NCBI GenBank assembly: GCA_015067435.1
Contig: SVMM01000003.1
Span: 1 to 64,000, forward strand
Length of the DNA: 64,000 nucleotides
Reading direction: 5' to 3'
Source of the DNA: Oscillospiraceae bacterium
GTDB taxonomy: Bacteria; Bacillota; Clostridia; Oscillospirales; Oscillospiraceae
Shown here piece after piece: positions 1-64,000 of the stretch. The notes under the pieces were generated by a model, which saw only the letters and a list, made by a program, of their open reading frames with translations, searched no databases and was not told the origin of the DNA. A program made the translations under genes and the position numbers. The stretch's first letter is position 1; each line of letters opens with the position of its first letter.

Positions 1-5
1 CGACA

Positions 6-80
6 GCGCATAGCCTGAAAAACTGAATATTCTCCACAGAAAGCGCCGGAAAATGCTCCGGGGCTGGCTTTGCTATGCGC
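6..80. repeat. Inverted repeat at window edge
   Basis: GCGCATAGC at 6-14 and GCTATGCGC at 72-80 are exact inverted copies, and a smaller hairpin (GCGCCGGA/TCCGGGGC) lies between them. No gene is visible in 1-214. The structure could end a transcript entering from the left, but without a clear T-run its role is unknown. Confidence 0.35.
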
Positions 81-131
81 AGATAATACATTTTGGACGG
101 TTGTTTTCCACATAAAGCGCCTTTTCGACGC

Positions 132-173
132 AAAAAGGGACGCGTTGCAGATTTTTCTTTCTGCAACGCGCCC
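132..173 (-). terminator. Intrinsic terminator after the chemotaxis receptor
   Basis: Read on the minus strand, a stem GGGCGCGTTGCAG pairs with CTGCAACGCGTCCC (one bulge) and is followed by TTTTT. It lies about 40 bases past the receptor stop codon and ends the two-gene signalling operon. Confidence 0.75.
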
Positions 174-214
174 TTACATATACATATTATGCAGTTCTCG
201 AAAAATTGCCCGTT

Positions 215-2125
215 TCAGTTCACGCGGAACATGTCGACCTGCGACTTGAGCAGATTGGACTGTGAGGCAAGCTCCTGGCAGGACGCCGCCGTCTGCTCCG
301 CCGTGGCGGAGTTCTCGGAAATGACGCCGGAGATGTCCGAAATGCCCTCGCTCACCTGCGTGACCGCTTCCGCCTGCGCCGCGGCGGCGGTGTTGATCTC
401 GCCGATGATGGCGTTGGTGCGCTTGGTCTGCTCGATCACGTCGCTCATGATGTCCGCCGCGCGCTGCGCCAGCTCCACGCCCTCGTTCACCGCCTTGACG
501 GTGTCAGAGATCAGGGTGTTGGTGTTGCTCGCCGCCTCGCCGGACTTGCCCGCGAGGTTGCGCACCTCGTCCGCGACGACGGCGAAGCCCTTGCCCGCCT
601 CGCCCGCGCGCGCCGCCTCGACCGAGGCGTTGAGCGCGAGGATGTTCGTCTGGAACGCGATGTCCTCGATGGTCTTGATGATCTCGCTGATCTTGGCGGA
701 CTTGTTGCGGATCTCGTCCATGGCAACGAGCATGGTCTGCATCTGCGCGTTCTGCTCCTCCACCTTTTGCAGGCAGCCAGCGGAGAGCGCGTTCGCCTCG
801 TCCGCGTGGCGCGCCGTCGCCGTCACCTGCTGGTTGATGTTGGCGACCGTTGCGTTGATCTCCTCGATGGCGGTCGCCTGGCGCGTCGTGCCCTCGGCAA
901 GCAGCTGCGAGCCGTTGGCGATCTGTCCCGCGCCGCTCCGCACGCCGTTGGCGGACTCGTCCATGCTGCCCACGATCTTGGCAAGGCGCATCTGGATCTC
1001 GCCGAAGGAACGCTCAATGCGCTCAAAGTCGCCGATGTAGCGGACGGCGGGCTTCTGCGTGAAGTCGCCCTCGCCCATCGCCGAGAGGATGGCGGAGATG
1101 TCGCCGATATACGAGCTGATGTCCTTCTTGGTCTTTTGCAGGTTGCGCACGAAGTCGCCGATCTCGTCGTGGCTGAATTTATAGTCGCTGTCCGGCTCGG
1201 AGAGGTTGCCGCTGCTCATGGCGTTGGCAAGGTCGTTCGCGATAAGGATCGGCTCGTCGAGCAGCTTGCGCAGGACGATTGCGCCCACCACAAACGCCGC
1301 AACGACGAACAGCAGCGCCACCACCATGACGATGAGGATGATCGAACGGAACTCCGCGTCCGACTCCTCGGCGTGCAGGCCGGAGAAAAACGCGCAAATA
1401 AGGTTGCCGTCGATGTCAAAGCCGGGATTGTACTGGTAGAACATGCTCACACCCGCTGCCTTCGTGCGGCCGCTGAGCGCCTCGTTCCTGTTGTAGATCG
1501 CGTCCTGCGCCTTGGCGTTCATCGCGCCGCCGAGCTGGAGCGTGCCCGAGGCGTCGCGCAGCGTGGTGGCAATGGTCTTCGCCTCATAGAAGATGGCGAT
1601 CTCCGAGCCCGTGGACTCCTTGATGGACGCCACAAGGTCGTTGTCCGCCAGTGAGCGGCCGATCATCACGATGGTCTGGCTGTCGTTGTCGGTGGCAAGA
1701 TGGATGCAGCACGGACCGCCCGTCGGGTCGTCGATCAGGCCCGTCTCCGTCCTGCCCTTGTACTTACTCAGGTCGGTGGAGATCTGGACGGTTTCGCTGT
1801 CCCAGATGCGGTTGCCATTGAAGTCGTAGATCACCATGAAGTCGAGGTCGTCGTCGCAGAGCGCGTCATATGCCGCCTCGAACTGGCTCGCCCTTCTGGT
1901 GCTCAGCGCGCCGGAGGCACGGATGAGCTCATAGTCCTCCCAGCAATTCTCCGCCTCGTCCTTGACCATCGTCTCCGCCACGTTGGCGAGCGCCGTCGCC
2001 TCGCGCATCAGGAGCTTGTTGCTGAAATTGGACGCCATCCTGATGCTGATGGTGGAAACGATCGCCACCACAACGATCAGTGCGGCGCCGACGACGAACA
2101 GCAGCTTTCTTCCCAGTCTTGACAT
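215..2125 (-). CDS. Methyl-accepting chemotaxis protein
   Basis: Membrane chemoreceptor of 636 residues that passes an extracellular signal to CheA/CheW. Visible parts are a first membrane segment near residues 8-28, an extracellular sensor domain of about 230 residues, a second membrane segment near 261-285, a HAMP region, and a long helical signalling domain. The highly conserved hairpin tip is present (IAFQTNILALNASVEAARAG, then GKGFAVVADEVRNLAGKS), so the protein should signal. The ATG at 2123-2125 is preceded by AAGGAGA. It lies 54 bases downstream of the GGDEF/EAL gene and is probably co-transcribed with it, linking taxis and cyclic-di-GMP control. The ligand is unknown; the sensor domain looks single-CACHE-like, which is an inference. 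No che or flagellar genes occur in the window. Confidence 0.93.
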   Translation of the reverse strand: MSRLGRKLLFVVGAALIVVVAIVSTISIRMASNFSNKLLMREATALANVAETMVKDEAENCWEDYELIRASGALSTRRASQFEAAYDALCDDDLDFMVIYDFNGNRIWDSETVQISTDLSKYKGRTETGLIDDPTGGPCCIHLATDNDSQTIVMIGRSLADNDLVASIKESTGSEIAIFYEAKTIATTLRDASGTLQLGGAMNAKAQDAIYNRNEALSGRTKAAGVSMFYQYNPGFDIDGNLICAFFSGLHAEESDAEFRSIILIVMVVALLFVVAAFVVGAIVLRKLLDEPILIANDLANAMSSGNLSEPDSDYKFSHDEIGDFVRNLQKTKKDISSYIGDISAILSAMGEGDFTQKPAVRYIGDFERIERSFGEIQMRLAKIVGSMDESANGVRSGAGQIANGSQLLAEGTTRQATAIEEINATVANINQQVTATARHADEANALSAGCLQKVEEQNAQMQTMLVAMDEIRNKSAKISEIIKTIEDIAFQTNILALNASVEAARAGEAGKGFAVVADEVRNLAGKSGEAASNTNTLISDTVKAVNEGVELAQRAADIMSDVIEQTKRTNAIIGEINTAAAAQAEAVTQVSEGISDISGVISENSATAEQTAASCQELASQSNLLKSQVDMFRVN

Positions 2126-2179
2126 GATCCGTTGTCTCCTTCCTTAATATAAACACTAGGTACTATGGTTCAAATGGCC

Positions 2180-4744
2180 TCACGCGCTGCGCAGGGTCAT
2201 GATGTACTCCACTCCGCTGGCGTCGTCATGGACAAAGTCGACCTTGGCGCGCAACGTCAGCGTCCTGCCGTCCGCGCCGTCCATCCGGAACGGTGCGGTG
2301 AAGCCCTCCGGCCTCTCGGCGGCGGCGTGGATCTGCCGGATCAGGCGCTCCCGCTCGCTCTCCTCCACGCGCTCGAAGAAGCTCCCGTTGTCCAGCTCCC
2401 GCTGCAATTGCCTCCCCGACAGCCCCATCGCGCCCTCAAGACCGTGCTCCACCACGCGGTGGATCCACGTCTCGCCGTTGTGGCGTGCAAAAACCACGCT
2501 GTCCCTCGTGATGGACGAGAGCAGCCGCATTTGGTCGTTGAGCGCGGAGAACTCCGTGAGGTTGTAGACGGAACCGTAGAAGTGGCTCTTCTCCCCCTCC
2601 CGCTTCAGGAAGAAGAAGTGGACGCGCAGCGCCTCGGCCGAGCCGTCGTCCCGACGGATATGCACCATGCCCTCCGCGCCGTGCAGCGTGTCCATCTCCG
2701 CCCAGTCGAGCAGCTCGAACAGCAGCTTCCGGTCCTCCTCCGCCACGGCATTCTGAACGGATTTCAGCCGTCCGGTCAGGTTCGCCACCTTGATCTCCTG
2801 CGTCAGCTGCTGGTTGTAGCGCACGATGTCGATGTTGTCCCCCACGCGGTCATAGAACGCGACGGGGCCGAGAATGTCGTTGAGCATCGTGTCGCTGAAC
2901 AGGTTCTGATCCAGAAACTCACGGATGTGGAACTGCTCGCGCGCCTTGACGCGGAAGCCCCGGTTGTCGATGTTCGCCGGATCGGCGATCAGAGACTCGA
3001 AGTCAGCGACGGGCATGGGCCTGTAGAAATAGTAGCCCTGCACATAGCGGCAGCCGAGGTCGGAGAGGAAGTCGGACTCCTCCTTCGTCTCCACGCCCTC
3101 CACAATGATCGGCACCGCCATGGTCTTTGCCATGTTGACGATGGACTCCATGATCTGCAGGCCCTTGCGGTCGTCCCCGCTCATGCGGAGAAACTGGGCG
3201 TCCAGCTTGATGATGTCCACATTGAGGTTGCGCAGCATGTTCAGCGACGAGTAGCCGCTGCCAAAATCGTCCATCAGCACGGTCAGCCCGCGCGCGCGCA
3301 GCCGCTGCACCGTATCCGCCACCGATTTGTTGTCCACATACGCGGACTCGGTGATCTCGATCTTGATGGAATCCGACGGGAGCTCGTATTTCTCCATCAG
3401 GCTGTCGAAATACGCCGGCACGTCAATGGTGAAAATATCGATCTGGGAGACGTTGACCGAAACCGGAATTGCGGTGCTCCCGCTGTCGATCCAGCGCTTC
3501 TGCCACGCGCAGACCTCCTCCCAGACGTACTTGTCCAGGTCGGTGACGAAGCCGTACCGCTCCAGAACCGGCACGAACACGCCGGGCGATACCATCTCGC
3601 CGTTGAGTTTGCGCCAGCGCACCAGAGACTCCGCGCCCACGACCTTGCCGCTGGCGATCTCGCACTGCGGCTGGAGCATGATGAACAGCTCGTGGTCGGT
3701 CAGTGCCTTCTGGAAGTCGGAGAGGATGTGGTAGTCCCGGTCCGTCTGCATCATCATCGAAAGCTCAAACAGGCGGATGCGGTTGTGGTAATCGTCCTTG
3801 GCGCGGTGGGCCGCGAGAGCCGCGCGGTCATACACGTCGTAAACGCTGCTCTCGCCCTCCGCGCCCATCAGGCTCACGCCGATGGCGGGCATGAAGCCGA
3901 CGGAGGTGCCATAGCTCTTGACCAGCTCGTGAATATCCTCGTACAGCTTCTCAATCAGCTCCATATCGAAGGGCATCAGGATGCAGAAATCATCCTGCCC
4001 CAGATAACAGGCAAGGCCGCCCACGCTCTGCTCCAGACGCGCGATCTTCGCGCCGACGGAGGCAAGCAGCAGATCGCCCTGATCCCTGCCGTACCACTCG
4101 TTGAACAGCTTGAAATGCTCCAGATCGATGGCGGCCATGCACCAGCCCTCGGAGTGCTCCTTGATAAAACTCCCCGCGAGGCTGTAAAAGTGCTCCTCCC
4201 ACAAAAGCCCCGTCAGCGCGTTGCGCATAAAGGGCGTCAGGTTCACGTTCGCCGCCGCAGACGGCGGCTCTGCCAGCTCCGCCGCATCCTCCGCGTCCTC
4301 CGCTTCCGGCTTCGCCTCGTCCTGAATGTCCGTCAGGAACGCGTAATACACGCCCTCCGGAAGACCGTTGACCGCGCCGCCGACGGCGGTCTGCTCAACC
4401 AGATGCCAATCGCCGCCCGCGGTTTTATAGCGAAAGCGGTGACGAAGCACGCCGGTCTCGGACGTTTCTAGCCGGCGCAGGATCTCATTCGGATGGCACT
4501 CCGCCAGAAAGACCTCCATATCGTCCGGATGAACCAGATTCTCGGCGGTGTAGCGGAACATATTCAGAAATCCGCCGCTGATCGCGGGCGAAAAATGCTT
4601 CCCCTCGGAATGGCGAAGGAGCCGGACACGGTCGTGTACCATATCGATCTCGGCAAGCTCGTCATACGGCGAGAGCATCAGCTCCACAATCGCCGCGGCA
4701 GGCTGTTCCGTTTCCGGCGCGCTGCCCATCGCTTCCGTGCTCAT
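2180..4744 (-). CDS. PAS / degenerate GGDEF / EAL protein, likely c-di-GMP phosphodiesterase
   Basis: Cytosolic signalling protein of 854 residues. A PAS-like region (about 25-130) precedes a GGDEF-fold domain (about 165-330) whose signature is GQDDF instead of GGDEF, so diguanylate cyclase activity is unlikely. The EAL domain (about 345-600) keeps the metal and substrate residues: ESLVRW, VNVSQ, EITES, MDDFGSGYSSL, IKLD, EGVET and VQGYYFYRP. It should therefore hydrolyse c-di-GMP. A second PAS-like region follows (about 620-850). The ATG at 4742-4744 has GGGGAGGGGG upstream and a strong promoter at 4813-4841. The chemoreceptor gene follows in the same operon. The degenerate GGDEF may bind GTP and regulate the EAL domain, as in other tandem proteins (inference). 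Confidence 0.9.
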   Translation of the reverse strand: MSTEAMGSAPETEQPAAAIVELMLSPYDELAEIDMVHDRVRLLRHSEGKHFSPAISGGFLNMFRYTAENLVHPDDMEVFLAECHPNEILRRLETSETGVLRHRFRYKTAGGDWHLVEQTAVGGAVNGLPEGVYYAFLTDIQDEAKPEAEDAEDAAELAEPPSAAANVNLTPFMRNALTGLLWEEHFYSLAGSFIKEHSEGWCMAAIDLEHFKLFNEWYGRDQGDLLLASVGAKIARLEQSVGGLACYLGQDDFCILMPFDMELIEKLYEDIHELVKSYGTSVGFMPAIGVSLMGAEGESSVYDVYDRAALAAHRAKDDYHNRIRLFELSMMMQTDRDYHILSDFQKALTDHELFIMLQPQCEIASGKVVGAESLVRWRKLNGEMVSPGVFVPVLERYGFVTDLDKYVWEEVCAWQKRWIDSGSTAIPVSVNVSQIDIFTIDVPAYFDSLMEKYELPSDSIKIEITESAYVDNKSVADTVQRLRARGLTVLMDDFGSGYSSLNMLRNLNVDIIKLDAQFLRMSGDDRKGLQIMESIVNMAKTMAVPIIVEGVETKEESDFLSDLGCRYVQGYYFYRPMPVADFESLIADPANIDNRGFRVKAREQFHIREFLDQNLFSDTMLNDILGPVAFYDRVGDNIDIVRYNQQLTQEIKVANLTGRLKSVQNAVAEEDRKLLFELLDWAEMDTLHGAEGMVHIRRDDGSAEALRVHFFFLKREGEKSHFYGSVYNLTEFSALNDQMRLLSSITRDSVVFARHNGETWIHRVVEHGLEGAMGLSGRQLQRELDNGSFFERVEESERERLIRQIHAAAERPEGFTAPFRMDGADGRTLTLRAKVDFVHDDASGVEYIMTLRSA

Positions 4745-4812
4745 CGATACGCCCCCTCCCCTTTCAGGATATCAGAGATATGCGCGAGGATATTCTCGTC
4801 CAATCTTGAGAT

Positions 4813-4841
4813 ATGATAGCAAATTCGTCGGTGTTTGTCAA
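4813..4841 (-). promoter_or_regulatory. Promoter of the GGDEF/EAL-receptor operon
   Basis: Minus strand TTGACA, 17-base spacer, TATCAT, about 70 bases upstream of the start codon. Confidence 0.75.
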
Positions 4842-4886
4842 CTTTGGACACACGATTTGCCACGCTTCTTTTTCGTGAAAAAAGAC

Positions 4887-4915
4887 TTGCACAGCTTGCG
4901 CCGAGGCGCTATAAT
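4887..4915 (+). promoter_or_regulatory. Promoter of tRNA-Pro
   Basis: TTGCAC, 17-base spacer, TATAAT; the predicted start falls a few bases before the tRNA 5' end. Confidence 0.8.
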
Positions 4916-4926
4916 AGGTCAGTCGA

Positions 4927-5002
4927 CGGGGTGTTGCGCAGTTGGTAGCGCGCCTGCTTTGGGAGCAGGAGGCCCAGGGTTCGAATCCCTGCACTCCGAC
5001 CA
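4927..5002 (+). tRNA. tRNA-Pro (anticodon TGG)
   Basis: A 76-base cloverleaf. The acceptor stem CGGGGTG pairs with CACTCCG with one G-T wobble. The anticodon stem CCTGC/GCAGG encloses the loop TTTGGGA, giving anticodon TGG, and the T arm reads GGGTTCGAATCCC. The CCA end is encoded at 5000-5002. The gene stands alone, with its own promoter before it and a terminator after it, and it borders the LuxC/LuxE/transketolase operon. tRNA genes are common integration points, though no integrase sits beside this one. Confidence 0.97.
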
Positions 5003-5009
5003 GACGAAA

Positions 5010-5037
5010 AACGACAGGTTTCGACCTGTCGTTTTTT
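5010..5037 (+). terminator. Intrinsic terminator after tRNA-Pro
   Basis: ACGACAGGT, loop TTCG, ACCTGTCGT, then TTTTT. Immediately downstream of the tRNA CCA end. Confidence 0.9.
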
Positions 5038-5091
5038 GTCTGGCGGCACGCTTTGCGTGCTGTGATTTCAAGACGTGCTGACGCGCGGCTC

Positions 5092-5111
5092 CCTCGCCTC
5101 CGCTCGGTCGC
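5092..5111 (+). repeat. Left copy of a 20-bp direct repeat flanking the LuxC/LuxE operon
   Basis: CCTCGCCTCCGCTCGGTCGC matches 19409-19428 at 19 of 20 positions in the same orientation, and weaker similarity continues about 40 bases to the right in both places. The copies bracket the 14-kb operon. They may be island boundaries or members of a dispersed intergenic repeat family. Confidence 0.5.
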
Positions 5112-5149
5112 GGGTGCATAATTCCGGCTGTCCCCCGTGTGAAGGAGTT

Positions 5150-6385
5150 TTATTCGGCCGGTGCATCAAGAATCTGTTTCATAATGTAATCGGGACAGTA
5201 TACGTATCGGGACATGGTTTCAATCATGTCAAATCCATCCCACTTGAATGTCAGATCCATGGTCTTGCCGACAGGAACAATCCTGTCGCAGCCTCGTAAC
5301 CCGCTGTCTGTCACAAAATGCTGCAGCTCATGCGCGTCCATGCCGTAATGCGAAAGAGTCTGGCATGACTTTCCGAGAATTGGAACAAGCTCATTGAGAT
5401 TATCCGCTGTATACTCGAAGAAGTATCCTCCGCCGAGTTTATAATCCATTAAACCCGTGTCGAGACAGCTAACCTCAATGCGCATAACCCTGTTATCCCA
5501 GCTGACCATGCGCGCCTCCTTGCCGGATGCCCCAAGCAGGCAGAGCTGATTCAGCTTGTCTATGGCCTGAATATCCCTGAAATCATAGTCCGTTTCGACA
5601 AGCCGTTCCACCTCGTTCCAGAACAGCGCCTTTGCTTCATCGACCCGCCCGCCGAACCAGATCACGATTCTGGGAGAGGAGCAGGCGTTCTGATCCATAT
5701 AATAGGTATCCGTATAGAACCCCGCCGCGAGTTTTTTGATGTCCGCCCGGATAACCGCGTCCGAGTTCATCAGCGCAACGCTGTGTCGGTCGGCGAATGC
5801 CATTTCAATCGCCCGGGGCGGCAGCTTGGCGGCGCGAACCGTCTCAATGGTGCGGTTTCCACCCCAGATGATGCGCACGTCACAAAGGGAGGACAGATAC
5901 CGGGTAACGGCATCGTCGTGTTCATACCGAAGCAGGATCAGATATTGCTCCATATCCCGGAAACCGTCGCGAAATGTCTTCTTCATGCAGTCCACCACGA
6001 TATCCACCTGCTCGAAGGCTTTACTGGAGAGGCGGACGATATTGATGTTGCCTGCAAGCAGCGAAGAAGTAAAGGAAACCGCGAAATTGATGGGGACGTT
6101 GGAGGGTGCGAAGTGAAGCGCGACACCCCGGCCGACTTTGCCGTCCACATTTGCATAGTAATGCTCCTTGATCTGCCGCAGAGATGCGGCACGAATCCAG
6201 AAGGCATAGCTGCCGATATCCGGGAAAGCCCTCGTTCGAGCGTCTCGCATAAGGTTTCTGGAAAACGCGCTCAAAAAAGCAATCGCCCTCTCGCTCCAGG
6301 TGGGAAGTGCTGGGACGGAGCCTGCTTTTTCCACCATCTCGGAGTTTCCGGTGAGGAAGCTGACGCTATTTAAGCATTTCGGCAT
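5150..6385 (-). CDS. LuxC-like acyl reductase, copy 1
   Basis: Member of the LuxC family (411 residues), which reduces an acyl group held as a thioester to the aldehyde with NADPH. The conserved active-site segment DQNACSSPR is present near the middle, with its catalytic Cys. It is the last gene of the operon and overlaps the LuxE end by 20 bases; the two families work together as acyl-protein synthetase and reductase in bioluminescent bacteria. The ribosome site AGGGGGTG is embedded in the last codons of LuxE. A paralogue lies at 13357-14571. The acyl substrate is not evident from sequence. Family assignment is secure, pathway role inferred. Confidence 0.88.
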   Translation of the reverse strand: MPKCLNSVSFLTGNSEMVEKAGSVPALPTWSERAIAFLSAFSRNLMRDARTRAFPDIGSYAFWIRAASLRQIKEHYYANVDGKVGRGVALHFAPSNVPINFAVSFTSSLLAGNINIVRLSSKAFEQVDIVVDCMKKTFRDGFRDMEQYLILLRYEHDDAVTRYLSSLCDVRIIWGGNRTIETVRAAKLPPRAIEMAFADRHSVALMNSDAVIRADIKKLAAGFYTDTYYMDQNACSSPRIVIWFGGRVDEAKALFWNEVERLVETDYDFRDIQAIDKLNQLCLLGASGKEARMVSWDNRVMRIEVSCLDTGLMDYKLGGGYFFEYTADNLNELVPILGKSCQTLSHYGMDAHELQHFVTDSGLRGCDRIVPVGKTMDLTFKWDGFDMIETMSRYVYCPDYIMKQILDAPAE

Positions 6386-7445
6386 ATGTATCGCTGCACC
6401 CCCTCAACTCCGCGCTCTGGATCCGGCCGAGAATTTGAATATACTTTCCTTTCCTGCCGCAAGGACAGTCATCCTCTCCGAGTATTATGCCCCTGTCCTC
6501 TGTAAGCAAGGAATGGCCGGGATAGGAATGCGGCAGCACAGAGACAGTCTGAAGGATCCCCGCTTCACCGTTCCCGCACAGCGAGAAGTCATCCGGCCTT
6601 CTCACGAATACGTCCGAAAAGATACTGGCATGGAGATGGTGGCATTCGCACTCCGCATAGATGCAGCCGGTCTGCTCCACCATCCCATAGTGATCCAGAA
6701 AATGGATGATTCCAAAGGTTTCTGTCATTCTGCGGCGAAACTCTTCCTGCGTCACCGAGTCGGAGATCAGCTTTTTCCAACCGCCGCCGGTCATCAGCCA
6801 CCCTGCTGAAAGGTCATATCCCCTGCCGTTCTGCTGCACAGCTTCGTACAAATGCTGCCACACCATGAAGGTAAATCCGAAAATCAGAAATTTAGTATGC
6901 CCGTATTTCTCCAGGAAACGCATCAGAGCCGCTTCATCGAGGCTCATATCCTCATTCAGGACGAAGACCATCTCCCGCGCCATCACCTGCAGCCCGATGA
7001 TGGCCGCGCCCCGCGCGGAGAACTGGATGCGATCCTTCATCACGGCCGGTGAATCGATCACAAGGATGGGAAGCCGTTGTTTTCCCAGAAAATCCCCCAA
7101 GATCCGGATCAAGACCTTCTGCTGCATCATGGCGGTTTCCCGGTCTACATAGATGCGGGAAACCGCCTGATTCGTGGTGCCTGAAGAGGTCATGGTCTTG
7201 AACACGCTCTCCCGCGGGATGCTCATAAGCTCAAGCTCCTTGAATAGGCGCACGGGAATAAAAGGAATGTCAGAAGCGTGCATCACCCGGTCGGCATCGT
7301 AATTCAAAGTCTTCAGCATACCCGCATAAGCCGCGCAGTTTTCCCTGTGGTGCTCGGTGAGCGCGACCAGCTCTCCGGTAATAAGCCGGTCCTTCTCCGA
7401 TCTGCTCAGCGAGTAGACGCCATGGTTGTAGAAATCCTCAATCAT
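6366..7445 (-). CDS. LuxE-like acyl-protein synthetase, copy 1
   Basis: LuxE family enzyme of 359 residues. Such proteins activate a carboxylic acid with ATP and carry it on a Cys near the C-terminus before transfer to LuxC. Visible are TSSGTTNQ (phosphate-binding type motif), the segment GFTFMVWQH, HYGMVEQTG, CPCGRKGKY, and a C-terminal RGCSDTYAE whose Cys sits 10 residues from the end, matching the known acyl-carrying Cys position of LuxE. The ATG at 7443-7445 overlaps the end of the transketolase C part by 8 bases. Together with the downstream LuxC it forms an acid-to-aldehyde module. Substrate unknown. Confidence 0.88.
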   Translation of the reverse strand: MIEDFYNHGVYSLSRSEKDRLITGELVALTEHHRENCAAYAGMLKTLNYDADRVMHASDIPFIPVRLFKELELMSIPRESVFKTMTSSGTTNQAVSRIYVDRETAMMQQKVLIRILGDFLGKQRLPILVIDSPAVMKDRIQFSARGAAIIGLQVMAREMVFVLNEDMSLDEAALMRFLEKYGHTKFLIFGFTFMVWQHLYEAVQQNGRGYDLSAGWLMTGGGWKKLISDSVTQEEFRRRMTETFGIIHFLDHYGMVEQTGCIYAECECHHLHASIFSDVFVRRPDDFSLCGNGEAGILQTVSVLPHSYPGHSLLTEDRGIILGEDDCPCGRKGKYIQILGRIQSAELRGCSDTYAEMLK

Positions 7446-8421
7446 GTTCCGATCCTCTGAGTCTTTTCACGATCTTCTCTGCGACCTGCGGAGCGGTGAT
7501 GCCAAAGTGCTCCCAAATGTACCGGGGAGCCCCGGCATCGGAGAAAGCGTCGGGAAAACCGATAAGCATCTGCGGCGGAGTGTTTGCGAGCGTCGCTTTA
7601 TACTCCGCCACGGCGCTGCCCATTCCACCCACTACATTGTGCTCCTCCATGGTAACGATCAGCCTGTGGCCGTTGAAAATCTCCCAAAGTGAATGCTGAT
7701 CTACCGGTTTTATGGTGTGCATATCGGCAACGGTGCAGGAAATCCCCGACTGCTCCAAAAGCTTTGCCGTTTCCATTGCCTCGTGAACCATCAATCCGGT
7801 GCCGATTAAAGCCACGTCGCTTCCCCGCTGCAGGAAGCTGATGCGTCCCGGCTCAAACACATAGCTTTCGTCATATACAATGGGGCAGCCGGGGCCTCCG
7901 CTGAGGCGAATATACATCGGCCCGTCATACCGGGCGGAATACAACGCCATATAGTAGGCCTGCAGGCCGTCGGCGGCGCTCATTACGGTCATGTTCGGCA
8001 GCGCACGCATAAAGGCAATGTCTTCGCTTGCCCAGTGTGCGATGCCGGAGCGCGCCGCCACAACGCCGGCGGCAGTTCCGACCAGTTTCACGTTGAGATT
8101 CAGGTGGGCGACATGCTGGCGCACCTGTTCCAGATCCCTGACGGCGAGGAAAGATGCATAGGTGGTGGCAAACACATGATAGCCCTCCATCGCCAGACCG
8201 GAGGCGATGCCGACCATATCCTGCTCGGCTATGCCGACGTTCAAAAACTGCTCCGGGAACTGTTCGGCAAAGCGGGAAAGGTTGGACAGCTGCGCCAGAT
8301 CGGCGGTAAGAACCATCAGTGACTCGTCTTCTTTTGCAAGCTCCGGCATGGCAACACCGAAAAACGTCGCCCTCTGCCCCATCCGCGACCAGGATCGAAT
8401 CTGGCCTTTTGTTACGCTCAT
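7438..8421 (-). CDS. Transketolase, C-terminal part, copy 1
   Basis: Split transketolase subunit (327 residues) carrying the pyrimidine-binding and C-terminal domains; the N part is encoded just upstream. The catalytic Glu that activates thiamine diphosphate lies in GIAEQDMVG. The ATG at 8419-8421 forms an ATGA overlap with the upstream stop, so longer versions reaching back to 8544 are not used. Transketolases move a two-carbon ketol unit onto an aldehyde, and here the aldehyde could come from LuxC. Alternatively the pair serves ordinary pentose metabolism, but duplication inside this operon argues for a dedicated role (inference). Confidence 0.87.
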   Translation of the reverse strand: MSVTKGQIRSWSRMGQRATFFGVAMPELAKEDESLMVLTADLAQLSNLSRFAEQFPEQFLNVGIAEQDMVGIASGLAMEGYHVFATTYASFLAVRDLEQVRQHVAHLNLNVKLVGTAAGVVAARSGIAHWASEDIAFMRALPNMTVMSAADGLQAYYMALYSARYDGPMYIRLSGGPGCPIVYDESYVFEPGRISFLQRGSDVALIGTGLMVHEAMETAKLLEQSGISCTVADMHTIKPVDQHSLWEIFNGHRLIVTMEEHNVVGGMGSAVAEYKATLANTPPQMLIGFPDAFSDAGAPRYIWEHFGITAPQVAEKIVKRLRGSEHD

Positions 8422-9260
8422 AGAACCCTGCCCTCCATGAGTTCCGTCATTGCCGCGTCGTACTGTTCCCGTGTGATCGCTTTCTGATGCCACTCCGGCC
8501 GATTCTCCGCAAAGGGCAGGCCCTTTCCCTTGACCGTTTCGCATATCAGGACATTCGGCAATCCGGTTTGGATCTCAGCGAAAGCCCGCAGAAGATCGGC
8601 GATGCTATGCCCGTCGCAGACGATGGTGTTCCATCCAAACGCAGCCAGTTTATCCGACAGCCTGCCAAGGCTCATGATGTCCTCCGTGGTGCCGTCGTAG
8701 CACAGGCGGTTGCGGTCAATGACGGCAACCAGGTTGTCCAGCGAATAGTGGCTTGCAGCCATAAAGCTCTCCCAGACGGAACCCTCGTTCAACTCGCCGT
8801 CGCCCATCAGCACATAGACCTTGTAATCCTTGTGGCGTTTTTTCCCGGCAAGGGCCTGACCGGCGCCCACGGAGAGCGCCATACCCAGACTGCCGCCGGA
8901 ATACTCCAGGCCAATTTCAGGATCGCAGGGGTATCCTATCAGGCGGCTTCCGTCTTCGGTGTAGCCGGGCAGCTCCCGTTCAAGCAGAAAGCCCTTCTCA
9001 ACCAACGCCGGAAAATGCGCCAGCGTACAATGGTTCTTACTGACCAGCAGACGATCCCGTTCCGGGTCAAGAGGGTTTTGCGGTTCTACCTTCAAAACCT
9101 CCCCATACAGCACCGCCATGATCTCCATGCAGGAAAAACCGCCGCCGATGTGGGAGCCCTTTGAACCTGCCGATAGTGCCATATCCAGCGCCATCTTCCG
9201 CATACGGATCGCCATTGCACGCAGCCGTGCAATGGTTTCCGGTGAATCGTTCACACGCAT
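8418..9260 (-). CDS. Transketolase, N-terminal part, copy 1
   Basis: Thiamine-diphosphate-binding half of a split transketolase (280 residues). The GDG...N cofactor motif is present: GDGELNEGSVWE, then DNLVAVIDRN. KGSHIGGGFS near the start matches the family. The ATG at 9258-9260 is preceded by GGAGGAAGAAT and overlaps the SDR end by 10 bases; an in-frame extension to 9335 lies inside the SDR gene and is discarded. It works as a heterotetramer with the C part encoded next. Confidence 0.87.
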   Translation of the reverse strand: MRVNDSPETIARLRAMAIRMRKMALDMALSAGSKGSHIGGGFSCMEIMAVLYGEVLKVEPQNPLDPERDRLLVSKNHCTLAHFPALVEKGFLLERELPGYTEDGSRLIGYPCDPEIGLEYSGGSLGMALSVGAGQALAGKKRHKDYKVYVLMGDGELNEGSVWESFMAASHYSLDNLVAVIDRNRLCYDGTTEDIMSLGRLSDKLAAFGWNTIVCDGHSIADLLRAFAEIQTGLPNVLICETVKGKGLPFAENRPEWHQKAITREQYDAAMTELMEGRVL

Positions 9261-10009
9261 ATTCTTCCTCCATCCGCGATGAGCACCTGACCGGTGATGA
9301 ACGACGCCGCGTCCGAAGCCAGAAAAAGCGCGCATTTCGCGATCTCTGAAGGGTCTGCTTTCCTGTGCAGGCTGCTTCGATCCAGTATCTTTTGAATCTC
9401 TTCCTCCGGCTTCACGTTTCCCATATCCGTTTCCGTCAGGCCCGGAGCGATGGCGTTGACGCGGATGCCATATTGCCCGACCTCATGGGATATGGTCTTG
9501 GTGGCATAAATCAGCGCCGCTTTGCTGGAGCCGTAGGCGAGATATCCCGGCGTGGCTTCAATCCCTCCGACGGAGGCCATGTTGACGATACAGCCGCCCT
9601 TTTGACGCATCATGACCCGAAGGATCATCTGCATGATCTGAACCGGCGCAAAACAGTTGACTTGAAAGACATCCTTTACCGTGGAGATCGGCGTCATCGT
9701 CGCAAGTCCGCCGTGGGAGATCCCGGCGTTGTTGATCAGAACATCGATCCGCTTTTTCTCTTTTATGATCGACTGGATCCCTTGCCTGATGTCGTCTTCG
9801 TCGGACAAATCAAAACATACCGGTTTGATCCAAATTTGATTCTTTTCGGAAATCTCAGCGGCGTCCCGGGAAAACTGTTCGTCCGGTTTGCGGATGCACG
9901 CCCATATATTCGCTCCGCTTTCGGCAAACAGCTCAAGCATGACCCGGCCGATACCGCGTCCCGCCCCTGTGATAATGATATTTTTTCCCTGCATGATCCG
10001 ATCCGGCAT
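9251..10009 (-). CDS. Short-chain dehydrogenase/reductase, copy 1
   Basis: NAD(P)-dependent SDR of the FabG-like classical type (252 residues from the chosen start). It has the Rossmann motif TGAGRGIG, NNAG, and the catalytic pair in YGSSK with the upstream Ser in NMASVGG. The chosen ATG at 10007-10009 has GAGGTGA 7 bases upstream; an alternative ATG at 10042 would give an ATGA overlap with the preceding gene but lacks a good ribosome site. In the operon it is placed to reduce the ketone formed by the transketolase, or a 3-oxoacyl group on the ACP. It has a paralogue at 11830-12567. Confidence 0.85.
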   Translation of the reverse strand: MPDRIMQGKNIIITGAGRGIGRVMLELFAESGANIWACIRKPDEQFSRDAAEISEKNQIWIKPVCFDLSDEDDIRQGIQSIIKEKKRIDVLINNAGISHGGLATMTPISTVKDVFQVNCFAPVQIMQMILRVMMRQKGGCIVNMASVGGIEATPGYLAYGSSKAALIYATKTISHEVGQYGIRVNAIAPGLTETDMGNVKPEEEIQKILDRSSLHRKADPSEIAKCALFLASDAASFITGQVLIADGGRICV

Positions 10010-10038
10010 CTTATTCACCTCAGCCGCACGATTGTCGA

Positions 10039-11004
10039 TCATGCGCACATTTCTTTTCTAACCGCTGCGGCGATGGACTCCGCCGTTAATCCGCAGCGTT
10101 CGTTCATAAACTCATGCTTCCCTGCCTTCATAAAGGCATCCGGCATACCGAGCCTGACCAGCCTCGGCATGTTGCCCGCTTCTGCCGCAGCCTCGGCGAC
10201 CGCGGTTCCCAATCCGCCGCAGATGCTGTGTTCCTCCACGGTAACAATCAGCTTTTTCCCCTTTGCCATTGAAATCAACAGCTCATCGTCAATCGGACGG
10301 ATCGTGTGCATATTGATCACAGCTGCGGAAATGCCCTCCAGATCAAGCGCCTTTGCCGCTTTCAGGCTTTCGGATACGGGAACTCCGTTCGCAACGACCA
10401 GAACATCCGTGCCTTCCTTCATGACGATCCCTTTCCCGATTGCAAACGGATAGTCTTCGGTATAGACAATGGGCACATTCCTTCCTCCGGTCAGGCGGAT
10501 GTACATCGGTTCCCTGTAGTCGGCCGCCGCTTCGATCGTTTTGACGATCTCGGTGCAATCCGCCGGCGTCACCACTGTAATATTGTGCATCAATCGCATG
10601 ACGGCCGCGTCTTCCATCCCATAGTGGGAGCATCCGGAGAGCCCCTGCTCAAACCCCGCGCTCAACCCTATGAGTTTTACGGGCAAACGCATGTAACCCA
10701 GATTCATACGGATCTGATCCAGGCATCTTTCGGTGACAAACGGTGCAAAGGAGGTAGCAAAGGCGGTTTCCCCCTCCATCGCAATTCCGGCGGCGATTCC
10801 GATCATGCTTTGTTCGGCAATGCCGGCATTGATCAGCCGGTCGGGATACGTTTCTCTGAATTTCTTTAATCCGGAGGAAATCGCCAAATCGGCGGTAACG
10901 ACATAGAAATCCTTCTCTTCGGCAAGCGCCTGCAGCGCTTGGCCAAGTGTCCCGCGCGCTCCAAGCAACGACCATGTTCTCGCATTTCGTCTGTTGATTT
11001 CCAT
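10039..11004 (-). CDS. Transketolase, C-terminal part, copy 2
   Basis: Second split-transketolase C subunit (321 residues), clearly diverged from copy 1. The catalytic Glu is in GIAEQSMIG, and the region MYIRLTGGRNVPIVY matches the copy-1 segment MYIRLSGGPGCPIVY. It begins 1 base after the N part stop and overlaps the possible long start of the SDR. Divergence between the copies suggests different donor or acceptor specificities rather than a recent duplication. Confidence 0.87.
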   Translation of the reverse strand: MEINRRNARTWSLLGARGTLGQALQALAEEKDFYVVTADLAISSGLKKFRETYPDRLINAGIAEQSMIGIAAGIAMEGETAFATSFAPFVTERCLDQIRMNLGYMRLPVKLIGLSAGFEQGLSGCSHYGMEDAAVMRLMHNITVVTPADCTEIVKTIEAAADYREPMYIRLTGGRNVPIVYTEDYPFAIGKGIVMKEGTDVLVVANGVPVSESLKAAKALDLEGISAAVINMHTIRPIDDELLISMAKGKKLIVTVEEHSICGGLGTAVAEAAAEAGNMPRLVRLGMPDAFMKAGKHEFMNERCGLTAESIAAAVRKEMCA

Positions 11005-11005
11005 C

Positions 11006-11833
11006 TCATCTTCCCCTTAATTCTTCCATAGCCTGCTGGAACTCTTTTTCTGTCATCTGCCTGTGATGCCAATCATTGTTGTTTTCCATGAAGGAGATTC
11101 CTTTTCCCTTCACAGTGTTCGCGATGATGGCTTTGGGCTTTCCGTTGTTCCAGTCAATGCCCGCGAAGACGGCGTCAATCTGTGCGAGATCGTTGCCGTC
11201 CAGCTTCCATGTTTCCCAGCCGAAACTTTTCCATTTGCCTTCCAAATCGCCCAATGACATAACGCTGTCATTTGTCCCGTCACTCTGCAGCCCATTCCGA
11301 TCAACGATTGCCATCAAATGGTCAAGGTGGTAGTGGCTGGCACACATGGCCGCTTCCCACACGGAGCCTTCATCGCATTCTCCGTCGCCCAACAGAACGA
11401 AATTCCGGTAGCTTCTGTCCTTTTTGACGGCGATGATCTGATTGCCGACAGCCAGAGATAACCCCTGTCCCAGGCTTCCGTTGGAGGATTCGATACCCAG
11501 CTCCAGATTCCTCACCGGATGAGAACTCAGCTCCCCTTCATTCTGCTGAAAGGTACTGAGCTTATCCTCGTCGAAAAAGCCCGCCATTTGAAGCACCGTA
11601 TAGTAGCTTAAAACGCCGTGTCCCTTGCTCAAAAAGAATCTGTCTCTCTCCGCCCATTCCCTGCACGTCAGATCGTAGTTCATTTCCTTGAGATAAAGGA
11701 AAATCAGCAGTTCCACAGATGACAGCGCGCCGCCGAAATGGACGGCATAATTCGATGCAAATCCGGTTTTTACCATCTTGATTCTCGCGGTTTCGGCCGC
11801 ATCCTTCAATTCCTGAATACTCTTCATTTTCAT
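11006..11833 (-). CDS. Transketolase, N-terminal part, copy 2
   Basis: Second thiamine-diphosphate half of a split transketolase (275 residues). The cofactor motif is GDGECDEGSVWE with LMAIVDRNG. The ATG at 11831-11833 makes an ATGA overlap with the SDR copy 2 stop, which fixes the start. It pairs with the C part 1 base downstream. Confidence 0.87.
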   Translation of the reverse strand: MKMKSIQELKDAAETARIKMVKTGFASNYAVHFGGALSSVELLIFLYLKEMNYDLTCREWAERDRFFLSKGHGVLSYYTVLQMAGFFDEDKLSTFQQNEGELSSHPVRNLELGIESSNGSLGQGLSLAVGNQIIAVKKDRSYRNFVLLGDGECDEGSVWEAAMCASHYHLDHLMAIVDRNGLQSDGTNDSVMSLGDLEGKWKSFGWETWKLDGNDLAQIDAVFAGIDWNNGKPKAIIANTVKGKGISFMENNNDWHHRQMTEKEFQQAMEELRGR

Positions 11834-12567
11834 CTGGATCCTCCGTCCACCCGTATCACTTGTCCGTTCACAAACGAAGCCTGTTCAGACGCCAGAAAGA
11901 AAGCCACATTCGCGACCTCTTCCGGCTGTCCCAGTCTGTTCATCGCACAACGATCCAACAGGTTGTCGCCGACTTTTTCCTTTACCTTTTCGACCATATC
12001 GGTCTCGGTCGGGCCGGGTGCGATCACATTTACCCGGATCCCCTGCTCGCCCATCTCCGACGCCAGGATCCTTGAAAGAGAGATCAAAGCTGCTTTTGAA
12101 CTGCCGTATGCACAATTGGTCGGATTCGCGTCCAAGCCGGCGATCGATGCGATATTGACAATACTGCCCTTTTTCCGTCGCAGCATCAGTTTTGCAACCA
12201 TTTGCGCAAGATAAACCGTCCCAAAGAAATTGGTTTCAAACACTTCTCTCAACTTCTTCATTGAGGTCATGAAGAACAGATCCGTGTTGACAACGCCGGC
12301 AACATTGATCAGCGCGTCAATATCTGTTTTATCGGCTCTGATCTGCTTTACCGCATTCGTTATTTCCTCTTCGCTCGTCAAATCAAAGAATACAGGCTTG
12401 ATCTCACAGCCGCATCGGGCGGAAAGCTCACGCATCTCCCTCAAAAACTGCTCGTCTTCTTTTCGGGCGCAAGCCCAGATTTTCTGATATCCGCCCTCGG
12501 CAAATCTTTTCACCGTCTGGCTGCCGATACCACGGTTCGCCCCTGTAATGATTACGCTGTTTGCCAT
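11830..12567 (-). CDS. Short-chain dehydrogenase/reductase, copy 2
   Basis: FabG-like SDR (245 residues from the chosen start). TGANRGIG, NVAG and YGSSK are all present, with Ser in NIASIAG. The ATG at 12565-12567 follows AGAGGGGGACAAGG; longer starts to 12600 use GTG without a ribosome site. In both halves of the operon an SDR gene directly precedes a transketolase N-C pair, so SDR-TKN-TKC is a repeated three-gene unit. Confidence 0.85.
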   Translation of the reverse strand: MANSVIITGANRGIGSQTVKRFAEGGYQKIWACARKEDEQFLREMRELSARCGCEIKPVFFDLTSEEEITNAVKQIRADKTDIDALINVAGVVNTDLFFMTSMKKLREVFETNFFGTVYLAQMVAKLMLRRKKGSIVNIASIAGLDANPTNCAYGSSKAALISLSRILASEMGEQGIRVNVIAPGPTETDMVEKVKEKVGDNLLDRCAMNRLGQPEEVANVAFFLASEQASFVNGQVIRVDGGSR

Positions 12568-12602
12568 AATCCTTGTCCCCCTCTTTGACATATCATTCAC
12601 TG

Positions 12603-13334
12603 TTACCCGAGAAATCTCGTCAAAAGATAGTTCATGTTCTCGATCTGATAGCCCAGCAGTTGATTGGCCTTTATCACGCTGGGGTTATTGGACGACACAT
12701 GCGCCACAATCCGTTTTGCCTTGTTTGCTTTGGCCACCTCGATCATATAGTATCCCAGATAGACGCCAAAACCGGGAAACCTGCTCGTGCTCATCAGCCC
12801 GGACAGCAAGCCCGTGACCGTGCCTTTGTCATCCGTTTTCATCACGGAAAAACCTGCCGCTTCATCTCCATAGCTGATGATATAGGGACGGGCGCCGCGA
12901 TTGGCAATCTCCTCGCGAATCCAGTTTCCGTATCGCCGCGCCGCAACGGCGGGGCCGAATCTCGGATTGAGCGAAATCTTGTCGGTCTGGAAAACAGATC
13001 CCCCGTCCACGGCATCATAAATCTGTTTGATTTCATTTTCGTCCGCCGGATGAAAGGTAAACTCATGCAAATGTCTTTGATATGCCTCCGGAAGCTCGCA
13101 GACCGGCTTCATGGATTGAGCGATGGCAACCTCCGCAAACCGGAACCCGCCCGCAAGGAGGCCGTTCACAATATCGATCCTGTTCATCGGGATAACCGCT
13201 TCCTGATATATGTAATCCTGATTTTTAACGGTTTCCGTCACTGCCGCAGGATCATCGTTCCCGTCAAAGTGAAATACGGCGCTGCTTGCAACGCCGAGAT
13301 TTTTCTGCTCCCAGGGTGTTTCCTGAATCCACAT
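12603..13334 (-). CDS. GNAT-type acetyltransferase
   Basis: Protein of 243 residues with a C-terminal GNAT-like fold: FGVYLGYYMIEVAKANKAKR resembles the acyl-CoA pyrophosphate-binding helix, followed by VSSNNPSVIKANQLLGY, a typical GNAT end. The N-terminal half has an FR/WecD-like character without a clear assignment. The ATG at 13332-13334 has AGAAGGAG 6 bases upstream. It is the only unduplicated gene between LuxC copy 2 and the SDR. It would acylate an amine or, less commonly, a hydroxyl of the product (inference). Substrate unknown. Confidence 0.7.
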   Translation of the reverse strand: MWIQETPWEQKNLGVASSAVFHFDGNDDPAAVTETVKNQDYIYQEAVIPMNRIDIVNGLLAGGFRFAEVAIAQSMKPVCELPEAYQRHLHEFTFHPADENEIKQIYDAVDGGSVFQTDKISLNPRFGPAVAARRYGNWIREEIANRGARPYIISYGDEAAGFSVMKTDDKGTVTGLLSGLMSTSRFPGFGVYLGYYMIEVAKANKAKRIVAHVSSNNPSVIKANQLLGYQIENMNYLLTRFLG

Positions 13335-13356
13335 ATGCACTCCTTCTGTCCGGCAC

Positions 13357-14571
13357 TCAGATAACCGCAATCGTCCGGGTCAATACCGCTGGCAGGGCGT
13401 ATCCGTCCCAGATGAGGTCGAAGTCCATCGTCCTGCCCAGCGGCACGATCCGGTCAATGCCCATGATCCCGCTTTCCAGCAACGGCGCGAACATGTTCCG
13501 ATCTCCAATATACGCAATGGTCTGGCAGCGTTTGTTGTCGCACAGGCTCCTGAGTTCCGTAATGTCGCTGCAATCGCACTCGAAGAAATAGCCGCTGTTG
13601 TCCCGGTATTCCATCAGTTTTTCGGTATCCGGCGGCACGGAGACGCGGAAGATCAGATTGTCCTCTCCATGCTCCGCGTGTGCCCCCGGCAGATTGACTG
13701 CCGCCAGGCACCCGCTGACAAGCTTGTTGACGCCCTGGATCGGCTGAAAATTGTACTTTTTCTTCACCAGCCGGTGGGCTTCCGCCCAGAACAGTGTCTT
13801 CGCCTGCGGGATGCTGCTTCCCACCCATGCGATTACTCTCGGGCTGGTGCAGGCGTTCTGGTCCGTCAGGAAAGTATCGTTATAGAAATCCTCCGCCACC
13901 CTGGTCTTGTCCTCCATGGCAAGGTAGGCATCAGAATCCACCACAGCCAGAGAATACCGGTCTGCAAAAGTAATCTCGGAAGACCGGGGCGGAAGCGGAG
14001 ATCTCCTCAGCTCGGCAATCGTCTGATCCCCGCCCCAGACTACCCGCACATCTGCCGCTGCCGAAAACCAGTCGTTCACGGCGCGGTCCCGTTGGTAGCG
14101 CATCAGCAGGAGATACGGCCGCAGCCCGGGACATTCGTCCAGGGCATGATTCAATGCGTCCGCGATCATCTCCACCTGCGGGAACGGTTTGGAGGGCACC
14201 CGCACCGCATTGGCGTTGCCGGTCATGAGGCCCGCAGCCAGCGAATACGCAAAGTTTACGGGGACATTGGACGGCGCAATGTGGAACAAAACGCCTCTCC
14301 CCACTTGAACGCTCCCACCTTGTGTTGCGAACCGCGTTTGCAGCTTCATGACCGATGCCTTGCGGATCCAGAAGGCAAAGGTGACCACATCGGGGAATGC
14401 CTTTGCCGCTGAATTACCCATCAGCTGTTGTGAAGCAATGTTCAAAAAGCGGATCACTTCGGCATCAAAGGGCATTCGCACCTGAACACGGGCAAGTCCC
14501 TCCGCAATCTGCGCATCTCCAACCAAAAATGATATTCCGGCGGGCAAATCAGTCCTTGAATCGTTCCGCAT
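13357..14571 (-). CDS. LuxC-like acyl reductase, copy 2
   Basis: LuxC family acyl reductase (404 residues). The active-site segment DQNACTSPR carries the catalytic Cys; GRGVLFHIAPSNVPVNFAYS matches copy 1 (GRGVALHFAPSNVPINFAVS). The ATG at 14569-14571 lies 23 bases inside the LuxE end, as in copy 1, and the preceding GGGGGTGCAGCGATAC is nearly identical in both. With LuxE and the thioesterase just upstream it resembles a luxD-luxE-luxC acid reductase module, but there is no luxAB luciferase here. Confidence 0.88.
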   Translation of the reverse strand: MRNDSRTDLPAGISFLVGDAQIAEGLARVQVRMPFDAEVIRFLNIASQQLMGNSAAKAFPDVVTFAFWIRKASVMKLQTRFATQGGSVQVGRGVLFHIAPSNVPVNFAYSLAAGLMTGNANAVRVPSKPFPQVEMIADALNHALDECPGLRPYLLLMRYQRDRAVNDWFSAAADVRVVWGGDQTIAELRRSPLPPRSSEITFADRYSLAVVDSDAYLAMEDKTRVAEDFYNDTFLTDQNACTSPRVIAWVGSSIPQAKTLFWAEAHRLVKKKYNFQPIQGVNKLVSGCLAAVNLPGAHAEHGEDNLIFRVSVPPDTEKLMEYRDNSGYFFECDCSDITELRSLCDNKRCQTIAYIGDRNMFAPLLESGIMGIDRIVPLGRTMDFDLIWDGYALPAVLTRTIAVI

Positions 14572-15643
14572 AAGTATCGCTGCACCCCCTGATCTCAGCA
14601 TCTTTCAGCCTGCCAAGGACTTTGAAATATTTTCCCTTTCTTCCACAGGGACAGTCGTCAACGCCCAGAACCACGCCCTCGTCCTCTGTCAGCAGGTTGT
14701 GTCCCGGATAAGACTCCGGTATGGAGGACATCACCTGCAGGATTCCCGGTTCACCGATGGCGCATTCGGAGAAGTCCAGCGGTCGTCTGGCGATCACGTC
14801 CGAGAAAATGCTGGCGTGGAGGTGACCAAATTCACATTCCATATAAATACAGCCGGTCTGCTCTGCCATTCCGTAATAATCGTGGATCTGCTCAAGCCCG
14901 CACACTTCCCGCAGGCTGTTTTTGAACACGTCGGACGTAACAGCGTCCGCGGCGAGCTTTTTCCAGCCTCCGCCGTGAATCAGCACGCCGTCGGACAGGT
15001 CGAAAACGATTCCCTGTTCCCGCAGGCGCAGAAGCTCCCGATAGAAGTGCTGCCAGACCATAAAGGTGAACCCGAACAGCAGAATGCGCTGACCATGGAA
15101 GCAAGACAGGAAATCCCGCAGTTCATCCACGTTCAGGCGCATTTTGTCGTCCAGCGCAAACATACGCTTTGCGCCAAATATAGAAAAGCCCAGAATGCCG
15201 GCCCCCCGCGCAGAAAACATATTCCTGTCCTTTACGACGCCCGGGCAGTCGATGACAATCATAGGCATACGCCCCGTTCCGATGAAATCCGAAACGATCC
15301 GTACCATTGCCCGCTGCTGATTGGCAGAGGTCACGCGATCCAGGAAGATTCTGCTGACGGACTGGCCGGAGGTGCCGGAGGATGTCACAGTTTTGACCAC
15401 CGCGTCGTCGGGCACGGATTTCAGCGAGAGCTCTTTAAACAAACGAACCGGCAGGAACGGCAGCATCCGATAATCCTGCATCGGCTCAGCAGGGACGTCA
15501 AAGCACTCCAGAATTTTGGAATATTCAGGGCAGTTCATTCGATGAAACTCTGTCAATGTATTTAGACGCCGTGTCAATATTTTTTCTTTCTCCGGCTGTG
15601 CCATGGAATAGGTCGGGAGTAAAAACAGTTCCTCAAACGTCAT
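14549..15643 (-). CDS. LuxE-like acyl-protein synthetase, copy 2
   Basis: LuxE family enzyme (364 residues). TSSGTSGQS, GFTFMVWQHF, YYGMAEQTG, CPCGRKGKY and the terminal RGCSDTYAE with the presumptive acyl-carrying Cys are present. The ATG at 15641-15643 forms ATGA with the thioesterase stop. It activates a free acid with ATP and passes it to LuxC. The adjacent thioesterase could supply the free acid from acyl-ACP. Confidence 0.88.
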   Translation of the reverse strand: MTFEELFLLPTYSMAQPEKEKILTRRLNTLTEFHRMNCPEYSKILECFDVPAEPMQDYRMLPFLPVRLFKELSLKSVPDDAVVKTVTSSGTSGQSVSRIFLDRVTSANQQRAMVRIVSDFIGTGRMPMIVIDCPGVVKDRNMFSARGAGILGFSIFGAKRMFALDDKMRLNVDELRDFLSCFHGQRILLFGFTFMVWQHFYRELLRLREQGIVFDLSDGVLIHGGGWKKLAADAVTSDVFKNSLREVCGLEQIHDYYGMAEQTGCIYMECEFGHLHASIFSDVIARRPLDFSECAIGEPGILQVMSSIPESYPGHNLLTEDEGVVLGVDDCPCGRKGKYFKVLGRLKDAEIRGCSDTYAERFKD

Positions 15644-16344
15644 TTGTCTTCCCACATCCTGTTCTGAATAATTGCAGCCATTTCGCGGAAATGCTCCCGA
15701 ATAAAAAAATGCGTCCCATCAAAACGGCAAAGTTCAAAACGGCCGACAAAATATCGACGCCACTGCGCCATGTATTCCGAAGGCGTGTCCTCTTCAGAAT
15801 AGAAGATGGTTGCAGGGATGTCTGTCTCAAAGTGTATGTTCTCAAACCAGTATTTGCCAACCATGGCGTAATCCGCCCGATACAGAGGAAGATAAACCCG
15901 CCAAAAGCTCCGGTTGCTGATGAGGCAGTCGGGAACGGCGCCGAAGCTGATCGTCCGCTGCTTTACCCTCTCGTCCGGTTCCGTCTGCGTAAAGCCCCGC
16001 AGCTCCTCTCTGACGCGAGGCTCGTGAGCAGCAAGAAAAATGTGGAACGGCCTCGGAAAATCGGAGGCGGTAATGCGCCGCAGCACCTCCAGAACGGCTA
16101 TTGCTCCCATGCTATAGCCAAGCAGTGCATATTTACTCCCGGTATATGCCGTTTTCAGGCAGGAGAACATATCCTCTGCCAGAGCGTCGAAATCCCTGTA
16201 AAAAGGCTCCCGATACCGCGTTCCATGCCCCGCGTACTCCAGCTTCTCAACCTGCAGTTCCGGCAAAAACGTTTCGATGTCGTCGAAAAGCGTTCTCCTG
16301 CCTCCCGCGCAGGTAAAGCAAAAAAGCTGTCCGTCACAGGCCAT
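15640..16344 (-). CDS. Type II thioesterase (GrsT-like alpha/beta hydrolase)
   Basis: Alpha/beta hydrolase of 234 residues like the stand-alone thioesterases of polyketide and peptide clusters. FCFTCAGG, the nucleophile elbow GYSMGA, an acidic residue in YSEEDTPSEY and the His of GTHFFI form a plausible triad. The ATG at 16342-16344 overlaps the ligase end by 11 bases. Probable role: release of an acyl group from the operon's ACP, or proofreading. Confidence 0.83.
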   Translation of the reverse strand: MACDGQLFCFTCAGGRRTLFDDIETFLPELQVEKLEYAGHGTRYREPFYRDFDALAEDMFSCLKTAYTGSKYALLGYSMGAIAVLEVLRRITASDFPRPFHIFLAAHEPRVREELRGFTQTEPDERVKQRTISFGAVPDCLISNRSFWRVYLPLYRADYAMVGKYWFENIHFETDIPATIFYSEEDTPSEYMAQWRRYFVGRFELCRFDGTHFFIREHFREMAAIIQNRMWEDK

Positions 16345-17752
16345 TGTACTGTTCCAGCGCGCTGTACAGCGTCTTCCCGGAATCGTTCTTCGGGATCTCG
16401 TCAATATGAATAACACGGAAGGCAGACGGATTGAGCCGGGTCACCGCTGCCGCGTATTCCTGTATCGGCTTCATCAGCGTTTCCTCTGTGGTAAAAATCG
16501 ACAGGCGGTCATCGATGCCGGTACAGGCTGCGTCGACGTTGAACCTGCCGCGGATGAGCCGCTCCATCTCATCCAGGTTGACGCGGTTGCCGAAAATCTT
16601 GAGGAAGCGCTTTTTTCTTCCGCTGATATAGAAGAAACCGTCCTCATCAAAGTAAGCCATGTCGCCGGTTTTCAATACGCCGTGGCATTCATCACCGCGG
16701 TTCAGATCCGCTCCGCATTCCGCATACCCGAGCGTGACGTTCTTTCCCTCGTAGATCAGCTCGCCAACCACGTTCGGATCGGTGATTTCCCGCTCGTCCC
16801 CATCAATCAGCCGGAACCTCCCGCCGGGAATTGCAATTCCTACGGAGCCTTTTTTCACCAGCGCCATCTCTGCGGGCAGGTATCCCATTCTGGCAGTGGC
16901 CTCACATGCTCCATACATGACGAAAAACCGCTTGTCGTTCTCGACGGCATACTTTGCAAACTTCTCTTGAATATCCGGAAGTATCTTCCCGCCTGCCTGT
17001 GTCATGGTGCGAAGCGACGGCAGCTCCATACGATAAAACCGCATACGGTCCAGCATTTCATAAGTATAGGGCACGCCTCCGAAGGATGTGGCGCCGGCTT
17101 CTCGGAAGAAATCCCAAAAGCCTCTCTGCGTAAAGTCCTTATCCGTCACCAGAATCGTAGCGCCTGCAAGAAGATGGCTGTTGATAATCGAAAGGCCGTA
17201 TGTGTAGTTCATCGGCAGGGTAGTTATCGGCCGCTCCTCCGCGTCCAACTCCAGATATTTGACGATGGATTGGGCGTTGTCGATGATATTGACATAGGAT
17301 TGGCGCACCAGCTTGGGAGAACCCGTCGAGCCTGACGTGGTCAGGAGCAAACCCAGCGCGTCGTTCAGGGGATATGCTTCTTGCCGCGCAGTCTTCATCA
17401 GCGCGTACCCGTGAGCGGAGTATACCGCCTCCATATCCGCGAATCTCCCCGACTGATCCTCCGGAATCCACAGATAGGACGGGGCGTAAGTGTCGATCAA
17501 GTTTCTCAGAAGAGAGTCCTCCAGCCGACTGCTCAGAAGCAGCGGTACGATGCCATGATTCACAAACGCTGCATAACCCATGATCGAGCCGATCTCATTT
17601 CGGCAAAGCGAAAAAACGAGGCATCTCCCTCCCGTTGCTGCAGCAAGGCGGTCTGTCTCGTATTGCATTTCTTCATAGGTCAAGGTGTTGCCGCGATCAT
17701 CACGCAGGGCAATTCTTGGTTCTTGGGCGCTGAAATCCCAGATCCTATCCAT
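16334..17752 (-). CDS. AMP-forming acyl ligase (acyl-ACP/CoA synthetase type)
   Basis: Adenylate-forming enzyme of 472 residues. Core motifs are LLTTSGSTGSPK (phosphate loop), YGACEATARMG, TGDMAYFDEDGFFYISGR, and the terminal catalytic Lys in PKNDSGKTLY. The ATG at 17750-17752 overlaps the ACP stop (TGATG). Next to an ACP gene it most likely loads an acid onto that carrier. The acid is not identifiable from sequence. Confidence 0.88.
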   Translation of the reverse strand: MDRIWDFSAQEPRIALRDDRGNTLTYEEMQYETDRLAAATGGRCLVFSLCRNEIGSIMGYAAFVNHGIVPLLLSSRLEDSLLRNLIDTYAPSYLWIPEDQSGRFADMEAVYSAHGYALMKTARQEAYPLNDALGLLLTTSGSTGSPKLVRQSYVNIIDNAQSIVKYLELDAEERPITTLPMNYTYGLSIINSHLLAGATILVTDKDFTQRGFWDFFREAGATSFGGVPYTYEMLDRMRFYRMELPSLRTMTQAGGKILPDIQEKFAKYAVENDKRFFVMYGACEATARMGYLPAEMALVKKGSVGIAIPGGRFRLIDGDEREITDPNVVGELIYEGKNVTLGYAECGADLNRGDECHGVLKTGDMAYFDEDGFFYISGRKKRFLKIFGNRVNLDEMERLIRGRFNVDAACTGIDDRLSIFTTEETLMKPIQEYAAAVTRLNPSAFRVIHIDEIPKNDSGKTLYSALEQYNGL

Positions 17753-17994
17753 CAAAACGACACTCCGTAATTATCCTTGGAAAGAATTTCTTTGCCCTTT
17801 TCATAGGAGCTGAAATCAATAATGTCTTCTGTGTCCATGATAATGTCGAATGTATCCTCCATGGCTGCAATCAGAGTCATGTGTCCCACGGAGTCCCATT
17901 CGGGAATATCTTGATATTGCAGTCCCTCCAGTTGATCCGCTCCGATTTCAAACGTAGTAATAAACGCCTCATTGTACTTTTCAAGGTTGCTCAT
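17752..17994 (-). CDS. Acyl carrier protein
   Basis: Acidic 80-residue carrier protein. The 4'-phosphopantetheine attachment site is Ser35 in WDSVGHM, followed by a hydrophobic helix and an acidic region. It is translationally coupled to the acyl ligase (TGATG). It is diverged from housekeeping FabC-type ACPs and would hold the operon's acyl intermediate. Confidence 0.88.
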   Translation of the reverse strand: MSNLEKYNEAFITTFEIGADQLEGLQYQDIPEWDSVGHMTLIAAMEDTFDIIMDTEDIIDFSSYEKGKEILSKDNYGVSF

Positions 17995-18042
17995 GGTTTA
18001 TCCTTTCTCCTTTTGTGTATGATCTCGGTCAAAACAGATGAG

Positions 18043-19014
18043 TCATTCTGCCGGTTCGGTATTCATGGTCTCTCGCACAACGTATTGCGGTGAATTGTTC
18101 AAACTGATATAAATCCTCCCTAAGTATTCCCCAATCATACCAAGTATCAGCATGATGACCCCTGATGAAAACAACTGGACGGCCATGATGGAGCTGTAAC
18201 CCATAGGGATTCCAGAGTTGCAAAGCCTTCGAATAATAATAATCAATCCATAGACGAATCCAAGGAAGGCAAAGAGCACACCCAGGATCAACGCAATGCG
18301 CAGCGGTTTGACCGAAAAGGACGTCAGTCCGTTCGCAAACAGCTCGACGGACTTTATTAAGGTAAAGCCCGAAGCGTTCCCGTCCTCACGTTCCCGCTCC
18401 TCCATCGGAACCATCTTGATGTTGTGCGTTGCGCGCAGGACAAGTCCCGCGACATAGGGATAGGGATTGCGGTATTTCAGAATCTCATCGCATACAAAAC
18501 GCTTGATAACAGCGAAATTCTCCAGCACGACTCCCTTTGGAGGCTCAATGAGCATATTGACCATCGAATTGTTTACCTGGCTGCCCATGCGCTTCCACAG
18601 CGACTCCTTTTTCCGAGGATACGCCGCCGTTGCACAGTCATACCCCTCATTTGCAACCGGGTCTACCAGCTCCCACAGTCTGTCCATCGGGCACTGGCAG
18701 TCATCGTCGAGATTGACGATGTATTCGCCTCTGACGTATGAAAAACCCGCCATCATGGCGCTGTGCTTTCCGAAGTTCTTTGCCAGATTGATCACCTTAA
18801 AGCAAGGATCACCGGCGGCCAGTTTTCTCAGGACAGTCAATACGCCGTCCGGAGAGCAGTCGTTTACAGTGATGACTTCATAGGTGTACTCCGGTTTCTG
18901 TGCCACCGTTTCCACGATCTCCCGATAAACCTTTTCTATGGTCTTTTCACTGCGATAACATGGGATCACAAAGCTGAGCAGATTTTTGATTTCCTCACGT
19001 TTTCTGTCGCTCAT
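18043..19014 (-). CDS. Family 2 glycosyltransferase with C-terminal membrane anchor
   Basis: GT2 enzyme of 323 residues similar to polyprenyl-phosphate glycosyltransferases (GtrB/ArnC/DPM1 type). SFVIPCYRSEKTI and VNDCSPDG form the nucleotide-sugar site and NLDDDCQCP is the metal-binding acidic motif. Two membrane helices lie near residues 240-262 and 275-300. The start MSDRK (ATG 19012-19014) follows AAGGA by 8 bases; a longer start to 19095 has no ribosome site. First gene of the operon. It suggests that the product is a glycolipid or is attached through a lipid carrier (inference). Confidence 0.85.
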   Translation of the reverse strand: MSDRKREEIKNLLSFVIPCYRSEKTIEKVYREIVETVAQKPEYTYEVITVNDCSPDGVLTVLRKLAAGDPCFKVINLAKNFGKHSAMMAGFSYVRGEYIVNLDDDCQCPMDRLWELVDPVANEGYDCATAAYPRKKESLWKRMGSQVNNSMVNMLIEPPKGVVLENFAVIKRFVCDEILKYRNPYPYVAGLVLRATHNIKMVPMEEREREDGNASGFTLIKSVELFANGLTSFSVKPLRIALILGVLFAFLGFVYGLIIIIRRLCNSGIPMGYSSIMAVQLFSSGVIMLILGMIGEYLGRIYISLNNSPQYVVRETMNTEPAE

Positions 19015-19140
19015 GAGCATCGTCCTTATTCTGTCCTGTAAGCCAAATTGGCTTCCCATATCTTTCAAATGACCACTGGGCAATTTCCTTCTCATCAGTC
19101 AGAAATCATGATATGCCCGAGTTATCTACAACAAGTAAGT

Positions 19141-19170
19141 ATTATATCATATAGCACATTCCGAATTCAA
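19141..19170 (-). promoter_or_regulatory. Promoter of the LuxC/LuxE-transketolase operon
   Basis: Minus strand TTGAAT, 18-base spacer, TATAAT. It is the only strong promoter seen for the 15 genes and leaves a leader of about 120 bases before the glycosyltransferase start. Confidence 0.72.
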
Positions 19171-19271
19171 GGCTAACAATAAGGAAAACGTATTATTTTT
19201 AATTCTCGTTGTCGCAATAATGATTATTCCAAAACATTCCGCACGGGAGCAGGATGCATTTGAAGGGCAAT

Positions 19272-19297
19272 GGGCAGCAGGAATCGTCCTGCTGCCC
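19272..19297. repeat. Perfect 11-bp inverted repeat downstream of metK
   Basis: GGGCAGCAGGA, loop ATCG, TCCTGCTGCCC. No T-run follows on either strand. It lies between the metK stop and the operon promoter. 19096-19469 holds this, the promoter and the right direct repeat, and no gene. Confidence 0.6.
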
Positions 19298-19408
19298 ATA
19301 CTGCTGTTATGCAAATGCTCGTTGTCTGTTCAATATGCTTGCGCGGCGGTCGGTTAATTCAAACCCGTTATAACCGCTTTGATTGCACAGCGCACATACG
19401 CTCCGACA

Positions 19409-19428
19409 CCTCGCCTCCGCCCGGTCGC
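19409..19428 (+). repeat. Right copy of the 20-bp direct repeat
   Basis: CCTCGCCTCCGCCCGGTCGC, one mismatch to 5092-5111, same orientation, about 40 bases from the metK stop. Confidence 0.5.
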
Positions 19429-19469
19429 ACAGTCCTTTCGGATATGTTCCGTGCGAAGTAAGAAGCATA

Positions 19470-20651
19470 TTACTTCAGCGCCGCCTTGAGAGCTTCGACG
19501 CGGTCGGTCTGCTCCCACTTCACGCCGAGATCCTCGCGGCCCATGTGGCCGTAGGCGGAGAGCGCGCGATAGATGGGCTTTCTGAGGTCGAGGTCGCGGA
19601 TGATCGCCGTCGGGCGGAGGTCGAAGACCTTGTTCACCGCCTCTTCCAGCTTGTCGTCGCTGACCTTGCCGGTACCGAACGTCTCCACCAGCACGCTCAC
19701 GGGCTTCGCCACGCCGATGGCGTAGGCAAGCTCGACCTGGCACTTCTCCGCGAGGCCGGCGGCGACGATGTTCTTCGCCACATAGCGCGCGGCGTAGGCG
19801 GCGCTGCGGTCGACCTTGGTCGGGTCCTTGCCGGAGAACGCGCCGCCGCCGTGGGGTGCGCTGCCGCCGTAGGTGTCGACGATGATCTTGCGTCCCGTAA
19901 GGCCGGAGTCGCCCTGCGGGCCGCCGATGACGAAGCGGCCGGTCGGATTGACGAAGAACTTGGTCTCGGCGTCCAGCAGCTCCGCGGGGACGGTGGGCTT
20001 GATGACCTGCTCGATCATATCCTTGCGGATCTGCTCCAGCGTCACGTCGGGGTCGTGCTGCGTGGAGACGACCACGGTGTCGACGCGCACGGGCTTCCAG
20101 TTCTCGTCGTACTCGACCGTCACCTGCGTCTTGCCGTCGGGGCGCAGGTACTTGATCTCGCCGCTCTTGCGCACTGCGGCAAGCTTTTTCGCCATCTTGT
20201 GCGCAAGCGAGATCGCCAGCGGCATCAGCTCCGGTGTCTCGTTGCAGGCGTAGCCGAACATCATGCCCTGATCGCCCGCGCCGTTGTCGAGCTCGCTCTC
20301 GCCGCTCTCCTTCGCCTCAAGGGACTTGTCCACGCCCATGGCAATGTCACCCGACTGCTCGTCGATGCTGGTGATAACGCCGCAGGTGCTGTAATCGAAG
20401 CCGATGGAGGCGTCGGTGTAGCCGATGTCGCGGATGACGTCGCGCGCGATCTTGGCGATGTCAACGTAGCAGCTGGTCGTGATCTCGCCCATGACGTGGA
20501 CGAGTCCGGTGGTGACGGTGGTCTCGCAGGCGACGCGCCCCTGCGGGTCGGCCGCCATGATGGCGTCGAGGACGCCGTCGGAGATGGCGTCGCAGACCTT
20601 GTCGGGATGGCCCTCGGTGACGGATTCGGATGTAAACAAACGTTTTGCCAT
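19470..20651 (-). CDS. metK: S-adenosylmethionine synthetase
   Basis: Makes S-adenosylmethionine from methionine and ATP in the cytosol. Full length at 393 residues. GHPDKVCD near the N-terminus, [12 protein letters not shown], and the Gly-rich [18 protein letters not shown] are all intact. The ATG at 20649-20651 has AGGGG upstream. A SAM-I riboswitch with terminator and a consensus promoter precede it, so expression should fall when SAM is abundant. High-GC codon use matches the other core genes. Confidence 0.98.
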
Positions 20652-20683
20652 AGTTTTCCCCTTTCTTTCTCGCGGAAATGCAA

Positions 20684-20716
20684 CAAAAAAGCTCTTGGTC
20701 TGAATCGACCGAGAGC
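20684..20716 (-). terminator. Riboswitch-controlled terminator upstream of metK
   Basis: Minus strand GCTCTCGGTC, loop, GACCAAGAGC, then TTTTTT. It sits between the SAM-I aptamer and the metK start as the OFF structure. Confidence 0.9.
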
Positions 20717-20732
20717 GCCCTTACTTGCTTTT

Positions 20733-20826
20733 CCTCATCTTTCGATTCGTTCGTCGGATTTGGCACCTTGAATTGACAGGTTGCCGCGGTTTCACAGGGC
20801 CGTTCCCTCCACCGCTCTTGATGAAG
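20733..20826 (-). promoter_or_regulatory. SAM-I (S-box) riboswitch aptamer
   Basis: Minus strand begins CTTCATCAAGAG, then GGTGGAGGGA, GGCCCTGTGAAACC, CGGCAACC and GGTGCCAAATCC, the signature segments of the S-box. P1 is closed by CTTCATC (20820-20826) with GATGAGG (20733-20739). Followed by a terminator and metK. Confidence 0.95.
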
Positions 20827-20844
20827 TATTCAGTTGTGGAATAT

Positions 20845-20873
20845 ATTATAATGTCGATATATGGTTTTGTCAA
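20845..20873 (-). promoter_or_regulatory. metK promoter
   Basis: Consensus TTGACA, 17-base spacer, TATAAT, ending just upstream of the riboswitch. Confidence 0.9.
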
Positions 20874-20991
20874 TACCTTGTGTCTGTTTTTCCGGCTTTT
20901 TACCATCATTTGTGAGTTTTCAAAAAATTAATGACTTTTTCCGGAAGCTGTGGCATAATAGGGCATCATCTTGCAAGGGGAGGTTCCCGCT

Positions 20992-21864
20992 TTGAACAAG
21001 CTCAACCGCGCAATCGACAGATTCTGCATTCTGCATCCGAATTTCGGTATCCCGAATCTGATGCTCTATATCGTCCTCGGCAACGTCGCCGTGTATCTGC
21101 TGGACATGTTCTCCCGCGGCGTCACGCTGTCCGGGCTTTTGTACTTCTCGCCCGCGCTGGTGCTGCAGGGCCAGCTCTGGCGCATCATTACCTTTGTGTT
21201 TGTCCCCGGCGGCAGCGGGCTTTTGTTCCTGCTCTACTGCTATTTTACCTACTCCATGGGGCGCACGCTGGAGCAGCAGTGGGGCACGGCGAAATTCACC
21301 TGCTACTACCTCGGCGGCGTGATCCTGACCGTCATCGGCGCGTTCGCCGTCAGCCTGCTCGCCCGCGTCAGCGTCGACGTCTACAGCGCCAGCGAGGTCA
21401 CGTTCGCCATGTTCCTCGCCTTTGCCGTGCTCTTCCCCGACGCGACGTTTGTGCTCTTCCCGATCCCCATTCCCATTCGTGCGAAGTACATCGCCTACTT
21501 TGACCTCGCATACTTTGCCTTTATGATCCTCTCGCCCATCTTGCAGGGCATGTGGTACTACTGCACCGTGCCGCTGATGGCGCTTTTGAACGTCTGCGTC
21601 ATGATCTGGCCGGATATGGCGTCCTTCCTCAAGCTGGAGCGCACGCGCTCACGGCAGGCAACGCACTTCCACAACACCACGGCGAACGCGCGGCGGCAGG
21701 CGCAGCAGGCGAACGCCGGCGTGCGCAGGTGCGCGGTGTGCGGCCGCACCAACCTGACAAACCCGGAGCTTGACTTCCGCTACTGCTCCCGCTGCGCCGG
21801 CTACCACTGCTTCTGCTCCGACCACATCTTCTCACACGTCCATTTCACGGACGATCAACCGTAA
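20992..21864 (+). CDS. Rhomboid-like membrane protein with C-terminal zinc ribbon
   Basis: Integral membrane protein of about 290 residues. Five or six hydrophobic segments with the arrangement of rhomboid-fold proteins (GQLWRIITFVFVPGG resembles the rhomboid L1 region). The catalytic GxSG motif is not seen, so it is probably not a protease. The C-terminus has two Cys pairs (CAVCGRT...YCSRCAGYHCFCSDH) typical of a zinc ribbon. The start is taken as TTG at 20992 because AGGGGAGG lies 8 bases upstream; the frame stays open to TTG 20971. Followed closely by the HD-domain gene. Confidence 0.75.
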   Translation: MNKLNRAIDRFCILHPNFGIPNLMLYIVLGNVAVYLLDMFSRGVTLSGLLYFSPALVLQGQLWRIITFVFVPGGSGLLFLLYCYFTYSMGRTLEQQWGTAKFTCYYLGGVILTVIGAFAVSLLARVSVDVYSASEVTFAMFLAFAVLFPDATFVLFPIPIPIRAKYIAYFDLAYFAFMILSPILQGMWYYCTVPLMALLNVCVMIWPDMASFLKLERTRSRQATHFHNTTANARRQAQQANAGVRRCAVCGRTNLTNPELDFRYCSRCAGYHCFCSDHIFSHVHFTDDQP

Positions 21865-21879
21865 AGGAGGAACACCGCG

Positions 21880-22446
21880 ATGACCTACGACGAAGCCTAC
21901 GCCCTGCTCCGGGAGTACAACGAGGGCGAATTCCATTTGAAGCACGGCCGCATCGTCGGCGACGTGCTGCGCTGGTTCGCCGGCGATCTCGGCTACGGCG
22001 ACGAGGCGGATTTCTGGCAGCTGGTCGGCCTGTTGCACGACCTTGACTTTGAGAAGTATCCCGACGAGCACTGCGTCAAGTCGCAGGAGATCATGCGCGG
22101 GCGCGGGCTCGACGAGCGGCTCATCCGCGCAACCGCCAGCCACGGCTGGGATGAGGACGCCTCGCGCCACGGCGAGCTGCCCAAGCCGGAGCACGAGATG
22201 GAAAAGGTGCTCTACGCCACGGACGAGCTCACGGGCCTCATCGGCGCGGTCGCGATCATGCGGCCGAGCAGGAGCTGCGACGATCTGGAGGTCAAGAGCG
22301 TTAAGAAGAAGTACAAGGACAAGCGCTTCGCCGCGGGCTGCGACCGCGCGGTCATCGAGCGCGGCGCGGAGATGCTGGGCTGGGATCTCGACAAGCTGAT
22401 CGAGAAGACCATTCTCGCCATGCGCGCGAGCGAAAATGTCGATTGA
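21880..22446 (+). CDS. HD-domain hydrolase
   Basis: 188-residue protein of the HD metal-dependent phosphohydrolase superfamily. His and Asp ligands are visible in KHGRIVGDV, LLHDLDFEKYPDEH and ASHGWDE. The small stand-alone form without a fused domain is frequent in Firmicutes and its substrate is unknown. The ATG is preceded by AAAGGAGG, 15 bases after the rhomboid-like gene. Confidence 0.8.
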   Translation: MTYDEAYALLREYNEGEFHLKHGRIVGDVLRWFAGDLGYGDEADFWQLVGLLHDLDFEKYPDEHCVKSQEIMRGRGLDERLIRATASHGWDEDASRHGELPKPEHEMEKVLYATDELTGLIGAVAIMRPSRSCDDLEVKSVKKKYKDKRFAAGCDRAVIERGAEMLGWDLDKLIEKTILAMRASENVD

Positions 22447-22455
22447 GGTGACGCC

Positions 22456-23133
22456 ATGAAAAGCCCCGTCAACTACACCGGCGTGCTGCGCAACCACATG
22501 GTCGAGTCGCCGGAGTGCATCGAGACGTGCAGCGGCATCCGCATCTTCGGCCGCCTGCTCAAGTCGATCATCTTCTCCACCGACGTCGCGATCATCGCCA
22601 ACACCAATGCCGACGCCGTCATCGCCGTCTACCCCTTCACCCCCCAGCCGCGCATTGTCAGCGCGGTCATGAGCGCGGCGGATATGCCGGTTTTCTTCGG
22701 CGTGGGCGGCGGCTTCACCTCGGGCGAACGCTCCGTCAATCAGGCGCTCGCCGCCGAGAACATGGGTGCGTTCGGCGTGGTGGTCAACGCCCCCGTGACG
22801 CCCGATGTGCTCCGCCAGATCAAAAAGGCGGTGGACATTCCCGTGGTGGCGACCATCGTCTCCGCCGAGCAGGACACCGACGCGCGCATCGACGCCGGCG
22901 CTGACATTCTGAATATCGCGGCGTCCTCGCTGACGCCGGCGGTCGTGGCGCAGCTGCGCGAGCGGCACCCCGACATTCCCATCATGGCGACCGGCGGCCC
23001 GACGGAGGAAAGCATTCGCGCGACCATCGCCGCCGGCGCGAACGCGATCACCTTCACGCCGCCCGACACGGGCGTGCTGCTGGCGGAAATCATGCGCGGG
23101 CACCGTGAGCGCTACCGCCACGGCGACGAATAA
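22456..23133 (+). CDS. TIM-barrel phosphate-binding-type protein, function unknown
   Basis: 225 residues with the repeating beta/alpha pattern of a TIM barrel. Successive strands are VAIIANT, VFFGVGGGFT, FGVVVNA, PVVATIVS, ILNIAAS and PIMATGGPT, with a C-terminal phosphate-type loop (ATGGPTEES). Resembles proteins loosely annotated as hydrolase in Clostridia. The ATG follows GAGGTG, 9 bases after the HD gene, so the three genes form an operon. No specific reaction can be assigned. Confidence 0.65.
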   Translation: MKSPVNYTGVLRNHMVESPECIETCSGIRIFGRLLKSIIFSTDVAIIANTNADAVIAVYPFTPQPRIVSAVMSAADMPVFFGVGGGFTSGERSVNQALAAENMGAFGVVVNAPVTPDVLRQIKKAVDIPVVATIVSAEQDTDARIDAGADILNIAASSLTPAVVAQLRERHPDIPIMATGGPTEESIRATIAAGANAITFTPPDTGVLLAEIMRGHRERYRHGDE

Positions 23134-23139
23134 ACAATG

Positions 23140-23173
23140 AAACGGGAGGCCCGAACGATCCGGTCTCCCGTTT
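23140..23173. terminator. Terminator-like hairpin between convergent genes
   Basis: AAACGGGAG and CTCCCGTTT with an inner CCG/CGG pairing; short T-runs on both sides. Placed between the TIM-barrel gene and the convergent lipoprotein gene. Confidence 0.65.
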
Positions 23174-23186
23174 GTTGTCGGCGCGA

Positions 23187-24608
23187 TCAATAAATGGCCT
23201 GAAAGTCGGTAAAGCAGGCGCCGTCTTCCGTCATCACAAAGGGGAACGCGACCTCCGCAGTCTCACCGGTCAAATACCATTCACTCTTCTCCTCGTCATA
23301 GTCCCGCCAGTGGATGGTGCCGAGAACGCGGCCTTCCCTGCCGCCCTCGCCCATGTCCACGGCGAAGTCGACCGAGTCGATGTACATGTCGGTGCCGCGG
23401 CCCGCCGGGCAGAAGTACAACACGCCGTCAAACTCGCGCAGCATCTGGTTCTGATCCGACGTATAGCTCTCGATCCGCTTGTCGGCGACCGCCTCGTCGA
23501 ACCGCGTGAGCATCCGCGCGCGCAGCGCGTCGAGTGTGTTGACGCCCTTCATGTCGACGCGGTAATAGTCGAGCTCGTACTCGCCGTAGGCCGTATTTGC
23601 GCGCGCGGTTCTGACATCGTCCATGTCCACGGGCATGGCGCCCTCGAACCAGTACCACATCTCCTCGGCGTCATAGTAGTCGCTCAGCGCCCTGTCCTCG
23701 TCCGAGAGGGCGAGCAGGCGCTCGCCGCGCGCGTTGAGGAAGCGGCCGAACTCGGCATAGGGGATCATATACTCGGGGATGCCGCCCGCGTAGGGCATGA
23801 TCTCATACTCCGAGAAATACACCGTCATCCCATCCTCGCCGAAGGCGACGTTGAAGTCCTCCTTCGCCAGAATGGTATTGTTATAATCGTCAAAGCACCA
23901 CTCGGCCTGTCCCTGCTCGGCGATCTTACCGAGAATGTTCCAGCGAAGCTCCTCGCACAGCGCATCGGGATCGTCCGTCAGATCCTTCCAGTCAAAGAAC
24001 TCCCCCGTTGCGAGGTCAAAGTTCCAGCTAAAATATCCCTCCGAGCCGTGCGCGCCGCCGTAATAGGCGTAGCGCATCTGCGTCACGCACAGAAGGTCCC
24101 CGGCCAGATAGCTCGTAACGACGTCCGTCCCCTCATAATAGGACGAAAATGTGCTGCGGTACTCCTCGTCCGTCTCGTTGTATTGTTCAAGCGCGCTCTC
24201 CGAAAGGCTCTCGGCGCTCGGCAGAGACGCGAGGAAACGTTCGATCTCCGCGTTGAACGCATCACACGCCGCCGCCATATCCGCCGGCGGCTGAGCCCCT
24301 GCCGCGCCGCTGTCGCTCTGGAGCGTGAGGCGCGGCGTCTCGTAGGCCGTCCAGGCAAGCTGCGTGCCGTCGTCCGCCTTGGAGTTCTGCTCTGATTTTT
24401 CCGTCTGCACGTCGAAGCGCCATGTCACCTCCGGCTCCGCGGCCTGCGGTGCCTTGTTCTCCGCGACAAAGGTCTCCGTGGGAACCGCGGCTTCCGTCTG
24501 CTGCGGCGCGGGCTGCTCCGCCGGCGTCTGCGGGGCGCTGCCGCCCGTGCAGCCCGCCAGGCCCAGCAGCATCAAAAACGCAAGAATGACCGAAAGGCTT
24601 TTTTTCAT
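23187..24608 (-). CDS. Lipoprotein with DUF3298/DUF4163-type domain
   Basis: Secreted lipoprotein of 473 residues. The signal peptide ends in the lipobox LAGC (Cys near residue 19), followed by a low-complexity linker rich in P, A and Q. The folded part has YYGGAHGSEGYFSWNFDLATG, typical of the RsiV-like DUF3298 family that binds lysozyme or similar ligands in some members. No sigma factor gene is adjacent, so an anti-sigma role is not supported. It is 15 bases downstream of tmcAL. Confidence 0.78.
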   Translation of the reverse strand: MKKSLSVILAFLMLLGLAGCTGGSAPQTPAEQPAPQQTEAAVPTETFVAENKAPQAAEPEVTWRFDVQTEKSEQNSKADDGTQLAWTAYETPRLTLQSDSGAAGAQPPADMAAACDAFNAEIERFLASLPSAESLSESALEQYNETDEEYRSTFSSYYEGTDVVTSYLAGDLLCVTQMRYAYYGGAHGSEGYFSWNFDLATGEFFDWKDLTDDPDALCEELRWNILGKIAEQGQAEWCFDDYNNTILAKEDFNVAFGEDGMTVYFSEYEIMPYAGGIPEYMIPYAEFGRFLNARGERLLALSDEDRALSDYYDAEEMWYWFEGAMPVDMDDVRTARANTAYGEYELDYYRVDMKGVNTLDALRARMLTRFDEAVADKRIESYTSDQNQMLREFDGVLYFCPAGRGTDMYIDSVDFAVDMGEGGREGRVLGTIHWRDYDEEKSEWYLTGETAEVAFPFVMTEDGACFTDFQAIY

Positions 24609-24623
24609 CTTCCCGTTCCTCCT

Positions 24624-25853
24624 TTATACATCCTCGTCCACGATGACGGGATCGGTTCTCCACTCGGCGCCGCCCTCGCTCTGCGCAAGGTTGGGATAGG
24701 CCAGCGCATAGAGATCCGCCGCCCGCGCCTCCCAGTCCATCAGACGCTGCGCCGCCGGGGAAAGTTCCCGCACGTCGGCGGGCTTCACCAGCACGGGCAG
24801 CTTCGCCGCGGTGCGCATCTCGTGCAGCAGCCGCTTCCCGCGCCCGTTCATCGCCAGCACACGCAGATACGGCACGCCCGTCATACGGTCCTCCGGCTTG
24901 ACGCCCAGATACATCGACAGCAGCATCCGCCGCAGCCGCGCGTAGGCGTAGCGCTTCGTCTTCACCGAATCCAGCAGCTCCCCGATGCCCGACGCGCGGC
25001 GGCTGGCGTCGTAAAAACGGTGGTACAGCCCCTCCGCGCCCTCGTCAAAGTCCGCGAATTCGTCCTCCGTCATGGTTCTCAGCTTCGCGAGGATCGCGCG
25101 TTCCACCGTCTCCGAGCGCACGGGCGCGCGCCCCGCGGCGCGCTCCTGCTCCAGAAGGCGCAGCATGTCGGGCGTCAGCAGGCTGCCCGGCAGGTCGGGG
25201 CTGCCGTCCTCGTCCTCCTCGCAGATCAGGTCGCGGATGTAGGACGCCGAGGCGTAGCCGTCCACGGCTACCTCGCCGTCGTGCGCCGCGCCCATGCGGG
25301 GCAGCGCCAGCGGCCTGATGGAGCTGCTGACGCGCCGCAGCGCCTTGCAGTACTCGACGCCGAGGATGTTGTTCGGCTCGCGCAGGGCTGCCGCGTCCTC
25401 GCCGCACAGGATGCGCGCGGCGCGCTCCCGCGCGGCGGCGTAGCTGTCGCCCGCGGCAAGCTCGCCCCGGAGCAGATCCGCAAACTCTTTTGACGTCAGG
25501 GCGATCGCAAGCTCATCGAGCTTTTCCGCGTCCGCGCACTCGCTGCCGAACGCCAGCGTATCCACCACGCCCGTCGCACTGAGCACCTCGACGCCGCCGC
25601 GGGCAAAGCCCTCCGCCGACGCGGTCGCCCAGGGAAGGGGCAGCTCCAGCACCAGATCGACGCCGCCGCGCACAGCCGCCTCGGCGCGCACGTGCTTGCG
25701 CACGATGGCAAAGTCGCCGCGCTGGACGTAGTTCCCGCTCATGGCGCACACCACCGCGGCGTCGTCCCCGAAGCGACGTCGCAGCTCCTCCAGCTGCCAG
25801 CGGTGTCCGGTGTGGAACGGGTTATATTCCGCTATGATCCCGAACGCTCTCAT
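24624..25853 (-). CDS. tmcAL: tRNA(Met) cytidine acetate ligase
   Basis: YlbM/TmcAL family, 409 residues. Known members use acetate and ATP to make N4-acetylcytidine at the wobble base of elongator tRNA-Met. The nucleotidyltransferase motif is in EYNPFHTGH, with SGNYVQRGDFA and LELPLPWATASAEGFA matching the family. The ATG at 25851-25853 follows GGGAGG. Divergent from ackA, an interesting neighbour because acetate is its substrate, though this may be chance. Confidence 0.9.
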   Translation of the reverse strand: MRAFGIIAEYNPFHTGHRWQLEELRRRFGDDAAVVCAMSGNYVQRGDFAIVRKHVRAEAAVRGGVDLVLELPLPWATASAEGFARGGVEVLSATGVVDTLAFGSECADAEKLDELAIALTSKEFADLLRGELAAGDSYAAARERAARILCGEDAAALREPNNILGVEYCKALRRVSSSIRPLALPRMGAAHDGEVAVDGYASASYIRDLICEEDEDGSPDLPGSLLTPDMLRLLEQERAAGRAPVRSETVERAILAKLRTMTEDEFADFDEGAEGLYHRFYDASRRASGIGELLDSVKTKRYAYARLRRMLLSMYLGVKPEDRMTGVPYLRVLAMNGRGKRLLHEMRTAAKLPVLVKPADVRELSPAAQRLMDWEARAADLYALAYPNLAQSEGGAEWRTDPVIVDEDV

Positions 25854-25893
25854 GCCGGTCCTCCCTTCATCGATGCAAATTGCAATTTTACGC

Positions 25894-25921
25894 TTGTCAT
25901 TGTCGGTTTTTCTGCTATAAT
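25894..25921 (+). promoter_or_regulatory. ackA promoter
   Basis: TTGTCA, 16-base spacer, extended minus-10 TGCTATAAT; about 75 bases before the start codon. Confidence 0.75.
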
Positions 25922-25996
25922 AGATATGTTGTATCCATCATACTGAAAATCGCGGCGCATGGCAAGTGCGCCGCAGAAAAAAGGAGCCAAAAGTCT

Positions 25997-27196
25997 ATGA
26001 ATGTATTGGTCATCAACGCGGGAAGCTCTTCCCTCAAGTATCAGCTGCTCAACCCGGAGACCGGCGAACTGCTTGCCAAGGGTCTTTGCGAGCGCATCGG
26101 CATCGACGGCAAGTTCACCTACAAGCCGCAGCTCCCCGGCAAGGAGAAGCTCGACGCGATCGACGTCGCCATGCCGACGCACAACGAGGCGATCAAGGCG
26201 GTGCTCGACGCGCTGGTCGATCCGAAGAACGGCGTCGTCGGCTCGATGAAGGAGATCGACGCGGTGGGTCACCGCGTGGTCCACGGCGGCGAGCATTTCG
26301 CCAAGAGCGTCGTCATTGACGACGCGGTCATGAAGGCGATCGAGGAGTGCAATCCCCTCGCGCCGCTGCACAACCCCGCCAACATCATCGGCATCAAGGC
26401 GTGCCAGGCGCTCATGCCCGGCGTGCCGATGGTCGCCATGTTCGACACCGCGTTCCACCAGACCATGCCGCCCGTCGCGTTCATGTACGCCCTGCCCTAT
26501 GAGTATTATGAGGAGGACAAGGTCCGCCGCTACGGTTTCCACGGCACGAGCCACAAGTATGTCGCCTCTCGCGCGGCGGACATGCTCGGCAAGCCGATCG
26601 AGAGCCTGAAGCTCATCTCCTGCCACCTCGGCAACGGCTCCTCCGTCACCGCTGTGGACGGCGGCAAGAGCGTGGACACCTCCATGGGCTTCACGCCGCT
26701 CGCCGGCGTGCTGATGGGCACCCGCTCCGGCGACCTCGACGCGGGCATCATCCAGTATCTGATGGAGCGCCACGGCTACACCATCGAGGAAATGCTCAAT
26801 ATCCTCAACAAGAAGTCCGGCGTACAGGGCATCTCCGGCATTTCCTCCGACTTCCGCGACCTCGAAAGCGCGTTCAAGGACGGCATCGAGCGCGCGGGCC
26901 TCGCGGTCGACATGTTCAACTACGGCGTCAAGAAGCTCATTGGCGCGTATGCCGCCGCCATGGGCGGCGTGGACGCGATCATCTTCACCGCGGGCGTGGG
27001 TGAAAACAGCGCCAGCCAGCGCATGGCGATCGCCTCCGGCCTTGAGTTCATGGGCGTGAAGATGGACGAGGACGCGAACAAGGTGCGCGGTGAGGAGCGC
27101 GTCATCTCCGCCGCCGACTCCAAGGTCAAGGTCCTGCTCATCCCGACCAACGAAGAGCTGATGATCGCCATGGACACCGCCGCGCTGGTCAAGTAA
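25997..27196 (+). CDS. ackA: Acetate kinase
   Basis: Converts acetyl phosphate and ADP to acetate and ATP, the energy-yielding end of fermentation. 399 residues, full length. Family signatures are NAGSSSLKYQ at the start, GHRVVHGG, GFHGTSHKYV, LGNGSS and GVGENS. The ATG has AAGGAG 10 bases upstream. No phosphotransacetylase gene is adjacent. Confidence 0.98.
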   Translation: MNVLVINAGSSSLKYQLLNPETGELLAKGLCERIGIDGKFTYKPQLPGKEKLDAIDVAMPTHNEAIKAVLDALVDPKNGVVGSMKEIDAVGHRVVHGGEHFAKSVVIDDAVMKAIEECNPLAPLHNPANIIGIKACQALMPGVPMVAMFDTAFHQTMPPVAFMYALPYEYYEEDKVRRYGFHGTSHKYVASRAADMLGKPIESLKLISCHLGNGSSVTAVDGGKSVDTSMGFTPLAGVLMGTRSGDLDAGIIQYLMERHGYTIEEMLNILNKKSGVQGISGISSDFRDLESAFKDGIERAGLAVDMFNYGVKKLIGAYAAAMGGVDAIIFTAGVGENSASQRMAIASGLEFMGVKMDEDANKVRGEERVISAADSKVKVLLIPTNEELMIAMDTAALVK

Positions 27197-27212
27197 ACAT
27201 CTTTCTCCATAC

Positions 27213-27245
27213 AAAAGGGGTTCCCGGATCGGGAACCCCTTTTTC
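27213..27245. terminator. Bidirectional terminator between ackA and the ROK kinase gene
   Basis: AAGGGGTTCCC, loop GGATC, GGGAACCCCTT with TTTTT on the plus side and AAAA on the other. Confidence 0.9.
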
Positions 27246-27246
27246 A

Positions 27247-28185
27247 TTATTGATCCTGCGCCAGCAGCGCCGCGCCGATGATGCCCGACTGGTAGCCCAG
27301 CGTGCAGTTGACGAGCCGCGTGAACTTCTTGACGTACTTCCTGCCGAAATCCTGCTTCGCGACCTCCTCGCGCAGCGGCACGAGCAGCGCCTCGCCCTGA
27401 TTGGCGACACCGCCGGAGAACGCGATGATCTCGGGGAAGAAGATGTTGATGACGTTCGTCACGCCGGAGGCAAGGTACTTGACGTACTCGGCGACCACCG
27501 CCGCGCCCGCCGCGTCGCCGCGCTCCTTCGCCGTGAACGCCGTGCGCCCGTCGACGCCGCCGTTTTCCTTCGCCACGGCGTGCATGGCGCTGTCGGGGCT
27601 GCGCTCCATCTCCTCCTTCGTCATGCGGATGAGCGCCGTCGCGGAGGAATACGCCTCAAAACAGCCTTTGCGCCCGCAGGTGCAGGGATAGCCGTCCTCG
27701 CGGATGACCATGTGCCCCAGCTCGCTCGCCGCGCCGGTGTAGCCGGTGAGCATTTTGCCCTCCAGCACCACGCCGCAGCCAACGCCGGTGCCCAGCGTCA
27801 GCACCACGACGCTGTGCGCGCCGCGCCCGACGCCGACCTTTGCCTCCGCCAGCGCCGCGACGTTCGCGTCGTTGCCGAGGCGGATCACGTATCCCGTGCG
27901 CTCACGGATCGCCGCGCGCAGATCGTAGTGGATCAGGTTGAGGTTGAACGCGCACAGCACCTCGCCGGTCTCGTCGTCCACGGTGCCGGGACAACCGAGA
28001 CCAACGCCCTCGAACGTCTCTCCCTGCTCCAGTTCGCGGACCAGCGCCGCGATGCCGTCCGCGATCGCGTCCGGCCCCTGCTCGACATGGGTGGGGCGCG
28101 ACGCTTCGCGCACGATCTCCCCCGCCCCGTTGACGACGCCGCCCTTGATATTGGTTCCGCCCAGATCAATGCCCAGATAGCTCAT
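27247..28185 (-). CDS. ROK family sugar kinase, probably glucokinase
   Basis: 312 residues. ATP site GIDLGGTNIKGG at the N-terminus and the ROK zinc motif CTCGRKGCFEAYSS, with HMVIRED before it. Most similar in layout to glucokinases feeding glucose-6-phosphate; N-acetylmannosamine or fructose kinase activity cannot be excluded. Last gene of the galE-glmM operon, which directs sugars to cell-envelope precursors. Confidence 0.88.
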   Translation of the reverse strand: MSYLGIDLGGTNIKGGVVNGAGEIVREASRPTHVEQGPDAIADGIAALVRELEQGETFEGVGLGCPGTVDDETGEVLCAFNLNLIHYDLRAAIRERTGYVIRLGNDANVAALAEAKVGVGRGAHSVVVLTLGTGVGCGVVLEGKMLTGYTGAASELGHMVIREDGYPCTCGRKGCFEAYSSATALIRMTKEEMERSPDSAMHAVAKENGGVDGRTAFTAKERGDAAGAAVVAEYVKYLASGVTNVINIFFPEIIAFSGGVANQGEALLVPLREEVAKQDFGRKYVKKFTRLVNCTLGYQSGIIGAALLAQDQ

Positions 28186-28203
28186 GGGAACATCCTCCCG
28201 TCG

Positions 28204-29568
28204 TTATTCGATCACGTAGCCCTGCCTGCGGATGGTTTCCACCACCTCGCCGACATATTTCCGGCAGGTCTCGTCGTCCTTCGCCTCGACCATCACGCGC
28301 ACGACCGGCTCGGTGCCGGATTCGCGCACCAGAATGCGTCCCGTGTCGCCCAGCGCCTCGGTGACGCGCTTCACGGCAGTCTGCACCGCCTCGTCCGCCT
28401 GCGCCGCCGCCTTGTCCTTCACGCGGACGTTCTCCAGCACCTGCGGGTAGATCCTCAGACCCTCGTAGAGCTGGCTCATGGGTTTTTCCTTCGCGCAAAG
28501 CACCTCCATCAGCTTCAGCGAGGTCAGGATGCCGTCGCCCGTGCTGGCGTACTTCGTGAAGATGATGTGGCCGGACGACTCGCCGCCGAGGCGGCAGCCG
28601 TGCTCGGTCATGTACTCGTAGACGTACTTGTCGCCGACCTTGGTCTTGGCGTAGCCGATCCCCAGCTCGTCGAACGCCTTGTAGAGCCCGAAGTTGCTCA
28701 TCACCGTCGTGACCACCGTGTTGTTCAGCAGCTTGCCGCGCTCCTGCATGAATTTGGCGTAGATGTAGAGAATATGGTCGCCGGTGACGACGTTGCCCTT
28801 CTCGTCCACCGCGAGGCAGCGGTCCGCGTCGCCGTCGTAGGCGAAGCCCACGTCGCAGCCGTTCTCCACCACGAATTTTTGCAGGCCCTCGATGTGCGTG
28901 GAGCCGGCGTTTTCGTTGATGTTGACGCCGTTCGGCTCCGCGTTGATGACCAGCGTGCGCGCGCCGAGCGCGTCGAACACCGCGCGCGCCGTCGTCCATG
29001 CCGCGCCGTTGGCGCAGTCCAGCGCCACCTTCTTGCCCCGGAACGAATAAACGCCCAGCGAAATGAGGTAGCCGATATAGCGGTTGCGCCCCGCCACGTA
29101 GTCCACGGTGCAGCCGATGGCGTCGCGGTGGGCGTAGGGCGCCTCCTCCGTGCCGTCGAGATACGCCTCGACCTTGGCGATGGTCTCCTCGTCCATCTTC
29201 TCGCCGTGGGAGTTGATGAGCTTGATGCCGTTGTCGAAATACGGGTTGTGCGACGCTGTGATCATGATGCCGCAGTCGAATTCGTCCACCCGCGCGATGT
29301 ACGCCACCGACGGCGTCGTGGTGACGTGCATGATGTACGCGTCCGCGCCGGAGGCGACGATGCCGCCGACAAGGCTGTACTCGAACATGTATGACGAGCG
29401 GCGCGTGTCCTTGCCGATGACGACGCGCGCCTTCTCCGCCGAACCCTCGGCGCGGCGCTTCTCGCCAAAATACCAGCCGAGGAAGCGGCCGATCTTATAG
29501 GCGTGATCCGCGGTCAGTCCGATGTTCGCCTCGCCGCGGAAGCCGTCGGTGCCAAAATACTTGCCCAT
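28204..29568 (-). CDS. glmM: Phosphoglucosamine mutase
   Basis: Interconverts glucosamine-6-phosphate and glucosamine-1-phosphate for UDP-GlcNAc synthesis. 454 residues. FGTDGFRG at the N-terminus, the phosphoserine loop TASHNP (Ser106), DGDADR metal site and RESGTEPVVRVM phosphate loop are intact. Phosphomannomutase relatives are possible but this motif set fits GlmM. It starts 9 bases after galE. Confidence 0.93.
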   Translation of the reverse strand: MGKYFGTDGFRGEANIGLTADHAYKIGRFLGWYFGEKRRAEGSAEKARVVIGKDTRRSSYMFEYSLVGGIVASGADAYIMHVTTTPSVAYIARVDEFDCGIMITASHNPYFDNGIKLINSHGEKMDEETIAKVEAYLDGTEEAPYAHRDAIGCTVDYVAGRNRYIGYLISLGVYSFRGKKVALDCANGAAWTTARAVFDALGARTLVINAEPNGVNINENAGSTHIEGLQKFVVENGCDVGFAYDGDADRCLAVDEKGNVVTGDHILYIYAKFMQERGKLLNNTVVTTVMSNFGLYKAFDELGIGYAKTKVGDKYVYEYMTEHGCRLGGESSGHIIFTKYASTGDGILTSLKLMEVLCAKEKPMSQLYEGLRIYPQVLENVRVKDKAAAQADEAVQTAVKRVTEALGDTGRILVRESGTEPVVRVMVEAKDDETCRKYVGEVVETIRRQGYVIE

Positions 29569-29577
29569 TTCCGTTTT

Positions 29578-30633
29578 TTACTCCTTATACCCGTTCGGAT
29601 TCTGCTTTTGCCAGTTCCAGCTGTCGCGGCACATCTCCTCGATGCCGTACTGCGCCTCCCAGCCCAGCTCGCGCTTCGCCTTCTCCGGCGAGGAATACAC
29701 CGTCGCGACGTCGCCGGGGCGGCGGGGCTTGATCTCATAGGGCAGCTTGAGCCCGTTTGCCTTCTCGAACGCCTTCACCACGTCCAGCACCGAGTAACCG
29801 TGTCCCGTGCCGAGGTTGTAGACCGCGAGGCCGCAGTTCCTCTCCACCGCCGCGAGCGCCTTGACGTGACCGCGCGCGAGATCGACGACGTGGATGTAGT
29901 CGCGCACGCCCGTGCCGTCCGGCGTATCGTAGTCGTCGCCGAAGACGTTGAGGTGGTCGAGCTTGCCGACCGCAACCTGCGTGATGTAGGGCATCAGGTT
30001 GTTGGGGATGCCGTTGGGGTCCTCGCCGATGCGCCCGGAGGGGTGCGCGCCGATGGGGTTGAAATAGCGCAGCAGCACCACGTTCCACGGCTTCGCGTCG
30101 CCGTTCTTGACGTCGGCGGTGTACAGGTCGCTCATGATCTGCTCCAGCATCGACTTCGTCCAGCCGTAGGGGTTGGTGCACTGCCCCTTGGGACAGTCCT
30201 CGGTGATGGGGATCGTCGCCGGATCGCCGTAAACCGTCGCGGAGGATGAGAAGATGATGCTCTTGCAGCCGTGGCTGCGCATCACGTCCAGCAGCACCAG
30301 CGTGCCGCCGATGTTGTTGTCATAGTACTCCCAGGGCTTGACGACGCTCTCGCCCACTGCCTTGAGCCCCGCGAAGTGGATGCAGCAGTCGAAGGGCTTC
30401 TGCTCGGCAAAGACGCGCTTCAGCCCCGCGCGGTCGCGCAGATCGACCTTGTAAAACGGGATCGACTCCACCTCGGGGCGCTCCGCGCGCACGATCTCCA
30501 GCACGCGCGCAAGCGCGGCCTCGCTGGCGTTCGCCAGATTGTCCGCGACGACAACCTCATGCCCCGCGAGCAGCAGCTCGACCACCGTGTGGGAGCCGAT
30601 ATAGCCGGCGCCGCCTGTTACGAGTATATTCAT
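29578..30633 (-). CDS. galE: UDP-glucose 4-epimerase
   Basis: Interconverts UDP-glucose and UDP-galactose. 351 residues, extended SDR with NAD site [10 protein letters not shown], the Ser of [11 protein letters not shown] and catalytic NPYGWTKSM (Tyr and Lys). The start is set by AGGAGG 7 bases before the ATG at 30631-30633; the open frame to 30819 is GC-rich intergenic repeat. First gene of an envelope-sugar operon. Confidence 0.95.
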
Positions 30634-30670
30634 GCCATGCCTCCTGTTTCCGGAAATTTCCGTATAGGTT

Positions 30671-30699
30671 ATCATATCAAACACGGGAAACCGTGTCAA
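30671..30699 (-). promoter_or_regulatory. Promoter of the galE-glmM-ROK operon
   Basis: TTGACA, 17-base spacer, TATGAT, about 30 bases before the galE ribosome site. Confidence 0.85.
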
Positions 30700-30710
30700 G
30701 GCAATGATGT

Positions 30711-30772
30711 GTGCCGCACGGCGCGCCGCACGGTGCGGCGTGCCGCTCGGTGCGGTGCCGCACGGTGCCGCA
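30711..30772. repeat. GC-rich degenerate tandem repeat
   Basis: Five imperfect units built on GTGCCGCACG, such as GCGCGCCGCACG and GTGCGGTGCCGCACG, each partly self-complementary. Located in the gene-free stretch 30700-31051 between galE and the secreted repeat protein. No coding potential. Confidence 0.7.
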
Positions 30773-30797
30773 ATTCGGGGGGCGGTTCCTGAAACCA

Positions 30798-30830
30798 GTT
30801 CTTTTCTTTTGGGGCGCAAAAGAAAAGAAC
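30798..30830. repeat. 14-bp perfect inverted repeat (purine/pyrimidine arms)
   Basis: GTTCTTTTCTTTTG, loop GGGCG, CAAAAGAAAAGAAC. Could form a stable RNA hairpin on either strand. Together with the next inverted repeat it looks like a composite intergenic element. Confidence 0.75.
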
Positions 30831-30857
30831 CGTTTTCAGACTTCCAAAGAAAAGAAA

Positions 30858-30900
30858 GCGCCGGATGGCTGCTTGCGGGTTGTGCAAGGCCATCCGGCGC
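30858..30900. repeat. 12-bp perfect inverted repeat
   Basis: GCGCCGGATGGC and GCCATCCGGCGC separated by 19 bases. It lies 27 bases from the previous hairpin. The rest of 30901-31051 is GC-rich with a run of ten G near 31027 and no gene. Confidence 0.7.
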
Positions 30901-31051
30901 ATCTTGTCGATACGCGTATTCTCTGTTTCCGCTGTCGCTGCGTTTCTCCGCGCGCGGCGTTGTGCGGCTGTTTTGCCGCGCCTGCGGCGGGATAGACGCG
31001 CGGCGCGGGTGTTTCGCCGCGACTGCGGGGGGGGGGCGACGCGCGCGGGCG

Positions 31052-32995
31052 TTACGGCGCGGTGATCTGCGCCGTGTTGGTCGCCGCGTCGTAGTCGACC
31101 GCGTAGCCGAGCAGCGCCGACAGCTCGCGCAGGCCGAAGAAGTTGTACCCGCCGATGTTGTAGGCGTCCAGCGACACCGCCGCGCCGTCGATGTACACCG
31201 TCTGCGGGCTCTTCACCGCCGTCGCGGACTTGTCCGTGAACGCCGCGCCGGCCTCGCCGTCGTAGGGCGCGCCCGTGGTGATGATGATTGCGTTGCTCTC
31301 CGCGTTATACTCGACGTTGAACTGCGCCGCGGTGCCGCTGAGCAGCGCCGCGAGGTCGCGCAGCTTGAAGAAGTTCGTGCCGTCGACGTTGTACGCCTCG
31401 ACGTCCCGCTCGGCGCCGTTGACCGTCAGCTTCTGCGGCGAGGCGACGACCTTCGGCTGCGCGGGCGCGGGCGTCGGGGTGGGGGCGGGCGTCGGGGTCG
31501 GCGTGACCGTCGGGGCGGGCTGCGTGCCCTCCGGCTCGAACGTCGCGTCGATCTTCACGCGCCCGCCGGGCATTGTGAACGCGAAGACGCCGCCGCCCTT
31601 GTCGGTGGTCTTGATCTCGCCGACGCCGACAAACGTGACCGTCAGATCCTTGAGCTGCATGCCCGCGTCGGGCTTGACCGTCAGCGTCACCGTGTCGCGG
31701 ATACCCGCGTTCGCGGGGCTGACCGTGACCGCGCCGCCGTCAAAGCTGTCCGGCAGGTAGCCCTCCGCGGCAAAGGACTCCGAGAACGGCTCGCTCGGCT
31801 CGCGCTCGGGCGTGGTCGTCGGGGTGGTCGGGGTGGTCGGGGTGGTCGGGGCGGCCTTTTTCTTGATGACCATGTACTGGAAGCGCTCGTAATTACCCTC
31901 GCTCTTCTCGATCTCCGCGGTCGGGTTCGCGCTTGTGCCGCCGTAGACCGTGAGGCCGTCGGCGGGGATCAGGCTGCCGTCGGTGCCGCTGCTGCCAGCC
32001 CCTTTGCCGATGCCCACGCCGCCATGGTAGCCTGTCGCGGTGACCGTGCCGCCGTAGATGGTCACCGTGCCGCCGCCGCCATGATCACCGCCGCCGATGC
32101 CTGCGGCGTATTCTCCGCCTTTCGCGGTGACGGTGCCGCCGTTGATGGTCACCGTACCGCCAGCGCCGCGGGCACCGCCGCCGATGCCTGCGCCGCGTTC
32201 GCCGCCTGTCGCGGTGACCGTGCCGCCGTCGATGGTCATCATGCCGCCGCCGCCACCATCACCGCCGCCGATGCCTGCGGCTAATTGTCCGCCGTTCGCG
32301 GTGACGGTGCCGCCGTAGATATTCACGATGCCACCGGCGCCGCTATCACCGCCGCCGATGCCTGCGCCATAATCGCCACCGGTCGCGGTGACGGTTCCGC
32401 CGTAGATGGTGACCGTGCCGCCGCCGCCAGCATAAGCGCCGCCGATGCCTGCGCCGCCTGCGCCGCCGGTCGCGTTGACGGTGCCGCCGTGGATGGTCAC
32501 CGTACCGCCTGCGCCAGTGGTGCCGCCGATGCAAGCCATGTCATCGATGCCGGTGGCGGTCAGCGCGCCCGTGCCGCCGCTCTGGGCGTAGATGTTGAGC
32601 GTGTTTCTGCCCGACACCGTGATGCCCTTTTCGGCGGTCAGCGTCGCGTCGTCCTTGAGGATGACGTTCGCCGTGCCGCTGACAATAATGCGATTTGTAA
32701 ATGATACCGCGCCGTCGATAACGACCCATGTGAATTGTCCTTCTGGGAGGACGTTTGAGCCGATGGCAATGCCTTCGTGATCGAGACCATTATTGGTAAC
32801 AACATCTTGGGTAACAAGATAAAATTCCGTGCAGCTCTTTTCCTCCGTCGTCACCGCGCTTCCGCTCCATGAGCACTCAATATAGCTCACGGGTGCGGGC
32901 ATCGCCTTCGCGCTCCCGCCCAGCGCGGGGATGAACCCCAGCACCAGCGCCAGCGTCAAGAGCCAGCTTGTCCATTTGCGTCCTGTCTGCTTCAT
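31052..32995 (-). CDS. Secreted Gly-rich repeat protein with copper-amine-oxidase-like domains
   Basis: 647 residues. A signal peptide ([20 protein letters not shown], cleavage probably after GSAKA) leads to a region of about 250 residues with repeats of the pattern [24 protein letters not shown], predicted to form a right-handed beta-helix. A Thr/Pro linker and a Gly-poor beta domain follow. The C-terminus has two copper-amine-oxidase-N-like stalk units ([26 protein letters not shown]). The start follows AAGGAG. It has no LPXTG or SLH anchor. A larger relative sharing signal, repeat style and C-terminus is at 54958-58704. Likely an extracellular or wall-associated protein; ligand unknown. 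Confidence 0.85.
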
Positions 32996-33095
32996 GTGCA
33001 AGTTCTCCTTCTGATTCGCTGTGTAGACCTCCATCGTCTTGCGAAACGCAAGACGGCAAAGCGCGCGCTTTGCGGGCCAACCCTACATATAGTAT

Positions 33096-33124
33096 AATAT
33101 ACGTCATTTCACGACAAAATGCAA
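33096..33124 (-). promoter_or_regulatory. Promoter of the secreted repeat protein
   Basis: TTGCAT, 17-base spacer, TATATT, about 100 bases before the start codon. Confidence 0.6.
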
Positions 33125-33227
33125 GGAAAAATCCGGCGGCGCGGCCTTTTGCGCGCCGTGTGTGCCGCACAGGGCGTTTTTGCCGATTTCGCGGGCTTTC
33201 CGGCAATTGTTTTGGCAAGATTCAACG

Positions 33228-33256
33228 TTGCATTGCGGCGGCGTCTGTGATAAAAT
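33228..33256 (+). promoter_or_regulatory. Promoter of the hydrogenase operon
   Basis: TTGCAT, 17-base spacer, TAAAAT, 45 bases before the first start codon. Confidence 0.7.
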
Positions 33257-33301
33257 ATTTGCCACATTATCAGAATCCGAGAAAAGAAAAGAGAGTTATA
33301 T

Positions 33302-34096
33302 ATGGCACAGACATTTTTACTCAAGGGCGATGTGTGCCGCCCCGGCCCCATCACGGTCGAAAAGGGCACGACGCTGCGTCAGGTCGTGGACGAGCTGGGC
33401 GGCGGCATGGCGAACGGCAAGGCGTTCAAGGCGGCGCAGGTCGGCGGCCCGTCCGGCGGACTGCTGACCGCGGAGCAGCTCGACATGCCCTTTGAGAACA
33501 AGTCTCTGGCTGCGTGCGGCGTGCGGCGCGGCGACGGCGTCATCACGGTGCTGGACGAAGATCGCTGCATGGTCGATGTGACGTACCGCTTCCTGCGCGC
33601 GACGCAGACCGATTTCTGCGGCAAATGCGTCTCCTGCCGCGAGGGTACGAAGCGCATGACCGAGCTTTGCGACGATCTGCTGCACATGCGCACGGACGAC
33701 GCGGACACCGGCATGATGCTGGAGCTGGGCGAGGTCGTGCGCATGACCGCGTTCTGCGCGCTGGGCAAGGGCTCGTCGCACACGATGGACGTCGCGTCCA
33801 TCGCCTTCGGCGACGACTTCCAGAACCATCTGGACGGGCACTGCCCGCTGTGTGAGAAGGAGACGCGCGACCCCGTCGAGCCGGGCGACGGCATCCCCTA
33901 CGACAAAAAACGCATCGAGATCGATCCGGAAAAGTGCAAGGGGTGCAGCCGCTGCGCGCGCTCCTGCCACGCGCTGGCGATCTCCGGCGAGCTCAAGAGT
34001 CCGTTCGTGATCGATCAGGACAAATGCGTCAAGTGCTATACCTGCATGGAGCTGTGCGCTTTCGGCGCGATCAGGGAGGTGGAGATCGATGGCTGA
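33302..34096 (+). CDS. Short NuoF/HydB-like iron-sulfur subunit without the flavin domain
   Basis: 264 residues: an SLBB-type N-terminus (LKGDVCRPGPITVEKGTTL), the NuoF 4Fe-4S helical domain (CGKCVSCREGTKRM and a distal Cys in FCALGKG), and two ferredoxin clusters (CKGCSRCARSCHA and CVKCYTCMELCAFGA). The FMN/NADH-binding Rossmann part of NuoF/HydB is missing, so this subunit cannot oxidise NAD(P)H by itself in the usual way. It overlaps hydA by 8 bases. Probably an electron-transfer partner between ferredoxin or an unlinked flavoprotein and the hydrogenase (inference). Weak ribosome site AGAGAG. Confidence 0.83.
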   Translation: MAQTFLLKGDVCRPGPITVEKGTTLRQVVDELGGGMANGKAFKAAQVGGPSGGLLTAEQLDMPFENKSLAACGVRRGDGVITVLDEDRCMVDVTYRFLRATQTDFCGKCVSCREGTKRMTELCDDLLHMRTDDADTGMMLELGEVVRMTAFCALGKGSSHTMDVASIAFGDDFQNHLDGHCPLCEKETRDPVEPGDGIPYDKKRIEIDPEKCKGCSRCARSCHALAISGELKSPFVIDQDKCVKCYTCMELCAFGAIREVEIDG

Positions 34097-35798
34097 GGGA
34101 ATCATGTACGTGGACAACATCCGCGTGGAATTCGACGATACGCACAAGAGCGTTCTGGAGGTCTGCCAGAAAGCGGGCGTCGAGATGCCGAACTTCTGCT
34201 TCCACTCCGATCTGTCTGTCTACGGCGCGTGCCGCATGTGCATGGTGGAGGACGAGAAGGGCGCCATTGAGGCGGCGTGCCAGATGCCGCCGCGCGACGG
34301 GCTGCGCATCCGCACGAACACCTCGCGCCTGCTGCGCTACCGACGCACCATTCTGGAGCTGATCCTCTCGGCGCACTGCCGCGACTGCACGGCGTGCCCC
34401 AAGAACACCGACTGCCGCTTGCAGGAGATGGCGATGCGCTTCGGCATCCACGACATCCGCTTTGCCGACACGCGCCCGCACTATGAGGAGGATCACACCT
34501 CCCCCGCCATCAGTGTGGACATGAACAAGTGCATCCTCTGCGGCGACTGTGTGCGCGTGTGCGAGGAGATTCAGGGCGTCGGCATCCTGCGCTTTGCCGG
34601 ACGCGGGCCGGATCTGCGCATCGCCACCGTGGACGACGCAAAGCTCAAGGACACCCATTGCGTCAGCTGCGGGCAGTGCTCCGCCGTGTGCACCACCGGC
34701 GCGATCACGGTCAAAAACGAGATTGGTCTGGCGTGGAAGGCGCTGCACGATCCCACCAAGCGCGTCGTCGTTCAGATCGCACCCGCCGTGCGCGTCGCCG
34801 TCGGCGAGGCATACGGTTATCCCAGAGGCACGAACGTGCTCGACCAACTCGTCACGGCGCTCAAGATCATGGGCGCGGACGAGGTGTACGACACGATCTT
34901 CGGTGCCGATCTGACCGTGCGCGAGGAGGGCGCGGAGTTCCTGCGCCGTCTGGAATCCGGCGAGAATCTGCCGCTCATGACCTCGTGCTGCCCCGCGTGG
35001 GTGCGCTACGTCGAGCAGGAGCGCCCCGAATTCCTGAAAAACCTCTCCTCCGCCCTCTCCCCCATGCAGATGTTTGCCACCGTGCTCAAGGACCGCTATC
35101 TGGAGAAGGACAAGGAGGACGGGCGCACGACCTATCACATCGCCATCATGCCCTGCACGGCGAAAAAGATGGAGGCGGCGCGTCCGGAGTTCCGCCGCTT
35201 CGGCGTGCCGAACGTCGATCTCGTGCTCACCACGCAGGAGATCATCAAAATGATTAAAGAGTCCGGCATCCACTTCAAAAAGCTGGAAAAGGAATCGCCC
35301 GACCTGCCTTACGGCATGGGCTCCGGCGCCGCCGAGATCTTCGGCACGACCGGCGGCGTGGCGGAGGCGGTCGTCCGCCACTGCCTGCCCGACAAGTCGA
35401 AGAACGGCCTGCGCTACATCCAGCACATCGGCCTGCGCGGCAGCGACCCGATCCGCTTCGCCACGGTCAAAATCGGCGAGCGCGACGTACGCATCGCGGT
35501 GGCGCACGGCCTTGCCAACGCCTCGCGCCTGCTCGACCAGATCAAGGCGGGCGAGGTGCAGGTCGATCTGGTGGAGGTCATGTCCTGCCGCTCCGGCTGC
35601 GTCGGCGGCGCGGGCCAGCCCTACGCGCTGATGCCCGGCAAGCTCAAGCGCGGCGAGGGGCTGTACGAGATCGACCGCAGCGCCATGTTCAAGCGCGCCG
35701 AGCGCAACCCCGTGCTCAACACGATGTACGCCGAGGGTCTGGACGGGCGCGCCCACGAGCTGCTGCACCACGCCTACGCGGAGGAGTCCGGGGAATGA
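34089..35798 (+). CDS. hydA: [FeFe] hydrogenase catalytic subunit
   Basis: 569 residues. N-terminal 2Fe-2S domain (CFHSDLSVYGACRMC), a His/Cys cluster region (HCRDCTACPKNTDC), two 4Fe-4S clusters (CILCGDCVRVC, CVSCGQCSAVC), then the H-cluster domain with TSCCPAW, MPCTAKKME and VMSCRSGCVGGAGQP. All H-cluster Cys ligands are present, so it should be catalytic rather than a sensory form. It produces or consumes H2 in the cytosol during fermentation. It is coupled to the short NuoF-like gene, and a small Cys-rich gene follows by an ATGA overlap. No maturation genes hydE, hydF or hydG are in the window. Confidence 0.96.
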   Translation: MAEGIMYVDNIRVEFDDTHKSVLEVCQKAGVEMPNFCFHSDLSVYGACRMCMVEDEKGAIEAACQMPPRDGLRIRTNTSRLLRYRRTILELILSAHCRDCTACPKNTDCRLQEMAMRFGIHDIRFADTRPHYEEDHTSPAISVDMNKCILCGDCVRVCEEIQGVGILRFAGRGPDLRIATVDDAKLKDTHCVSCGQCSAVCTTGAITVKNEIGLAWKALHDPTKRVVVQIAPAVRVAVGEAYGYPRGTNVLDQLVTALKIMGADEVYDTIFGADLTVREEGAEFLRRLESGENLPLMTSCCPAWVRYVEQERPEFLKNLSSALSPMQMFATVLKDRYLEKDKEDGRTTYHIAIMPCTAKKMEAARPEFRRFGVPNVDLVLTTQEIIKMIKESGIHFKKLEKESPDLPYGMGSGAAEIFGTTGGVAEAVVRHCLPDKSKNGLRYIQHIGLRGSDPIRFATVKIGERDVRIAVAHGLANASRLLDQIKAGEVQVDLVEVMSCRSGCVGGAGQPYALMPGKLKRGEGLYEIDRSAMFKRAERNPVLNTMYAEGLDGRAHELLHHAYAEESGE

Positions 35799-35968
35799 CG
35801 ATCTGCGAGGACTGCATCCACTACGCCTACGACGAGGAGTACGACGACTATATCTGCGAGCAGGACCTTGACGAGGACGAGTACGCCGCCCTCATGGAGC
35901 GGCGGCGCGATTCCTGCCCGTTCTACCGCCCCGGCAGCAGCGACTACTACCTCGCGGGGAAGCAGTAA
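35795..35968 (+). CDS. Small Cys-rich acidic protein (DUF6472-like)
   Basis: 57 residues starting at an ATG that forms ATGA with the hydA stop. Four Cys (positions 4, 7, 21, 41) in the order CEDC, YDEEYDDYIC and CPFY suggest a metal site. The pattern matches the small DUF6472 family as I recall it, often seen in gut Clostridia. Translational coupling to hydA hints at a link with hydrogenase or iron-sulfur metabolism, but function is unknown. Confidence 0.8.
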   Translation: MTICEDCIHYAYDEEYDDYICEQDLDEDEYAALMERRRDSCPFYRPGSSDYYLAGKQ

Positions 35969-36016
35969 CGCGGCGCTCCGGCGGCGATTGTTCAAGATTC
36001 TTTAACAAAATAGCGC

Positions 36017-36045
36017 TTGTGTTTTCCCCAAAGGCGTGCTATAGT
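36017..36045 (+). promoter_or_regulatory. Promoter of the 112-residue protein gene
   Basis: TTGTGT, 17-base spacer, TATAGT with a TG extension. Confidence 0.6.
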
Positions 36046-36098
36046 ACACTCACAAGAAAAGTATACCGCATCGGCGGTATGATAAGGAGGTGTATCGG

Positions 36099-36437
36099 AT
36101 GTCCGCTATCAACGCTGTTGGCAATGGCAATATGTCCGCCGCCTGGCGGCAGGCAAGCTATGTGTCCAACCTCTCCGCCGCGAAAAGCGCCGCGGCAAAT
36201 CCCTCTCAGCCCGAGGCTCCGGTCGAGCCTGTCTCATCCGTGCGCCGGGTCTCTCCCGACGCGGCCGTCCGCACGCCCGTCTCCGTACAGGAGCCCCGCG
36301 TTCCCGACGAGGCCGAGCTCAACAATGCCGCGGATAACCTCGCGCGGATGCGCATCCAGTACGAGCAGGAAGCCGAGAACGCCGACAAGCAGGATCTGGC
36401 GCAGGCGGGGCTTAACAATTATTTCATGAACACTTAA
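36099..36437 (+). CDS. Hypothetical Ala/Pro-rich small protein
   Basis: 112 residues with no recognised domain. The N-terminal third is rich in Ala, Ser and Asn, the middle is Pro/Val-rich (PEAPVEPVSSVRRVSPDAAV), and the end is a charged helix (ELNNAADNLARMRIQYEQEA) closing with NNYFMNT. No signal peptide or membrane segment. A strong AAGGAGGTG ribosome site 7 bases before the ATG, an own promoter and a perfect terminator argue that it is real and well expressed. It is monocistronic. Confidence 0.75.
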   Translation: MSAINAVGNGNMSAAWRQASYVSNLSAAKSAAANPSQPEAPVEPVSSVRRVSPDAAVRTPVSVQEPRVPDEAELNNAADNLARMRIQYEQEAENADKQDLAQAGLNNYFMNT

Positions 36438-36440
36438 CAA

Positions 36441-36472
36441 AAGCTGCAATTGTTTTTTAACAATTGCAGCTT
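36441..36472. terminator. Perfect 14-bp terminator hairpin
   Basis: AAGCTGCAATTGTT, loop TTTT, AACAATTGCAGCTT, starting three bases after the stop codon. Confidence 0.85.
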
Positions 36473-36525
36473 ATCTTAATACTTGCAAGAGACAAGTGCT
36501 TCTTCCGTTTCCTTTCTCCCCGTTG

Positions 36526-36556
36526 GAAATCCCTGACGCCCGGCGTCAGGGATTTC
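36526..36556. terminator. Hairpin, possible second terminator
   Basis: GAAATCCCTGACG and CGTCAGGGATTTC with a short loop; followed by TGTGTTTT on the plus strand. Confidence 0.6.
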
Positions 36557-36589
36557 TGTGTTTTACGGGCGCGGAAACGCCCGAACGTG

Positions 36590-36617
36590 AAACGGCGGCG
36601 CGATCGCGCCGCCGTTT
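36590..36617. repeat. 28-bp perfect palindrome
   Basis: Palindrome centred at 36603/36604, arms AAACGGCGGCGCGA and TCGCGCCGCCGTTT. It lies just beyond the stop of the small membrane protein on the minus strand and may serve as its terminator. Confidence 0.65.
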
Positions 36618-36629
36618 CGTCGATTTCGT

Positions 36630-36782
36630 TTACGCCTCCGCGCGGTTCTTGCACCAGAAATGCCACGCCGGAGCCTGCGGCATCTCCTCCCCGCGGATCA
36701 GCGCGAGGATCACGCGCCGATGCACGCACAGGCACGCGCCGAACATGGCGATGAGCAGAAAGCAGCCCAGTTTTTTCATCAT
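36630..36782 (-). CDS. Small single-membrane-segment protein
   Basis: 50 residues. The N-terminus MMKKLGCFLLIAMFGACLCV is a membrane segment or lipoprotein-like signal; the rest is basic then Trp/His-rich (APAWHFWCKNRAEA). GGAGG lies 8 bases before the ATG at 36780-36782. Function unknown. Upstream of it is the lpd 3' end, so it is not in the gcv operon by orientation alone but could receive read-through. Confidence 0.6.
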   Translation of the reverse strand: MMKKLGCFLLIAMFGACLCVHRRVILALIRGEEMPQAPAWHFWCKNRAEA

Positions 36783-36875
36783 GGTATCATCCTCCGTTTG
36801 TGTATTCATGGGTATAGCATACCAGATTTGGCGCAAAAAACAAGCGCATCGCAAAAAGTTTACAAAATGTGCCCC

Positions 36876-38264
36876 TTACTTCTCCAGCTTCGCGCACAGA
36901 TCCGCCAGCGCGTCGGAAAGCGCTTCCTCGAACGTCGGGTGCGGGCGCATGGCGAGCAGCAGCTGCCGTGCCGTCATGCGGTTGGCGATCGCCTCGCCGA
37001 GCTGGGAGATCATATCCGTCGCATTCGGACACATCAGCTGCGCGCCGAGCAGCTCGCCCGTCTCGGCGTGCGCCACGACCTTCATGAAGCTGCGTCCCGG
37101 GTCGGCGATCAGTGTGCGCGCGTTCGCGCCCATGACGCATTTGCCGGTCTTGGCGGGGATGCCCGCCTCCTTCGCCTCGGCGTCCGTCATGCCGACGACC
37201 GCGACCTCCGGACGGCAGTAGATACAGCTCGGCACCACGCGCATGTCCGTATGGTTCTCCTGTCCGCAGAGCATTTCGACGCAGGCAACGCCCTGCGCCG
37301 CCGCCACGTGCGCGAGCTGGATGCGGGACGAGACGTCGCCGATGGCGTAGACGCCCTCGATGCTGGTCTGATAGCGCTCGTCCACCTTGATGCTTCTGCC
37401 GTTCATCTCCGGCGCGACGCCGTCGGCGAAAAGCCCCTCGCAATAGGGCCTGCGGCCGATGGCGCAGAGCACTGCTTCGCCGGAGACGGCGTTCTCCGCG
37501 TCCTTCGTCGTGAAGTTGACGGTCAGACCGTCCGCGCCCTGCTCCACGTTCTTGACCATGGAGTTCGTGAAGACCTGCACACCCTGCTTTTTGAGGATCA
37601 GCGCAAGGTTCTGGCCCAGCTCGCGGTCCATGTTCGGCAGCAGGCGGTCCAGCCCCTCGATCACGGTCACGGCGCAGCCCAGCTCGGCGTAGAACGTGGC
37701 AAACTCGACGCCGATCACGCCGCCGCCGATGATGACGATGGAGCGGTAGAGGTGGTCCGTGCCTTCGAGCAGCTCGTCGCTGGTCATCACGCCGGGCAGG
37801 TCAAGTCCCGGGATCGGCGGGCGCGCCGGAACCGAGCCGGTGGCGAGCAGGATGTTGTCCGCCGTGTAGTCCGCGGCGCTCCCGTCCTCCGCCGTCACGC
37901 GCAGCGCGTGCGGCGCGGTGACGACGGCGCGGCCGCGCAGCAGCGGGACCTTTGCACCCTTGAGCAGGCTCTCCACGCCCTGCGAAAGCGTCTGGGAGAT
38001 ATGGCGCTTGTAGGCGAAGATCTCGCCCATGTCGGCGCGCGCGCCCTCGACGTGGACGCCGATCCCCGCGCTCGCCGTCGCCGCCTTGTACGCCTCCGAG
38101 GAGTGGAGCAGCGTCTTCGTCGGCACGCAGCCGCGGTTGAGGCAGGTGCCCCCCGCCTCCCGCGCCTCGACGACAGCGGTCTTCATGCCGAGCTTTGCCG
38201 CGCGCAGCGCAGCGGTGTAGCCGCCGGGGCCCGCGCCGACGACGATGAGTTGATAATCGTTCAT
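36876..38264 (-). CDS. lpdA: Dihydrolipoyl dehydrogenase (glycine cleavage L protein)
   Basis: FAD flavoprotein of 462 residues that reoxidises the dihydrolipoyl arm of GcvH with NAD. FAD motif GAGPGGYTAALRA, redox disulfide GGTCLNRGCVP, NAD motif IGGGVIGVEFA, and a C-terminal HPTFEEALSDA carrying the catalytic His/Glu. Last gene of the gcv operon, separated from gcvPB by an intercistronic hairpin. Confidence 0.95.
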   Translation of the reverse strand: MNDYQLIVVGAGPGGYTAALRAAKLGMKTAVVEAREAGGTCLNRGCVPTKTLLHSSEAYKAATASAGIGVHVEGARADMGEIFAYKRHISQTLSQGVESLLKGAKVPLLRGRAVVTAPHALRVTAEDGSAADYTADNILLATGSVPARPPIPGLDLPGVMTSDELLEGTDHLYRSIVIIGGGVIGVEFATFYAELGCAVTVIEGLDRLLPNMDRELGQNLALILKKQGVQVFTNSMVKNVEQGADGLTVNFTTKDAENAVSGEAVLCAIGRRPYCEGLFADGVAPEMNGRSIKVDERYQTSIEGVYAIGDVSSRIQLAHVAAAQGVACVEMLCGQENHTDMRVVPSCIYCRPEVAVVGMTDAEAKEAGIPAKTGKCVMGANARTLIADPGRSFMKVVAHAETGELLGAQLMCPNATDMISQLGEAIANRMTARQLLLAMRPHPTFEEALSDALADLCAKLEK

Positions 38265-38280
38265 ATGCGCTCCTTTTCAC

Positions 38281-38311
38281 ACGGCCCCCGCCGCAGCGCG
38301 GCGGGGGCCGT
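38281..38311. repeat. Intercistronic GC hairpin between gcvPB and lpdA
   Basis: ACGGCCCCCGCCGC, loop AGC, GCGGCGGGGGCCGT. No T-run on the minus strand, so it is more likely an RNA-stability or processing element than a terminator. Confidence 0.75.
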
Positions 38312-38318
38312 TCCTTCA

Positions 38319-39725
38319 TTATTCGGGTTTCTTCCAGCGGAGGACCGGCTGGCGCGCGGCACGCACCTCGTCCGGACGGCCGATCTGCGCGTGATGCGGC
38401 GCATCGTGCATGTACTGCGGGTCGGTCTTGCCCAGCTCATAGAGCTTGCGATAGACCTCCGCCGCCCAGTCGAGCGTCTCCTTGCTCTCGGTCTCGGTGG
38501 GCTCCAGCATCAGCGCCTCGTGGACGATCATCGGGAAGTACATCGTCGGCGGATGCATGCCGTAGTCGATGAGCGATTTGGCGACGTCCAGCGCGCTGAC
38601 GCCCGTCTCCTTCTTGAACTCGCTCAGGTCAAGCACGAACTCGTGCATGCAGATGCGGTCGAACGCGGGCTCGAACGTGCCCTTGATCTTCTGCATGAGG
38701 TAGTTCGCGTTGAGCACGGCGTTCTGCGCCGCCTCGGGCACACCCTCGCGGCCCAGCGTCAGCAGATACGTCAGCGCGCGCACAACGACGAGGAAGTTGC
38801 CCGCGAACGCGCGCACCTGCAAATGTCCCTCGCCCTGCATCAGCGCGGAGGCGGGCAGGAACTCCCTGAGGAATTCCTTGCAGCCGACGGCGCAGGCGCC
38901 GGGGCCGCCGCCGCCGTGCGGCGTGGCGAACGTCTTGTGCAGGTTCATGTGGATGCAGTCGAAACCCATGTCGCCCGGACGCACAACGCCCATGATGGCG
39001 TTGAGGTTCGCGCCGTCGTAGTAGCACAGGCCGCCCGCCTCGTGGACAAGCTTCGTGATCTCCAGAATATTCTCGTCGAAGATGCCGACCGTGTTCGGGT
39101 TCGTGAGCATCAGGCCCGCCGTGTCGTCGCCCAGCACCGCCTTGAGCGCTTCAAGGTCGACGCAGCCGTTCGGCGCGGAGGGGATGTTCACGACCTGATA
39201 GCCGCACATCGCCGCCGTCGCGGGGTTGGTGCCGTGCGCGGAGTCGGGCACGATGATCTTCGTGCGCTTCTTGTCGCCGCGCTTGTCGTGGTACTGCTTG
39301 ATGAGCAGCACGCCGGTGAATTCGCCGTGCGCGCCAGCGGCGGGCTGGAAGGTCATGCCGTCCATGCCCGTGATCTCGCAGAGGTACTTCGCCGCGGTGT
39401 CCAGCACCTCCCGGCAGCCCTTGACCGCGTCCTTCGGCGCCAGCGGGTGCACGCCGGCGAAGCCGGGCAGCGCCGCCATCTCCTCGTCGATGCGGGGATT
39501 GTACTTCATCGTGCACGAGCCGAGCGGATAGAAGCCGCAGTTGACGCCGTGGACACGATGGTCCAGCTCGGTGTAGTGGCGGGTGACGTCGACCTCGCTG
39601 AGCTCCGGCAGCGCGGGCGCTTTTTCACGCGCGAAGCCCTTGGGGACCTCGACGTACTCCACGTCGCACCTGGGCAGCAGGTCACAGTGCCGGCCCGCAA
39701 CGCTTTTCTCGAAAATCAGCTTCAT
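38319..39725 (-). CDS. gcvPB: Glycine dehydrogenase (decarboxylating), subunit 2
   Basis: 468-residue PLP half of the split P protein. The PLP Lys is in HKTFATPHGGGGPG, with GSCTMKYNPR and AHGTNPATA typical of the family. It decarboxylates glycine and passes the aminomethyl group to lipoyl-GcvH. The ATG at 39723-39725 forms ATGA with the gcvPA stop. Confidence 0.96.
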   Translation of the reverse strand: MKLIFEKSVAGRHCDLLPRCDVEYVEVPKGFAREKAPALPELSEVDVTRHYTELDHRVHGVNCGFYPLGSCTMKYNPRIDEEMAALPGFAGVHPLAPKDAVKGCREVLDTAAKYLCEITGMDGMTFQPAAGAHGEFTGVLLIKQYHDKRGDKKRTKIIVPDSAHGTNPATAAMCGYQVVNIPSAPNGCVDLEALKAVLGDDTAGLMLTNPNTVGIFDENILEITKLVHEAGGLCYYDGANLNAIMGVVRPGDMGFDCIHMNLHKTFATPHGGGGPGACAVGCKEFLREFLPASALMQGEGHLQVRAFAGNFLVVVRALTYLLTLGREGVPEAAQNAVLNANYLMQKIKGTFEPAFDRICMHEFVLDLSEFKKETGVSALDVAKSLIDYGMHPPTMYFPMIVHEALMLEPTETESKETLDWAAEVYRKLYELGKTDPQYMHDAPHHAQIGRPDEVRAARQPVLRWKKPE

Positions 39726-41032
39726 TTCGCCAGCACCTCCTTCACGATCTCGACCGCTTTGTCGAGCGCCGCCTTGTCCGCCTTCTCCGTGGCGCACCAC
39801 AGCACGCCCTCCTTGACCGGCAGACCGCCGAGGATGCCCGCCTTCTCCAGCGCGGCGAGGACCTCGTCCTGCTTCGGGAGCTTCGTGACGAACTCATGGA
39901 AGAATTCGCCGGTGTAGACCAGCTCCACGCCCGGAAGCGCGGTGAGCTGCTTGCAGAGGTAGTGCGCCTTCGCCATCGACTGCCGCGCCGCCTCAGCGAG
40001 GCCGTCCGGTCCCATCGCCGCGAGGTAGACGCTCGCGGTCAGCGCGCACAGCGCCTCGTTGGAGCAGATGTTGCTGCTCGCCTTTTCGCGGCGGATGTGC
40101 TGCTCGCGCGCCTGCAGCGACAGGACGTACGCGCGCTCGCCCTTGCTGTCCACCGTCTCGCCGACGATGCGCCCGGGCAGCTTGCGCATGTACTTCTCGG
40201 TGGTCGCCATGAAGCCCAGATACGGGCCGCCGAAGCCGATGGGCATACCGAGGGGCTGTCCCTCGCCCACGGCGACGTCCGCGCCGCACTCGCGCGGCGT
40301 CTTGAGGATGCCCAGCGAGATCGGGTTGCAGCTCATGACGTACATCGCGCCGGCGTCATGGGCAAGCTTGCCCAGCGCCTCAACATCCTCCAGCTGGCCG
40401 AAGAAGTTCGGCTGCTGCACGATGAAGGACGCGACGCCCTCGTCCAGCATGCTCCCCAGCGCGTCGGCGTCGGTCTTGCCGTCCTTCGCGGGTACGACCT
40501 TGAGCTCGTCTCCCGTGCCGTAGCAGTAGGTGCGCACGGTATTGATGACGTCGGGATGCGCGGCGCCGGAAATCAGCGTCACGCGGCGCTTGCGGTCGCG
40601 GCACATGGCGGCGGCCTCGGCGGCGGCGGTCGCACCGTCGTAGACGGACGCGTTGCCGACCTCCATGCCCGTCAGCTCGCAGATCATGGTCTGGTACTCA
40701 AAGATGGATTGCAGGACGCCCTGGCTCATCTCCGCCTGATAGGGCGTATACGCGGTCAGAAATTCCTCCTTCGCGGGGACGGTCTTCACCACTGCGGGGA
40801 TGTAGTGGTCGTAAGCGCCCGCGCCGCGCAGGATGGTCTGGAACAGGGTGTTCTTCGCCGCCATGGCGGTCATGGCGCGCGTGACCGCCAGCTCGCTCAT
40901 CCCCTCGGGGATGTCCAGGCCGTCAAGCAGCATCTGCTGCGGGACGTCGCGGTACAAGCCGCGGTAGTCCTGCACCCCGACGGTTTTCAGCATCTCCTGA
41001 CGCTGCTCCGCCGTGGAAGGTACATAGCTCAT
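39722..41032 (-). CDS. gcvPA: Glycine dehydrogenase (decarboxylating), subunit 1
   Basis: 436 residues, N-terminal half of the split P protein. MSYVPSTAEQRQEML, YTPYQAEMSQG and FEYQTMICELTGM are family landmarks. It forms a heterotetramer with GcvPB. Good ribosome site GGAGGGAATC before the ATG at 41030-41032. Confidence 0.96.
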   Translation of the reverse strand: MSYVPSTAEQRQEMLKTVGVQDYRGLYRDVPQQMLLDGLDIPEGMSELAVTRAMTAMAAKNTLFQTILRGAGAYDHYIPAVVKTVPAKEEFLTAYTPYQAEMSQGVLQSIFEYQTMICELTGMEVGNASVYDGATAAAEAAAMCRDRKRRVTLISGAAHPDVINTVRTYCYGTGDELKVVPAKDGKTDADALGSMLDEGVASFIVQQPNFFGQLEDVEALGKLAHDAGAMYVMSCNPISLGILKTPRECGADVAVGEGQPLGMPIGFGGPYLGFMATTEKYMRKLPGRIVGETVDSKGERAYVLSLQAREQHIRREKASSNICSNEALCALTASVYLAAMGPDGLAEAARQSMAKAHYLCKQLTALPGVELVYTGEFFHEFVTKLPKQDEVLAALEKAGILGGLPVKEGVLWCATEKADKAALDKAVEIVKEVLAK

Positions 41033-41069
41033 ACGATTCCCTCCTTTTCTACCGTCTTGATACGGGCGT

Positions 41070-41450
41070 TCAGCCCTTCTCCTCCTCGCAGTGCTTCTCG
41101 TAGTCGGCGGCGTCCAACAGCTCCTCGGTGTCGCCGATGCCGTTGACCTTAATCATCCACGCGCCGTAGGGGTCCTCGTTGATCTTCTCGGGCGCGTCGA
41201 GCAGCTCCTCGTTGATGGCGCAGACCGTGCCGCTGACGGGGCTGACGAGGTCGCTGACCGCCTTGACGGACTCGACGTCGCCGAAGGGCTCGCCGGCGGT
41301 GGTGGTGTCGCCCTCCGCGGGCAGGTTGACGAAGACCACGTCGCCCAGCTCGCTCTGGGCAAAGTCGGAGATGCCGATGACGGCGACGTCGCCCTCCATG
41401 CGCAGCCACTCGTGGGACTTGGAATACTTGAGATCAGTCGGGGTGTTCAT
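41070..41450 (-). CDS. gcvH: Glycine cleavage H protein
   Basis: 126-residue lipoyl carrier. The lipoylated Lys is in ESVKAVSD, within the usual H-protein fold; YGAWMIKV near the end is conserved. It shuttles the aminomethyl group between P, T and L proteins. The start is ATG 41448-41450 with GGAGG 8 bases before. Confidence 0.96.
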
Positions 41451-41487
41451 GTTGTTTACCTCCATATCAAAATTTGTGAAATTTCAG

Positions 41488-44136
41488 TTAGAATCCGATC
41501 TTGCCGGCGAACTCGTTCAGCGCCGCGTCGAACTGTGCGTCGTTGAAGCAGTAGCGCATCGTCGTGTGCTCGCCGCGCAGCTTCGCGACGTCCTCGGAGA
41601 CGTCCTTGCCCCGCAGGATGCAGTCCGCCATCAGCTGGGCGAGCTTGTCGAAGTCGTCCGCGCCGAAGCCGAAGCGCGTCATCTCGCTCACGCCCATGCG
41701 CAGCGCACCGGAGGCGGTGAAGCCCTCCTCGTCGGGCGTTGCCTGATAGTTGACGATGATGTTGTTCTTTTCCAGACGGCTCGCGATCTCCGCGCCCTCG
41801 CCGTAGCCGACGGAGACGATCACCTGATGCGTCTCGGTGTAGCCGATGGCGGGATCGCCGCAGACGTTGAGGCCCTGCGCCTTGAGGGACTTGGCGAAGC
41901 TCTTGGCGTTGTCGATGACCGCCTTCTGGTATTGATCCTTAAAGTGGTTCATCTCATACGCCGCCATGAGAAGGCCGAGCTGCGTGCCGAGGTGGTGGTT
42001 CGAGACGCTGCCGGGGAACGCGCGGCTCTCGATCGTCTCCCACAGGCCGTATTTGAGCTCGTCCTCCTTGTAGTTGACCGCCACGACGCCGCGCTGCGGG
42101 CCAAAGAAGGTCTTGTGCGTCGAGCCGGTGACGATCTCCGCGCCCTCCTCGAAGGGCTTCTGGAAGTACGGGCCCACGAGGCCGAGGACGTGCGCCATGT
42201 CGTACATGATCGTGGTGGGGATGCCCTGCTCGTCGACATACTTGCGGATGGCGGCGACGGGCTCCTTGTGCAGCACCATGCTCTTGCCGAAGATGATGAA
42301 CTCGGGGCGGTACTCGTCGATGACCTTCTTGGTCTCCTCGACGTCGATCTTGAAGATGTTGTCCTTGCACACCGGGAAGTTCACGACCGCGCTGCGCTCG
42401 GTTACGGGATCGACGGCGATATAGTCGTGCAGCGCGCCCATGGGCTGCGCCGAGAGGTGACCGCCCTTGATGATGTGGTTGTTGAGCACGTAGCCCAGAC
42501 GCTGCGGCGTGTGCTTGCGGTCAAGGCGGTTCTTCCAGTCCATCAGCGCGGAGAACGCGCACATGTTGGACATCTGGCCACTGAGGACGCGGGTCTCGAC
42601 CTCGGTGCACTCAAAGTACTTCTTCATCTCCTCGACGGCAAGCTGCTCGGCCTCGTCGATGAAGCCCGTGCCCTGATAATAGAAGATGTCCTTGTCGTAG
42701 AAGGACTTGACCTTCTTGTGCTCGGCGTAGCGGCAGCTGGGGTCGCTGGCGCAGAGCGTCTGCACGGCGTGGCTGGGCGTGTTCTCGGAGGGGATCAGGT
42801 TGACGCACTTTTTCTGGCGCCAGAGGTGGTTCTCCTCCGCGCGCTTGAGGAGCTCCAGCGCCTTGACCGGACGCTCCGCCGCATTCTCCGCGCGCTTGCT
42901 CAGCTCGAAGCCGTAGACGATCGGGCGGGCATACGGCGGTGCCATGTTGTCGAGGTGCTTTTCGGGGATGACCGCCTTGAGGCGCTTGCCGCGCACATCG
43001 ACCTCGACGATATCGTCCTCCAGCACGTCGGCGGCGATGTAGCAGGTACCGATGGCGCGCTTGACGACCTCGTCGGTGATGACGGTCTCAAGCCCCTCGC
43101 CCTCCGCCTTGTAGTACGGGACCATCGTGCCGCTTGTGACCCAGCCGATCCTCTCGCCATTGCGGAAGACCTCCATGCCCGCGCGCATGACGCCGCGGTC
43201 GATCAGCGTGATGGGACGGATGGTCTTGGGCAGCGCCGACAGGTCGGAGAAATCACGGTTCTGGATGCGCTTGAACGTCTCGCTCTGCTTCTCCAGCGCC
43301 TTGCGGCCGATGTAGTCGCCCTTGAGGTCGGAAAAGCTGACGGCGAACTTCGCCAGCGGCACGGCGAAGATCGGCATCGGCACGCCGTCGGCGTCGACGC
43401 CCATCTCGTGCCCGTAGAGCGGCATGCCCGCCTCCAGACGCAGCGTGTCGCGCGCGCCGAGGCCCGCGGGCTTCGCGCCCAGCTCGATCAGGCGGTCCCA
43501 CAGCCACTTCGCGTCCTCGGACTTGACGTACACCTCGTAACCCAGCGGCTCGCCGGTGTAGCCGGTCTTGGCGACGCGGGCGAGGTGCCCCTCCAGCTCC
43601 AGCGTGCCGAGTGCGTTCTTCATTGGCTCGGTGACGGCGGCGCCGCCTGAGAGCGTCATCATCAGCTCCTTGCTCTTCGGACCCTGCACCGCGATCGCCG
43701 CCCAGTCGGCTGTAATGTTCGTCAGCTTGCAGTCATAGTCCTTGACGATGGGCATGAGGTGCGCAAGATCCTTGTCCGTGTTCGCCGCGTTGACCACCAG
43801 CAGGAAACGGTCCTCCTCGAAGCGGTAGAGATACGCGTCGTCGATGGCGCAGCCGTTCTCGTCGGGGATGATGCTGTACTGCGCCTTCTCGAAATCAAGG
43901 CCCGCCACGTTGCTCGTGAGCACGTGCTGCAGGAACTTGACGCGATCCGGTCCCTCGACGAGGATGCGCCCCATGTGGGACACGTCGAACAGGGAGCAGA
44001 AGTGGCGGGTGTAGAGGTGCTCGGCGACGATCTCGCTCGGATATTTGATGGGCATTTCCCATCCCCCGAAGTCTACCATCGTCGCGCCCGCCGCGACATG
44101 GGTCTCGTAAAGCTGGGTCCGCTTGAGTTCGCTCAT
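41488..44136 (-). CDS. Fused GcvT aminomethyltransferase and serine hydroxymethyltransferase-like protein
   Basis: 882 residues in one uninterrupted frame. Residues 1 to about 400 are GcvT (MVDFGGWEMPIKY, DVSHMG, TGYTGEPLGYE), which releases ammonia and makes methylene-tetrahydrofolate. Residues from about 425 to the end are a divergent serine hydroxymethyltransferase: NLIPSENTPSHAV, the DMAH Asp motif, and PLP Lys near 675 in TGSTHKTFFGP. Normally these are separate proteins. The fusion would pass methylene-tetrahydrofolate from glycine cleavage directly to serine formation. Start ATG 44134-44136 after GGAAGG. First gene of the glycine operon behind a glycine riboswitch. Confidence 0.93.
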   Translation of the reverse strand: MSELKRTQLYETHVAAGATMVDFGGWEMPIKYPSEIVAEHLYTRHFCSLFDVSHMGRILVEGPDRVKFLQHVLTSNVAGLDFEKAQYSIIPDENGCAIDDAYLYRFEEDRFLLVVNAANTDKDLAHLMPIVKDYDCKLTNITADWAAIAVQGPKSKELMMTLSGGAAVTEPMKNALGTLELEGHLARVAKTGYTGEPLGYEVYVKSEDAKWLWDRLIELGAKPAGLGARDTLRLEAGMPLYGHEMGVDADGVPMPIFAVPLAKFAVSFSDLKGDYIGRKALEKQSETFKRIQNRDFSDLSALPKTIRPITLIDRGVMRAGMEVFRNGERIGWVTSGTMVPYYKAEGEGLETVITDEVVKRAIGTCYIAADVLEDDIVEVDVRGKRLKAVIPEKHLDNMAPPYARPIVYGFELSKRAENAAERPVKALELLKRAEENHLWRQKKCVNLIPSENTPSHAVQTLCASDPSCRYAEHKKVKSFYDKDIFYYQGTGFIDEAEQLAVEEMKKYFECTEVETRVLSGQMSNMCAFSALMDWKNRLDRKHTPQRLGYVLNNHIIKGGHLSAQPMGALHDYIAVDPVTERSAVVNFPVCKDNIFKIDVEETKKVIDEYRPEFIIFGKSMVLHKEPVAAIRKYVDEQGIPTTIMYDMAHVLGLVGPYFQKPFEEGAEIVTGSTHKTFFGPQRGVVAVNYKEDELKYGLWETIESRAFPGSVSNHHLGTQLGLLMAAYEMNHFKDQYQKAVIDNAKSFAKSLKAQGLNVCGDPAIGYTETHQVIVSVGYGEGAEIASRLEKNNIIVNYQATPDEEGFTASGALRMGVSEMTRFGFGADDFDKLAQLMADCILRGKDVSEDVAKLRGEHTTMRYCFNDAQFDAALNEFAGKIGF

Positions 44137-44205
44137 TGTGTTCCTTCCTTTCTTCGATTGAGTTGTATCAAAATATATTTTGCGATCACTGTTGCCTTCG
44201 GAAAA

Positions 44206-44243
44206 CAAAAAGGGGACAGAAAGACCCTTGATTTGTCTTTCTG
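44206..44243 (-). terminator. Terminator of the glycine riboswitch
   Basis: Minus strand CAGAAAGAC, loop AAATCAAGG, GTCTTTCTG, TCCCC then TTTTT. It abuts the 3' side of the second aptamer, so glycine binding could prevent its formation. Confidence 0.85.
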
Positions 44244-44420
44244 CCTCCGTCCTTACCCGAAAGATTCCCGCCCCGCCGCAACGCGGCAGCCGCGGTTGCC
44301 CCTTTGGTGTGCCGCAGCGCGCCGCCGCACTTTCCGAAGCGTCGTCCCGATCCGATCCTTCTGCCTGAGAGTTTTCGCATTCCCCTTCGGCGCCGCGCGA
44401 TGCGCGGTCTCTCTCGGATC
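44244..44420 (-). promoter_or_regulatory. Tandem glycine riboswitch
   Basis: Aptamer 1 (44354-44420, minus strand) starts GATCCGAGAGA, contains GCCGAAGGGGAATGC and ACTCTCAGGCAGAAGGATC. Aptamer 2 (44244-44345) has a weaker match: GCTTCGGAAAG, CCAAAGGGGCAACC, GAATCTTTCGGGTAAGGACGGAG. The spacing of the two follows the usual cooperative tandem arrangement. It should turn the gcv operon ON when glycine is plentiful. Confidence 0.9.
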
Positions 44421-44527
44421 ATTCATCCGACCATGATTCCGTTTTATGCGCAACATACAAAAACCGCGGCTCATTTTTGCGCTTTCGACAAATGGTGAGC
44501 GCTTTTCCAAGCCGGATTTGTACATTT

Positions 44528-44556
44528 AGTGTATCGTTTCGGCTTTTTCCTGTCAA
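44528..44556 (-). promoter_or_regulatory. Promoter of the glycine operon
   Basis: TTGACA, 17-base spacer, TACACT, about 100 bases upstream of the riboswitch. Confidence 0.85.
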
Positions 44557-44664
44557 GTCTTTTTTGCCGGAACATTCGCTTAAAATTTTTTCAAAAAGGT
44601 ATAGATATTGATAAGGCAATACGATATAATGAAAGGTAAGGGCAATGAAAAGGAGGAGCTCGCC

Positions 44665-46095
44665 ATGCCGACATGTAAGAAACCCATCCGCCGCAGCATG
44701 ATGCTCTATGGCATTTTGTTCATTGTCGTTCTCGCCGTTCTGATGTCAATCCAGAGCGCGGGCGTGCTCAAGGCGTCGATCGATGAGCTCAACTACACGC
44801 ACATGAAAAGCATCGTGACCTACGTGGAGCATACGACGGACGCGGACGACCTGCGCGAGTGCATCCGGACGCTGACGCCGTCGGAAAAGTACGTCGAGCT
44901 GCAGGAACGGCTCAACACGATGGTGAACGACTTTAACGTCCGCTTCATCTATATCTCCATTCCCTCCGTGGAGCAAACCGCCCTGTTGAGCGTGTGCACC
45001 TCCACCAGCGACGAGGAGATCGAAAGAGCCGGTCAGGACTTTGACTATCCCCTGATGTATCCCGACGAGGATATCACCACCTATGACGAACTGCTTCCCT
45101 TTGTTGAGGCGTGGGGCAAGGTCGGTCAGTTTTCCTCCTTCAAGAGCAATTCGGACTGGCTCGGCGCCTGCTACACGGTCAGCAAGCCCCTTCAGGCGTC
45201 CGACGGGGAAGTCGTCGCGCTCATCTCCGTCGACATGGACCTCGCCACGATGCACAGCGAGTACAGCACCTTCCTTGTCGGCAGCATCCTTATGATCGCC
45301 ATCATCTCGTTCGTATTCTCGGTCACCGTTTCCATCTGGCTCAAAAAGAGCGTCACCACGCCGCTGCTGCTGCTGGAAAAGAGCACGCGCGGACTCGCGG
45401 AAAAGAGCCACGCCAACGCCTCGCCTGACGAGTTGGTCTTTGAGAAGCCCAACATCCGCACGGAAAACGAGATCCAGTCGCTTTCGGATTCCATCGAAAA
45501 GATGGCGGAGGACATGAAGGCCTATGTCAAGGGGCTCCTCTCCGCCGAGAAGCGCGCCGACGCCGCGGAGGAGGCGGTCGAGGACGTCACCCGCTTCGCC
45601 AATCAGGACGCCCTCACCGGCGCGCACAGCAAGGTCGCCTACGACGCCATGAAGGCGGAGTATTCCGAAAAGATCGCCGCCACCGGAGGCGATGTGGAAT
45701 TCGCTGTCGTCGTGGTGGATCTGAACAACCTCAAGCGCATCAACGACATCTACGGTCTGGAGCGCGGCAACAAGTACATCGTCGCCGGCTGTGAGGTCGT
45801 CAGGAACGTCTTCCCCGACACGCCGATCTACCGCGTCGGCAGCGACACCTTTGTGGTCATGCTGACCGGCGAGATGTACAGGGATCGCGACGAGCTGTAC
45901 GAGGTGCTGGTGGAGCAGCTTTTGAAGGCGCAGGAGGACACGGAGCGCGAGCCGTGGGAGCGCTGCTCCGGCGCGGCGGGCATGACGGAGTTCTTCCGCG
46001 GCGCGGACGCAGACGTGGATCAGGTCTTCCGCCGCGCGGAGATGATTATGACCCGCAACAAGCGCATCATGAAAAAGAATTATCCCGACATCTGA
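44665..46095 (+). CDS. Membrane receptor with degenerate GGDEF domain
   Basis: 476 residues. A membrane segment near 10-32 and another near 215-240 bracket an extracellular CACHE-like domain; a HAMP-like and coiled region leads to a GGDEF-fold domain (about 320-476). The signature is VGSDTF in place of GGDEF, so the catalytic Glu is lost and diguanylate cyclase activity is doubtful. FANQDALTGAHSKVAY marks the domain start. The ATG is chosen for AAGGAGGAG 7 bases upstream. Divergent from the glycine operon. It may act as a GTP- or c-di-GMP-related effector or an inactive scaffold. Confidence 0.85.
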   Translation: MPTCKKPIRRSMMLYGILFIVVLAVLMSIQSAGVLKASIDELNYTHMKSIVTYVEHTTDADDLRECIRTLTPSEKYVELQERLNTMVNDFNVRFIYISIPSVEQTALLSVCTSTSDEEIERAGQDFDYPLMYPDEDITTYDELLPFVEAWGKVGQFSSFKSNSDWLGACYTVSKPLQASDGEVVALISVDMDLATMHSEYSTFLVGSILMIAIISFVFSVTVSIWLKKSVTTPLLLLEKSTRGLAEKSHANASPDELVFEKPNIRTENEIQSLSDSIEKMAEDMKAYVKGLLSAEKRADAAEEAVEDVTRFANQDALTGAHSKVAYDAMKAEYSEKIAATGGDVEFAVVVVDLNNLKRINDIYGLERGNKYIVAGCEVVRNVFPDTPIYRVGSDTFVVMLTGEMYRDRDELYEVLVEQLLKAQEDTEREPWERCSGAAGMTEFFRGADADVDQVFRRAEMIMTRNKRIMKKNYPDI

Positions 46096-46110
46096 CCCGG
46101 ATGATTTATG

Positions 46111-46140
46111 CCGGCGGCGCGGTCGCGCCGCCGGTTCTTT
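46111..46140 (+). terminator. Terminator after the GGDEF-like receptor
   Basis: CCGGCGGCGC, loop GGTC, GCGCCGCCGG, then TTCTTT. Confidence 0.8.
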
Positions 46141-46218
46141 CTCCGCCGTCTCCGGCGCTGTGTCAGGCGCAAGCACTGCAATGCCAGTCGCAATTTATCG
46201 CAATTCAATAAATTATCA

Positions 46219-46247
46219 TTGACATTCGGAAATTTCCGTGCTATACT
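46219..46247 (+). promoter_or_regulatory. Promoter of the DUF2975-HTH pair
   Basis: TTGACA, 17-base spacer, TATACT, 32 bases before the start codon. Confidence 0.85.
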
Positions 46248-46278
46248 CCGGATACAAACCAAGTTACGGAGGTCGGTT

Positions 46279-46758
46279 ATGGAACAAAAAGCGCTTTCAA
46301 ATTGGCTCAAGATCGTGCTGCTCGGCGTCGGACTGTGCGGGCTCATCGTCTATTTCTTCATTATTCCTAGCTACGGACAGAACCTCGCGCAACGGAACCC
46401 GGAGTTTGCCCACTGCTATGTGCCGTGGCTCGTTTTTCTGTGGATCACCGCCATGCCTTGCTACGCCGCGCTCGCCCTGGGCTGGCGGATCGCGGCGAAC
46501 ATCGGGCGCGACCAGTCCTTCTCGCGCGCCAACGCGGAGCATCTGAAGCGGATCTCCTGGCTCGCCGCCTGCGATTCCGCGTATTTCTTCGTCGGCAACG
46601 TCGTGCTCCTGCTGCTGAACATGAGCCACCCCGGCATCACGCTGCTGTCGCTTCTGGTCGTGTTCGCGGGTATCGCCGTCACCGTCGCCGCGGCGGCGCT
46701 CTCGCATCTCGTGCAGAAAGCGGCGGTTTTGCAGGAGCAGAGCGACCTGACGATATAG
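46279..46758 (+). CDS. DUF2975 family membrane protein
   Basis: 159 residues with four hydrophobic segments (near 10-30, 50-72, 95-118, 125-148). The layout and the HTH gene immediately downstream match the DUF2975/YozG-type pair widespread in Firmicutes. GGAGG is 7 bases before the ATG. The function of the pair is unknown; a membrane sensor controlling the small regulator is the usual guess. Confidence 0.8.
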   Translation: MEQKALSNWLKIVLLGVGLCGLIVYFFIIPSYGQNLAQRNPEFAHCYVPWLVFLWITAMPCYAALALGWRIAANIGRDQSFSRANAEHLKRISWLAACDSAYFFVGNVVLLLLNMSHPGITLLSLLVVFAGIAVTVAAAALSHLVQKAAVLQEQSDLTI

Positions 46759-46768
46759 GAGAGAAGCG

Positions 46769-46999
46769 ATGGAAGGTGAAATCATTTTTAACATCGACGT
46801 CATGCTCGCCAAGCGGAAGATGAGTGTCACGGAGCTCGCCGAGCGGGTCGGCATCACGCTCGCCAACATGTCCATCCTGAAAACCGGAAAGGCGAAGGCG
46901 ATCAAGGTATCGACACTCGCGAAGCTCTGCGCGGCGCTGGACTGCCAGCCGGGGGATATTCTGGAATACCGTCCGTCGCCGTCGCCGCGCGACGATTGA
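46769..46999 (+). CDS. Cro/CI-type HTH regulator
   Basis: 76-residue DNA-binding protein of the short YozG-like Xre type. The helix-turn-helix spans MSVTELAERVGITLANMSIL, followed by KLCAALDCQPGDILEY, the family's C-terminal signature. It is 10 bases after the DUF2975 gene and probably regulates that promoter. Confidence 0.88.
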   Translation: MEGEIIFNIDVMLAKRKMSVTELAERVGITLANMSILKTGKAKAIKVSTLAKLCAALDCQPGDILEYRPSPSPRDD

Positions 47000-47021
47000 G
47001 AAAGACAAGGAGCGGAACACT

Positions 47022-47522
47022 ATGGTCAACGAAGCCGTTACTCAATGGTTGGCAAAAAAGGGTCTTGCCGACCGCATCGCCGAGCACACGGGCTCGATCG
47101 ACACCGTGGAGCACGCCGCGGAGCAGATCGGATGCTCGGAGGCGGAGATCGCCAAGACGCTGTCCTTCCTCGTGGAGGGCAAGCCTGTCATCGTCGTGAT
47201 GGCGGGCGACGGACGCGTCAACAGCGCGAAGTTCAAGGCGCATTTCCACGCCAAGCCCAGCATGATCCCGCGGGATCAGGTGGAAACGCTGATCGGGTTT
47301 CTGCCCGGCGGCGTGTGTCCGTTCGGCGTGCCCGCGGACATCCCGGTGTGGCTGGACGTGTCCATGAAGCGCTTCGCGCACATCCATCCCGCCGGCGGAA
47401 ATGAGTTCTCATCGGTCTGTCTGACGCCGGAGGAGCTGGAAACGGCGTCGGACGCAGTCGGCTGGTGCGACGTGTGCAAGGGCTGGGAAGAAACGCAGAT
47501 TATAGAACAGGGAGACGGCTGA
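47022..47522 (+). CDS. YbaK/EbsC-type aminoacyl-tRNA deacylase
   Basis: 166-residue editing-domain protein that hydrolyses mischarged tRNA such as Cys-tRNA-Pro or Ala-tRNA-Pro in known members. The conserved substrate-site Lys lies in EIAKTLSFLV; GGVCPFG and FAHIHPAGG complete the family pattern. AAGGAG precedes the ATG. It follows the HTH gene by 22 bases and ends within the terminator stem. Confidence 0.88.
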   Translation: MVNEAVTQWLAKKGLADRIAEHTGSIDTVEHAAEQIGCSEAEIAKTLSFLVEGKPVIVVMAGDGRVNSAKFKAHFHAKPSMIPRDQVETLIGFLPGGVCPFGVPADIPVWLDVSMKRFAHIHPAGGNEFSSVCLTPEELETASDAVGWCDVCKGWEETQIIEQGDG

Positions 47523-47544
47523 CGATCAGCCGTCTCCCCCTTTT
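47510..47544. terminator. Bidirectional terminator between convergent genes
   Basis: GGGAGACGGCTGA, loop CGA, TCAGCCGTCTCCC, then CCTTTT. It contains the stop codon of the YbaK-type gene. Confidence 0.85.
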
Positions 47545-47563
47545 GTATTTGTCCTCGCCCGAT

Positions 47564-49075
47564 TCAGTCGGCGTCCGAGTACGGCACGCCGGGCTCGATA
47601 AAGATGCCGCGCTCCGCGCTCCATCCCACGTTGAAATTCAGCGCGCGCCCCAGATCCCGCAGTTGATAATAGGTGTGTCCGCCGCCGTTCCATGTGATCT
47701 GGAAGGCGGTCAGCGGCAGATAGGCGTCGTTCACGATCGTATCCTGCAAATACGCGGTATAGGGCTGATTGCCGGTGAACGGGATCACGCCCTCCGAGCC
47801 GTTGGGATGCTCGTAAGGCCGGTTCGGATCAATGACGATGCCGTACTCGCTGCTCCATGTCACGTCGAACTGCGCATCCGTGCCGTTGAGCAGGCTCGCC
47901 ATGTCGCGCAGGCGCACATAGTTGGTCGGGTTCCCCTGCCGGTCCAGCAGCGCATAGGCCGGAAGCTCAATCCGCCGGCTGCCGATCATGACAAGCTGCG
48001 TGCTGGCGACGGCGGTCCCCGCCGCGGGGATATCCTGCCGCACGAGCGCGGACGGTTCGTTGTTCCCGCCCGGCGCAGGTTCCGGCACAGGCTGCGGTTC
48101 TGGCTCGGCGGGATTGCCGCTGCACGCCTCTGACGCCAGCGCCGGAAATGTAAAGGTCACGCCGCTGATCTTTTCGCCGTCCGCCCTGTGGCTTCCCGCG
48201 AAGGTCATGCCGTCGTGCACGCGGGTATCCGCGCCGACCATGAAAAAGTCGTGGCCCTCATGCCCCGAAACGTTCCCGTGCACGCCGCTGACCGTCGGGT
48301 CGTCAAAGGTCACGTCCACGGCATACCACTTGCCGCCCAGCAGGACCTGATTCCACGCATGGCGTCCCCAGCCGCCGTTGCTGTAAGCGTTCCCGCAGAC
48401 GAAGAGGCAGGGGATGCCGAGCGCGTCGCAAACCAGCTTGAACGCGATGGTGTAACCCTCGCAGACCGGCTGGCTGACGTCGGTCAGCGCGCTCAGCGGC
48501 GTCCAGGGCAGATGGTCGTAGCTGTTGTCCGTCGCGGCGGCGGCGCTGTTGTACTCGTTGTGCGCGGTCAGCCAGTCGTGCACATACAGAAGCTGCTCAT
48601 ACGCTCCGCCCTGCGCTGCGGCCTCCGCCGCCAAGCGCTGTACGACGCCGTTCACCAGCGCCTCGTCTTCGGCGACACTGCGTCCGCCGCCGCTCCAGTT
48701 ATAGTGGAACGTCGGCGTGATCGTCATGACCAGTTTCGAATTGTTGCCCTGAATGCTGACGTTGTCGCCCCGGATCCAGAACAGCTCCGTATGATACAGC
48801 TCAAACGCGGCGAACGCGGGCGTTTCCGCGTCGATGAGCGACTGCGCCTTTCCGTTCGGGTCGCTGAACGGCCCGTTAAAGGTAAAAGAATAGCTCTCCC
48901 CCGTGCGGAACGCGCGCAGGACGTCCGCTGTGTCGAGTTTATCGAATAAGCTCTGGGAAAGGCCGGAGAGCTGCGGGTAAAACACATTGGTCTCCGCCGG
49001 CGCCGCCAGCGCGGGCGAGGCGAACAGCAGCGCGGCAAGCAGCAGGGAAAGCGCAGATCTTGCAAATCGTCTCAT
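47564..49075 (-). CDS. Secreted transglutaminase-like protein with copper-amine-oxidase-like domains
   Basis: 503 residues with a signal peptide (MRRFARSALSLLLAALLFAS, cleavage likely after ALA). Residues about 130-290 are a transglutaminase/protease-like core with Cys in QPVCEGY, His in GRHAWNQ and Asp in DVTFDDP, a complete triad. The C-terminal 180 residues hold stalk-type domains (YVRLRDMASLLNGTDAQFDV and YYQLRDLGRALNFNV) shared with the repeat proteins at 31 and 55 kb. Probably modifies or cleaves extracellular protein or peptidoglycan-linked peptides (inference). GGAGG is 8 bases before the ATG. Confidence 0.87.
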   Translation of the reverse strand: MRRFARSALSLLLAALLFASPALAAPAETNVFYPQLSGLSQSLFDKLDTADVLRAFRTGESYSFTFNGPFSDPNGKAQSLIDAETPAFAAFELYHTELFWIRGDNVSIQGNNSKLVMTITPTFHYNWSGGGRSVAEDEALVNGVVQRLAAEAAAQGGAYEQLLYVHDWLTAHNEYNSAAAATDNSYDHLPWTPLSALTDVSQPVCEGYTIAFKLVCDALGIPCLFVCGNAYSNGGWGRHAWNQVLLGGKWYAVDVTFDDPTVSGVHGNVSGHEGHDFFMVGADTRVHDGMTFAGSHRADGEKISGVTFTFPALASEACSGNPAEPEPQPVPEPAPGGNNEPSALVRQDIPAAGTAVASTQLVMIGSRRIELPAYALLDRQGNPTNYVRLRDMASLLNGTDAQFDVTWSSEYGIVIDPNRPYEHPNGSEGVIPFTGNQPYTAYLQDTIVNDAYLPLTAFQITWNGGGHTYYQLRDLGRALNFNVGWSAERGIFIEPGVPYSDAD

Positions 49076-49139
49076 GGTATGACCTCCGTTTCTCATGGTT
49101 GTCTGTTCCGTTCACGGGCGGTTCATTGTCGTCGCCCTC

Positions 49140-49169
49140 ATGATACCATAAAAAGCCGGATTTTGTCAC
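49140..49169 (-). promoter_or_regulatory. Promoter of the transglutaminase-like gene
   Basis: GTGACA, 18-base spacer, TATCAT, 65 bases before the start. Confidence 0.6.
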
Positions 49170-49236
49170 CCCTTCTTTTTGAAGATCGGCTCCCTTCCGC
49201 GATGCTCCGCCGTTTTTCGCGGCGTGGAGGCGCGAG

Positions 49237-49264
49237 AAAAGCCCTCCGGCGACGCCGGAGGGCT
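49237..49264 (-). terminator. Terminator after the serine recombinase
   Basis: Minus strand AAGCCCTCCGGC, loop GTC, GCCGGAGGGCTTTT. A second hairpin, GCGGGGCATC/GATGCCCCGC type, lies between it and the recombinase stop. Confidence 0.8.
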
Positions 49265-49309
49265 TGCGGGCGGGGCAATGATGCCCCGCACTGTTCGGAG
49301 AAGGCTCGC

Positions 49310-51055
49310 TTACAGGCCCTTCTCGTAGGACTCGATCATCTTCTTGAACGTGTGACCCGTACGGCTGACATGCCCGCAAACCCCTGTATTTATCGCATTC
49401 TTGTCTGTGCTCGAATTCTCCATAGTCATGTGTCCAGCACGACTTTTGAGATTTTTTAGGTATTTTTCAGTGGTCTCACCGGTGAATATTTTAATTTGCA
49501 GCAGCATGGAATCTTCGCTCTTCGGCGTGACATAGATCTTGTCGATATACTTCTCCACAAAATCCTTGTTGACGATGCCCTTTGCGGCGTCTTTTTTTGC
49601 ATCCTTTAAGACACGACGGATTATATCGATGTGCTTTTTGAAGTCCTCGTTGCTGTCCCGCTTCTGCGTCAGCTCAAACAGCTCCTTCTGTGCCTCGTCG
49701 ATTTCCTGAGCGGCTTGACGGTTCATGGAGATGAAGTCCTTGTCGCTCAGCTCGCCCATGGCATTGTAGGTCAGGAGCTTCTGTTTTTTCTTCTCCGCCG
49801 TGTCAATCTGCTTTTCCAGCGCTTTGATTCGTTTGGCGAGATTATCGACTTGGGCCAGCGACTTGTACATCTCCACATACTCGTCGATCAGCGCGTCGGC
49901 GTCCACGTCGCTGTTTTGGAACAGTTCAAAGATCAGCGGCTTGACCTCGTCCTCATAAATGGCAAAGGAGGGGCAGGAATCCGCGCCGTTCTTGATCTTG
50001 CCGGAACAGACCCACTTGCTGCTCTTGTTGCCCTTGCGGTCAACGGAATCCTTGCGGTAGTACGCTGCGCCGCAATGGGTGCAGAAGAGCTTACCCGTGA
50101 ACAGATTCGCGTGGTTGCATATCCCCTGTCGGTTCTTGACGTCCTCGCTGCGGCGCTTGAGCACAGCGTTGGCCTGCTCCCACAGCTCCTCGGACACGAT
50201 GGCAGGAACAATCTCGCCCGTCTCGTCCTTGAACATCACCCACTCCTCAGGCGGGAGGAACTTCTGTTTCTTGGTAAAGATATCCATGACCTTGACCTTG
50301 TTGCCGACGTACCAGCCTTTGTATTTCGGGTTGGAGATCATACCGGACATGGTCGTGTGGGCGATGCGGTTGCCGTTGTGGTTGCGGTAGCCCTTGTCCC
50401 AGAAGATTGCTTCGATCTGCTTCATGCTGTACTCGCCGGTTGCGTACAGATCGAAAAGCTCACGCACCATCGGCGCCTCGTCCTCGTCGAGGACGAGGCG
50501 CCCCTCGTCCTTGCGGTAGCCGAAAATGCGGCTGTTGCCAAGCACGACGCTATTCTTGATAGCCTGCTGATGCCCGAACTTGACGCGGCTGGAGAGCTTT
50601 CGCAACTCGTCCTGTGCGATGCCGGACATAATGGTGAGTCGCAGCTCGCTGTCCTCGTCGAGCGTATTGATATTATCATTCTGGAAGAACACGGCGACGC
50701 CCGCGTTCAGCAGGTCGCGGGTGTACTGGATGGAATCCAGCGTGTTGCGCGCAAAGCGTGTGATCTCCTTGGTGATAATGAGGTCGAACAGCCCGGCCTT
50801 GCCGTCGTCAATCATGCGGTGGAAATTCTCGCGCTTCCTGGTTGTCGCCGCGGAAAGGCCCTCATCGATATAGCCGTCCACAAACGTCCATGCCGGATTG
50901 CGGCTGATCAGGTCGCGGTAATACTGTATTTGGTTGCCGAGGGAGTTGAGCTGCTCGTCCGATTCACTGGATACGCGCGCGTAGAATGTCACCCTAAAAG
51001 GCATTTCGTAGATTGAGCGCGTTCTGAGCTGTTGCCGAGTGCTATGGATGTCCAT
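49310..51055 (-). CDS. Large serine recombinase
   Basis: 581-residue site-specific recombinase. The resolvase domain begins FYARVSSESDEQ with the nucleophilic Ser in RVSS, followed by DEGLSAATTRKR and ITRFARNTLD. A recombinase domain (GYRKDEG to about 300), a zinc ribbon (CTHCGAAYYRKDS with CSGKIKNGADSC) and a coiled coil follow. Typical of integrases of conjugative or mobilisable elements and phages in Clostridia. AGGAGG precedes the ATG and a good promoter lies at 51089-51117. It marks the left part of the mobile region. Confidence 0.93.
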   Translation of the reverse strand: MDIHSTRQQLRTRSIYEMPFRVTFYARVSSESDEQLNSLGNQIQYYRDLISRNPAWTFVDGYIDEGLSAATTRKRENFHRMIDDGKAGLFDLIITKEITRFARNTLDSIQYTRDLLNAGVAVFFQNDNINTLDEDSELRLTIMSGIAQDELRKLSSRVKFGHQQAIKNSVVLGNSRIFGYRKDEGRLVLDEDEAPMVRELFDLYATGEYSMKQIEAIFWDKGYRNHNGNRIAHTTMSGMISNPKYKGWYVGNKVKVMDIFTKKQKFLPPEEWVMFKDETGEIVPAIVSEELWEQANAVLKRRSEDVKNRQGICNHANLFTGKLFCTHCGAAYYRKDSVDRKGNKSSKWVCSGKIKNGADSCPSFAIYEDEVKPLIFELFQNSDVDADALIDEYVEMYKSLAQVDNLAKRIKALEKQIDTAEKKKQKLLTYNAMGELSDKDFISMNRQAAQEIDEAQKELFELTQKRDSNEDFKKHIDIIRRVLKDAKKDAAKGIVNKDFVEKYIDKIYVTPKSEDSMLLQIKIFTGETTEKYLKNLKSRAGHMTMENSSTDKNAINTGVCGHVSRTGHTFKKMIESYEKGL

Positions 51056-51088
51056 GGCCGCCTCCTGCTGGTCGTAGTATCATGTTCT

Positions 51089-51117
51089 ATTGTAGGTCAA
51101 AACATATCAAAATGCAA
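51089..51117 (-). promoter_or_regulatory. Serine recombinase promoter
   Basis: TTGCAT, 17-base spacer, TACAAT, 33 bases before the start codon. Confidence 0.7.
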
Positions 51118-51152
51118 GAGGCAGATAATCAAGGTTGAAACAAAACAGCATT

Positions 51153-51332
51153 TCATGTTCTCTCAATGATCAGACGCATTTTCCGCCATTCTTCTTGAGA
51201 GATTGCATTATGATCTAACAGATAATCATTATAGAAGTTTAGCCATATTCTTCGAACGACGTTGGCTGGTATAATAGATTGCATATTGAAACAGGGCGTG
51301 TTATCCTTCTCTCTATTGACGCCTAAATGCAT
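51153..51332 (-). CDS. Small hypothetical protein next to the recombinase
   Basis: 59 residues. The C-terminal part LNFYNDYLLDHNAISQEEWRKM resembles short SHOCT-like helical tails found beside recombinases in Clostridial elements. The start at 51330-51332 follows AAAGGG by 8 bases; an ATG at 51386 without a ribosome site is the alternative. More AT-rich than the surrounding chromosome, fitting mobile DNA. Function unknown. Confidence 0.5.
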   Translation of the reverse strand: MHLGVNREKDNTPCFNMQSIIPANVVRRIWLNFYNDYLLDHNAISQEEWRKMRLIIERT

Positions 51333-51476
51333 ATTATTCCCTTTAATTTGTCTAATTCGATTGCTGATAGGATCACCGCCCTTCATTCTTAACAATTGTA
51401 CCCGATTTTTTCCTTTCTATCCTACATTGTCATTGCCTTTATGTGTCAAAAAACTAACCAACCTTGAATCCAGAAT

Positions 51477-52397
51477 TCAATCTAGAAGCCTCCAATTTGG
51501 CTTTTTCTCAAAACTAAGCCGGAAACCCTTGCTCCTCTCGTATATTCGTGATCCAACCGCCTCGTCGATGTCGAGCAGGTCTTCCATGCTAAGCTCGGTG
51601 CTGATAATCGTCAGCTTGGAGCTATCGTTGTAGCGGTTGTTGATGATCTCGAACGCCAGATTGACGTCGCCCTCGGTCGGGGGCTTTCCTTTGCCGACCT
51701 TGAAAAGATCGTCTATGTAGAGGACCTTGACCCTTTTCAACGGCGAGACAATTTTGGTATACGCCTCATCGTCCATGATCGCAGCCTTTGCCTGCACCGC
51801 CACGTCGCGCCATAGCATATACAGCGTGTCCATGCCGACGTTCAGCAACTCCGCGCAGATCGCGGTGCAAAGGTGTGTCTTGCCCGAGCCGACATGCCCG
51901 TAGGTGATGAACCAGCCTTGGCGCTCCCGCGCGTACTGCTGTGCGAGAGTTTTGGCCTTTTCTTGCCAACGGTCCGGCGTCTTCCATGAGTCGAAGGTGT
52001 AGCGCTTGACGGCATCCTCCAACCCGGAACGTTTCAGCCTTTCAAGGTTGCGCCGCTGCACCATGCACTCGCACTCGCAGGTGTAAACCTCGTCGTTTTC
52101 CCGCACCCCCCACATAATGCCACGATTGAGGCACTTCGGGCAATCGTAGCCGGTCAGGTTGCCGAGCGTTGAAAACCATTTGCAATCACGACTGAGCTTC
52201 TCAATGTCATATGTGATATTTACCTTGCAGATCTGATTCGACAGGCGTCCAAACGTGTTGATCGTTTTGAGGCATAGCATTTGATATAAAACGACATATC
52301 TAGCGCCATCAGGCAGGTTCATGATGTAGTCGATGACATCTGAGTACATGAAGTCTTTTTTCAATTTCATCCAATAATATCGTCCACCACTAGCCAT
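51477..52397 (-). CDS. DnaC-like AAA+ helicase loader fused to a replisome-organiser N-terminus
   Basis: 306 residues. The first 75 or so (MASGGRYYWMKLKKDF, NLPDGARYVVLYQMLCLKTI) match the N-terminal domain of phage/plasmid replisome organisers. From about residue 85 the protein is DnaC/IstB-like: two Cys pairs (CPKC, CECEC), Walker A GHVGSGKTH and Walker B VLYIDDLFKV. These are usually two adjacent genes, so this looks like an in-frame deletion fusion or a true two-domain protein. Probably loads the helicase during element replication. It has a strong AGGAGG site and is preceded by a leader with an intrinsic terminator. Confidence 0.82.
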   Translation of the reverse strand: MASGGRYYWMKLKKDFMYSDVIDYIMNLPDGARYVVLYQMLCLKTINTFGRLSNQICKVNITYDIEKLSRDCKWFSTLGNLTGYDCPKCLNRGIMWGVRENDEVYTCECECMVQRRNLERLKRSGLEDAVKRYTFDSWKTPDRWQEKAKTLAQQYARERQGWFITYGHVGSGKTHLCTAICAELLNVGMDTLYMLWRDVAVQAKAAIMDDEAYTKIVSPLKRVKVLYIDDLFKVGKGKPPTEGDVNLAFEIINNRYNDSSKLTIISTELSMEDLLDIDEAVGSRIYERSKGFRLSFEKKPNWRLLD

Positions 52398-52549
52398 TAT
52401 AATTAAACCTCCTAAAAATAAATTGTAAGAATACTTTTCTGTGTGGACCTTGCAGAGTTCCGCTTTCCAGCTTTACGGAAGTTGTACGCACCACACATTG
52501 CGTACATAGTCAGATACATGACACTCTCTGGGAAGAGCTGCCCGGGTAC

Positions 52550-52688
52550 AAAAAAACACCACCCGTCCAAAAAGACATGGTGGTGGATTGAATAACAATC
52601 AAAAATGTAACGCCGAAAGTCTCTGCTCGCTTTCGGAAGAATTTAACTGGTTATACACAAGTGTATAACTAACCACGTTACTGATTAC
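52550..52688 (-). promoter_or_regulatory. Structured leader with terminator (leader A) upstream of the DnaC-like gene
   Basis: The transcript from the promoter at 52695-52723 would begin near 52688 with TAATCAGTAA, then form hairpin GGTTAGTTATACAC/GTGTATAACC, a CCGAAAG/CTTTCGG hairpin, a GCGTTAC segment, and the terminator CACCACC/GGTGGTG followed by TTTTTTT (52550-52586). The coding start is still 150 bases further on. Same architecture as leaders B and C. Confidence 0.65.
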
Positions 52689-52694
52689 ACCATT

Positions 52695-52723
52695 AGAATA
52701 GCAGATAAAGTTCTGTTTGTCAA
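52695..52723 (-). promoter_or_regulatory. Promoter of leader A
   Basis: TTGACA, 17-base spacer, TATTCT. Confidence 0.75.
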
Positions 52724-52743
52724 TACCCTTTTTTCGCCTATTT

Positions 52744-52786
52744 CAAAAAAAAGAGGGGGGATATGAGTTTTCGAACCCATATCCCC
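52744..52786 (-). terminator. Terminator of the mazF operon
   Basis: Minus strand GGGGATATG, 12-base loop, CATATCCCC, CCTC and TTTTTTTT. Confidence 0.85.
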
Positions 52787-52813
52787 TGCTCTTATGTGTA
52801 CCCGGCCGAATTA

Positions 52814-52859
52814 CTACAACAGAGAAACGGTTGAATACCCAACCGTTTCTCTGTTGTAG
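52814..52859. repeat. 20-bp perfect inverted repeat after mazF
   Basis: CTACAACAGAGAAACGGTTG, six-base loop, and its exact complement, beginning one base past the mazF stop codon. No T-run, and a separate terminator follows, so this extra hairpin has another purpose: 3'-end protection, a regulator target or a mobile-element end. Confidence 0.75.
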
Positions 52860-52860
52860 A

Positions 52861-53322
52861 TTACGCAGGCTTCGTCATGCGATCCAGCAGATCGCCGTAG
52901 AGCATCATAAAAAGCTCAAACTCGGTGCGGAGCGCAAGTTCATTCGTCTGTTTTTTCGCTTGATCTGCCCCAACAGGAACGCTGTCAGCGGGCTTGTATT
53001 CAGGCAGAGCAAGGGAATAGCGGATCGCTTCTTCAATCTCCTGCATTTCCTTCTCCGTCACGTTGCCGACGTAATCGCCGATACGGGACTTGTCGATGGT
53101 AAATATCTGCTCACACAGCGCCATGGACAAACGATGGGATGACTGAATCGCAACGTGACTGGGCACCAAGCGCTTGCACGATGCCGAAAGGAACACAACC
53201 GTAACCACTGAGCCGGAAGCGTTCTGCTCATCATTGCTCACGATAACGCCCGGACGGGTTTTGTTGATCTCGCTGCCGGTGTTGAAGGGAATGCTGATGT
53301 AATAGATTTCTCCACGTTTCAT
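52861..53322 (-). CDS. MazF/PemK-type toxin endoribonuclease
   Basis: 153 residues. MKRGEIYYISIPFN, KTRPGVIVSND and TVVFLSAS are the characteristic N-terminal strands and substrate loop of MazF; the last 40 residues (KKQTNELALRTEFELFMML) form an unusual helical tail. Such toxins cleave mRNA at short sequences. No MazE-like antitoxin gene is next to it; the tail or the upstream DUF5688/92-residue genes might act as such (speculation). Co-transcribed with the two upstream genes. Confidence 0.85.
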   Translation of the reverse strand: MKRGEIYYISIPFNTGSEINKTRPGVIVSNDEQNASGSVVTVVFLSASCKRLVPSHVAIQSSHRLSMALCEQIFTIDKSRIGDYVGNVTEKEMQEIEEAIRYSLALPEYKPADSVPVGADQAKKQTNELALRTEFELFMMLYGDLLDRMTKPA

Positions 53323-53349
53323 GATGATTATCTCCTTTTTGTATGTTGA

Positions 53350-54324
53350 TTACTTTTTGGTATGAAAACCGCGCTTGTCGGACACATAGAGCTTATCCGA
53401 AAGCATCTCGCCCATTTTGTCACTTGTTCTGGTCAGCGGCAGATACAACCGCGCTAAGGACTGCTTGTCTTTGGAGAAAAGCATAACATCGTTGACGTTC
53501 ATAAACACCGCATAGAACGTCTCGCCAATGAGCTTGCTCAACTTTTCTCTCACGCCGGGATAGAAAATGGAGAGGGCGCCGTTCGTAACGCGCATGGTCG
53601 ACAACAAAATGTTGCCGCCCGGATTCAGTATGTCGTCAATGGAAGCGATGTCGGTCTTGAGAAAATCGACGGTCTCACAATTCGAATAGTCGAATACCAC
53701 GGCAGGAAACAGCCGCATGGTGTTTTTCATGGCCTCGTGGAAGACGTCTTCCAGATCGTCAAGCTTGCCCCATACCTCGATCTCGGTTCGCGTGATTCGG
53801 CTCGTCAAGAGGCTGGATGTGCCGTCATCGACCAACTGATAGAGAACGATGGCGATATCGCCTTCACGCTCATAGACAGCGTTTTGAAGATCCTTCGCGT
53901 GCAGATAATAGTTGAGCGGGCGAAGAATGAGCTGATCCTTGATACGCTCATAACTCCCGGCACATCTACAATCGGCCCAGTTCTTGTTTTGGATCTCATT
54001 TCTGTACACCTTGAGCTCCTCAACGATCTTTCCAACAACGACATCGACGTCTGTATTGCGGTCGTAGTTGAGCGACGGCATCACGCGGATCACCGGGCAG
54101 ACCGCGGGCGATACCTGCGGCAAATTGATTGATATGGCGTCGCCCCGCAGGCTTGTGTCGGAATCCAAATCATAATACATACGGTTTGTATCCCGAACAA
54201 ACTGCTTTTCCTCGTTCCCCAGCGGCTTGTAGCCGCTGGGGAAGTACCGGATGCTGTCATCGTCGACGCAGATCTGCTTCTTGATCTCATTCGTGAGCTT
54301 CGTGATGTAGTTCGTGTATTCCAT
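53350..54324 (-). CDS. DUF5688 family protein
   Basis: 324 residues, cytosolic, no membrane segments. Features such as PVIRVMPSLNYDRN and the ending with FMNVNDVMLFSK and DKMGEMLSDKLYVSDKRG match DUF5688 proteins common on mobile elements of gut Clostridia. Function unknown. 27 bases before mazF and about 47 bases after the small upstream gene, so part of a three-gene operon. Confidence 0.75.
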   Translation of the reverse strand: MEYTNYITKLTNEIKKQICVDDDSIRYFPSGYKPLGNEEKQFVRDTNRMYYDLDSDTSLRGDAISINLPQVSPAVCPVIRVMPSLNYDRNTDVDVVVGKIVEELKVYRNEIQNKNWADCRCAGSYERIKDQLILRPLNYYLHAKDLQNAVYEREGDIAIVLYQLVDDGTSSLLTSRITRTEIEVWGKLDDLEDVFHEAMKNTMRLFPAVVFDYSNCETVDFLKTDIASIDDILNPGGNILLSTMRVTNGALSIFYPGVREKLSKLIGETFYAVFMNVNDVMLFSKDKQSLARLYLPLTRTSDKMGEMLSDKLYVSDKRGFHTKK

Positions 54325-54371
54325 GGTTTGTAATCCTTTCTTTTTCGTAGTGGTGTATCCTGCCGGCTGCC

Positions 54372-54635
54372 TCAGATGGGCAGCTCGGTCAGGATGTTGG
54401 TATCATCGTTTTGCACAGCGCAATCATTGTCTTCGCAGTTGCGCTGGTTGTTCTGGTTCCGGATCAAGCTCATTTCAAAGCGAAACTCAAGGTTATCCAG
54501 AACTTCGACTATCTCTGCGATAGTATCGCGCATCTCTTTGAGCTCTTTTGCGTTTGTGACCAGTTGCTCGATAAACGCGGCCCGGAGTTCGTCATCCGAC
54601 AGTTCGAATGTCAAATTACCTCTTCTGATGTTCAT
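54372..54635 (-). CDS. Hypothetical helical protein of the mazF operon
   Basis: 87 residues from the chosen ATG (54633-54635; GGAGG 8-9 bases upstream). The centre is a charged helix or coiled coil (FIEQLVTNAKELKEMRDTIA, EVLDNLEFRFEM), the end is polar and Asn/Asp-rich. No known domain. First gene behind leader B. Its size and acidity would fit an antitoxin, but the DUF5688 gene separates it from mazF. Confidence 0.6.
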   Translation of the reverse strand: MNIRRGNLTFELSDDELRAAFIEQLVTNAKELKEMRDTIAEIVEVLDNLEFRFEMSLIRNQNNQRNCEDNDCAVQNDDTNILTELPI

Positions 54636-54704
54636 AGTAGAAACCTCCATTTTGTATCATTTCTTATATTATGGTGTCGCCATTGGCGATTTTTCCCAAA
54701 AAAG

Positions 54705-54843
54705 CAAAAAAACTCCCACCAGACATAAATCTAGTAGGAGTTTTCGCTTTATGAGCTATAACGTGACGCGGGCAGACGGCTGTCTTTCCTAAACTGTAAC
54801 GCGGGAGACCCGAAGGCCACAATCCCTCAACTTAACGATTACA
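54705..54843 (-). promoter_or_regulatory. Structured leader with terminator (leader B) upstream of the mazF operon
   Basis: Begins AATCGTTAAGTTGAGGGAT, forms a hairpin around GGCCTTCGGGTC, continues CCCGCGTTACAG, a second structured part, and ends in the terminator AAAACTCCTAC/GTGGGAGTTTT with TTTT (54705-54744). It shares the start AATCGTTAA and the GCGTTA segment with leader C. Confidence 0.68.
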
Positions 54844-54848
54844 TAGAT

Positions 54849-54877
54849 AGTATATATAATAACCGAAGATTTGTCAA
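54849..54877 (-). promoter_or_regulatory. Promoter of leader B
   Basis: TTGACA, 17-base spacer, TATACT. Confidence 0.8.
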
Positions 54878-54957
54878 GAGTTTTTTTACAGTAAAGCCCG
54901 CCCCCTTCGCTGCACAAAACAGCGGAGAGAGCGAGCTTGTCATACCATGATCTGTTC

Positions 54958-57900
54958 TTACTTGCTCTCGATGATCGCGGTGTTCGACGCCGCGTCGTAA
55001 TCCACGCTGTAGCCGAGGATCGGGCTCAGCTCGCGGATGCCGAAGAAGTTGTTCCCGCCGATGTTGTACGCGGTGAAGTTCATCGCCTGTCCGTCCAGCT
55101 CGACCGTCTGCGGGCTTTTCACCGTGCTCGCGGATTTGTCCGTGAACTCCGTGCCGACCGCGCCGTCGTACGCCGCGCCCTTCGTCATGACGACCGCGTT
55201 GCGGCTTGCGTCATAGCGCACGTCGAACTGCGCGGGCGTGCCCTTTAAGAGCGCGGCGAGGTCGCGGAGCTTGAAGTAGTTCGTGCCGTTGATGTTGTAC
55301 GCCTCGACCGTGACCTCGACGCCGTTGACCGTGATCTTCTGCGGGGAGAGGACGACCTGCTTCGGCACGGGCGTCTGCTGCTGCGCGTCCCCGAACCTCG
55401 CGTCGAACTTTACGTTGCCGCCGGGCTGTTGGAACGTATACACGCCGCCGCCCTTGTCGTTGAGCTTCACCTCGCCGACGCCCATCTGCGTGACCGTCAG
55501 GCTCGTGAGCCGCTTACCCGCGTCGGGGATCGCCGTCAGCGTTACCGTGTCGCGGACGCCCGCGTTGGCGGGGGAAATGACGAGCTTGCCGCCGTCAAAG
55601 GTCAGCGGGGACTGGAACTCCTGCCGGAACGGATCGTGATCGCGCTGCTCGGGCTCGGGCTGCGGCTTAGGCGTCGGCGGGTTGGGCGCGCTGTACGCAG
55701 CGACGGTCAGCGTCTGATCGTTCGACGCCAGCGCCGTGCCGCTTGCCTTGACGCGGACGGAATAGGTTCCCGGCGTCAGCCCGGTGATCTCCGTCGCGCC
55801 GTCCGCGACGGAGGTATAATCACCCGTCGTTTTGTATTCGTACTTTTTGCCGCTGTCCAGTCCCGTGATCTTGCCGTCGTTGTCGGCGGAGGTCGTGCAG
55901 CCGACTGCCGTGAGGCCCGTGGGCGTCGCCGCCTTTGTGACGTCGATGGTCTGCGGGTCGCTGTTCGCGGTCGTTTCGCCGTTGCCCTTCTTCACGACGG
56001 AGAGCGTGCCCTCCGTCATGCCGGACGCGATCGTGTATTCACCGTTCGCGTCGGCGGTGACGTCAGTCGAGGGAAGCCCCGCGCCGGAGATCGTGTAGGC
56101 GGCGCTCGCGGTAAGCCCGCTCAACTCGCCGCAGTCCGCGCCCGTGGCGGTGAACGTCGCGTTGGGCGTCGTCTCCGGCGTTGTGCCGAAGGTGTTGATC
56201 GTGACCGTCTGGCTGTCGGACGCGAGCACCGTGCCGCTCGCCTTGACGCGGACGTAGCGGGTGGTATTCTGCGCAAGGTCGGTCAACTCCCCGGTGCATG
56301 CCGTCCAACCGCTCGTGCCGTTCGCGCTGTACTCGTGCGCCGTTGTGGTCGCCACGCTGCCCGTGCCGCTGGCGGACGCCGCCTGCGTGATGGTGAGGCT
56401 CGGCGTATCCGCGCGGGTGACGGTGATGGTCTGCGCGTCGCTGTCCATTGTGGTCGTGCCGTTGCCCGCCTTCTTGACCCGGACGCCGTTGGCAGTCGTC
56501 ACGCCGGAGGCAATGGTGACGCTCGTGGAGGAAATATCCGTCCACGTGCTGCCGCCGTCCAGACTGTACTTCATGCCGCTCGCCACGCCTGTGAGCGTAC
56601 CCGCGTCGTAGCCCGTGGCGGCGAACGCCGCGTTGGGCGTCTGCTCCTTTGTCATCACCGCGACCGTCGCGACGTCCGACGTTTTGCTCGCACTCTGGCC
56701 GTTGTCCGTGCGCGTCGCGGTCACGACGCATTTGAAATAGTGCGTTCCCGCGCTCAGGTCCGTGGGGATGGCGTAGCTCGCGGAGGTCGCGCCCTCGATC
56801 AGCGTGTCGCTCGAATCGACGACTTCATACCACTGATAGGAAAGACCGTAGCTTGCACCCGTCGCCGCCGTCGCCGCCACGCTCAGCGTGATGCTGCTGC
56901 CATAGGCCAGCGTTGTCGACGTCGGCTGTGTGGTGATGGTCGGTTCGTTGGCGGCGTTCGCCGCCAGCTTTGCCTGACCGCTATCCGCCTTGACCGTATA
57001 GCCCGTGCTGTTGTCGGCAAAAAAGTATTTCTGCGCCTCCGCGTCGCTTGTGAAGCTCACGGTATTGCCCTGCGTGAACGTGTACCCGCCGCTGTTGCTC
57101 TCCAGAGAAATGCCGACGTGCGCGCCGTCGCCCGTGTTCGTGTTATACGCCGTCAGCGCGCCCGCGACGGTGATCAAAGCGGTGTCGCTGGATGCATAGA
57201 CATTGTTCTCAGCGCCGCCCTTGGTGTTCCCTGCGATCTGCGGGCCGCCGGAGACGTTGAACGTATTGCCGCTCCTTAAAATATACACGCCGCCGCCCCG
57301 CATGGCCGCGCTGTTGTTGGTGATCACACCGCCGTTCATGTTGAACGTGCCGCTGTACACATACACGCCGCCGCCGTCGTAGCTGGTTGCGCTGTTGCCG
57401 CTGATCGTGCCGTCGTTCATCGTGAACGTGCCGCTGTACATGTGCACCCCGCCGCCGCTGCGTGCGCTGTTGCCGGAGATCGTGCCGCCGTTCATGACGA
57501 ACGTGCCGCCGTCCACGTACACGCCGCCGCCGTGATCGCTGCCCTTGCCGCCGGTGATCACGCCGCCGGTCGTGGGGCTGCTGTCGATCAGCGTCAGACT
57601 GCCTTCAACAGTGATGGCATTGTAATCGTTATCCGTGCTTCCGCCGCTCTTGCCGCGGTTCACGACATAGCCGTTCAGGTTGAGCGTGACGGTCTTGCCG
57701 GCGGGGACGATGAGGGGGCCGCTGCTCGCATGGTCCCCGCCGCCCGTGCCGCACGTCACGTCCGCGCCGAGCATGGCGACGCCGCCCGCCTGCATCGCGT
57801 CGTAAAGCTGGCTCCACGTCGTCAGCGGGAGGATCAGGCTGATGCTGCGCTGACCGGCGTAGCTTGTGCCGGTAAACGCCGTGTAACCGTTTGCGGCGTC

Positions 57901-58704
57901 GTAGTAGGTCAGGCCGGATTTGATTGTCAAAGTGTTGAAGCTGAGCGCAGGTATGCCGACATCGCCGCCGGTCGCGGTAAGGCTGCCGCCGTTGAGATTT
58001 ATCGTGCCGGAGGATGATAGGATACCATAACCGTCACCACGATGACCATCATAGTCATCCGTACCACCGCCGCCGATCGCGGTGAGGCTGCCGCCGTTGA
58101 CCGTAATGGTTGTTGCATGGTAGATACCATCACCACCGGTTTTAGCAACGCTGGTGCCGCCGATCGCGGTGAGACTGCCGCCGTTGACCGTGATGGTTTC
58201 AATCGTATTTATGGCGTCATAACCATAATCAGTCTCATTGGATTTACCCGTTACGAAAACGCTGCCGCCGTTGACCGTGAGGCTGCGGTTGTCATATGAT
58301 GCTTGCTTACAGCCTATACCATCGTCATAGGGGTCGGTTATATTCAGCTTTCCGCTGCCGCCCGCCTGACCGTAGACCGTCAGACTGCTGTTCGGGTAAA
58401 GATCGACATCACCGGAAGAAAGCGTCTTTCCATCGGTAAGGATGAGATGGACGTCGCCGTTGACATCGAAGCCGCCGCGGTTCAGATTATCATCGACGAC
58501 ATACCATGTTTCTGTATCGGCCGTACCGAGCGTAGCCATTTCGCTCGTGACCACGGTCACGCCGTCTTTGTGCTGCGTTGTGCCGGTCGCATCGACGTAT
58601 TCCACGTTGTCCGCCGCCCTCGCCGTGCCGCCCAGCGCGGGCGCGAGCGTGAGCAGCATCGCGAGGGTCAGCAGTACCGACGTGAGCTTTCTTCCGTGTT
58701 TCAT
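54958..58704 (-). CDS. Very large secreted beta-helix/Ig-like surface protein
   Basis: 1248 residues. Signal peptide MKHGRKLTSVLLTLAMLLTL with cleavage likely after GTARA. About 500 residues of parallel beta-helix repeats follow (SLTVNGGSVF, NLNGGSLTATGG, then GGGVYVYSGTFNMNGG-type units, as in polymorphic-outer-membrane or pectate-lyase-like helices). Next are an Ig-like domain (TTQPTSTTLAYGSSITLSVA) and several short Ig-type repeats built on TPNATFTATG and the motif SDxQTVTI. The end is a beta domain and two stalk units ([26 protein letters not shown]) like those at 31 kb. Probably an extracellular adhesin or glycan-binding protein; no anchor motif seen. Confidence 0.87.
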   Translation of the reverse strand: MKHGRKLTSVLLTLAMLLTLAPALGGTARAADNVEYVDATGTTQHKDGVTVVTSEMATLGTADTETWYVVDDNLNRGGFDVNGDVHLILTDGKTLSSGDVDLYPNSSLTVYGQAGGSGKLNITDPYDDGIGCKQASYDNRSLTVNGGSVFVTGKSNETDYGYDAINTIETITVNGGSLTAIGGTSVAKTGGDGIYHATTITVNGGSLTAIGGGGTDDYDGHRGDGYGILSSSGTINLNGGSLTATGGDVGIPALSFNTLTIKSGLTYYDAANGYTAFTGTSYAGQRSISLILPLTTWSQLYDAMQAGGVAMLGADVTCGTGGGDHASSGPLIVPAGKTVTLNLNGYVVNRGKSGGSTDNDYNAITVEGSLTLIDSSPTTGGVITGGKGSDHGGGVYVDGGTFVMNGGTISGNSARSGGGVHMYSGTFTMNDGTISGNSATSYDGGGVYVYSGTFNMNGGVITNNSAAMRGGGVYILRSGNTFNVSGGPQIAGNTKGGAENNVYASSDTALITVAGALTAYNTNTGDGAHVGISLESNSGGYTFTQGNTVSFTSDAEAQKYFFADNSTGYTVKADSGQAKLAANAANEPTITTQPTSTTLAYGSSITLSVAATAATGASYGLSYQWYEVVDSSDTLIEGATSASYAIPTDLSAGTHYFKCVVTATRTDNGQSASKTSDVATVAVMTKEQTPNAAFAATGYDAGTLTGVASGMKYSLDGGSTWTDISSTSVTIASGVTTANGVRVKKAGNGTTTMDSDAQTITVTRADTPSLTITQAASASGTGSVATTTAHEYSANGTSGWTACTGELTDLAQNTTRYVRVKASGTVLASDSQTVTINTFGTTPETTPNATFTATGADCGELSGLTASAAYTISGAGLPSTDVTADANGEYTIASGMTEGTLSVVKKGNGETTANSDPQTIDVTKAATPTGLTAVGCTTSADNDGKITGLDSGKKYEYKTTGDYTSVADGATEITGLTPGTYSVRVKASGTALASNDQTLTVAAYSAPNPPTPKPQPEPEQRDHDPFRQEFQSPLTFDGGKLVISPANAGVRDTVTLTAIPDAGKRLTSLTVTQMGVGEVKLNDKGGGVYTFQQPGGNVKFDARFGDAQQQTPVPKQVVLSPQKITVNGVEVTVEAYNINGTNYFKLRDLAALLKGTPAQFDVRYDASRNAVVMTKGAAYDGAVGTEFTDKSASTVKSPQTVELDGQAMNFTAYNIGGNNFFGIRELSPILGYSVDYDAASNTAIIESK

Positions 58705-58750
58705 ATGAATGATCCTCCCCAATCGAGCGATCTTATAGTATCCTATCCTA

Positions 58751-58779
58751 TTTATACGCGAAAATCGGCAAAATGGCAA
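58751..58779 (-). promoter_or_regulatory. Promoter of the large secreted protein
   Basis: TTGCCA, 17-base spacer, TATAAA, about 45 bases before the start. Confidence 0.65.
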
Positions 58780-58790
58780 GATTTTTCTGC

Positions 58791-58820
58791 AAAAAGCGGC
58801 GCAGCAGCCGAAGCCGCCGC
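58791..58820 (-). terminator. Terminator after the tyrosine recombinase
   Basis: Minus strand GCGGCG ... CGCCGC, then TTTTT. Confidence 0.65.
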
Positions 58821-58869
58821 GTCACAAAAAAACGCACTCCTTTCTCCTGCCAATCCACGGGAAACCATC

Positions 58870-59859
58870 TCAGCACAGATAAAGATAGTGACGGATGATC
58901 ACCTCGATCCTGTTATGCCCCAGCGCCCCGCTCACCGCGCCGAGCAGGTCCGTATCATGCCCGCCCGACTTCTTCCCGCGCTTCCGATCCTTGCCCCGCA
59001 GGCGGAAATAATCGCGCAGCGGGAACTCCCCGCCGAACAATGGCTTCCCCGCCAGCCGTTCGCTCTCAAGCTGGTGAAGGAGCGCCGCGGCATATTCCGC
59101 GCGCAGCCGATGATTGCGCACATGCCCGCCGTAGGAATCAAACAAGGGCGCATCATCGCCGCGTACGGTTGAAATGCGGTCTACGATCTCCGTCACTTCT
59201 CCGCGATACCTGTTGAGAACCGGAGCGCAGCGCACCTTGCCTCCCTTTTCCAGCAGCCATATACCTACGACGTCGCCCTCGTCATTACGCACGCAGCGGT
59301 TGGCGCGGATCATCTTTTCGGGATCGTCCTCATTGTAGATGCTCTCCCGCCGTGCTCCAACGGCACGCGCAATCGTGATCTGATCCCTGTACTTCGCATA
59401 CTCCATGTCCGTATAGGCTTCCTTGTCCCGGCATCTGCGGATATCCATTTTCCCGCGGCTGGGAAGATCGAGAGCCTTGGGCGAGAGGGACCAGCCCATC
59501 GCCTTGTTGATGGCGCTGGCTGCCGTCGAAATCGACCACGCGGATTTTCCTTCCGCGTGGAGCTTCCTGAGATACGCTTCGCCCATCTCCTGCGTGATAA
59601 CGCCGACGCGCCGAGCACCGGCTTCGGCGCAGAACACCGCAAAGGGTTTCATCTGACGTTTGTAGGTTGCCATCGTCCCCTTGCTGTAGATCCATGGCAG
59701 CCTGGCCGGATTCCAGCCGCGAAGGTTGCCGTGTTCATGGAGATACGCAGCCCGCTCGGCCTGCTTGTCGGCGTGCTTGCTCCTGCCGATATGATCCAGT
59801 TCGTTGAGCTGGAACCGCAGGCTTTTTTCTATTCGGTTGGCACATTTTTCAATGTTCAC
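58870..59859 (-). CDS. Tyrosine recombinase/integrase family protein
   Basis: 329 residues from a GTG start (59857-59859) with AAAGGA upstream. A core-binding domain (TYKRQMKPFAVFCAEAGARR, VITQEMGEAYLRKL) precedes a catalytic domain. The C-terminal catalytic elements are visible: HRLRAEYAAAL (H-x-x-R box), LGHNRIEVIIRHYL with the Tyr near the end. The first catalytic Arg probably lies in RRESIYNED. The protein stops right after the catalytic Tyr, shorter than usual. Neighbour of the RecD-like helicase gene. Activity plausible but not certain. Confidence 0.8.
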   Translation of the reverse strand: MNIEKCANRIEKSLRFQLNELDHIGRSKHADKQAERAAYLHEHGNLRGWNPARLPWIYSKGTMATYKRQMKPFAVFCAEAGARRVGVITQEMGEAYLRKLHAEGKSAWSISTAASAINKAMGWSLSPKALDLPSRGKMDIRRCRDKEAYTDMEYAKYRDQITIARAVGARRESIYNEDDPEKMIRANRCVRNDEGDVVGIWLLEKGGKVRCAPVLNRYRGEVTEIVDRISTVRGDDAPLFDSYGGHVRNHRLRAEYAAALLHQLESERLAGKPLFGGEFPLRDYFRLRGKDRKRGKKSGGHDTDLLGAVSGALGHNRIEVIIRHYLYLC

Positions 59860-59879
59860 GGTGAATCCTTTCTTCTGCA

Positions 59880-59925
59880 TGCGCAAATAAGCGGCCGCAA
59901 ATGAATTTGCGCCCGTTTATTTGCG
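59880..59925. repeat. Interrupted palindrome upstream of the tyrosine recombinase
   Basis: GCGCAAATAA ... TTATTTGCGC with an inner GCAAAT/ATTTGC pair. It lies 20 bases before the GTG start and may be an operator or recombinase binding site. The stretch 59926-60171 also has hairpin 60068-60093 and no gene. Confidence 0.65.
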
Positions 59926-60067
59926 CGGGTTACGGGAGTTTTTGCGATTTTTGGTACGGGTTGTTGAGCTGGGGTAAGGAAATGCTCCCATTTGGTAAGG
60001 CAGTTTGTTTTCTGCCGGCCGGGGAAATATCTGTGTTGCCAAGCACAGATACGCGTGGTGGGAGGTC

Positions 60068-60093
60068 GCCGTGCGCCGTTGTCGGCGCACGGC
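60068..60093. repeat. 11-bp inverted repeat
   Basis: GCCGTGCGCCG, loop TTGT, CGGCGCACGGC, between the helicase and recombinase genes. Possible terminator without T-run. Confidence 0.6.
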
Positions 60094-60159
60094 TTCGCTC
60101 CCATAATCGGCGAGAGTGCCGAGACGCCGCGGATCAGATCAAGGACGCCTATCCGCGTT

Positions 60160-60197
60160 GGATTCTGTCAGTCATGCGGAGCACTTTGACAGAATCC
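60160..60197. repeat. Inverted repeat spanning the helicase stop codon
   Basis: GGATTCTGTCA and TGACAGAATCC, 16 bases apart, covering the end of the RecD-like gene. Could stabilise the 3' end of its mRNA. Confidence 0.55.
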
Positions 60198-61692
60198 GGG
60201 TCTTCTCTACCAGCATGGAGTTGCGCGGAGGCAACTCTTTGTGCATGGCGACGTCGATGGCCTTTTTGCTGCCGTACAGGCAGACGTGCTTCTTTGCACG
60301 TGAAATTGCCGTGTAGAACAGATTGCGCGTCAACATGGGCATCATGGACGTCAGGACGGGGAACAGGATCGTGTCATATTCCGAGCCCTGCGCCTTATGC
60401 ACCGTCAGCGCGTAAGCCAGCTCCAGATTGCTGAGGCCTTCCGCCATCTCTTCGCCGATCCACATCGGGTTGCGTCCGTCAGGAAGCTCGACAGAGAAGG
60501 AACCGGGTTCGCACGCCTCGTCGATGTGCAGGATGCCGACGTCGCCGTTGCAGCAGTTCCGATACCTGTCGTTCTTCGTGATGATGACGCGGTCGCCATC
60601 TCTGAACTTGGCTCCGCTCTTGCCGTCTGAGCCGATGCAGGGCATATTATCGACGACCGGGTTGACCAGATCGCGAATTTCCCTGTTCAGCTCCTGTACC
60701 ATTTTGCGGTATGGGGCAAGAACTTGGACGGACTCCCCCAAGAGGTATCGAAGCGCCGCATCCTTGATCACGAAGTCGTTTGCGAGCTTTTGGGACGTCT
60801 CCACGATGGAGAAGCTGTCGTCAAAGTCGAGGTCCTGCAGGGAATGCAGATCACCGAACCCGACGACGTTGTGGAGCAGCGCCGCCGCCTTGCCGCTCTG
60901 CCGATGGTTGCCTGTCAGACGACTCACCGGAGTGCCCAGATCGAGCAGGTCGTCGAGCACGTTGCCCGGGCCGACGGAAAGCAGCTGCTTCCGATCACCA
61001 ACCAGCACGACATGGCAGGACTCCGGAACGATCTCCAGAATCCGCGTGAGCATTTCCAGCGTCATCATGCTGGCCTCGTCAACCACAAGCAACTGGATGG
61101 AATCCATCGAGACGTCATCGGTCGTTTCCTTGCCGGGAAAAATCCTGAGCGCGCTGTGGATCGTCTGTGCTGCGAAACCCGTGTGACCGCTCAGATTCTG
61201 CGCGGCTTTTCCTGTGGGCGAACACAGCAGTGCACAGTTTTCCGGGTCGTCGAATTCATTGGCAATGGCTCGGATCAGCGTCGTCTTTCCGCTGCCCGCG
61301 CCGCCGAGGATGATCGAGAGTCGGTTCGACAATGCCATTGCAACTGCGTTCCGTTGATCTGAGCCGAGCGTTATGCCCTCGAACTCAATGGTTTCCGGCA
61401 ACTCTGCAACGGGCATCGGCGGCAGCGTGGGAAGCCGCTCAAGCATCTCTGCCGCGCGCTCCTCCAGTTGCCAGTTCCGTTCCGTGTAAAGCCGCGGGCC
61501 TTCCTTGTGGATCATCCCCTTGGCAATCTGATCGTTCAGATCGGCAGAGAAATCCGGGTAGCTGATGCCCTTGCGCGCTTTTCCGCATTTTTGGAACAGT
61601 CGCTCTACGCTCGCGTAGGCGTCGCCGCTCTTTCCGATCTCGCTCAGTGCCGAGGAGACATAGCTGGTGTCTTGCTTGCTTGTCATGTTCAT
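60172..61692 (-). CDS. RecD/TraA-like DNA helicase
   Basis: 506-residue superfamily 1B helicase. Walker A GGAGSGKTTL, Walker B VVDEASMM, motif III GDRKQLLSVGPG, motif IV region LTGNHRQS, and the C-terminal LAYALTVHKAQGSEYDTI with YTAISRAKKHV are intact. Shorter than full RecD2 (about 720-820) because the N-terminal helical region is reduced. Two ATGs (61692, 61686) lie behind AAGGAGG; the second has better spacing. Leader C with a terminator precedes it. Probably helps replication or mobilisation of the element. Confidence 0.9.
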   Translation of the reverse strand: MNMTSKQDTSYVSSALSEIGKSGDAYASVERLFQKCGKARKGISYPDFSADLNDQIAKGMIHKEGPRLYTERNWQLEERAAEMLERLPTLPPMPVAELPETIEFEGITLGSDQRNAVAMALSNRLSIILGGAGSGKTTLIRAIANEFDDPENCALLCSPTGKAAQNLSGHTGFAAQTIHSALRIFPGKETTDDVSMDSIQLLVVDEASMMTLEMLTRILEIVPESCHVVLVGDRKQLLSVGPGNVLDDLLDLGTPVSRLTGNHRQSGKAAALLHNVVGFGDLHSLQDLDFDDSFSIVETSQKLANDFVIKDAALRYLLGESVQVLAPYRKMVQELNREIRDLVNPVVDNMPCIGSDGKSGAKFRDGDRVIITKNDRYRNCCNGDVGILHIDEACEPGSFSVELPDGRNPMWIGEEMAEGLSNLELAYALTVHKAQGSEYDTILFPVLTSMMPMLTRNLFYTAISRAKKHVCLYGSKKAIDVAMHKELPPRNSMLVEKTRILSKCSA

Positions 61693-61751
61693 TTTCCTCC
61701 TTGATAGTTCTTCGCCTGCCTTTTAGACATGCGAATCTTGAAATTTGTATA

Positions 61752-61922
61752 GAAAAAGGCCACCCATGCGCACTTACGCATAGATGACCTTTTCAGCATG
61801 TTGGAACCGATCTCTGCCGGTTCAAATAAAACTTAACGCGTTCCCTATTTGGAGAACAAATGATAGCTCTGAGGAGCACGCGGGATATGATATGCACACA
61901 TATCCCCAATTTAACGATTGCA
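61752..61922 (-). promoter_or_regulatory. Structured leader with terminator (leader C) upstream of the helicase gene
   Basis: Starts GCAATCGTTAAATTGGGGATAT, forms hairpin GGGATATG/CATATCCC, continues with a GAACGCGTTAAG segment and a GAACCG/CGGTTC hairpin, and ends in the terminator AAAAGGTCATC.../...GGTGGCCTTTTT (61752-61794). The remaining gene-free stretch 61957-62302 shows only hairpins. Confidence 0.68.
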
Positions 61923-61927
61923 GCAAC

Positions 61928-61956
61928 ATTGTAGCACGGCTCGTGGTAAAAGTCAA
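61928..61956 (-). promoter_or_regulatory. Promoter of leader C
   Basis: TTGACT, 17-base spacer, TACAAT. Confidence 0.78.
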
Positions 61957-62171
61957 GTCTTTGGAACAATCTTTTCTGCCTTTCTGCAGTCTGCTTCAAA
62001 ACTCCAAAAACTGACAAGTCGGTGTGTCCAATGTTCCCGTGAGCCAAAACAGCGGGGTCAAAGAGATCAGCTTGAACGCACGCAGCCCCTTTGTTGAGCG
62101 TAAAAAAGAGCCAGTGACCCATGCAATATGGAGGCACATGTGGTATACTCATTATAGCAGAAAAGCCGACA

Positions 62172-62200
62172 GCGATGGGGTGTTGGTAGCGCCCCATCGC
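62172..62200. repeat. Inverted repeat in the intergenic stretch
   Basis: GCGATGGGG and CCCCATCGC separated by 10-11 bases; no T-run. Near the right end of the mobile region. Confidence 0.55.
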
Positions 62201-62302
62201 CCAAGCAGGTGATACCCCCACCTACAAGACGGTTTCCCGCGTCGACAGGGCAATTATACCCAGTTTTGCCTTTCTTCGCAAGTGAAACATACTCCTATGG
62301 AG

Positions 62303-62342
62303 GCGTCGTGCAGGTAAATGAATCCCTGCGTGACGCTTTTTC
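62303..62342 (+). terminator. Terminator-like hairpin just upstream of the 99-residue gene
   Basis: GCGTCGTGCAGG pairs imperfectly with CCTGCGTGACGC and is followed by TTTTTC, ending 30 bases before the start codon. Either ends transcripts from the left or works as an attenuator for the small gene. Confidence 0.65.
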
Positions 62343-62372
62343 TGTAGACTATAGAAAAGGAGTATCACACAA

Positions 62373-62672
62373 ATGAAGAAAAGGCTATCCGAGATTATGC
62401 TGTGGGTCGCACTTCTTATAGTTGGCTCAACGATAGTATCGCGTTGCAGTGATATTGAAGAGAGCCGCTGGGCGAACAAGAACATGATCCTGTCGGTCAA
62501 CCTCGGTTCCAGTACAACATGCTCGCTGAGCGTTGCCACTTACAGAGCCGGCCTTGAGACAGTCAGCGATCACGCTGTGGCGCAGCTGCGTATCAATCAC
62601 TTACCGAGTGATGAGGGGAACAATAGCAGTCCGTATGATCTGAGCATCACGTTCGAACTCTGCCGCGAGTAA
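62373..62672 (+). CDS. Small secreted or membrane-anchored hypothetical protein
   Basis: 99 residues. The first 23 (MKKRLSEIMLWVALLIVGST) form a signal or anchor segment; the rest is a short beta-rich exported part with two Cys (CSLSV, ELCRE). AAGGAG is 10 bases before the ATG. No family recognised. Preceded by a terminator-like hairpin and followed by a good one. AT-richer than the core genes. Confidence 0.6.
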   Translation: MKKRLSEIMLWVALLIVGSTIVSRCSDIEESRWANKNMILSVNLGSSTTCSLSVATYRAGLETVSDHAVAQLRINHLPSDEGNNSSPYDLSITFELCRE

Positions 62673-62684
62673 CAACCCTACAGG

Positions 62685-62726
62685 AATCGAGTAGGAGCGT
62701 CCCGTGATGGGCGCCCCTACTCGATT
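62685..62726. terminator. Terminator between the small secreted protein and the SLH gene
   Basis: AATCGAGTAGGAGCG and CGCCCCTACTCGATT with a 12-base loop; T-rich sequence follows on the plus side. Confidence 0.75.
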
Positions 62727-62754
62727 GTATTCTTTCGCTGTTTTGGTTTCCCAT

Positions 62755-64000
62755 TTACCTCGCGTTTCGCACGAACCGCGTCATGATCGCCGCAACCTGT
62801 GCGCGCGTCGCGCCGCCCCGCGGGTTCAGCGTGCCGTCGCCCATGCCTTCGATCAATCCCGCGCCGACCGCCCAGCGCATCGCATCCGCCGCATAATCCG
62901 CCACGCCGCGCGCGTCGGTGAAGCGGTCGAGGCTCGCGCCCGCGCTCACGTCGCAGCCCGCCGCCTTCGCATAGCGGTAGAGGATCGTCGCGAGATCCTG
63001 GCGCGTGATGTCGTCGCCCACGCCGAAGTTGCCGCCGTAGCCCGTGACAACGCCGCTCTCATACGCCCAGCCGACCGCCGCGTTATACCAGTCGGCGGAG
63101 CCGACGTCGCGGAATACCGTGCCGTCGCCCGCCTCCGCACCGCGCGCGAAGTTGTAGAGCACCTGCGCAAGCATCGCGCGCGTCATGGGCGCATCCGGAG
63201 CGAAGCTCCCGCCGCCCGTGCCGTTGAAGATTTCGCGTGCGGTGACGAAGGTCACATACTCGCCGTACCAGCTGCCCGTCGAAACGTCGGCGAAGGCCTT
63301 CGTGTTGTCCACGACGTACAGCTCACATGAGCCGGTGACGGGCACGATGAGGCTGCCCTCATAGCACTCCTTTACGGGCAGGAGCCGGTCATCCGCGCCG
63401 CGCACCATGGCGACGACGCCGTGGCCGCCGCGGCTGACCTGCAGCTCGATCCTCGGCATCTCCGCGGGGCCGACCCTGCCGTCGCCGTTCCGGTCGAAGA
63501 GCATCAGCGGAAGCTCGACCCGAACCGGCGCAGCGGCACCGCCACCCGCCTTCGCCGGCTCGACCGTCAGCGGGGAGCGGATCGGACGGTTCTCCCGGAT
63601 CGCCTGCTCCGCTTCCTCCCTGCTGATCACGGTCTCCATCGAGAGGATCCTGCCGTTCTCGTCCCTCACAACCGTTCCGGTGGAACCGTCGGGCGTCCTC
63701 GTCTCGGTCGTGACGGTTTTGACGACCGTCGTCCGATTGTCTGCATCCGTCGTCGTGACGGTGGCGGCGGTCACGGTGGTCGTCACGCCGTTTTTGTCAA
63801 CGGACGCCTCGATCTTCGCCTCCGTGACGGACTTGGAGAGCACTTTGTCGTTCGCGTCCGTCACCGTGACCGTCGTGGTCGAGGTGCCCGTCGCCGTGCC
63901 GTCCGGGGCGGTGGTCATGCCCGTGACGGACTCTGTTTTGGTCACGCTCACGGTTTCCGTGACCTTGCCCGCCTTGTCAGTGACCTTTTCCGTCACCTTC
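62755..64000 (-). CDS. SLH-domain surface protein (5' end outside window)
   Basis: At least 413 residues; the frame is open to the window edge, so the start and signal peptide are missing. The visible N-terminal part is a Thr/Val-rich repeat (TETVSVTKTESVTG, TVTVTDANDKVLSKSV, VTTTDADNRTTVVKTV). A beta domain follows, then three SLH repeats (FADVSTGSWYGEYV, FRDVGSADWYNAAVGWAYE, FTDARGVADYAADAMRWAV) to the end. SLH repeats bind pyruvylated wall polymer, anchoring the protein to the cell surface. Confidence 0.92.
   Translation of the reverse strand, partial: KVTEKVTDKAGKVTETVSVTKTESVTGMTTAPDGTATGTSTTTVTVTDANDKVLSKSVTEAKIEASVDKNGVTTTVTAATVTTTDADNRTTVVKTVTTETRTPDGSTGTVVRDENGRILSMETVISREEAEQAIRENRPIRSPLTVEPAKAGGGAAAPVRVELPLMLFDRNGDGRVGPAEMPRIELQVSRGGHGVVAMVRGADDRLLPVKECYEGSLIVPVTGSCELYVVDNTKAFADVSTGSWYGEYVTFVTAREIFNGTGGGSFAPDAPMTRAMLAQVLYNFARGAEAGDGTVFRDVGSADWYNAAVGWAYESGVVTGYGGNFGVGDDITRQDLATILYRYAKAAGCDVSAGASLDRFTDARGVADYAADAMRWAVGAGLIEGMGDGTLNPRGGATRAQVAAIMTRFVRNAR

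Follow-up and report, generated by a model that had tools for sequence, protein, structure and literature searches.

An operon pairing LuxE-LuxC with split transketolases in an Oscillospiraceae bacterium as a candidate acyl branch of a surface-glycan system

What does a bacterium make with LuxE, LuxC and a split transketolase, all encoded twice in a single operon? The question arises from the window, a 64,000-nucleotide stretch (positions 1 to 64,000 of contig SVMM01000003.1, assembly GCA_015067435.1) from an Oscillospiraceae bacterium. An original prediction, made from the letters and open frames, saw in it the extension of an acyl chain by C2 ketol units, leading to a polyhydroxylated chain or a sphingoid-like lipid head. 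Here we ask which parts of that reading hold.

A 15-gene operon with two gene sets

The operon is real. As predicted, its 15 genes all run in one direction, with every open frame present on the minus strand between 5150 and 19095. Ten of the 14 gene junctions overlap and the remaining four are gaps of 1–48 bases, counts that depend on the start codons chosen. The frame of the first gene, GT2, extends to an ATG at 19095, slightly past the earlier limit of 19014. The features are as follows.

19141..19170, minus strand: weak promoter-like match upstream of the operon, sigma-70-like with extended TG, 10/12 consensus bases
18043..19095, minus strand: GT2 glycosyltransferase, PgfS/ArnC-like (PF00535, E = 1.7e-31)
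17752..17994, minus strand: ACP, 80 aa (14-member profile matching solved ACPs)
16334..17755, minus strand: AMP-forming acyl ligase, proposed acyl-ACP ligase (PF00501, 6.8e-36)
15640..16416, minus strand: type II thioesterase, proposed editing role (PF00975, 1.2e-23)
14549..15655, minus strand: LuxE, set A (PF04443, 2.5e-48)
13357..14601, minus strand: LuxC acyl reductase, set A (PF05893, 7.2e-25)
12603..13334, minus strand: GNAT acyltransferase, WecD-like by fold, proposed to acylate a 4-amino sugar
11830..12591, minus strand: SDR oxidoreductase, set A (PF13561, 5.3e-60)
11006..11833, minus strand: transketolase N half (TKN), set A (PF00456, 3.1e-35)
10039..11004, minus strand: transketolase C half (TKC), set A (PF02779/PF02780)
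9251..10042, minus strand: SDR oxidoreductase, set B (PF13561, 1.1e-56)
8418..9260, minus strand: TKN, set B (PF00456, 6.1e-32)
7438..8421, minus strand: TKC, set B (PF02779/PF02780)
6366..7445, minus strand: LuxE, set B (PF04443, 2.3e-46)
5150..6385, minus strand: LuxC acyl reductase, set B (PF05893, 1.5e-24)

Pfam identified GT2, the ligase, the thioesterase and both copies of LuxE, LuxC, SDR, TKN and TKC above cut-off, which confirms each member of the two predicted sets. Because neither the ACP nor the GNAT matched a Pfam model at E 0.01, profile and fold searches were needed for these two. Identity between sets A and B is 52% for LuxE, 39% for LuxC, 47% for SDR, 40% for TKN and 42% for TKC, and the duplicate pairs appear to be old. 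A single promoter, also predicted, is unproven: the one sigma-70-like match (19170-19141) lies in a region where such matches are not enriched (8, versus 10.6 ± 3.3 in shuffles).

Proposed acid activation and reduction

The ACP was placed with a profile of 14 family members, which matched a solved ACP (2lml, E = 2.1e-5) and in which W33-D34-S35 is invariant. For the ligase, the nearest solved structure by sequence is an oxalate-CoA ligase (3.7e-24). In LuxE of set A, the cysteine of the C-terminal motif RGCSDTY is invariant among five relatives and aligns to LuxE of the bioluminescence LuxC-LuxE structure 7xc6, and the cysteine of DQNAC in LuxC of set A aligns to LuxC of the same structure; we take these cysteines to be the reacting ones. 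The operon pair is otherwise distant from its bioluminescence counterparts and, unlike them, is accompanied by no luciferase gene among the 15. All four LuxE and LuxC proteins fall far under the NCBIfam long-chain cut-offs (60.1 and 68.7 against 550 bits; 30.5 and 44.7 against 750 bits) and so fail the curated models for long-chain fatty acid reductase. The Pfam LuxC model is loose on its own: of 14 well-known genomes used as a control, 9 gave a match, 7 of them over cut-off. One scan of viral contigs found no relatives of LuxC-A.

Transketolases with an altered acceptor site

By sequence, the solved structure closest to both halves of the set A transketolase is the split enzyme of Carboxydothermus hydrogenoformans (N half, 6yak, 1.3e-59; C half, 6yaj, 4.6e-67). 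Residues that bind ThDP or act in catalysis (H26, H66, N185, H261, D381, E411 and H473; E. coli TktA numbering throughout) are kept in both window copies. The acceptor site differs. TKC of set A has serine at both H461 and D469, with E411 and H473 kept, and TKC of set B has H461 replaced by Ala, D469 by Ser and S385 by Leu. Hence the earlier statement that all catalytic motifs are intact is right for LuxE, LuxC and the ThDP chemistry; acceptor recognition by the transketolases is the exception.

H461 and D469, which form part of the acceptor site in E. coli TktA, are lost from 41 of 41 TKCs linked to LuxE as well as from both window copies, whereas 23 of 25 unlinked split transketolases retain them. 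Because the other two (L148 and L152) lack both residues as well, LuxE loci are not the only place where the loss occurs; a search for LuxE in their vicinity found none, the L148 contig being only 7 kb long. We tried R520 as a possible marker of linked enzymes but set it aside, as Gly occurs there in 23 of 25 unlinked enzymes too. In a TKC tree calculated without 6yaj, 46 of 47 linked sequences form one branch (SH-aLRT 99), the transketolase of L085 being a long-branch outlier outside it, and the set B TKCs form a branch of their own (five rows, SH-aLRT 100). The linked transketolases, window copies included, are a dedicated clade, separate from unlinked split enzymes, with an altered acceptor site and conserved residues for ThDP catalysis.

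These data bear on the simplest alternative, that ordinary pentose-phosphate transketolases merely sit in the operon. Conservation of the ThDP-binding and catalytic residues would agree with it. However, the genome has three other complete split transketolases, and the linked ones form a separate clade without H461 and D469; we reject this explanation on these grounds, regarding it as extremely improbable.

Many linked TKCs carry non-polar residues at S385 and D469, which would also suit a longer aldehyde. According to the available part of one report, the E. coli TktA variant S385Y/D469T/R520Q takes 3-formylbenzoate with hydroxypyruvate, and D469T is described there as propanal-accepting (PMC10787763). 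The acceptor positions changed here are thus ones that protein engineers have also altered.

Linkage of transketolase and LuxE-LuxC

To describe the wider family, we used the best 80 of 517 confirmed LuxE relatives. Within these 80 loci, the ligase was found in 79 (80 by raw BLAST), LuxC in 73, ACP in 67 (69 by raw BLAST), SDR in 57, TKN in 39, TKC in 40 and thioesterase in 26. LuxE, LuxC, AMP ligase and ACP are a widespread module of glycan loci. The transketolase is optional to this module, since 40 of the 80 loci show neither half within the available stretch; where at least 6 kb flank LuxE on each side (n = 57), both halves occur in 32. Gene order in the same sample is fairly regular, with SDR before TKN in 28 of 40 cases and TKC followed by ACP, ligase or LuxE in 28 of 43.

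Searches anchored on the transketolase covered 394 and 391 genomes, in overlapping samples, with the linked type defined by E 1e-78 to TKC-A. Eight genomes besides its own had a TKC at this level, and LuxE was present in eight of eight fetched neighborhoods. Independent variation of transketolase and LuxC, which would have spoken against the original prediction, was therefore seen in one direction: LuxE-LuxC often occurs without transketolase (40 of the best 80), but the linked transketolase type never without LuxE (8/8 other genomes). Because the linkage is seen from both directions, and because the linked enzymes form a dedicated clade with a changed acceptor site, the predicted chain from acid to aldehyde to C2 ketol to reduced product gains support.

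Transketolase-like pairs are known to make glycolyl-ACP (NapB/NapD-type) or branched sugars in antibiotic pathways. By analogy, the acceptor of the operon transketolase might be the ACP or a keto sugar, which would receive a glycolyl or ketol unit, with LuxE and LuxC serving a separate substituent. ACP does follow TKC immediately in 16 of 43 cases (best 80 of 517 LuxE loci), and dTDP-sugar genes lie nearby in some loci. On the other hand, Pfam reported no lipoyl domain in the operon proteins, and an aldehyde as acceptor would agree with the missing D469. Module B, moreover, consists of TKN-TKC-LuxE-LuxC, with SDR ahead where the contig reaches, and keeps the transketolase beside LuxE with no ACP between them, both in the window and in six other loci (L057, L060, L105, L165, L184 and L185). 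We consider transfer to ACP or a keto sugar unlikely, albeit the strongest of the alternatives weighed here.

Candidate partner genes for a surface glycan

GT2 and the GNAT are the only glycan-type genes of the window operon. The best NCBIfam matches of GT2 are PgfS (1.8e-47; 162 against 500 bits) and ArnC (8.5e-41; 140 against 529 bits), both under cut-off. A search of the genome at E 1e-10 gave no other match, and a homolog of this GT2 adjoins WecE in four of five relatives. The GNAT does not pass the WecD-type model NF008212 (E = 7.6e-6; 25.9 bits, cut-off 219 bits). Its AlphaFold2 model (pLDDT 92) has WecD (2fs5) as top Foldseek match over the full length (E = 1.3e-15; TM 0.74/0.80; 246 alignment columns), and we propose from this model that it works like WecD though not filed as such.

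Partner genes lie on another contig, C30, where RmlA (456 against 361 bits), RmlB (492 against 365) and WecE (622 against 375) all exceed curated cut-offs. Beside WecE are two EamA-like SMR genes (18 and 29.3 bits, EamA cut-off 28.2), and C30 also holds the only YfhO found in the genome; GT2 and YfhO are thus present once each, unlinked. GT2, SMR-like and YfhO families are known to form Und-P-sugar glycosylation systems. As in the CsbB/PgfS-YfhO and ArnC/ArnEF systems, this genome has a GT2, an SMR-like pair and a single YfhO, but here GT2 and SMR/YfhO are split over two contigs and, in contrast to the CsbB/PgfS-YfhO type, the sugar is probably an N-acylated 4-amino-4,6-dideoxyhexose.

A phylogenetic profile of the family counts against the C30 link. 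Across 150 sampled genomes, the operon's own is the only one to combine LuxC with WecE of this type (E 1e-100); five others have WecE with no LuxC match, and three others have a close LuxC without this WecE. Since the two genes do not co-occur in the other sampled family genomes, the case for the link is the complementarity of the two gene sets, together with loci elsewhere. L184 and L185 unite WecE, the SMR pair, module B, GT2, GNAT and ACP in a single locus, and L034, L041, L042 and L183 combine module A with GT2 and GNAT. More generally, many relatives lie in glycosylation or polysaccharide loci, and the genes around them serve amino sugars, Und-P-sugars and polysaccharides.

This setting argues against the sphingoid-like lipid head of the original prediction, in which a fatty acid would be reduced to an aldehyde, extended by a C2 ketol, reduced, N- or O-acylated and glycosylated as a lipid. 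LuxE and LuxC of bioluminescence do act on fatty acids, and the non-polar acceptor sites of many linked transketolases would agree with a lipid. But glycan genes neighbor the related loci, the GNAT is WecD-like, GT2 resembles Und-P-sugar synthases, the ligase is nearest to oxalate-CoA ligase among solved structures, and all four LuxE/LuxC proteins score low on long-chain models. We therefore reject the lipid head as very unlikely; most likely, the operon provides the acyl groups of a surface-glycan system and is not a lipid pathway.

A proposed pathway

Our preferred reading, which we hold to be probable, is that the product of the operon is an unusual acyl group, which becomes joined to the amine of a 4-amino-4,6-dideoxy sugar on a surface polymer. 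We infer every reaction and substrate of this pathway from the genes, their homology and linkage, the transketolase clade and its residue changes, and the partner genes. The starting compound would be a carboxylic acid of small or medium size, perhaps a di-acid (malate or succinate, for example) reacting at one end; LuxE would activate it and LuxC would reduce it to the aldehyde. The split transketolase would then add a C2 ketol, drawn for instance from hydroxypyruvate or a ketose phosphate, and SDR would reduce the new ketone to give a polyhydroxylated chain. The AMP ligase may load the remaining carboxylate on ACP, with editing by the thioesterase. RmlA, RmlB and WecE of C30 would supply dTDP-4-amino-4,6-dideoxyhexose, to which the WecD-like GNAT could transfer the acyl group, and GT2 would pass the acyl-sugar to undecaprenyl phosphate. 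Finally, the SMR-like pair would flip the Und-P-acyl-sugar and YfhO attach it to an outer polymer, both being encoded on C30.

Two successive rounds on one end, as originally envisaged, would need an oxidation for which the operon has no gene, because a ketol-extended chain ends in CH2OH. The probable role of set B is to provide another unit derived from an aldehyde. In modules without transketolase, the acid would simply be reduced to an alcohol, which would fit an acid such as 2,4-dihydroxybutanoate, described from an O-antigen.

Comparison with known systems

The Aeromonas group II flagellin glycosylation island carries an ACP-SDR-ligase-LuxE-LuxC kit beside glycan genes, and all five parts are present in the window cluster. 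There the glycan is linked via a Pse derivative, and the available text reads the kit as fatty-acid/liposugar synthesis, giving neither chemistry nor product (PMC7874193); the likeness is one of description, not sequence. Likewise by description, LuxE, LuxC, ACP, CaiC and FabG occur in flagellin islands of many Enterobacteriaceae strains, as far as the accessible text goes (PMC4875605). The word 'transketolase' has 0 occurrences in the available text of either paper.

A second parallel, also by description, is the tetronate pathway of Vibrio cholerae O1, in which RfbK/RfbL (WbeL) provide a ligase and carrier for a small hydroxy acid, as here; 2,4-dihydroxybutanoate is reportedly activated by RfbL and ends up as the N-acyl group of perosamine, in the portions of the sources available (PMC12208996, PMC3441752). 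Perosamine is likewise a 4-amino-4,6-dideoxy sugar, but a different one from the sugar proposed here. RfbN of this system is presumably LuxE/LuxC-like, and we know of no transketolase in the pathway.

The perosamine precedent also weighs on a further alternative, in which the product is a polyol or ketose derivative joined to the glycan by ester, ether or phosphate, and the GNAT and ligase/ACP make a simpler, different substituent. A monocarboxylic starter such as lactate would leave no carboxylate for the ligase, and some loci have an LDH-like gene after LuxC. Nevertheless, the ligase and ACP are constant LuxE partners (79 and 67 of the best 80 of 517), and the dihydroxybutanoate is reportedly activated by a ligase and joined to an amino group. 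We judge this polyol alternative distinctly unlikely.

Among the matches listed, and judged by title or opening of the abstract, no report dealt with transketolase and LuxE/LuxC in a glycan locus; few subscription journals were covered. The claim that no such pathway had been described consequently needs division. The subset of ACP, reductase, ligase, LuxE and LuxC is on record from flagellin islands, without chemistry in the available texts (PMC7874193, PMC4875605), as is a related O-antigen acid (PMC12208996, PMC3441752); the basic kit is thus known from flagella and O-antigen loci, and the transketolase step is, by the matches listed, the new part.

A possible diversity of acyl groups

Taken more broadly, the preferred glycan-acyl reading suggests that acyl groups may be lengthened in modular steps that need no malonyl units: an aldehyde from LuxE/LuxC, a C2 ketol from a transketolase with a changed acceptor site, then reduction. 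For this generalization, an exchangeable cassette that diversifies acyl groups on surface amino sugars in gut Clostridia and other phyla, with two cassettes in the window operon, we see the chances as evenly balanced. If true, it would explain a kit that is frequent in flagellin islands, where it has until now been labeled 'fatty acid synthesis', and would add a carbon-carbon bond-forming step to the acyl tailoring of glycans. It would also reveal a natural family of acceptor-site-changed transketolases, useful in biocatalysis, and, as the predicted acyl groups may be isobaric with a hexose or a deoxyhexose, glycoproteomics could misread them. Some loci additionally contain ALS-like, HMGL-like or KASIII-like genes, and there may therefore be more than one route to the acid.

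Operon layout and origin

Open-frame reading combined with Pfam searches bore out the original prediction of a 15-gene, one-direction operon with two sets (A and B) of LuxE, LuxC, SDR and the N and C halves of a split transketolase (TKN, TKC): all 15 genes are present, on the minus strand. The features of this region are as follows.

5150-19095, minus strand: operon, in the order GT2, ACP, AMP ligase, thioesterase, LuxE-A, LuxC-A, GNAT, SDR-A, TKN-A, TKC-A, SDR-B, TKN-B, TKC-B, LuxE-B, LuxC-B
4927-5002, opposite strand: tRNA-Pro, ~150 bases from the operon end
215-4744: shortly beyond the operon's downstream end, frames that read as methyl-accepting chemotaxis-like and GGDEF/EAL-like

Genes overlap at 10 of the 14 junctions, with gaps of 1-48 bases at the others. 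We infer that the operon was probably acquired, because its G+C content is low (53.5%, versus 60.9% for the remaining window), the tRNA-Pro gene lies near its end, and no LuxC match was found in a genome of the same genus rated 100% complete (G080). As the Pfam LuxC model is loose, matching 9 of 14 well-known genomes in a control search, the putative LuxC identity rests on alignment with the 7xc6 LuxC and on its constant pairing with LuxE.

Distribution of the LuxE module

Scanning public genomes with a LuxE alignment yielded at least 517 confirmed relatives, and we analysed the best 80 loci, which were ranked by similarity to the query and hence are not a random sample. Judged by record title, these best 80 of at least 517 are mostly from Clostridia, many from animal guts, with Treponema, Selenomonas, Centipeda, Synergistales, Muribaculaceae, Gastranaerophilales and Proteobacteria also represented. 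By cluster label, they contain ligase (79), LuxC (73), ACP (67), SDR (57), TKC (40), TKN (39), thioesterase (26), GNAT (15) and window-type GT2 (15); raw BLAST counts for the same loci are up to 2 higher. Contig ends cut many of the loci, and among the 57 that extend 6 kb or more on each side of LuxE, both transketolase halves occur in 32 and neither in 24. Other frequent neighbours in the best 80 are mostly glycan or acyl genes, namely the DegT cluster (34, WecE included), NeuD-like (25), FabZ-like (22), NeuB-like (20), LDH-like (14), ALS-like (14), PglC-like (13) and KASIII-like (11), where cluster names are our reading, several checked by search.

A locus from the window's own family (L014) reads as a polysaccharide locus, with a PglC-like gene, several glycosyltransferases and one SDR-SDR-TKN-TKC set. 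The L015 locus (G074:C7) carries LuxE-LuxC-ligase-ACP and no transketolase across the 19.5 kb examined. By our reading, its module lies near FabZ-like, 4-hydroxybutyryl-CoA dehydratase-like and transporter genes, with no obvious glycan genes nearby.

Linkage of transketolase to LuxE

Within the best 80 LuxE-anchored loci, SDR lies ahead of TKN in 28 of 40 cases, and TKC is followed by ACP, ligase or LuxE in 28 of 43. We also searched from TKC-A, through two overlapping samples of 394 order-level and 391 class-level genomes. Apart from the window's own genome, eight gave matches of E 1e-78 or better (G213, G258, G462, G496, G570, G645, G667, G796), and LuxE was present in the fetched neighbourhood of all eight; G258, G462 and G645 were already represented among the LuxE loci by identical genes. 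Weaker matches (1e-60 to 1e-78) were covered only through the 25 reference loci used in the active-site comparison below.

We then placed 75 TKC sequences (47 linked, 28 unlinked) in a quick tree with SH-aLRT support and no bootstrap. One branch (SH-aLRT 99) holds 46 of the 47 linked TKCs, apart from the 28 unlinked ones, among which the own genome's three other split transketolases fall. The sole linked TKC outside it, from L085, sits on a long branch. The window's set-B TKC groups with those of L057, L060, L105 and L139 in a branch of five (support 100).

In the best 80 loci, an ALS-like ThDP enzyme and transketolase tend to be mutually exclusive, as if either could serve as the carboligase: the ALS-like enzyme occurs in 1 of 39 loci that have transketolase and in 12 of 40 that lack it (Fisher p 0.0015, uncorrected for kinship). 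The ALS-like gene also co-travels with NeuB-like genes.

Transketolase active site

Alignment to E. coli TktA (whose numbering we use) shows ThDP and catalytic residues kept in both window copies and in the linked ones. H473 is present in 40 of 41 linked TKCs, and the other checked residues in 41/41 or 43/43, apart from D155, with Asn in 11 of 43 linked copies, and the variable H100. Two positions are changed throughout the 41 linked TKCs compared (40 from the best 80 loci, plus L014): H461 is replaced by A/G/T/S and D469 by L/S/F/A/Q/G. In 19 of the 41, position S385 carries F, Y or L. Among the order's unlinked split transketolases, 23 of 25 keep both H461 and D469, with neighbourhoods checked to 1.5 kb, and further for L148 and L152. 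Two of the own genome's three other copies keep both residues; one has D and N there.

The E. coli TktA variant S385Y/D469T/R520Q is reported to accept 3-formylbenzoic acid when hydroxypyruvate is supplied, and D469T is described as accepting propanal (PMC10787763). Together with these engineered variants, the loss of H461 and D469 suggests that the acceptors are non-phosphorylated aldehydes lacking an alpha-hydroxyl; chain length is not indicated by the residues. Such aldehydes are what LuxE/LuxC would deliver. The predicted route from aldehyde to C2 ketol is well supported by the transketolase-LuxE linkage and the transketolase residues.

Proposed mechanism

In the simplest common scheme, LuxE/LuxC would convert one carboxylate to an aldehyde. 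In short loci without transketolase, SDR would reduce this aldehyde; where transketolase is present, a C2 ketol would be added first and SDR would then reduce the ketone. Ligase and ACP would carry the finished acid to GNAT. Under this scheme, the calculated residue mass of N-acyl-Fuc4N would be 307.127 starting from malate semialdehyde (C2 addition, then reduction), 291.132 from succinate semialdehyde, 247.106 where no transketolase acts and 187.084 with simple acetyl; the acyl groups of the first two would share their masses with hexose and deoxyhexose. Some LuxE loci carry HMGL-like (L068), LDH-like or ALS-like genes, which suggest small hydroxy- or keto-acids as the starter, and the HMGL-like protein may build it. 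This protein (PF00682, 541 aa, L068:3418-5043) is conserved near ALS-like and ACP genes in set-B loci, including L184 and L185. The two sets in the operon more likely represent two units or two chain ends than successive rounds, since successive rounds on one end need an oxidation step not encoded here.

GNAT and the sugar branch

The GNAT fold, predicted from 15 family members (pLDDT 92), best matches in the PDB the TDP-fucosamine acetyltransferase WecD (2fs5; E 1.3e-15, TM 0.74/0.80). WecD acylates the product of WecE. WecE is absent from the window. Another contig of the same genome, C30 (L129), carries YfhO, WecE, two SMR-like genes, RmlA and RmlB head to tail, with WecE, RmlB and RmlA over curated cut-offs and YfhO over the Pfam cut-off. 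This WecE shares 75% identity with its L033 counterpart, which lies ahead of GNAT-SDR-TKN-TKC-ACP-ligase-LuxE-LuxC, and the YfhO, the only one found in the genome, is 51% identical to the protein preceding GT2-GNAT-SDR-TKN-TKC in L034. At E 1e-10 no second GT2 like that of the window was found in the genome, and a homologue of this GT2 adjoins WecE of this type in 4 of the 5 further genomes of the family.

WecE, the SMR pair, set B, GT2, GNAT and ACP occur together in one place in L184 and L185. Despite such joint loci, no LuxC match was found in the five other family genomes bearing this WecE type, nor this WecE type in the three further genomes of the family that have a close LuxC; the sugar and acyl branches therefore look like combinable modules. 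The lipid product first proposed for the operon is not supported, as the WecD-like GNAT and the glycan neighbours in related loci speak for the sugar side.

Comparison with known systems

The operon's ACP-SDR-ligase-LuxE-LuxC kit with GT2 resembles a set in Aeromonas flagellin glycosylation islands (ACP, 3-oxoacyl-ACP reductase, AMP synthetase, LuxE, LuxC, then GT2), interpreted there as fatty-acid synthesis (PMC7874193); a similar set is described for Enterobacteriaceae (PMC4875605). The operon is a variant of this known, poorly understood kind of glycan acyl module.

In the Vibrio cholerae O1 antigen, tetronate is described as acylating perosamine (PMC3441752), and 2,4-dihydroxybutanoate is said to be activated by RfbL, either for CoA or for RfbK as the carrier (PMC12208996). 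Aeromonas AH-3 flagellin bears an unassigned 102 Da moiety and a 376.14 Da Pse derivative (PMC7874193). We calculate 102.032 for dihydroxybutanoyl and 376.148 for Pse with one acetyl swapped for dihydroxybutanoyl; a dihydroxybutanoyl identity for the 102 Da moiety is a lead, an agreement in mass alone and no proof.

The window's own genome likely has a flagellin glycosylation island at C16:93501-132500 (L114, L131). It contains a second flagellin gene, the first lying just upstream (C16:91547). After this second gene come two large frames that we read as glycosyltransferase-like, and nucleotidyltransferase, ALS-like, NeuB-like and NeuC genes. Further along the same stretch are an FkbM-like frame, radical SAM-like frames (again by reading) and a DegT gene.
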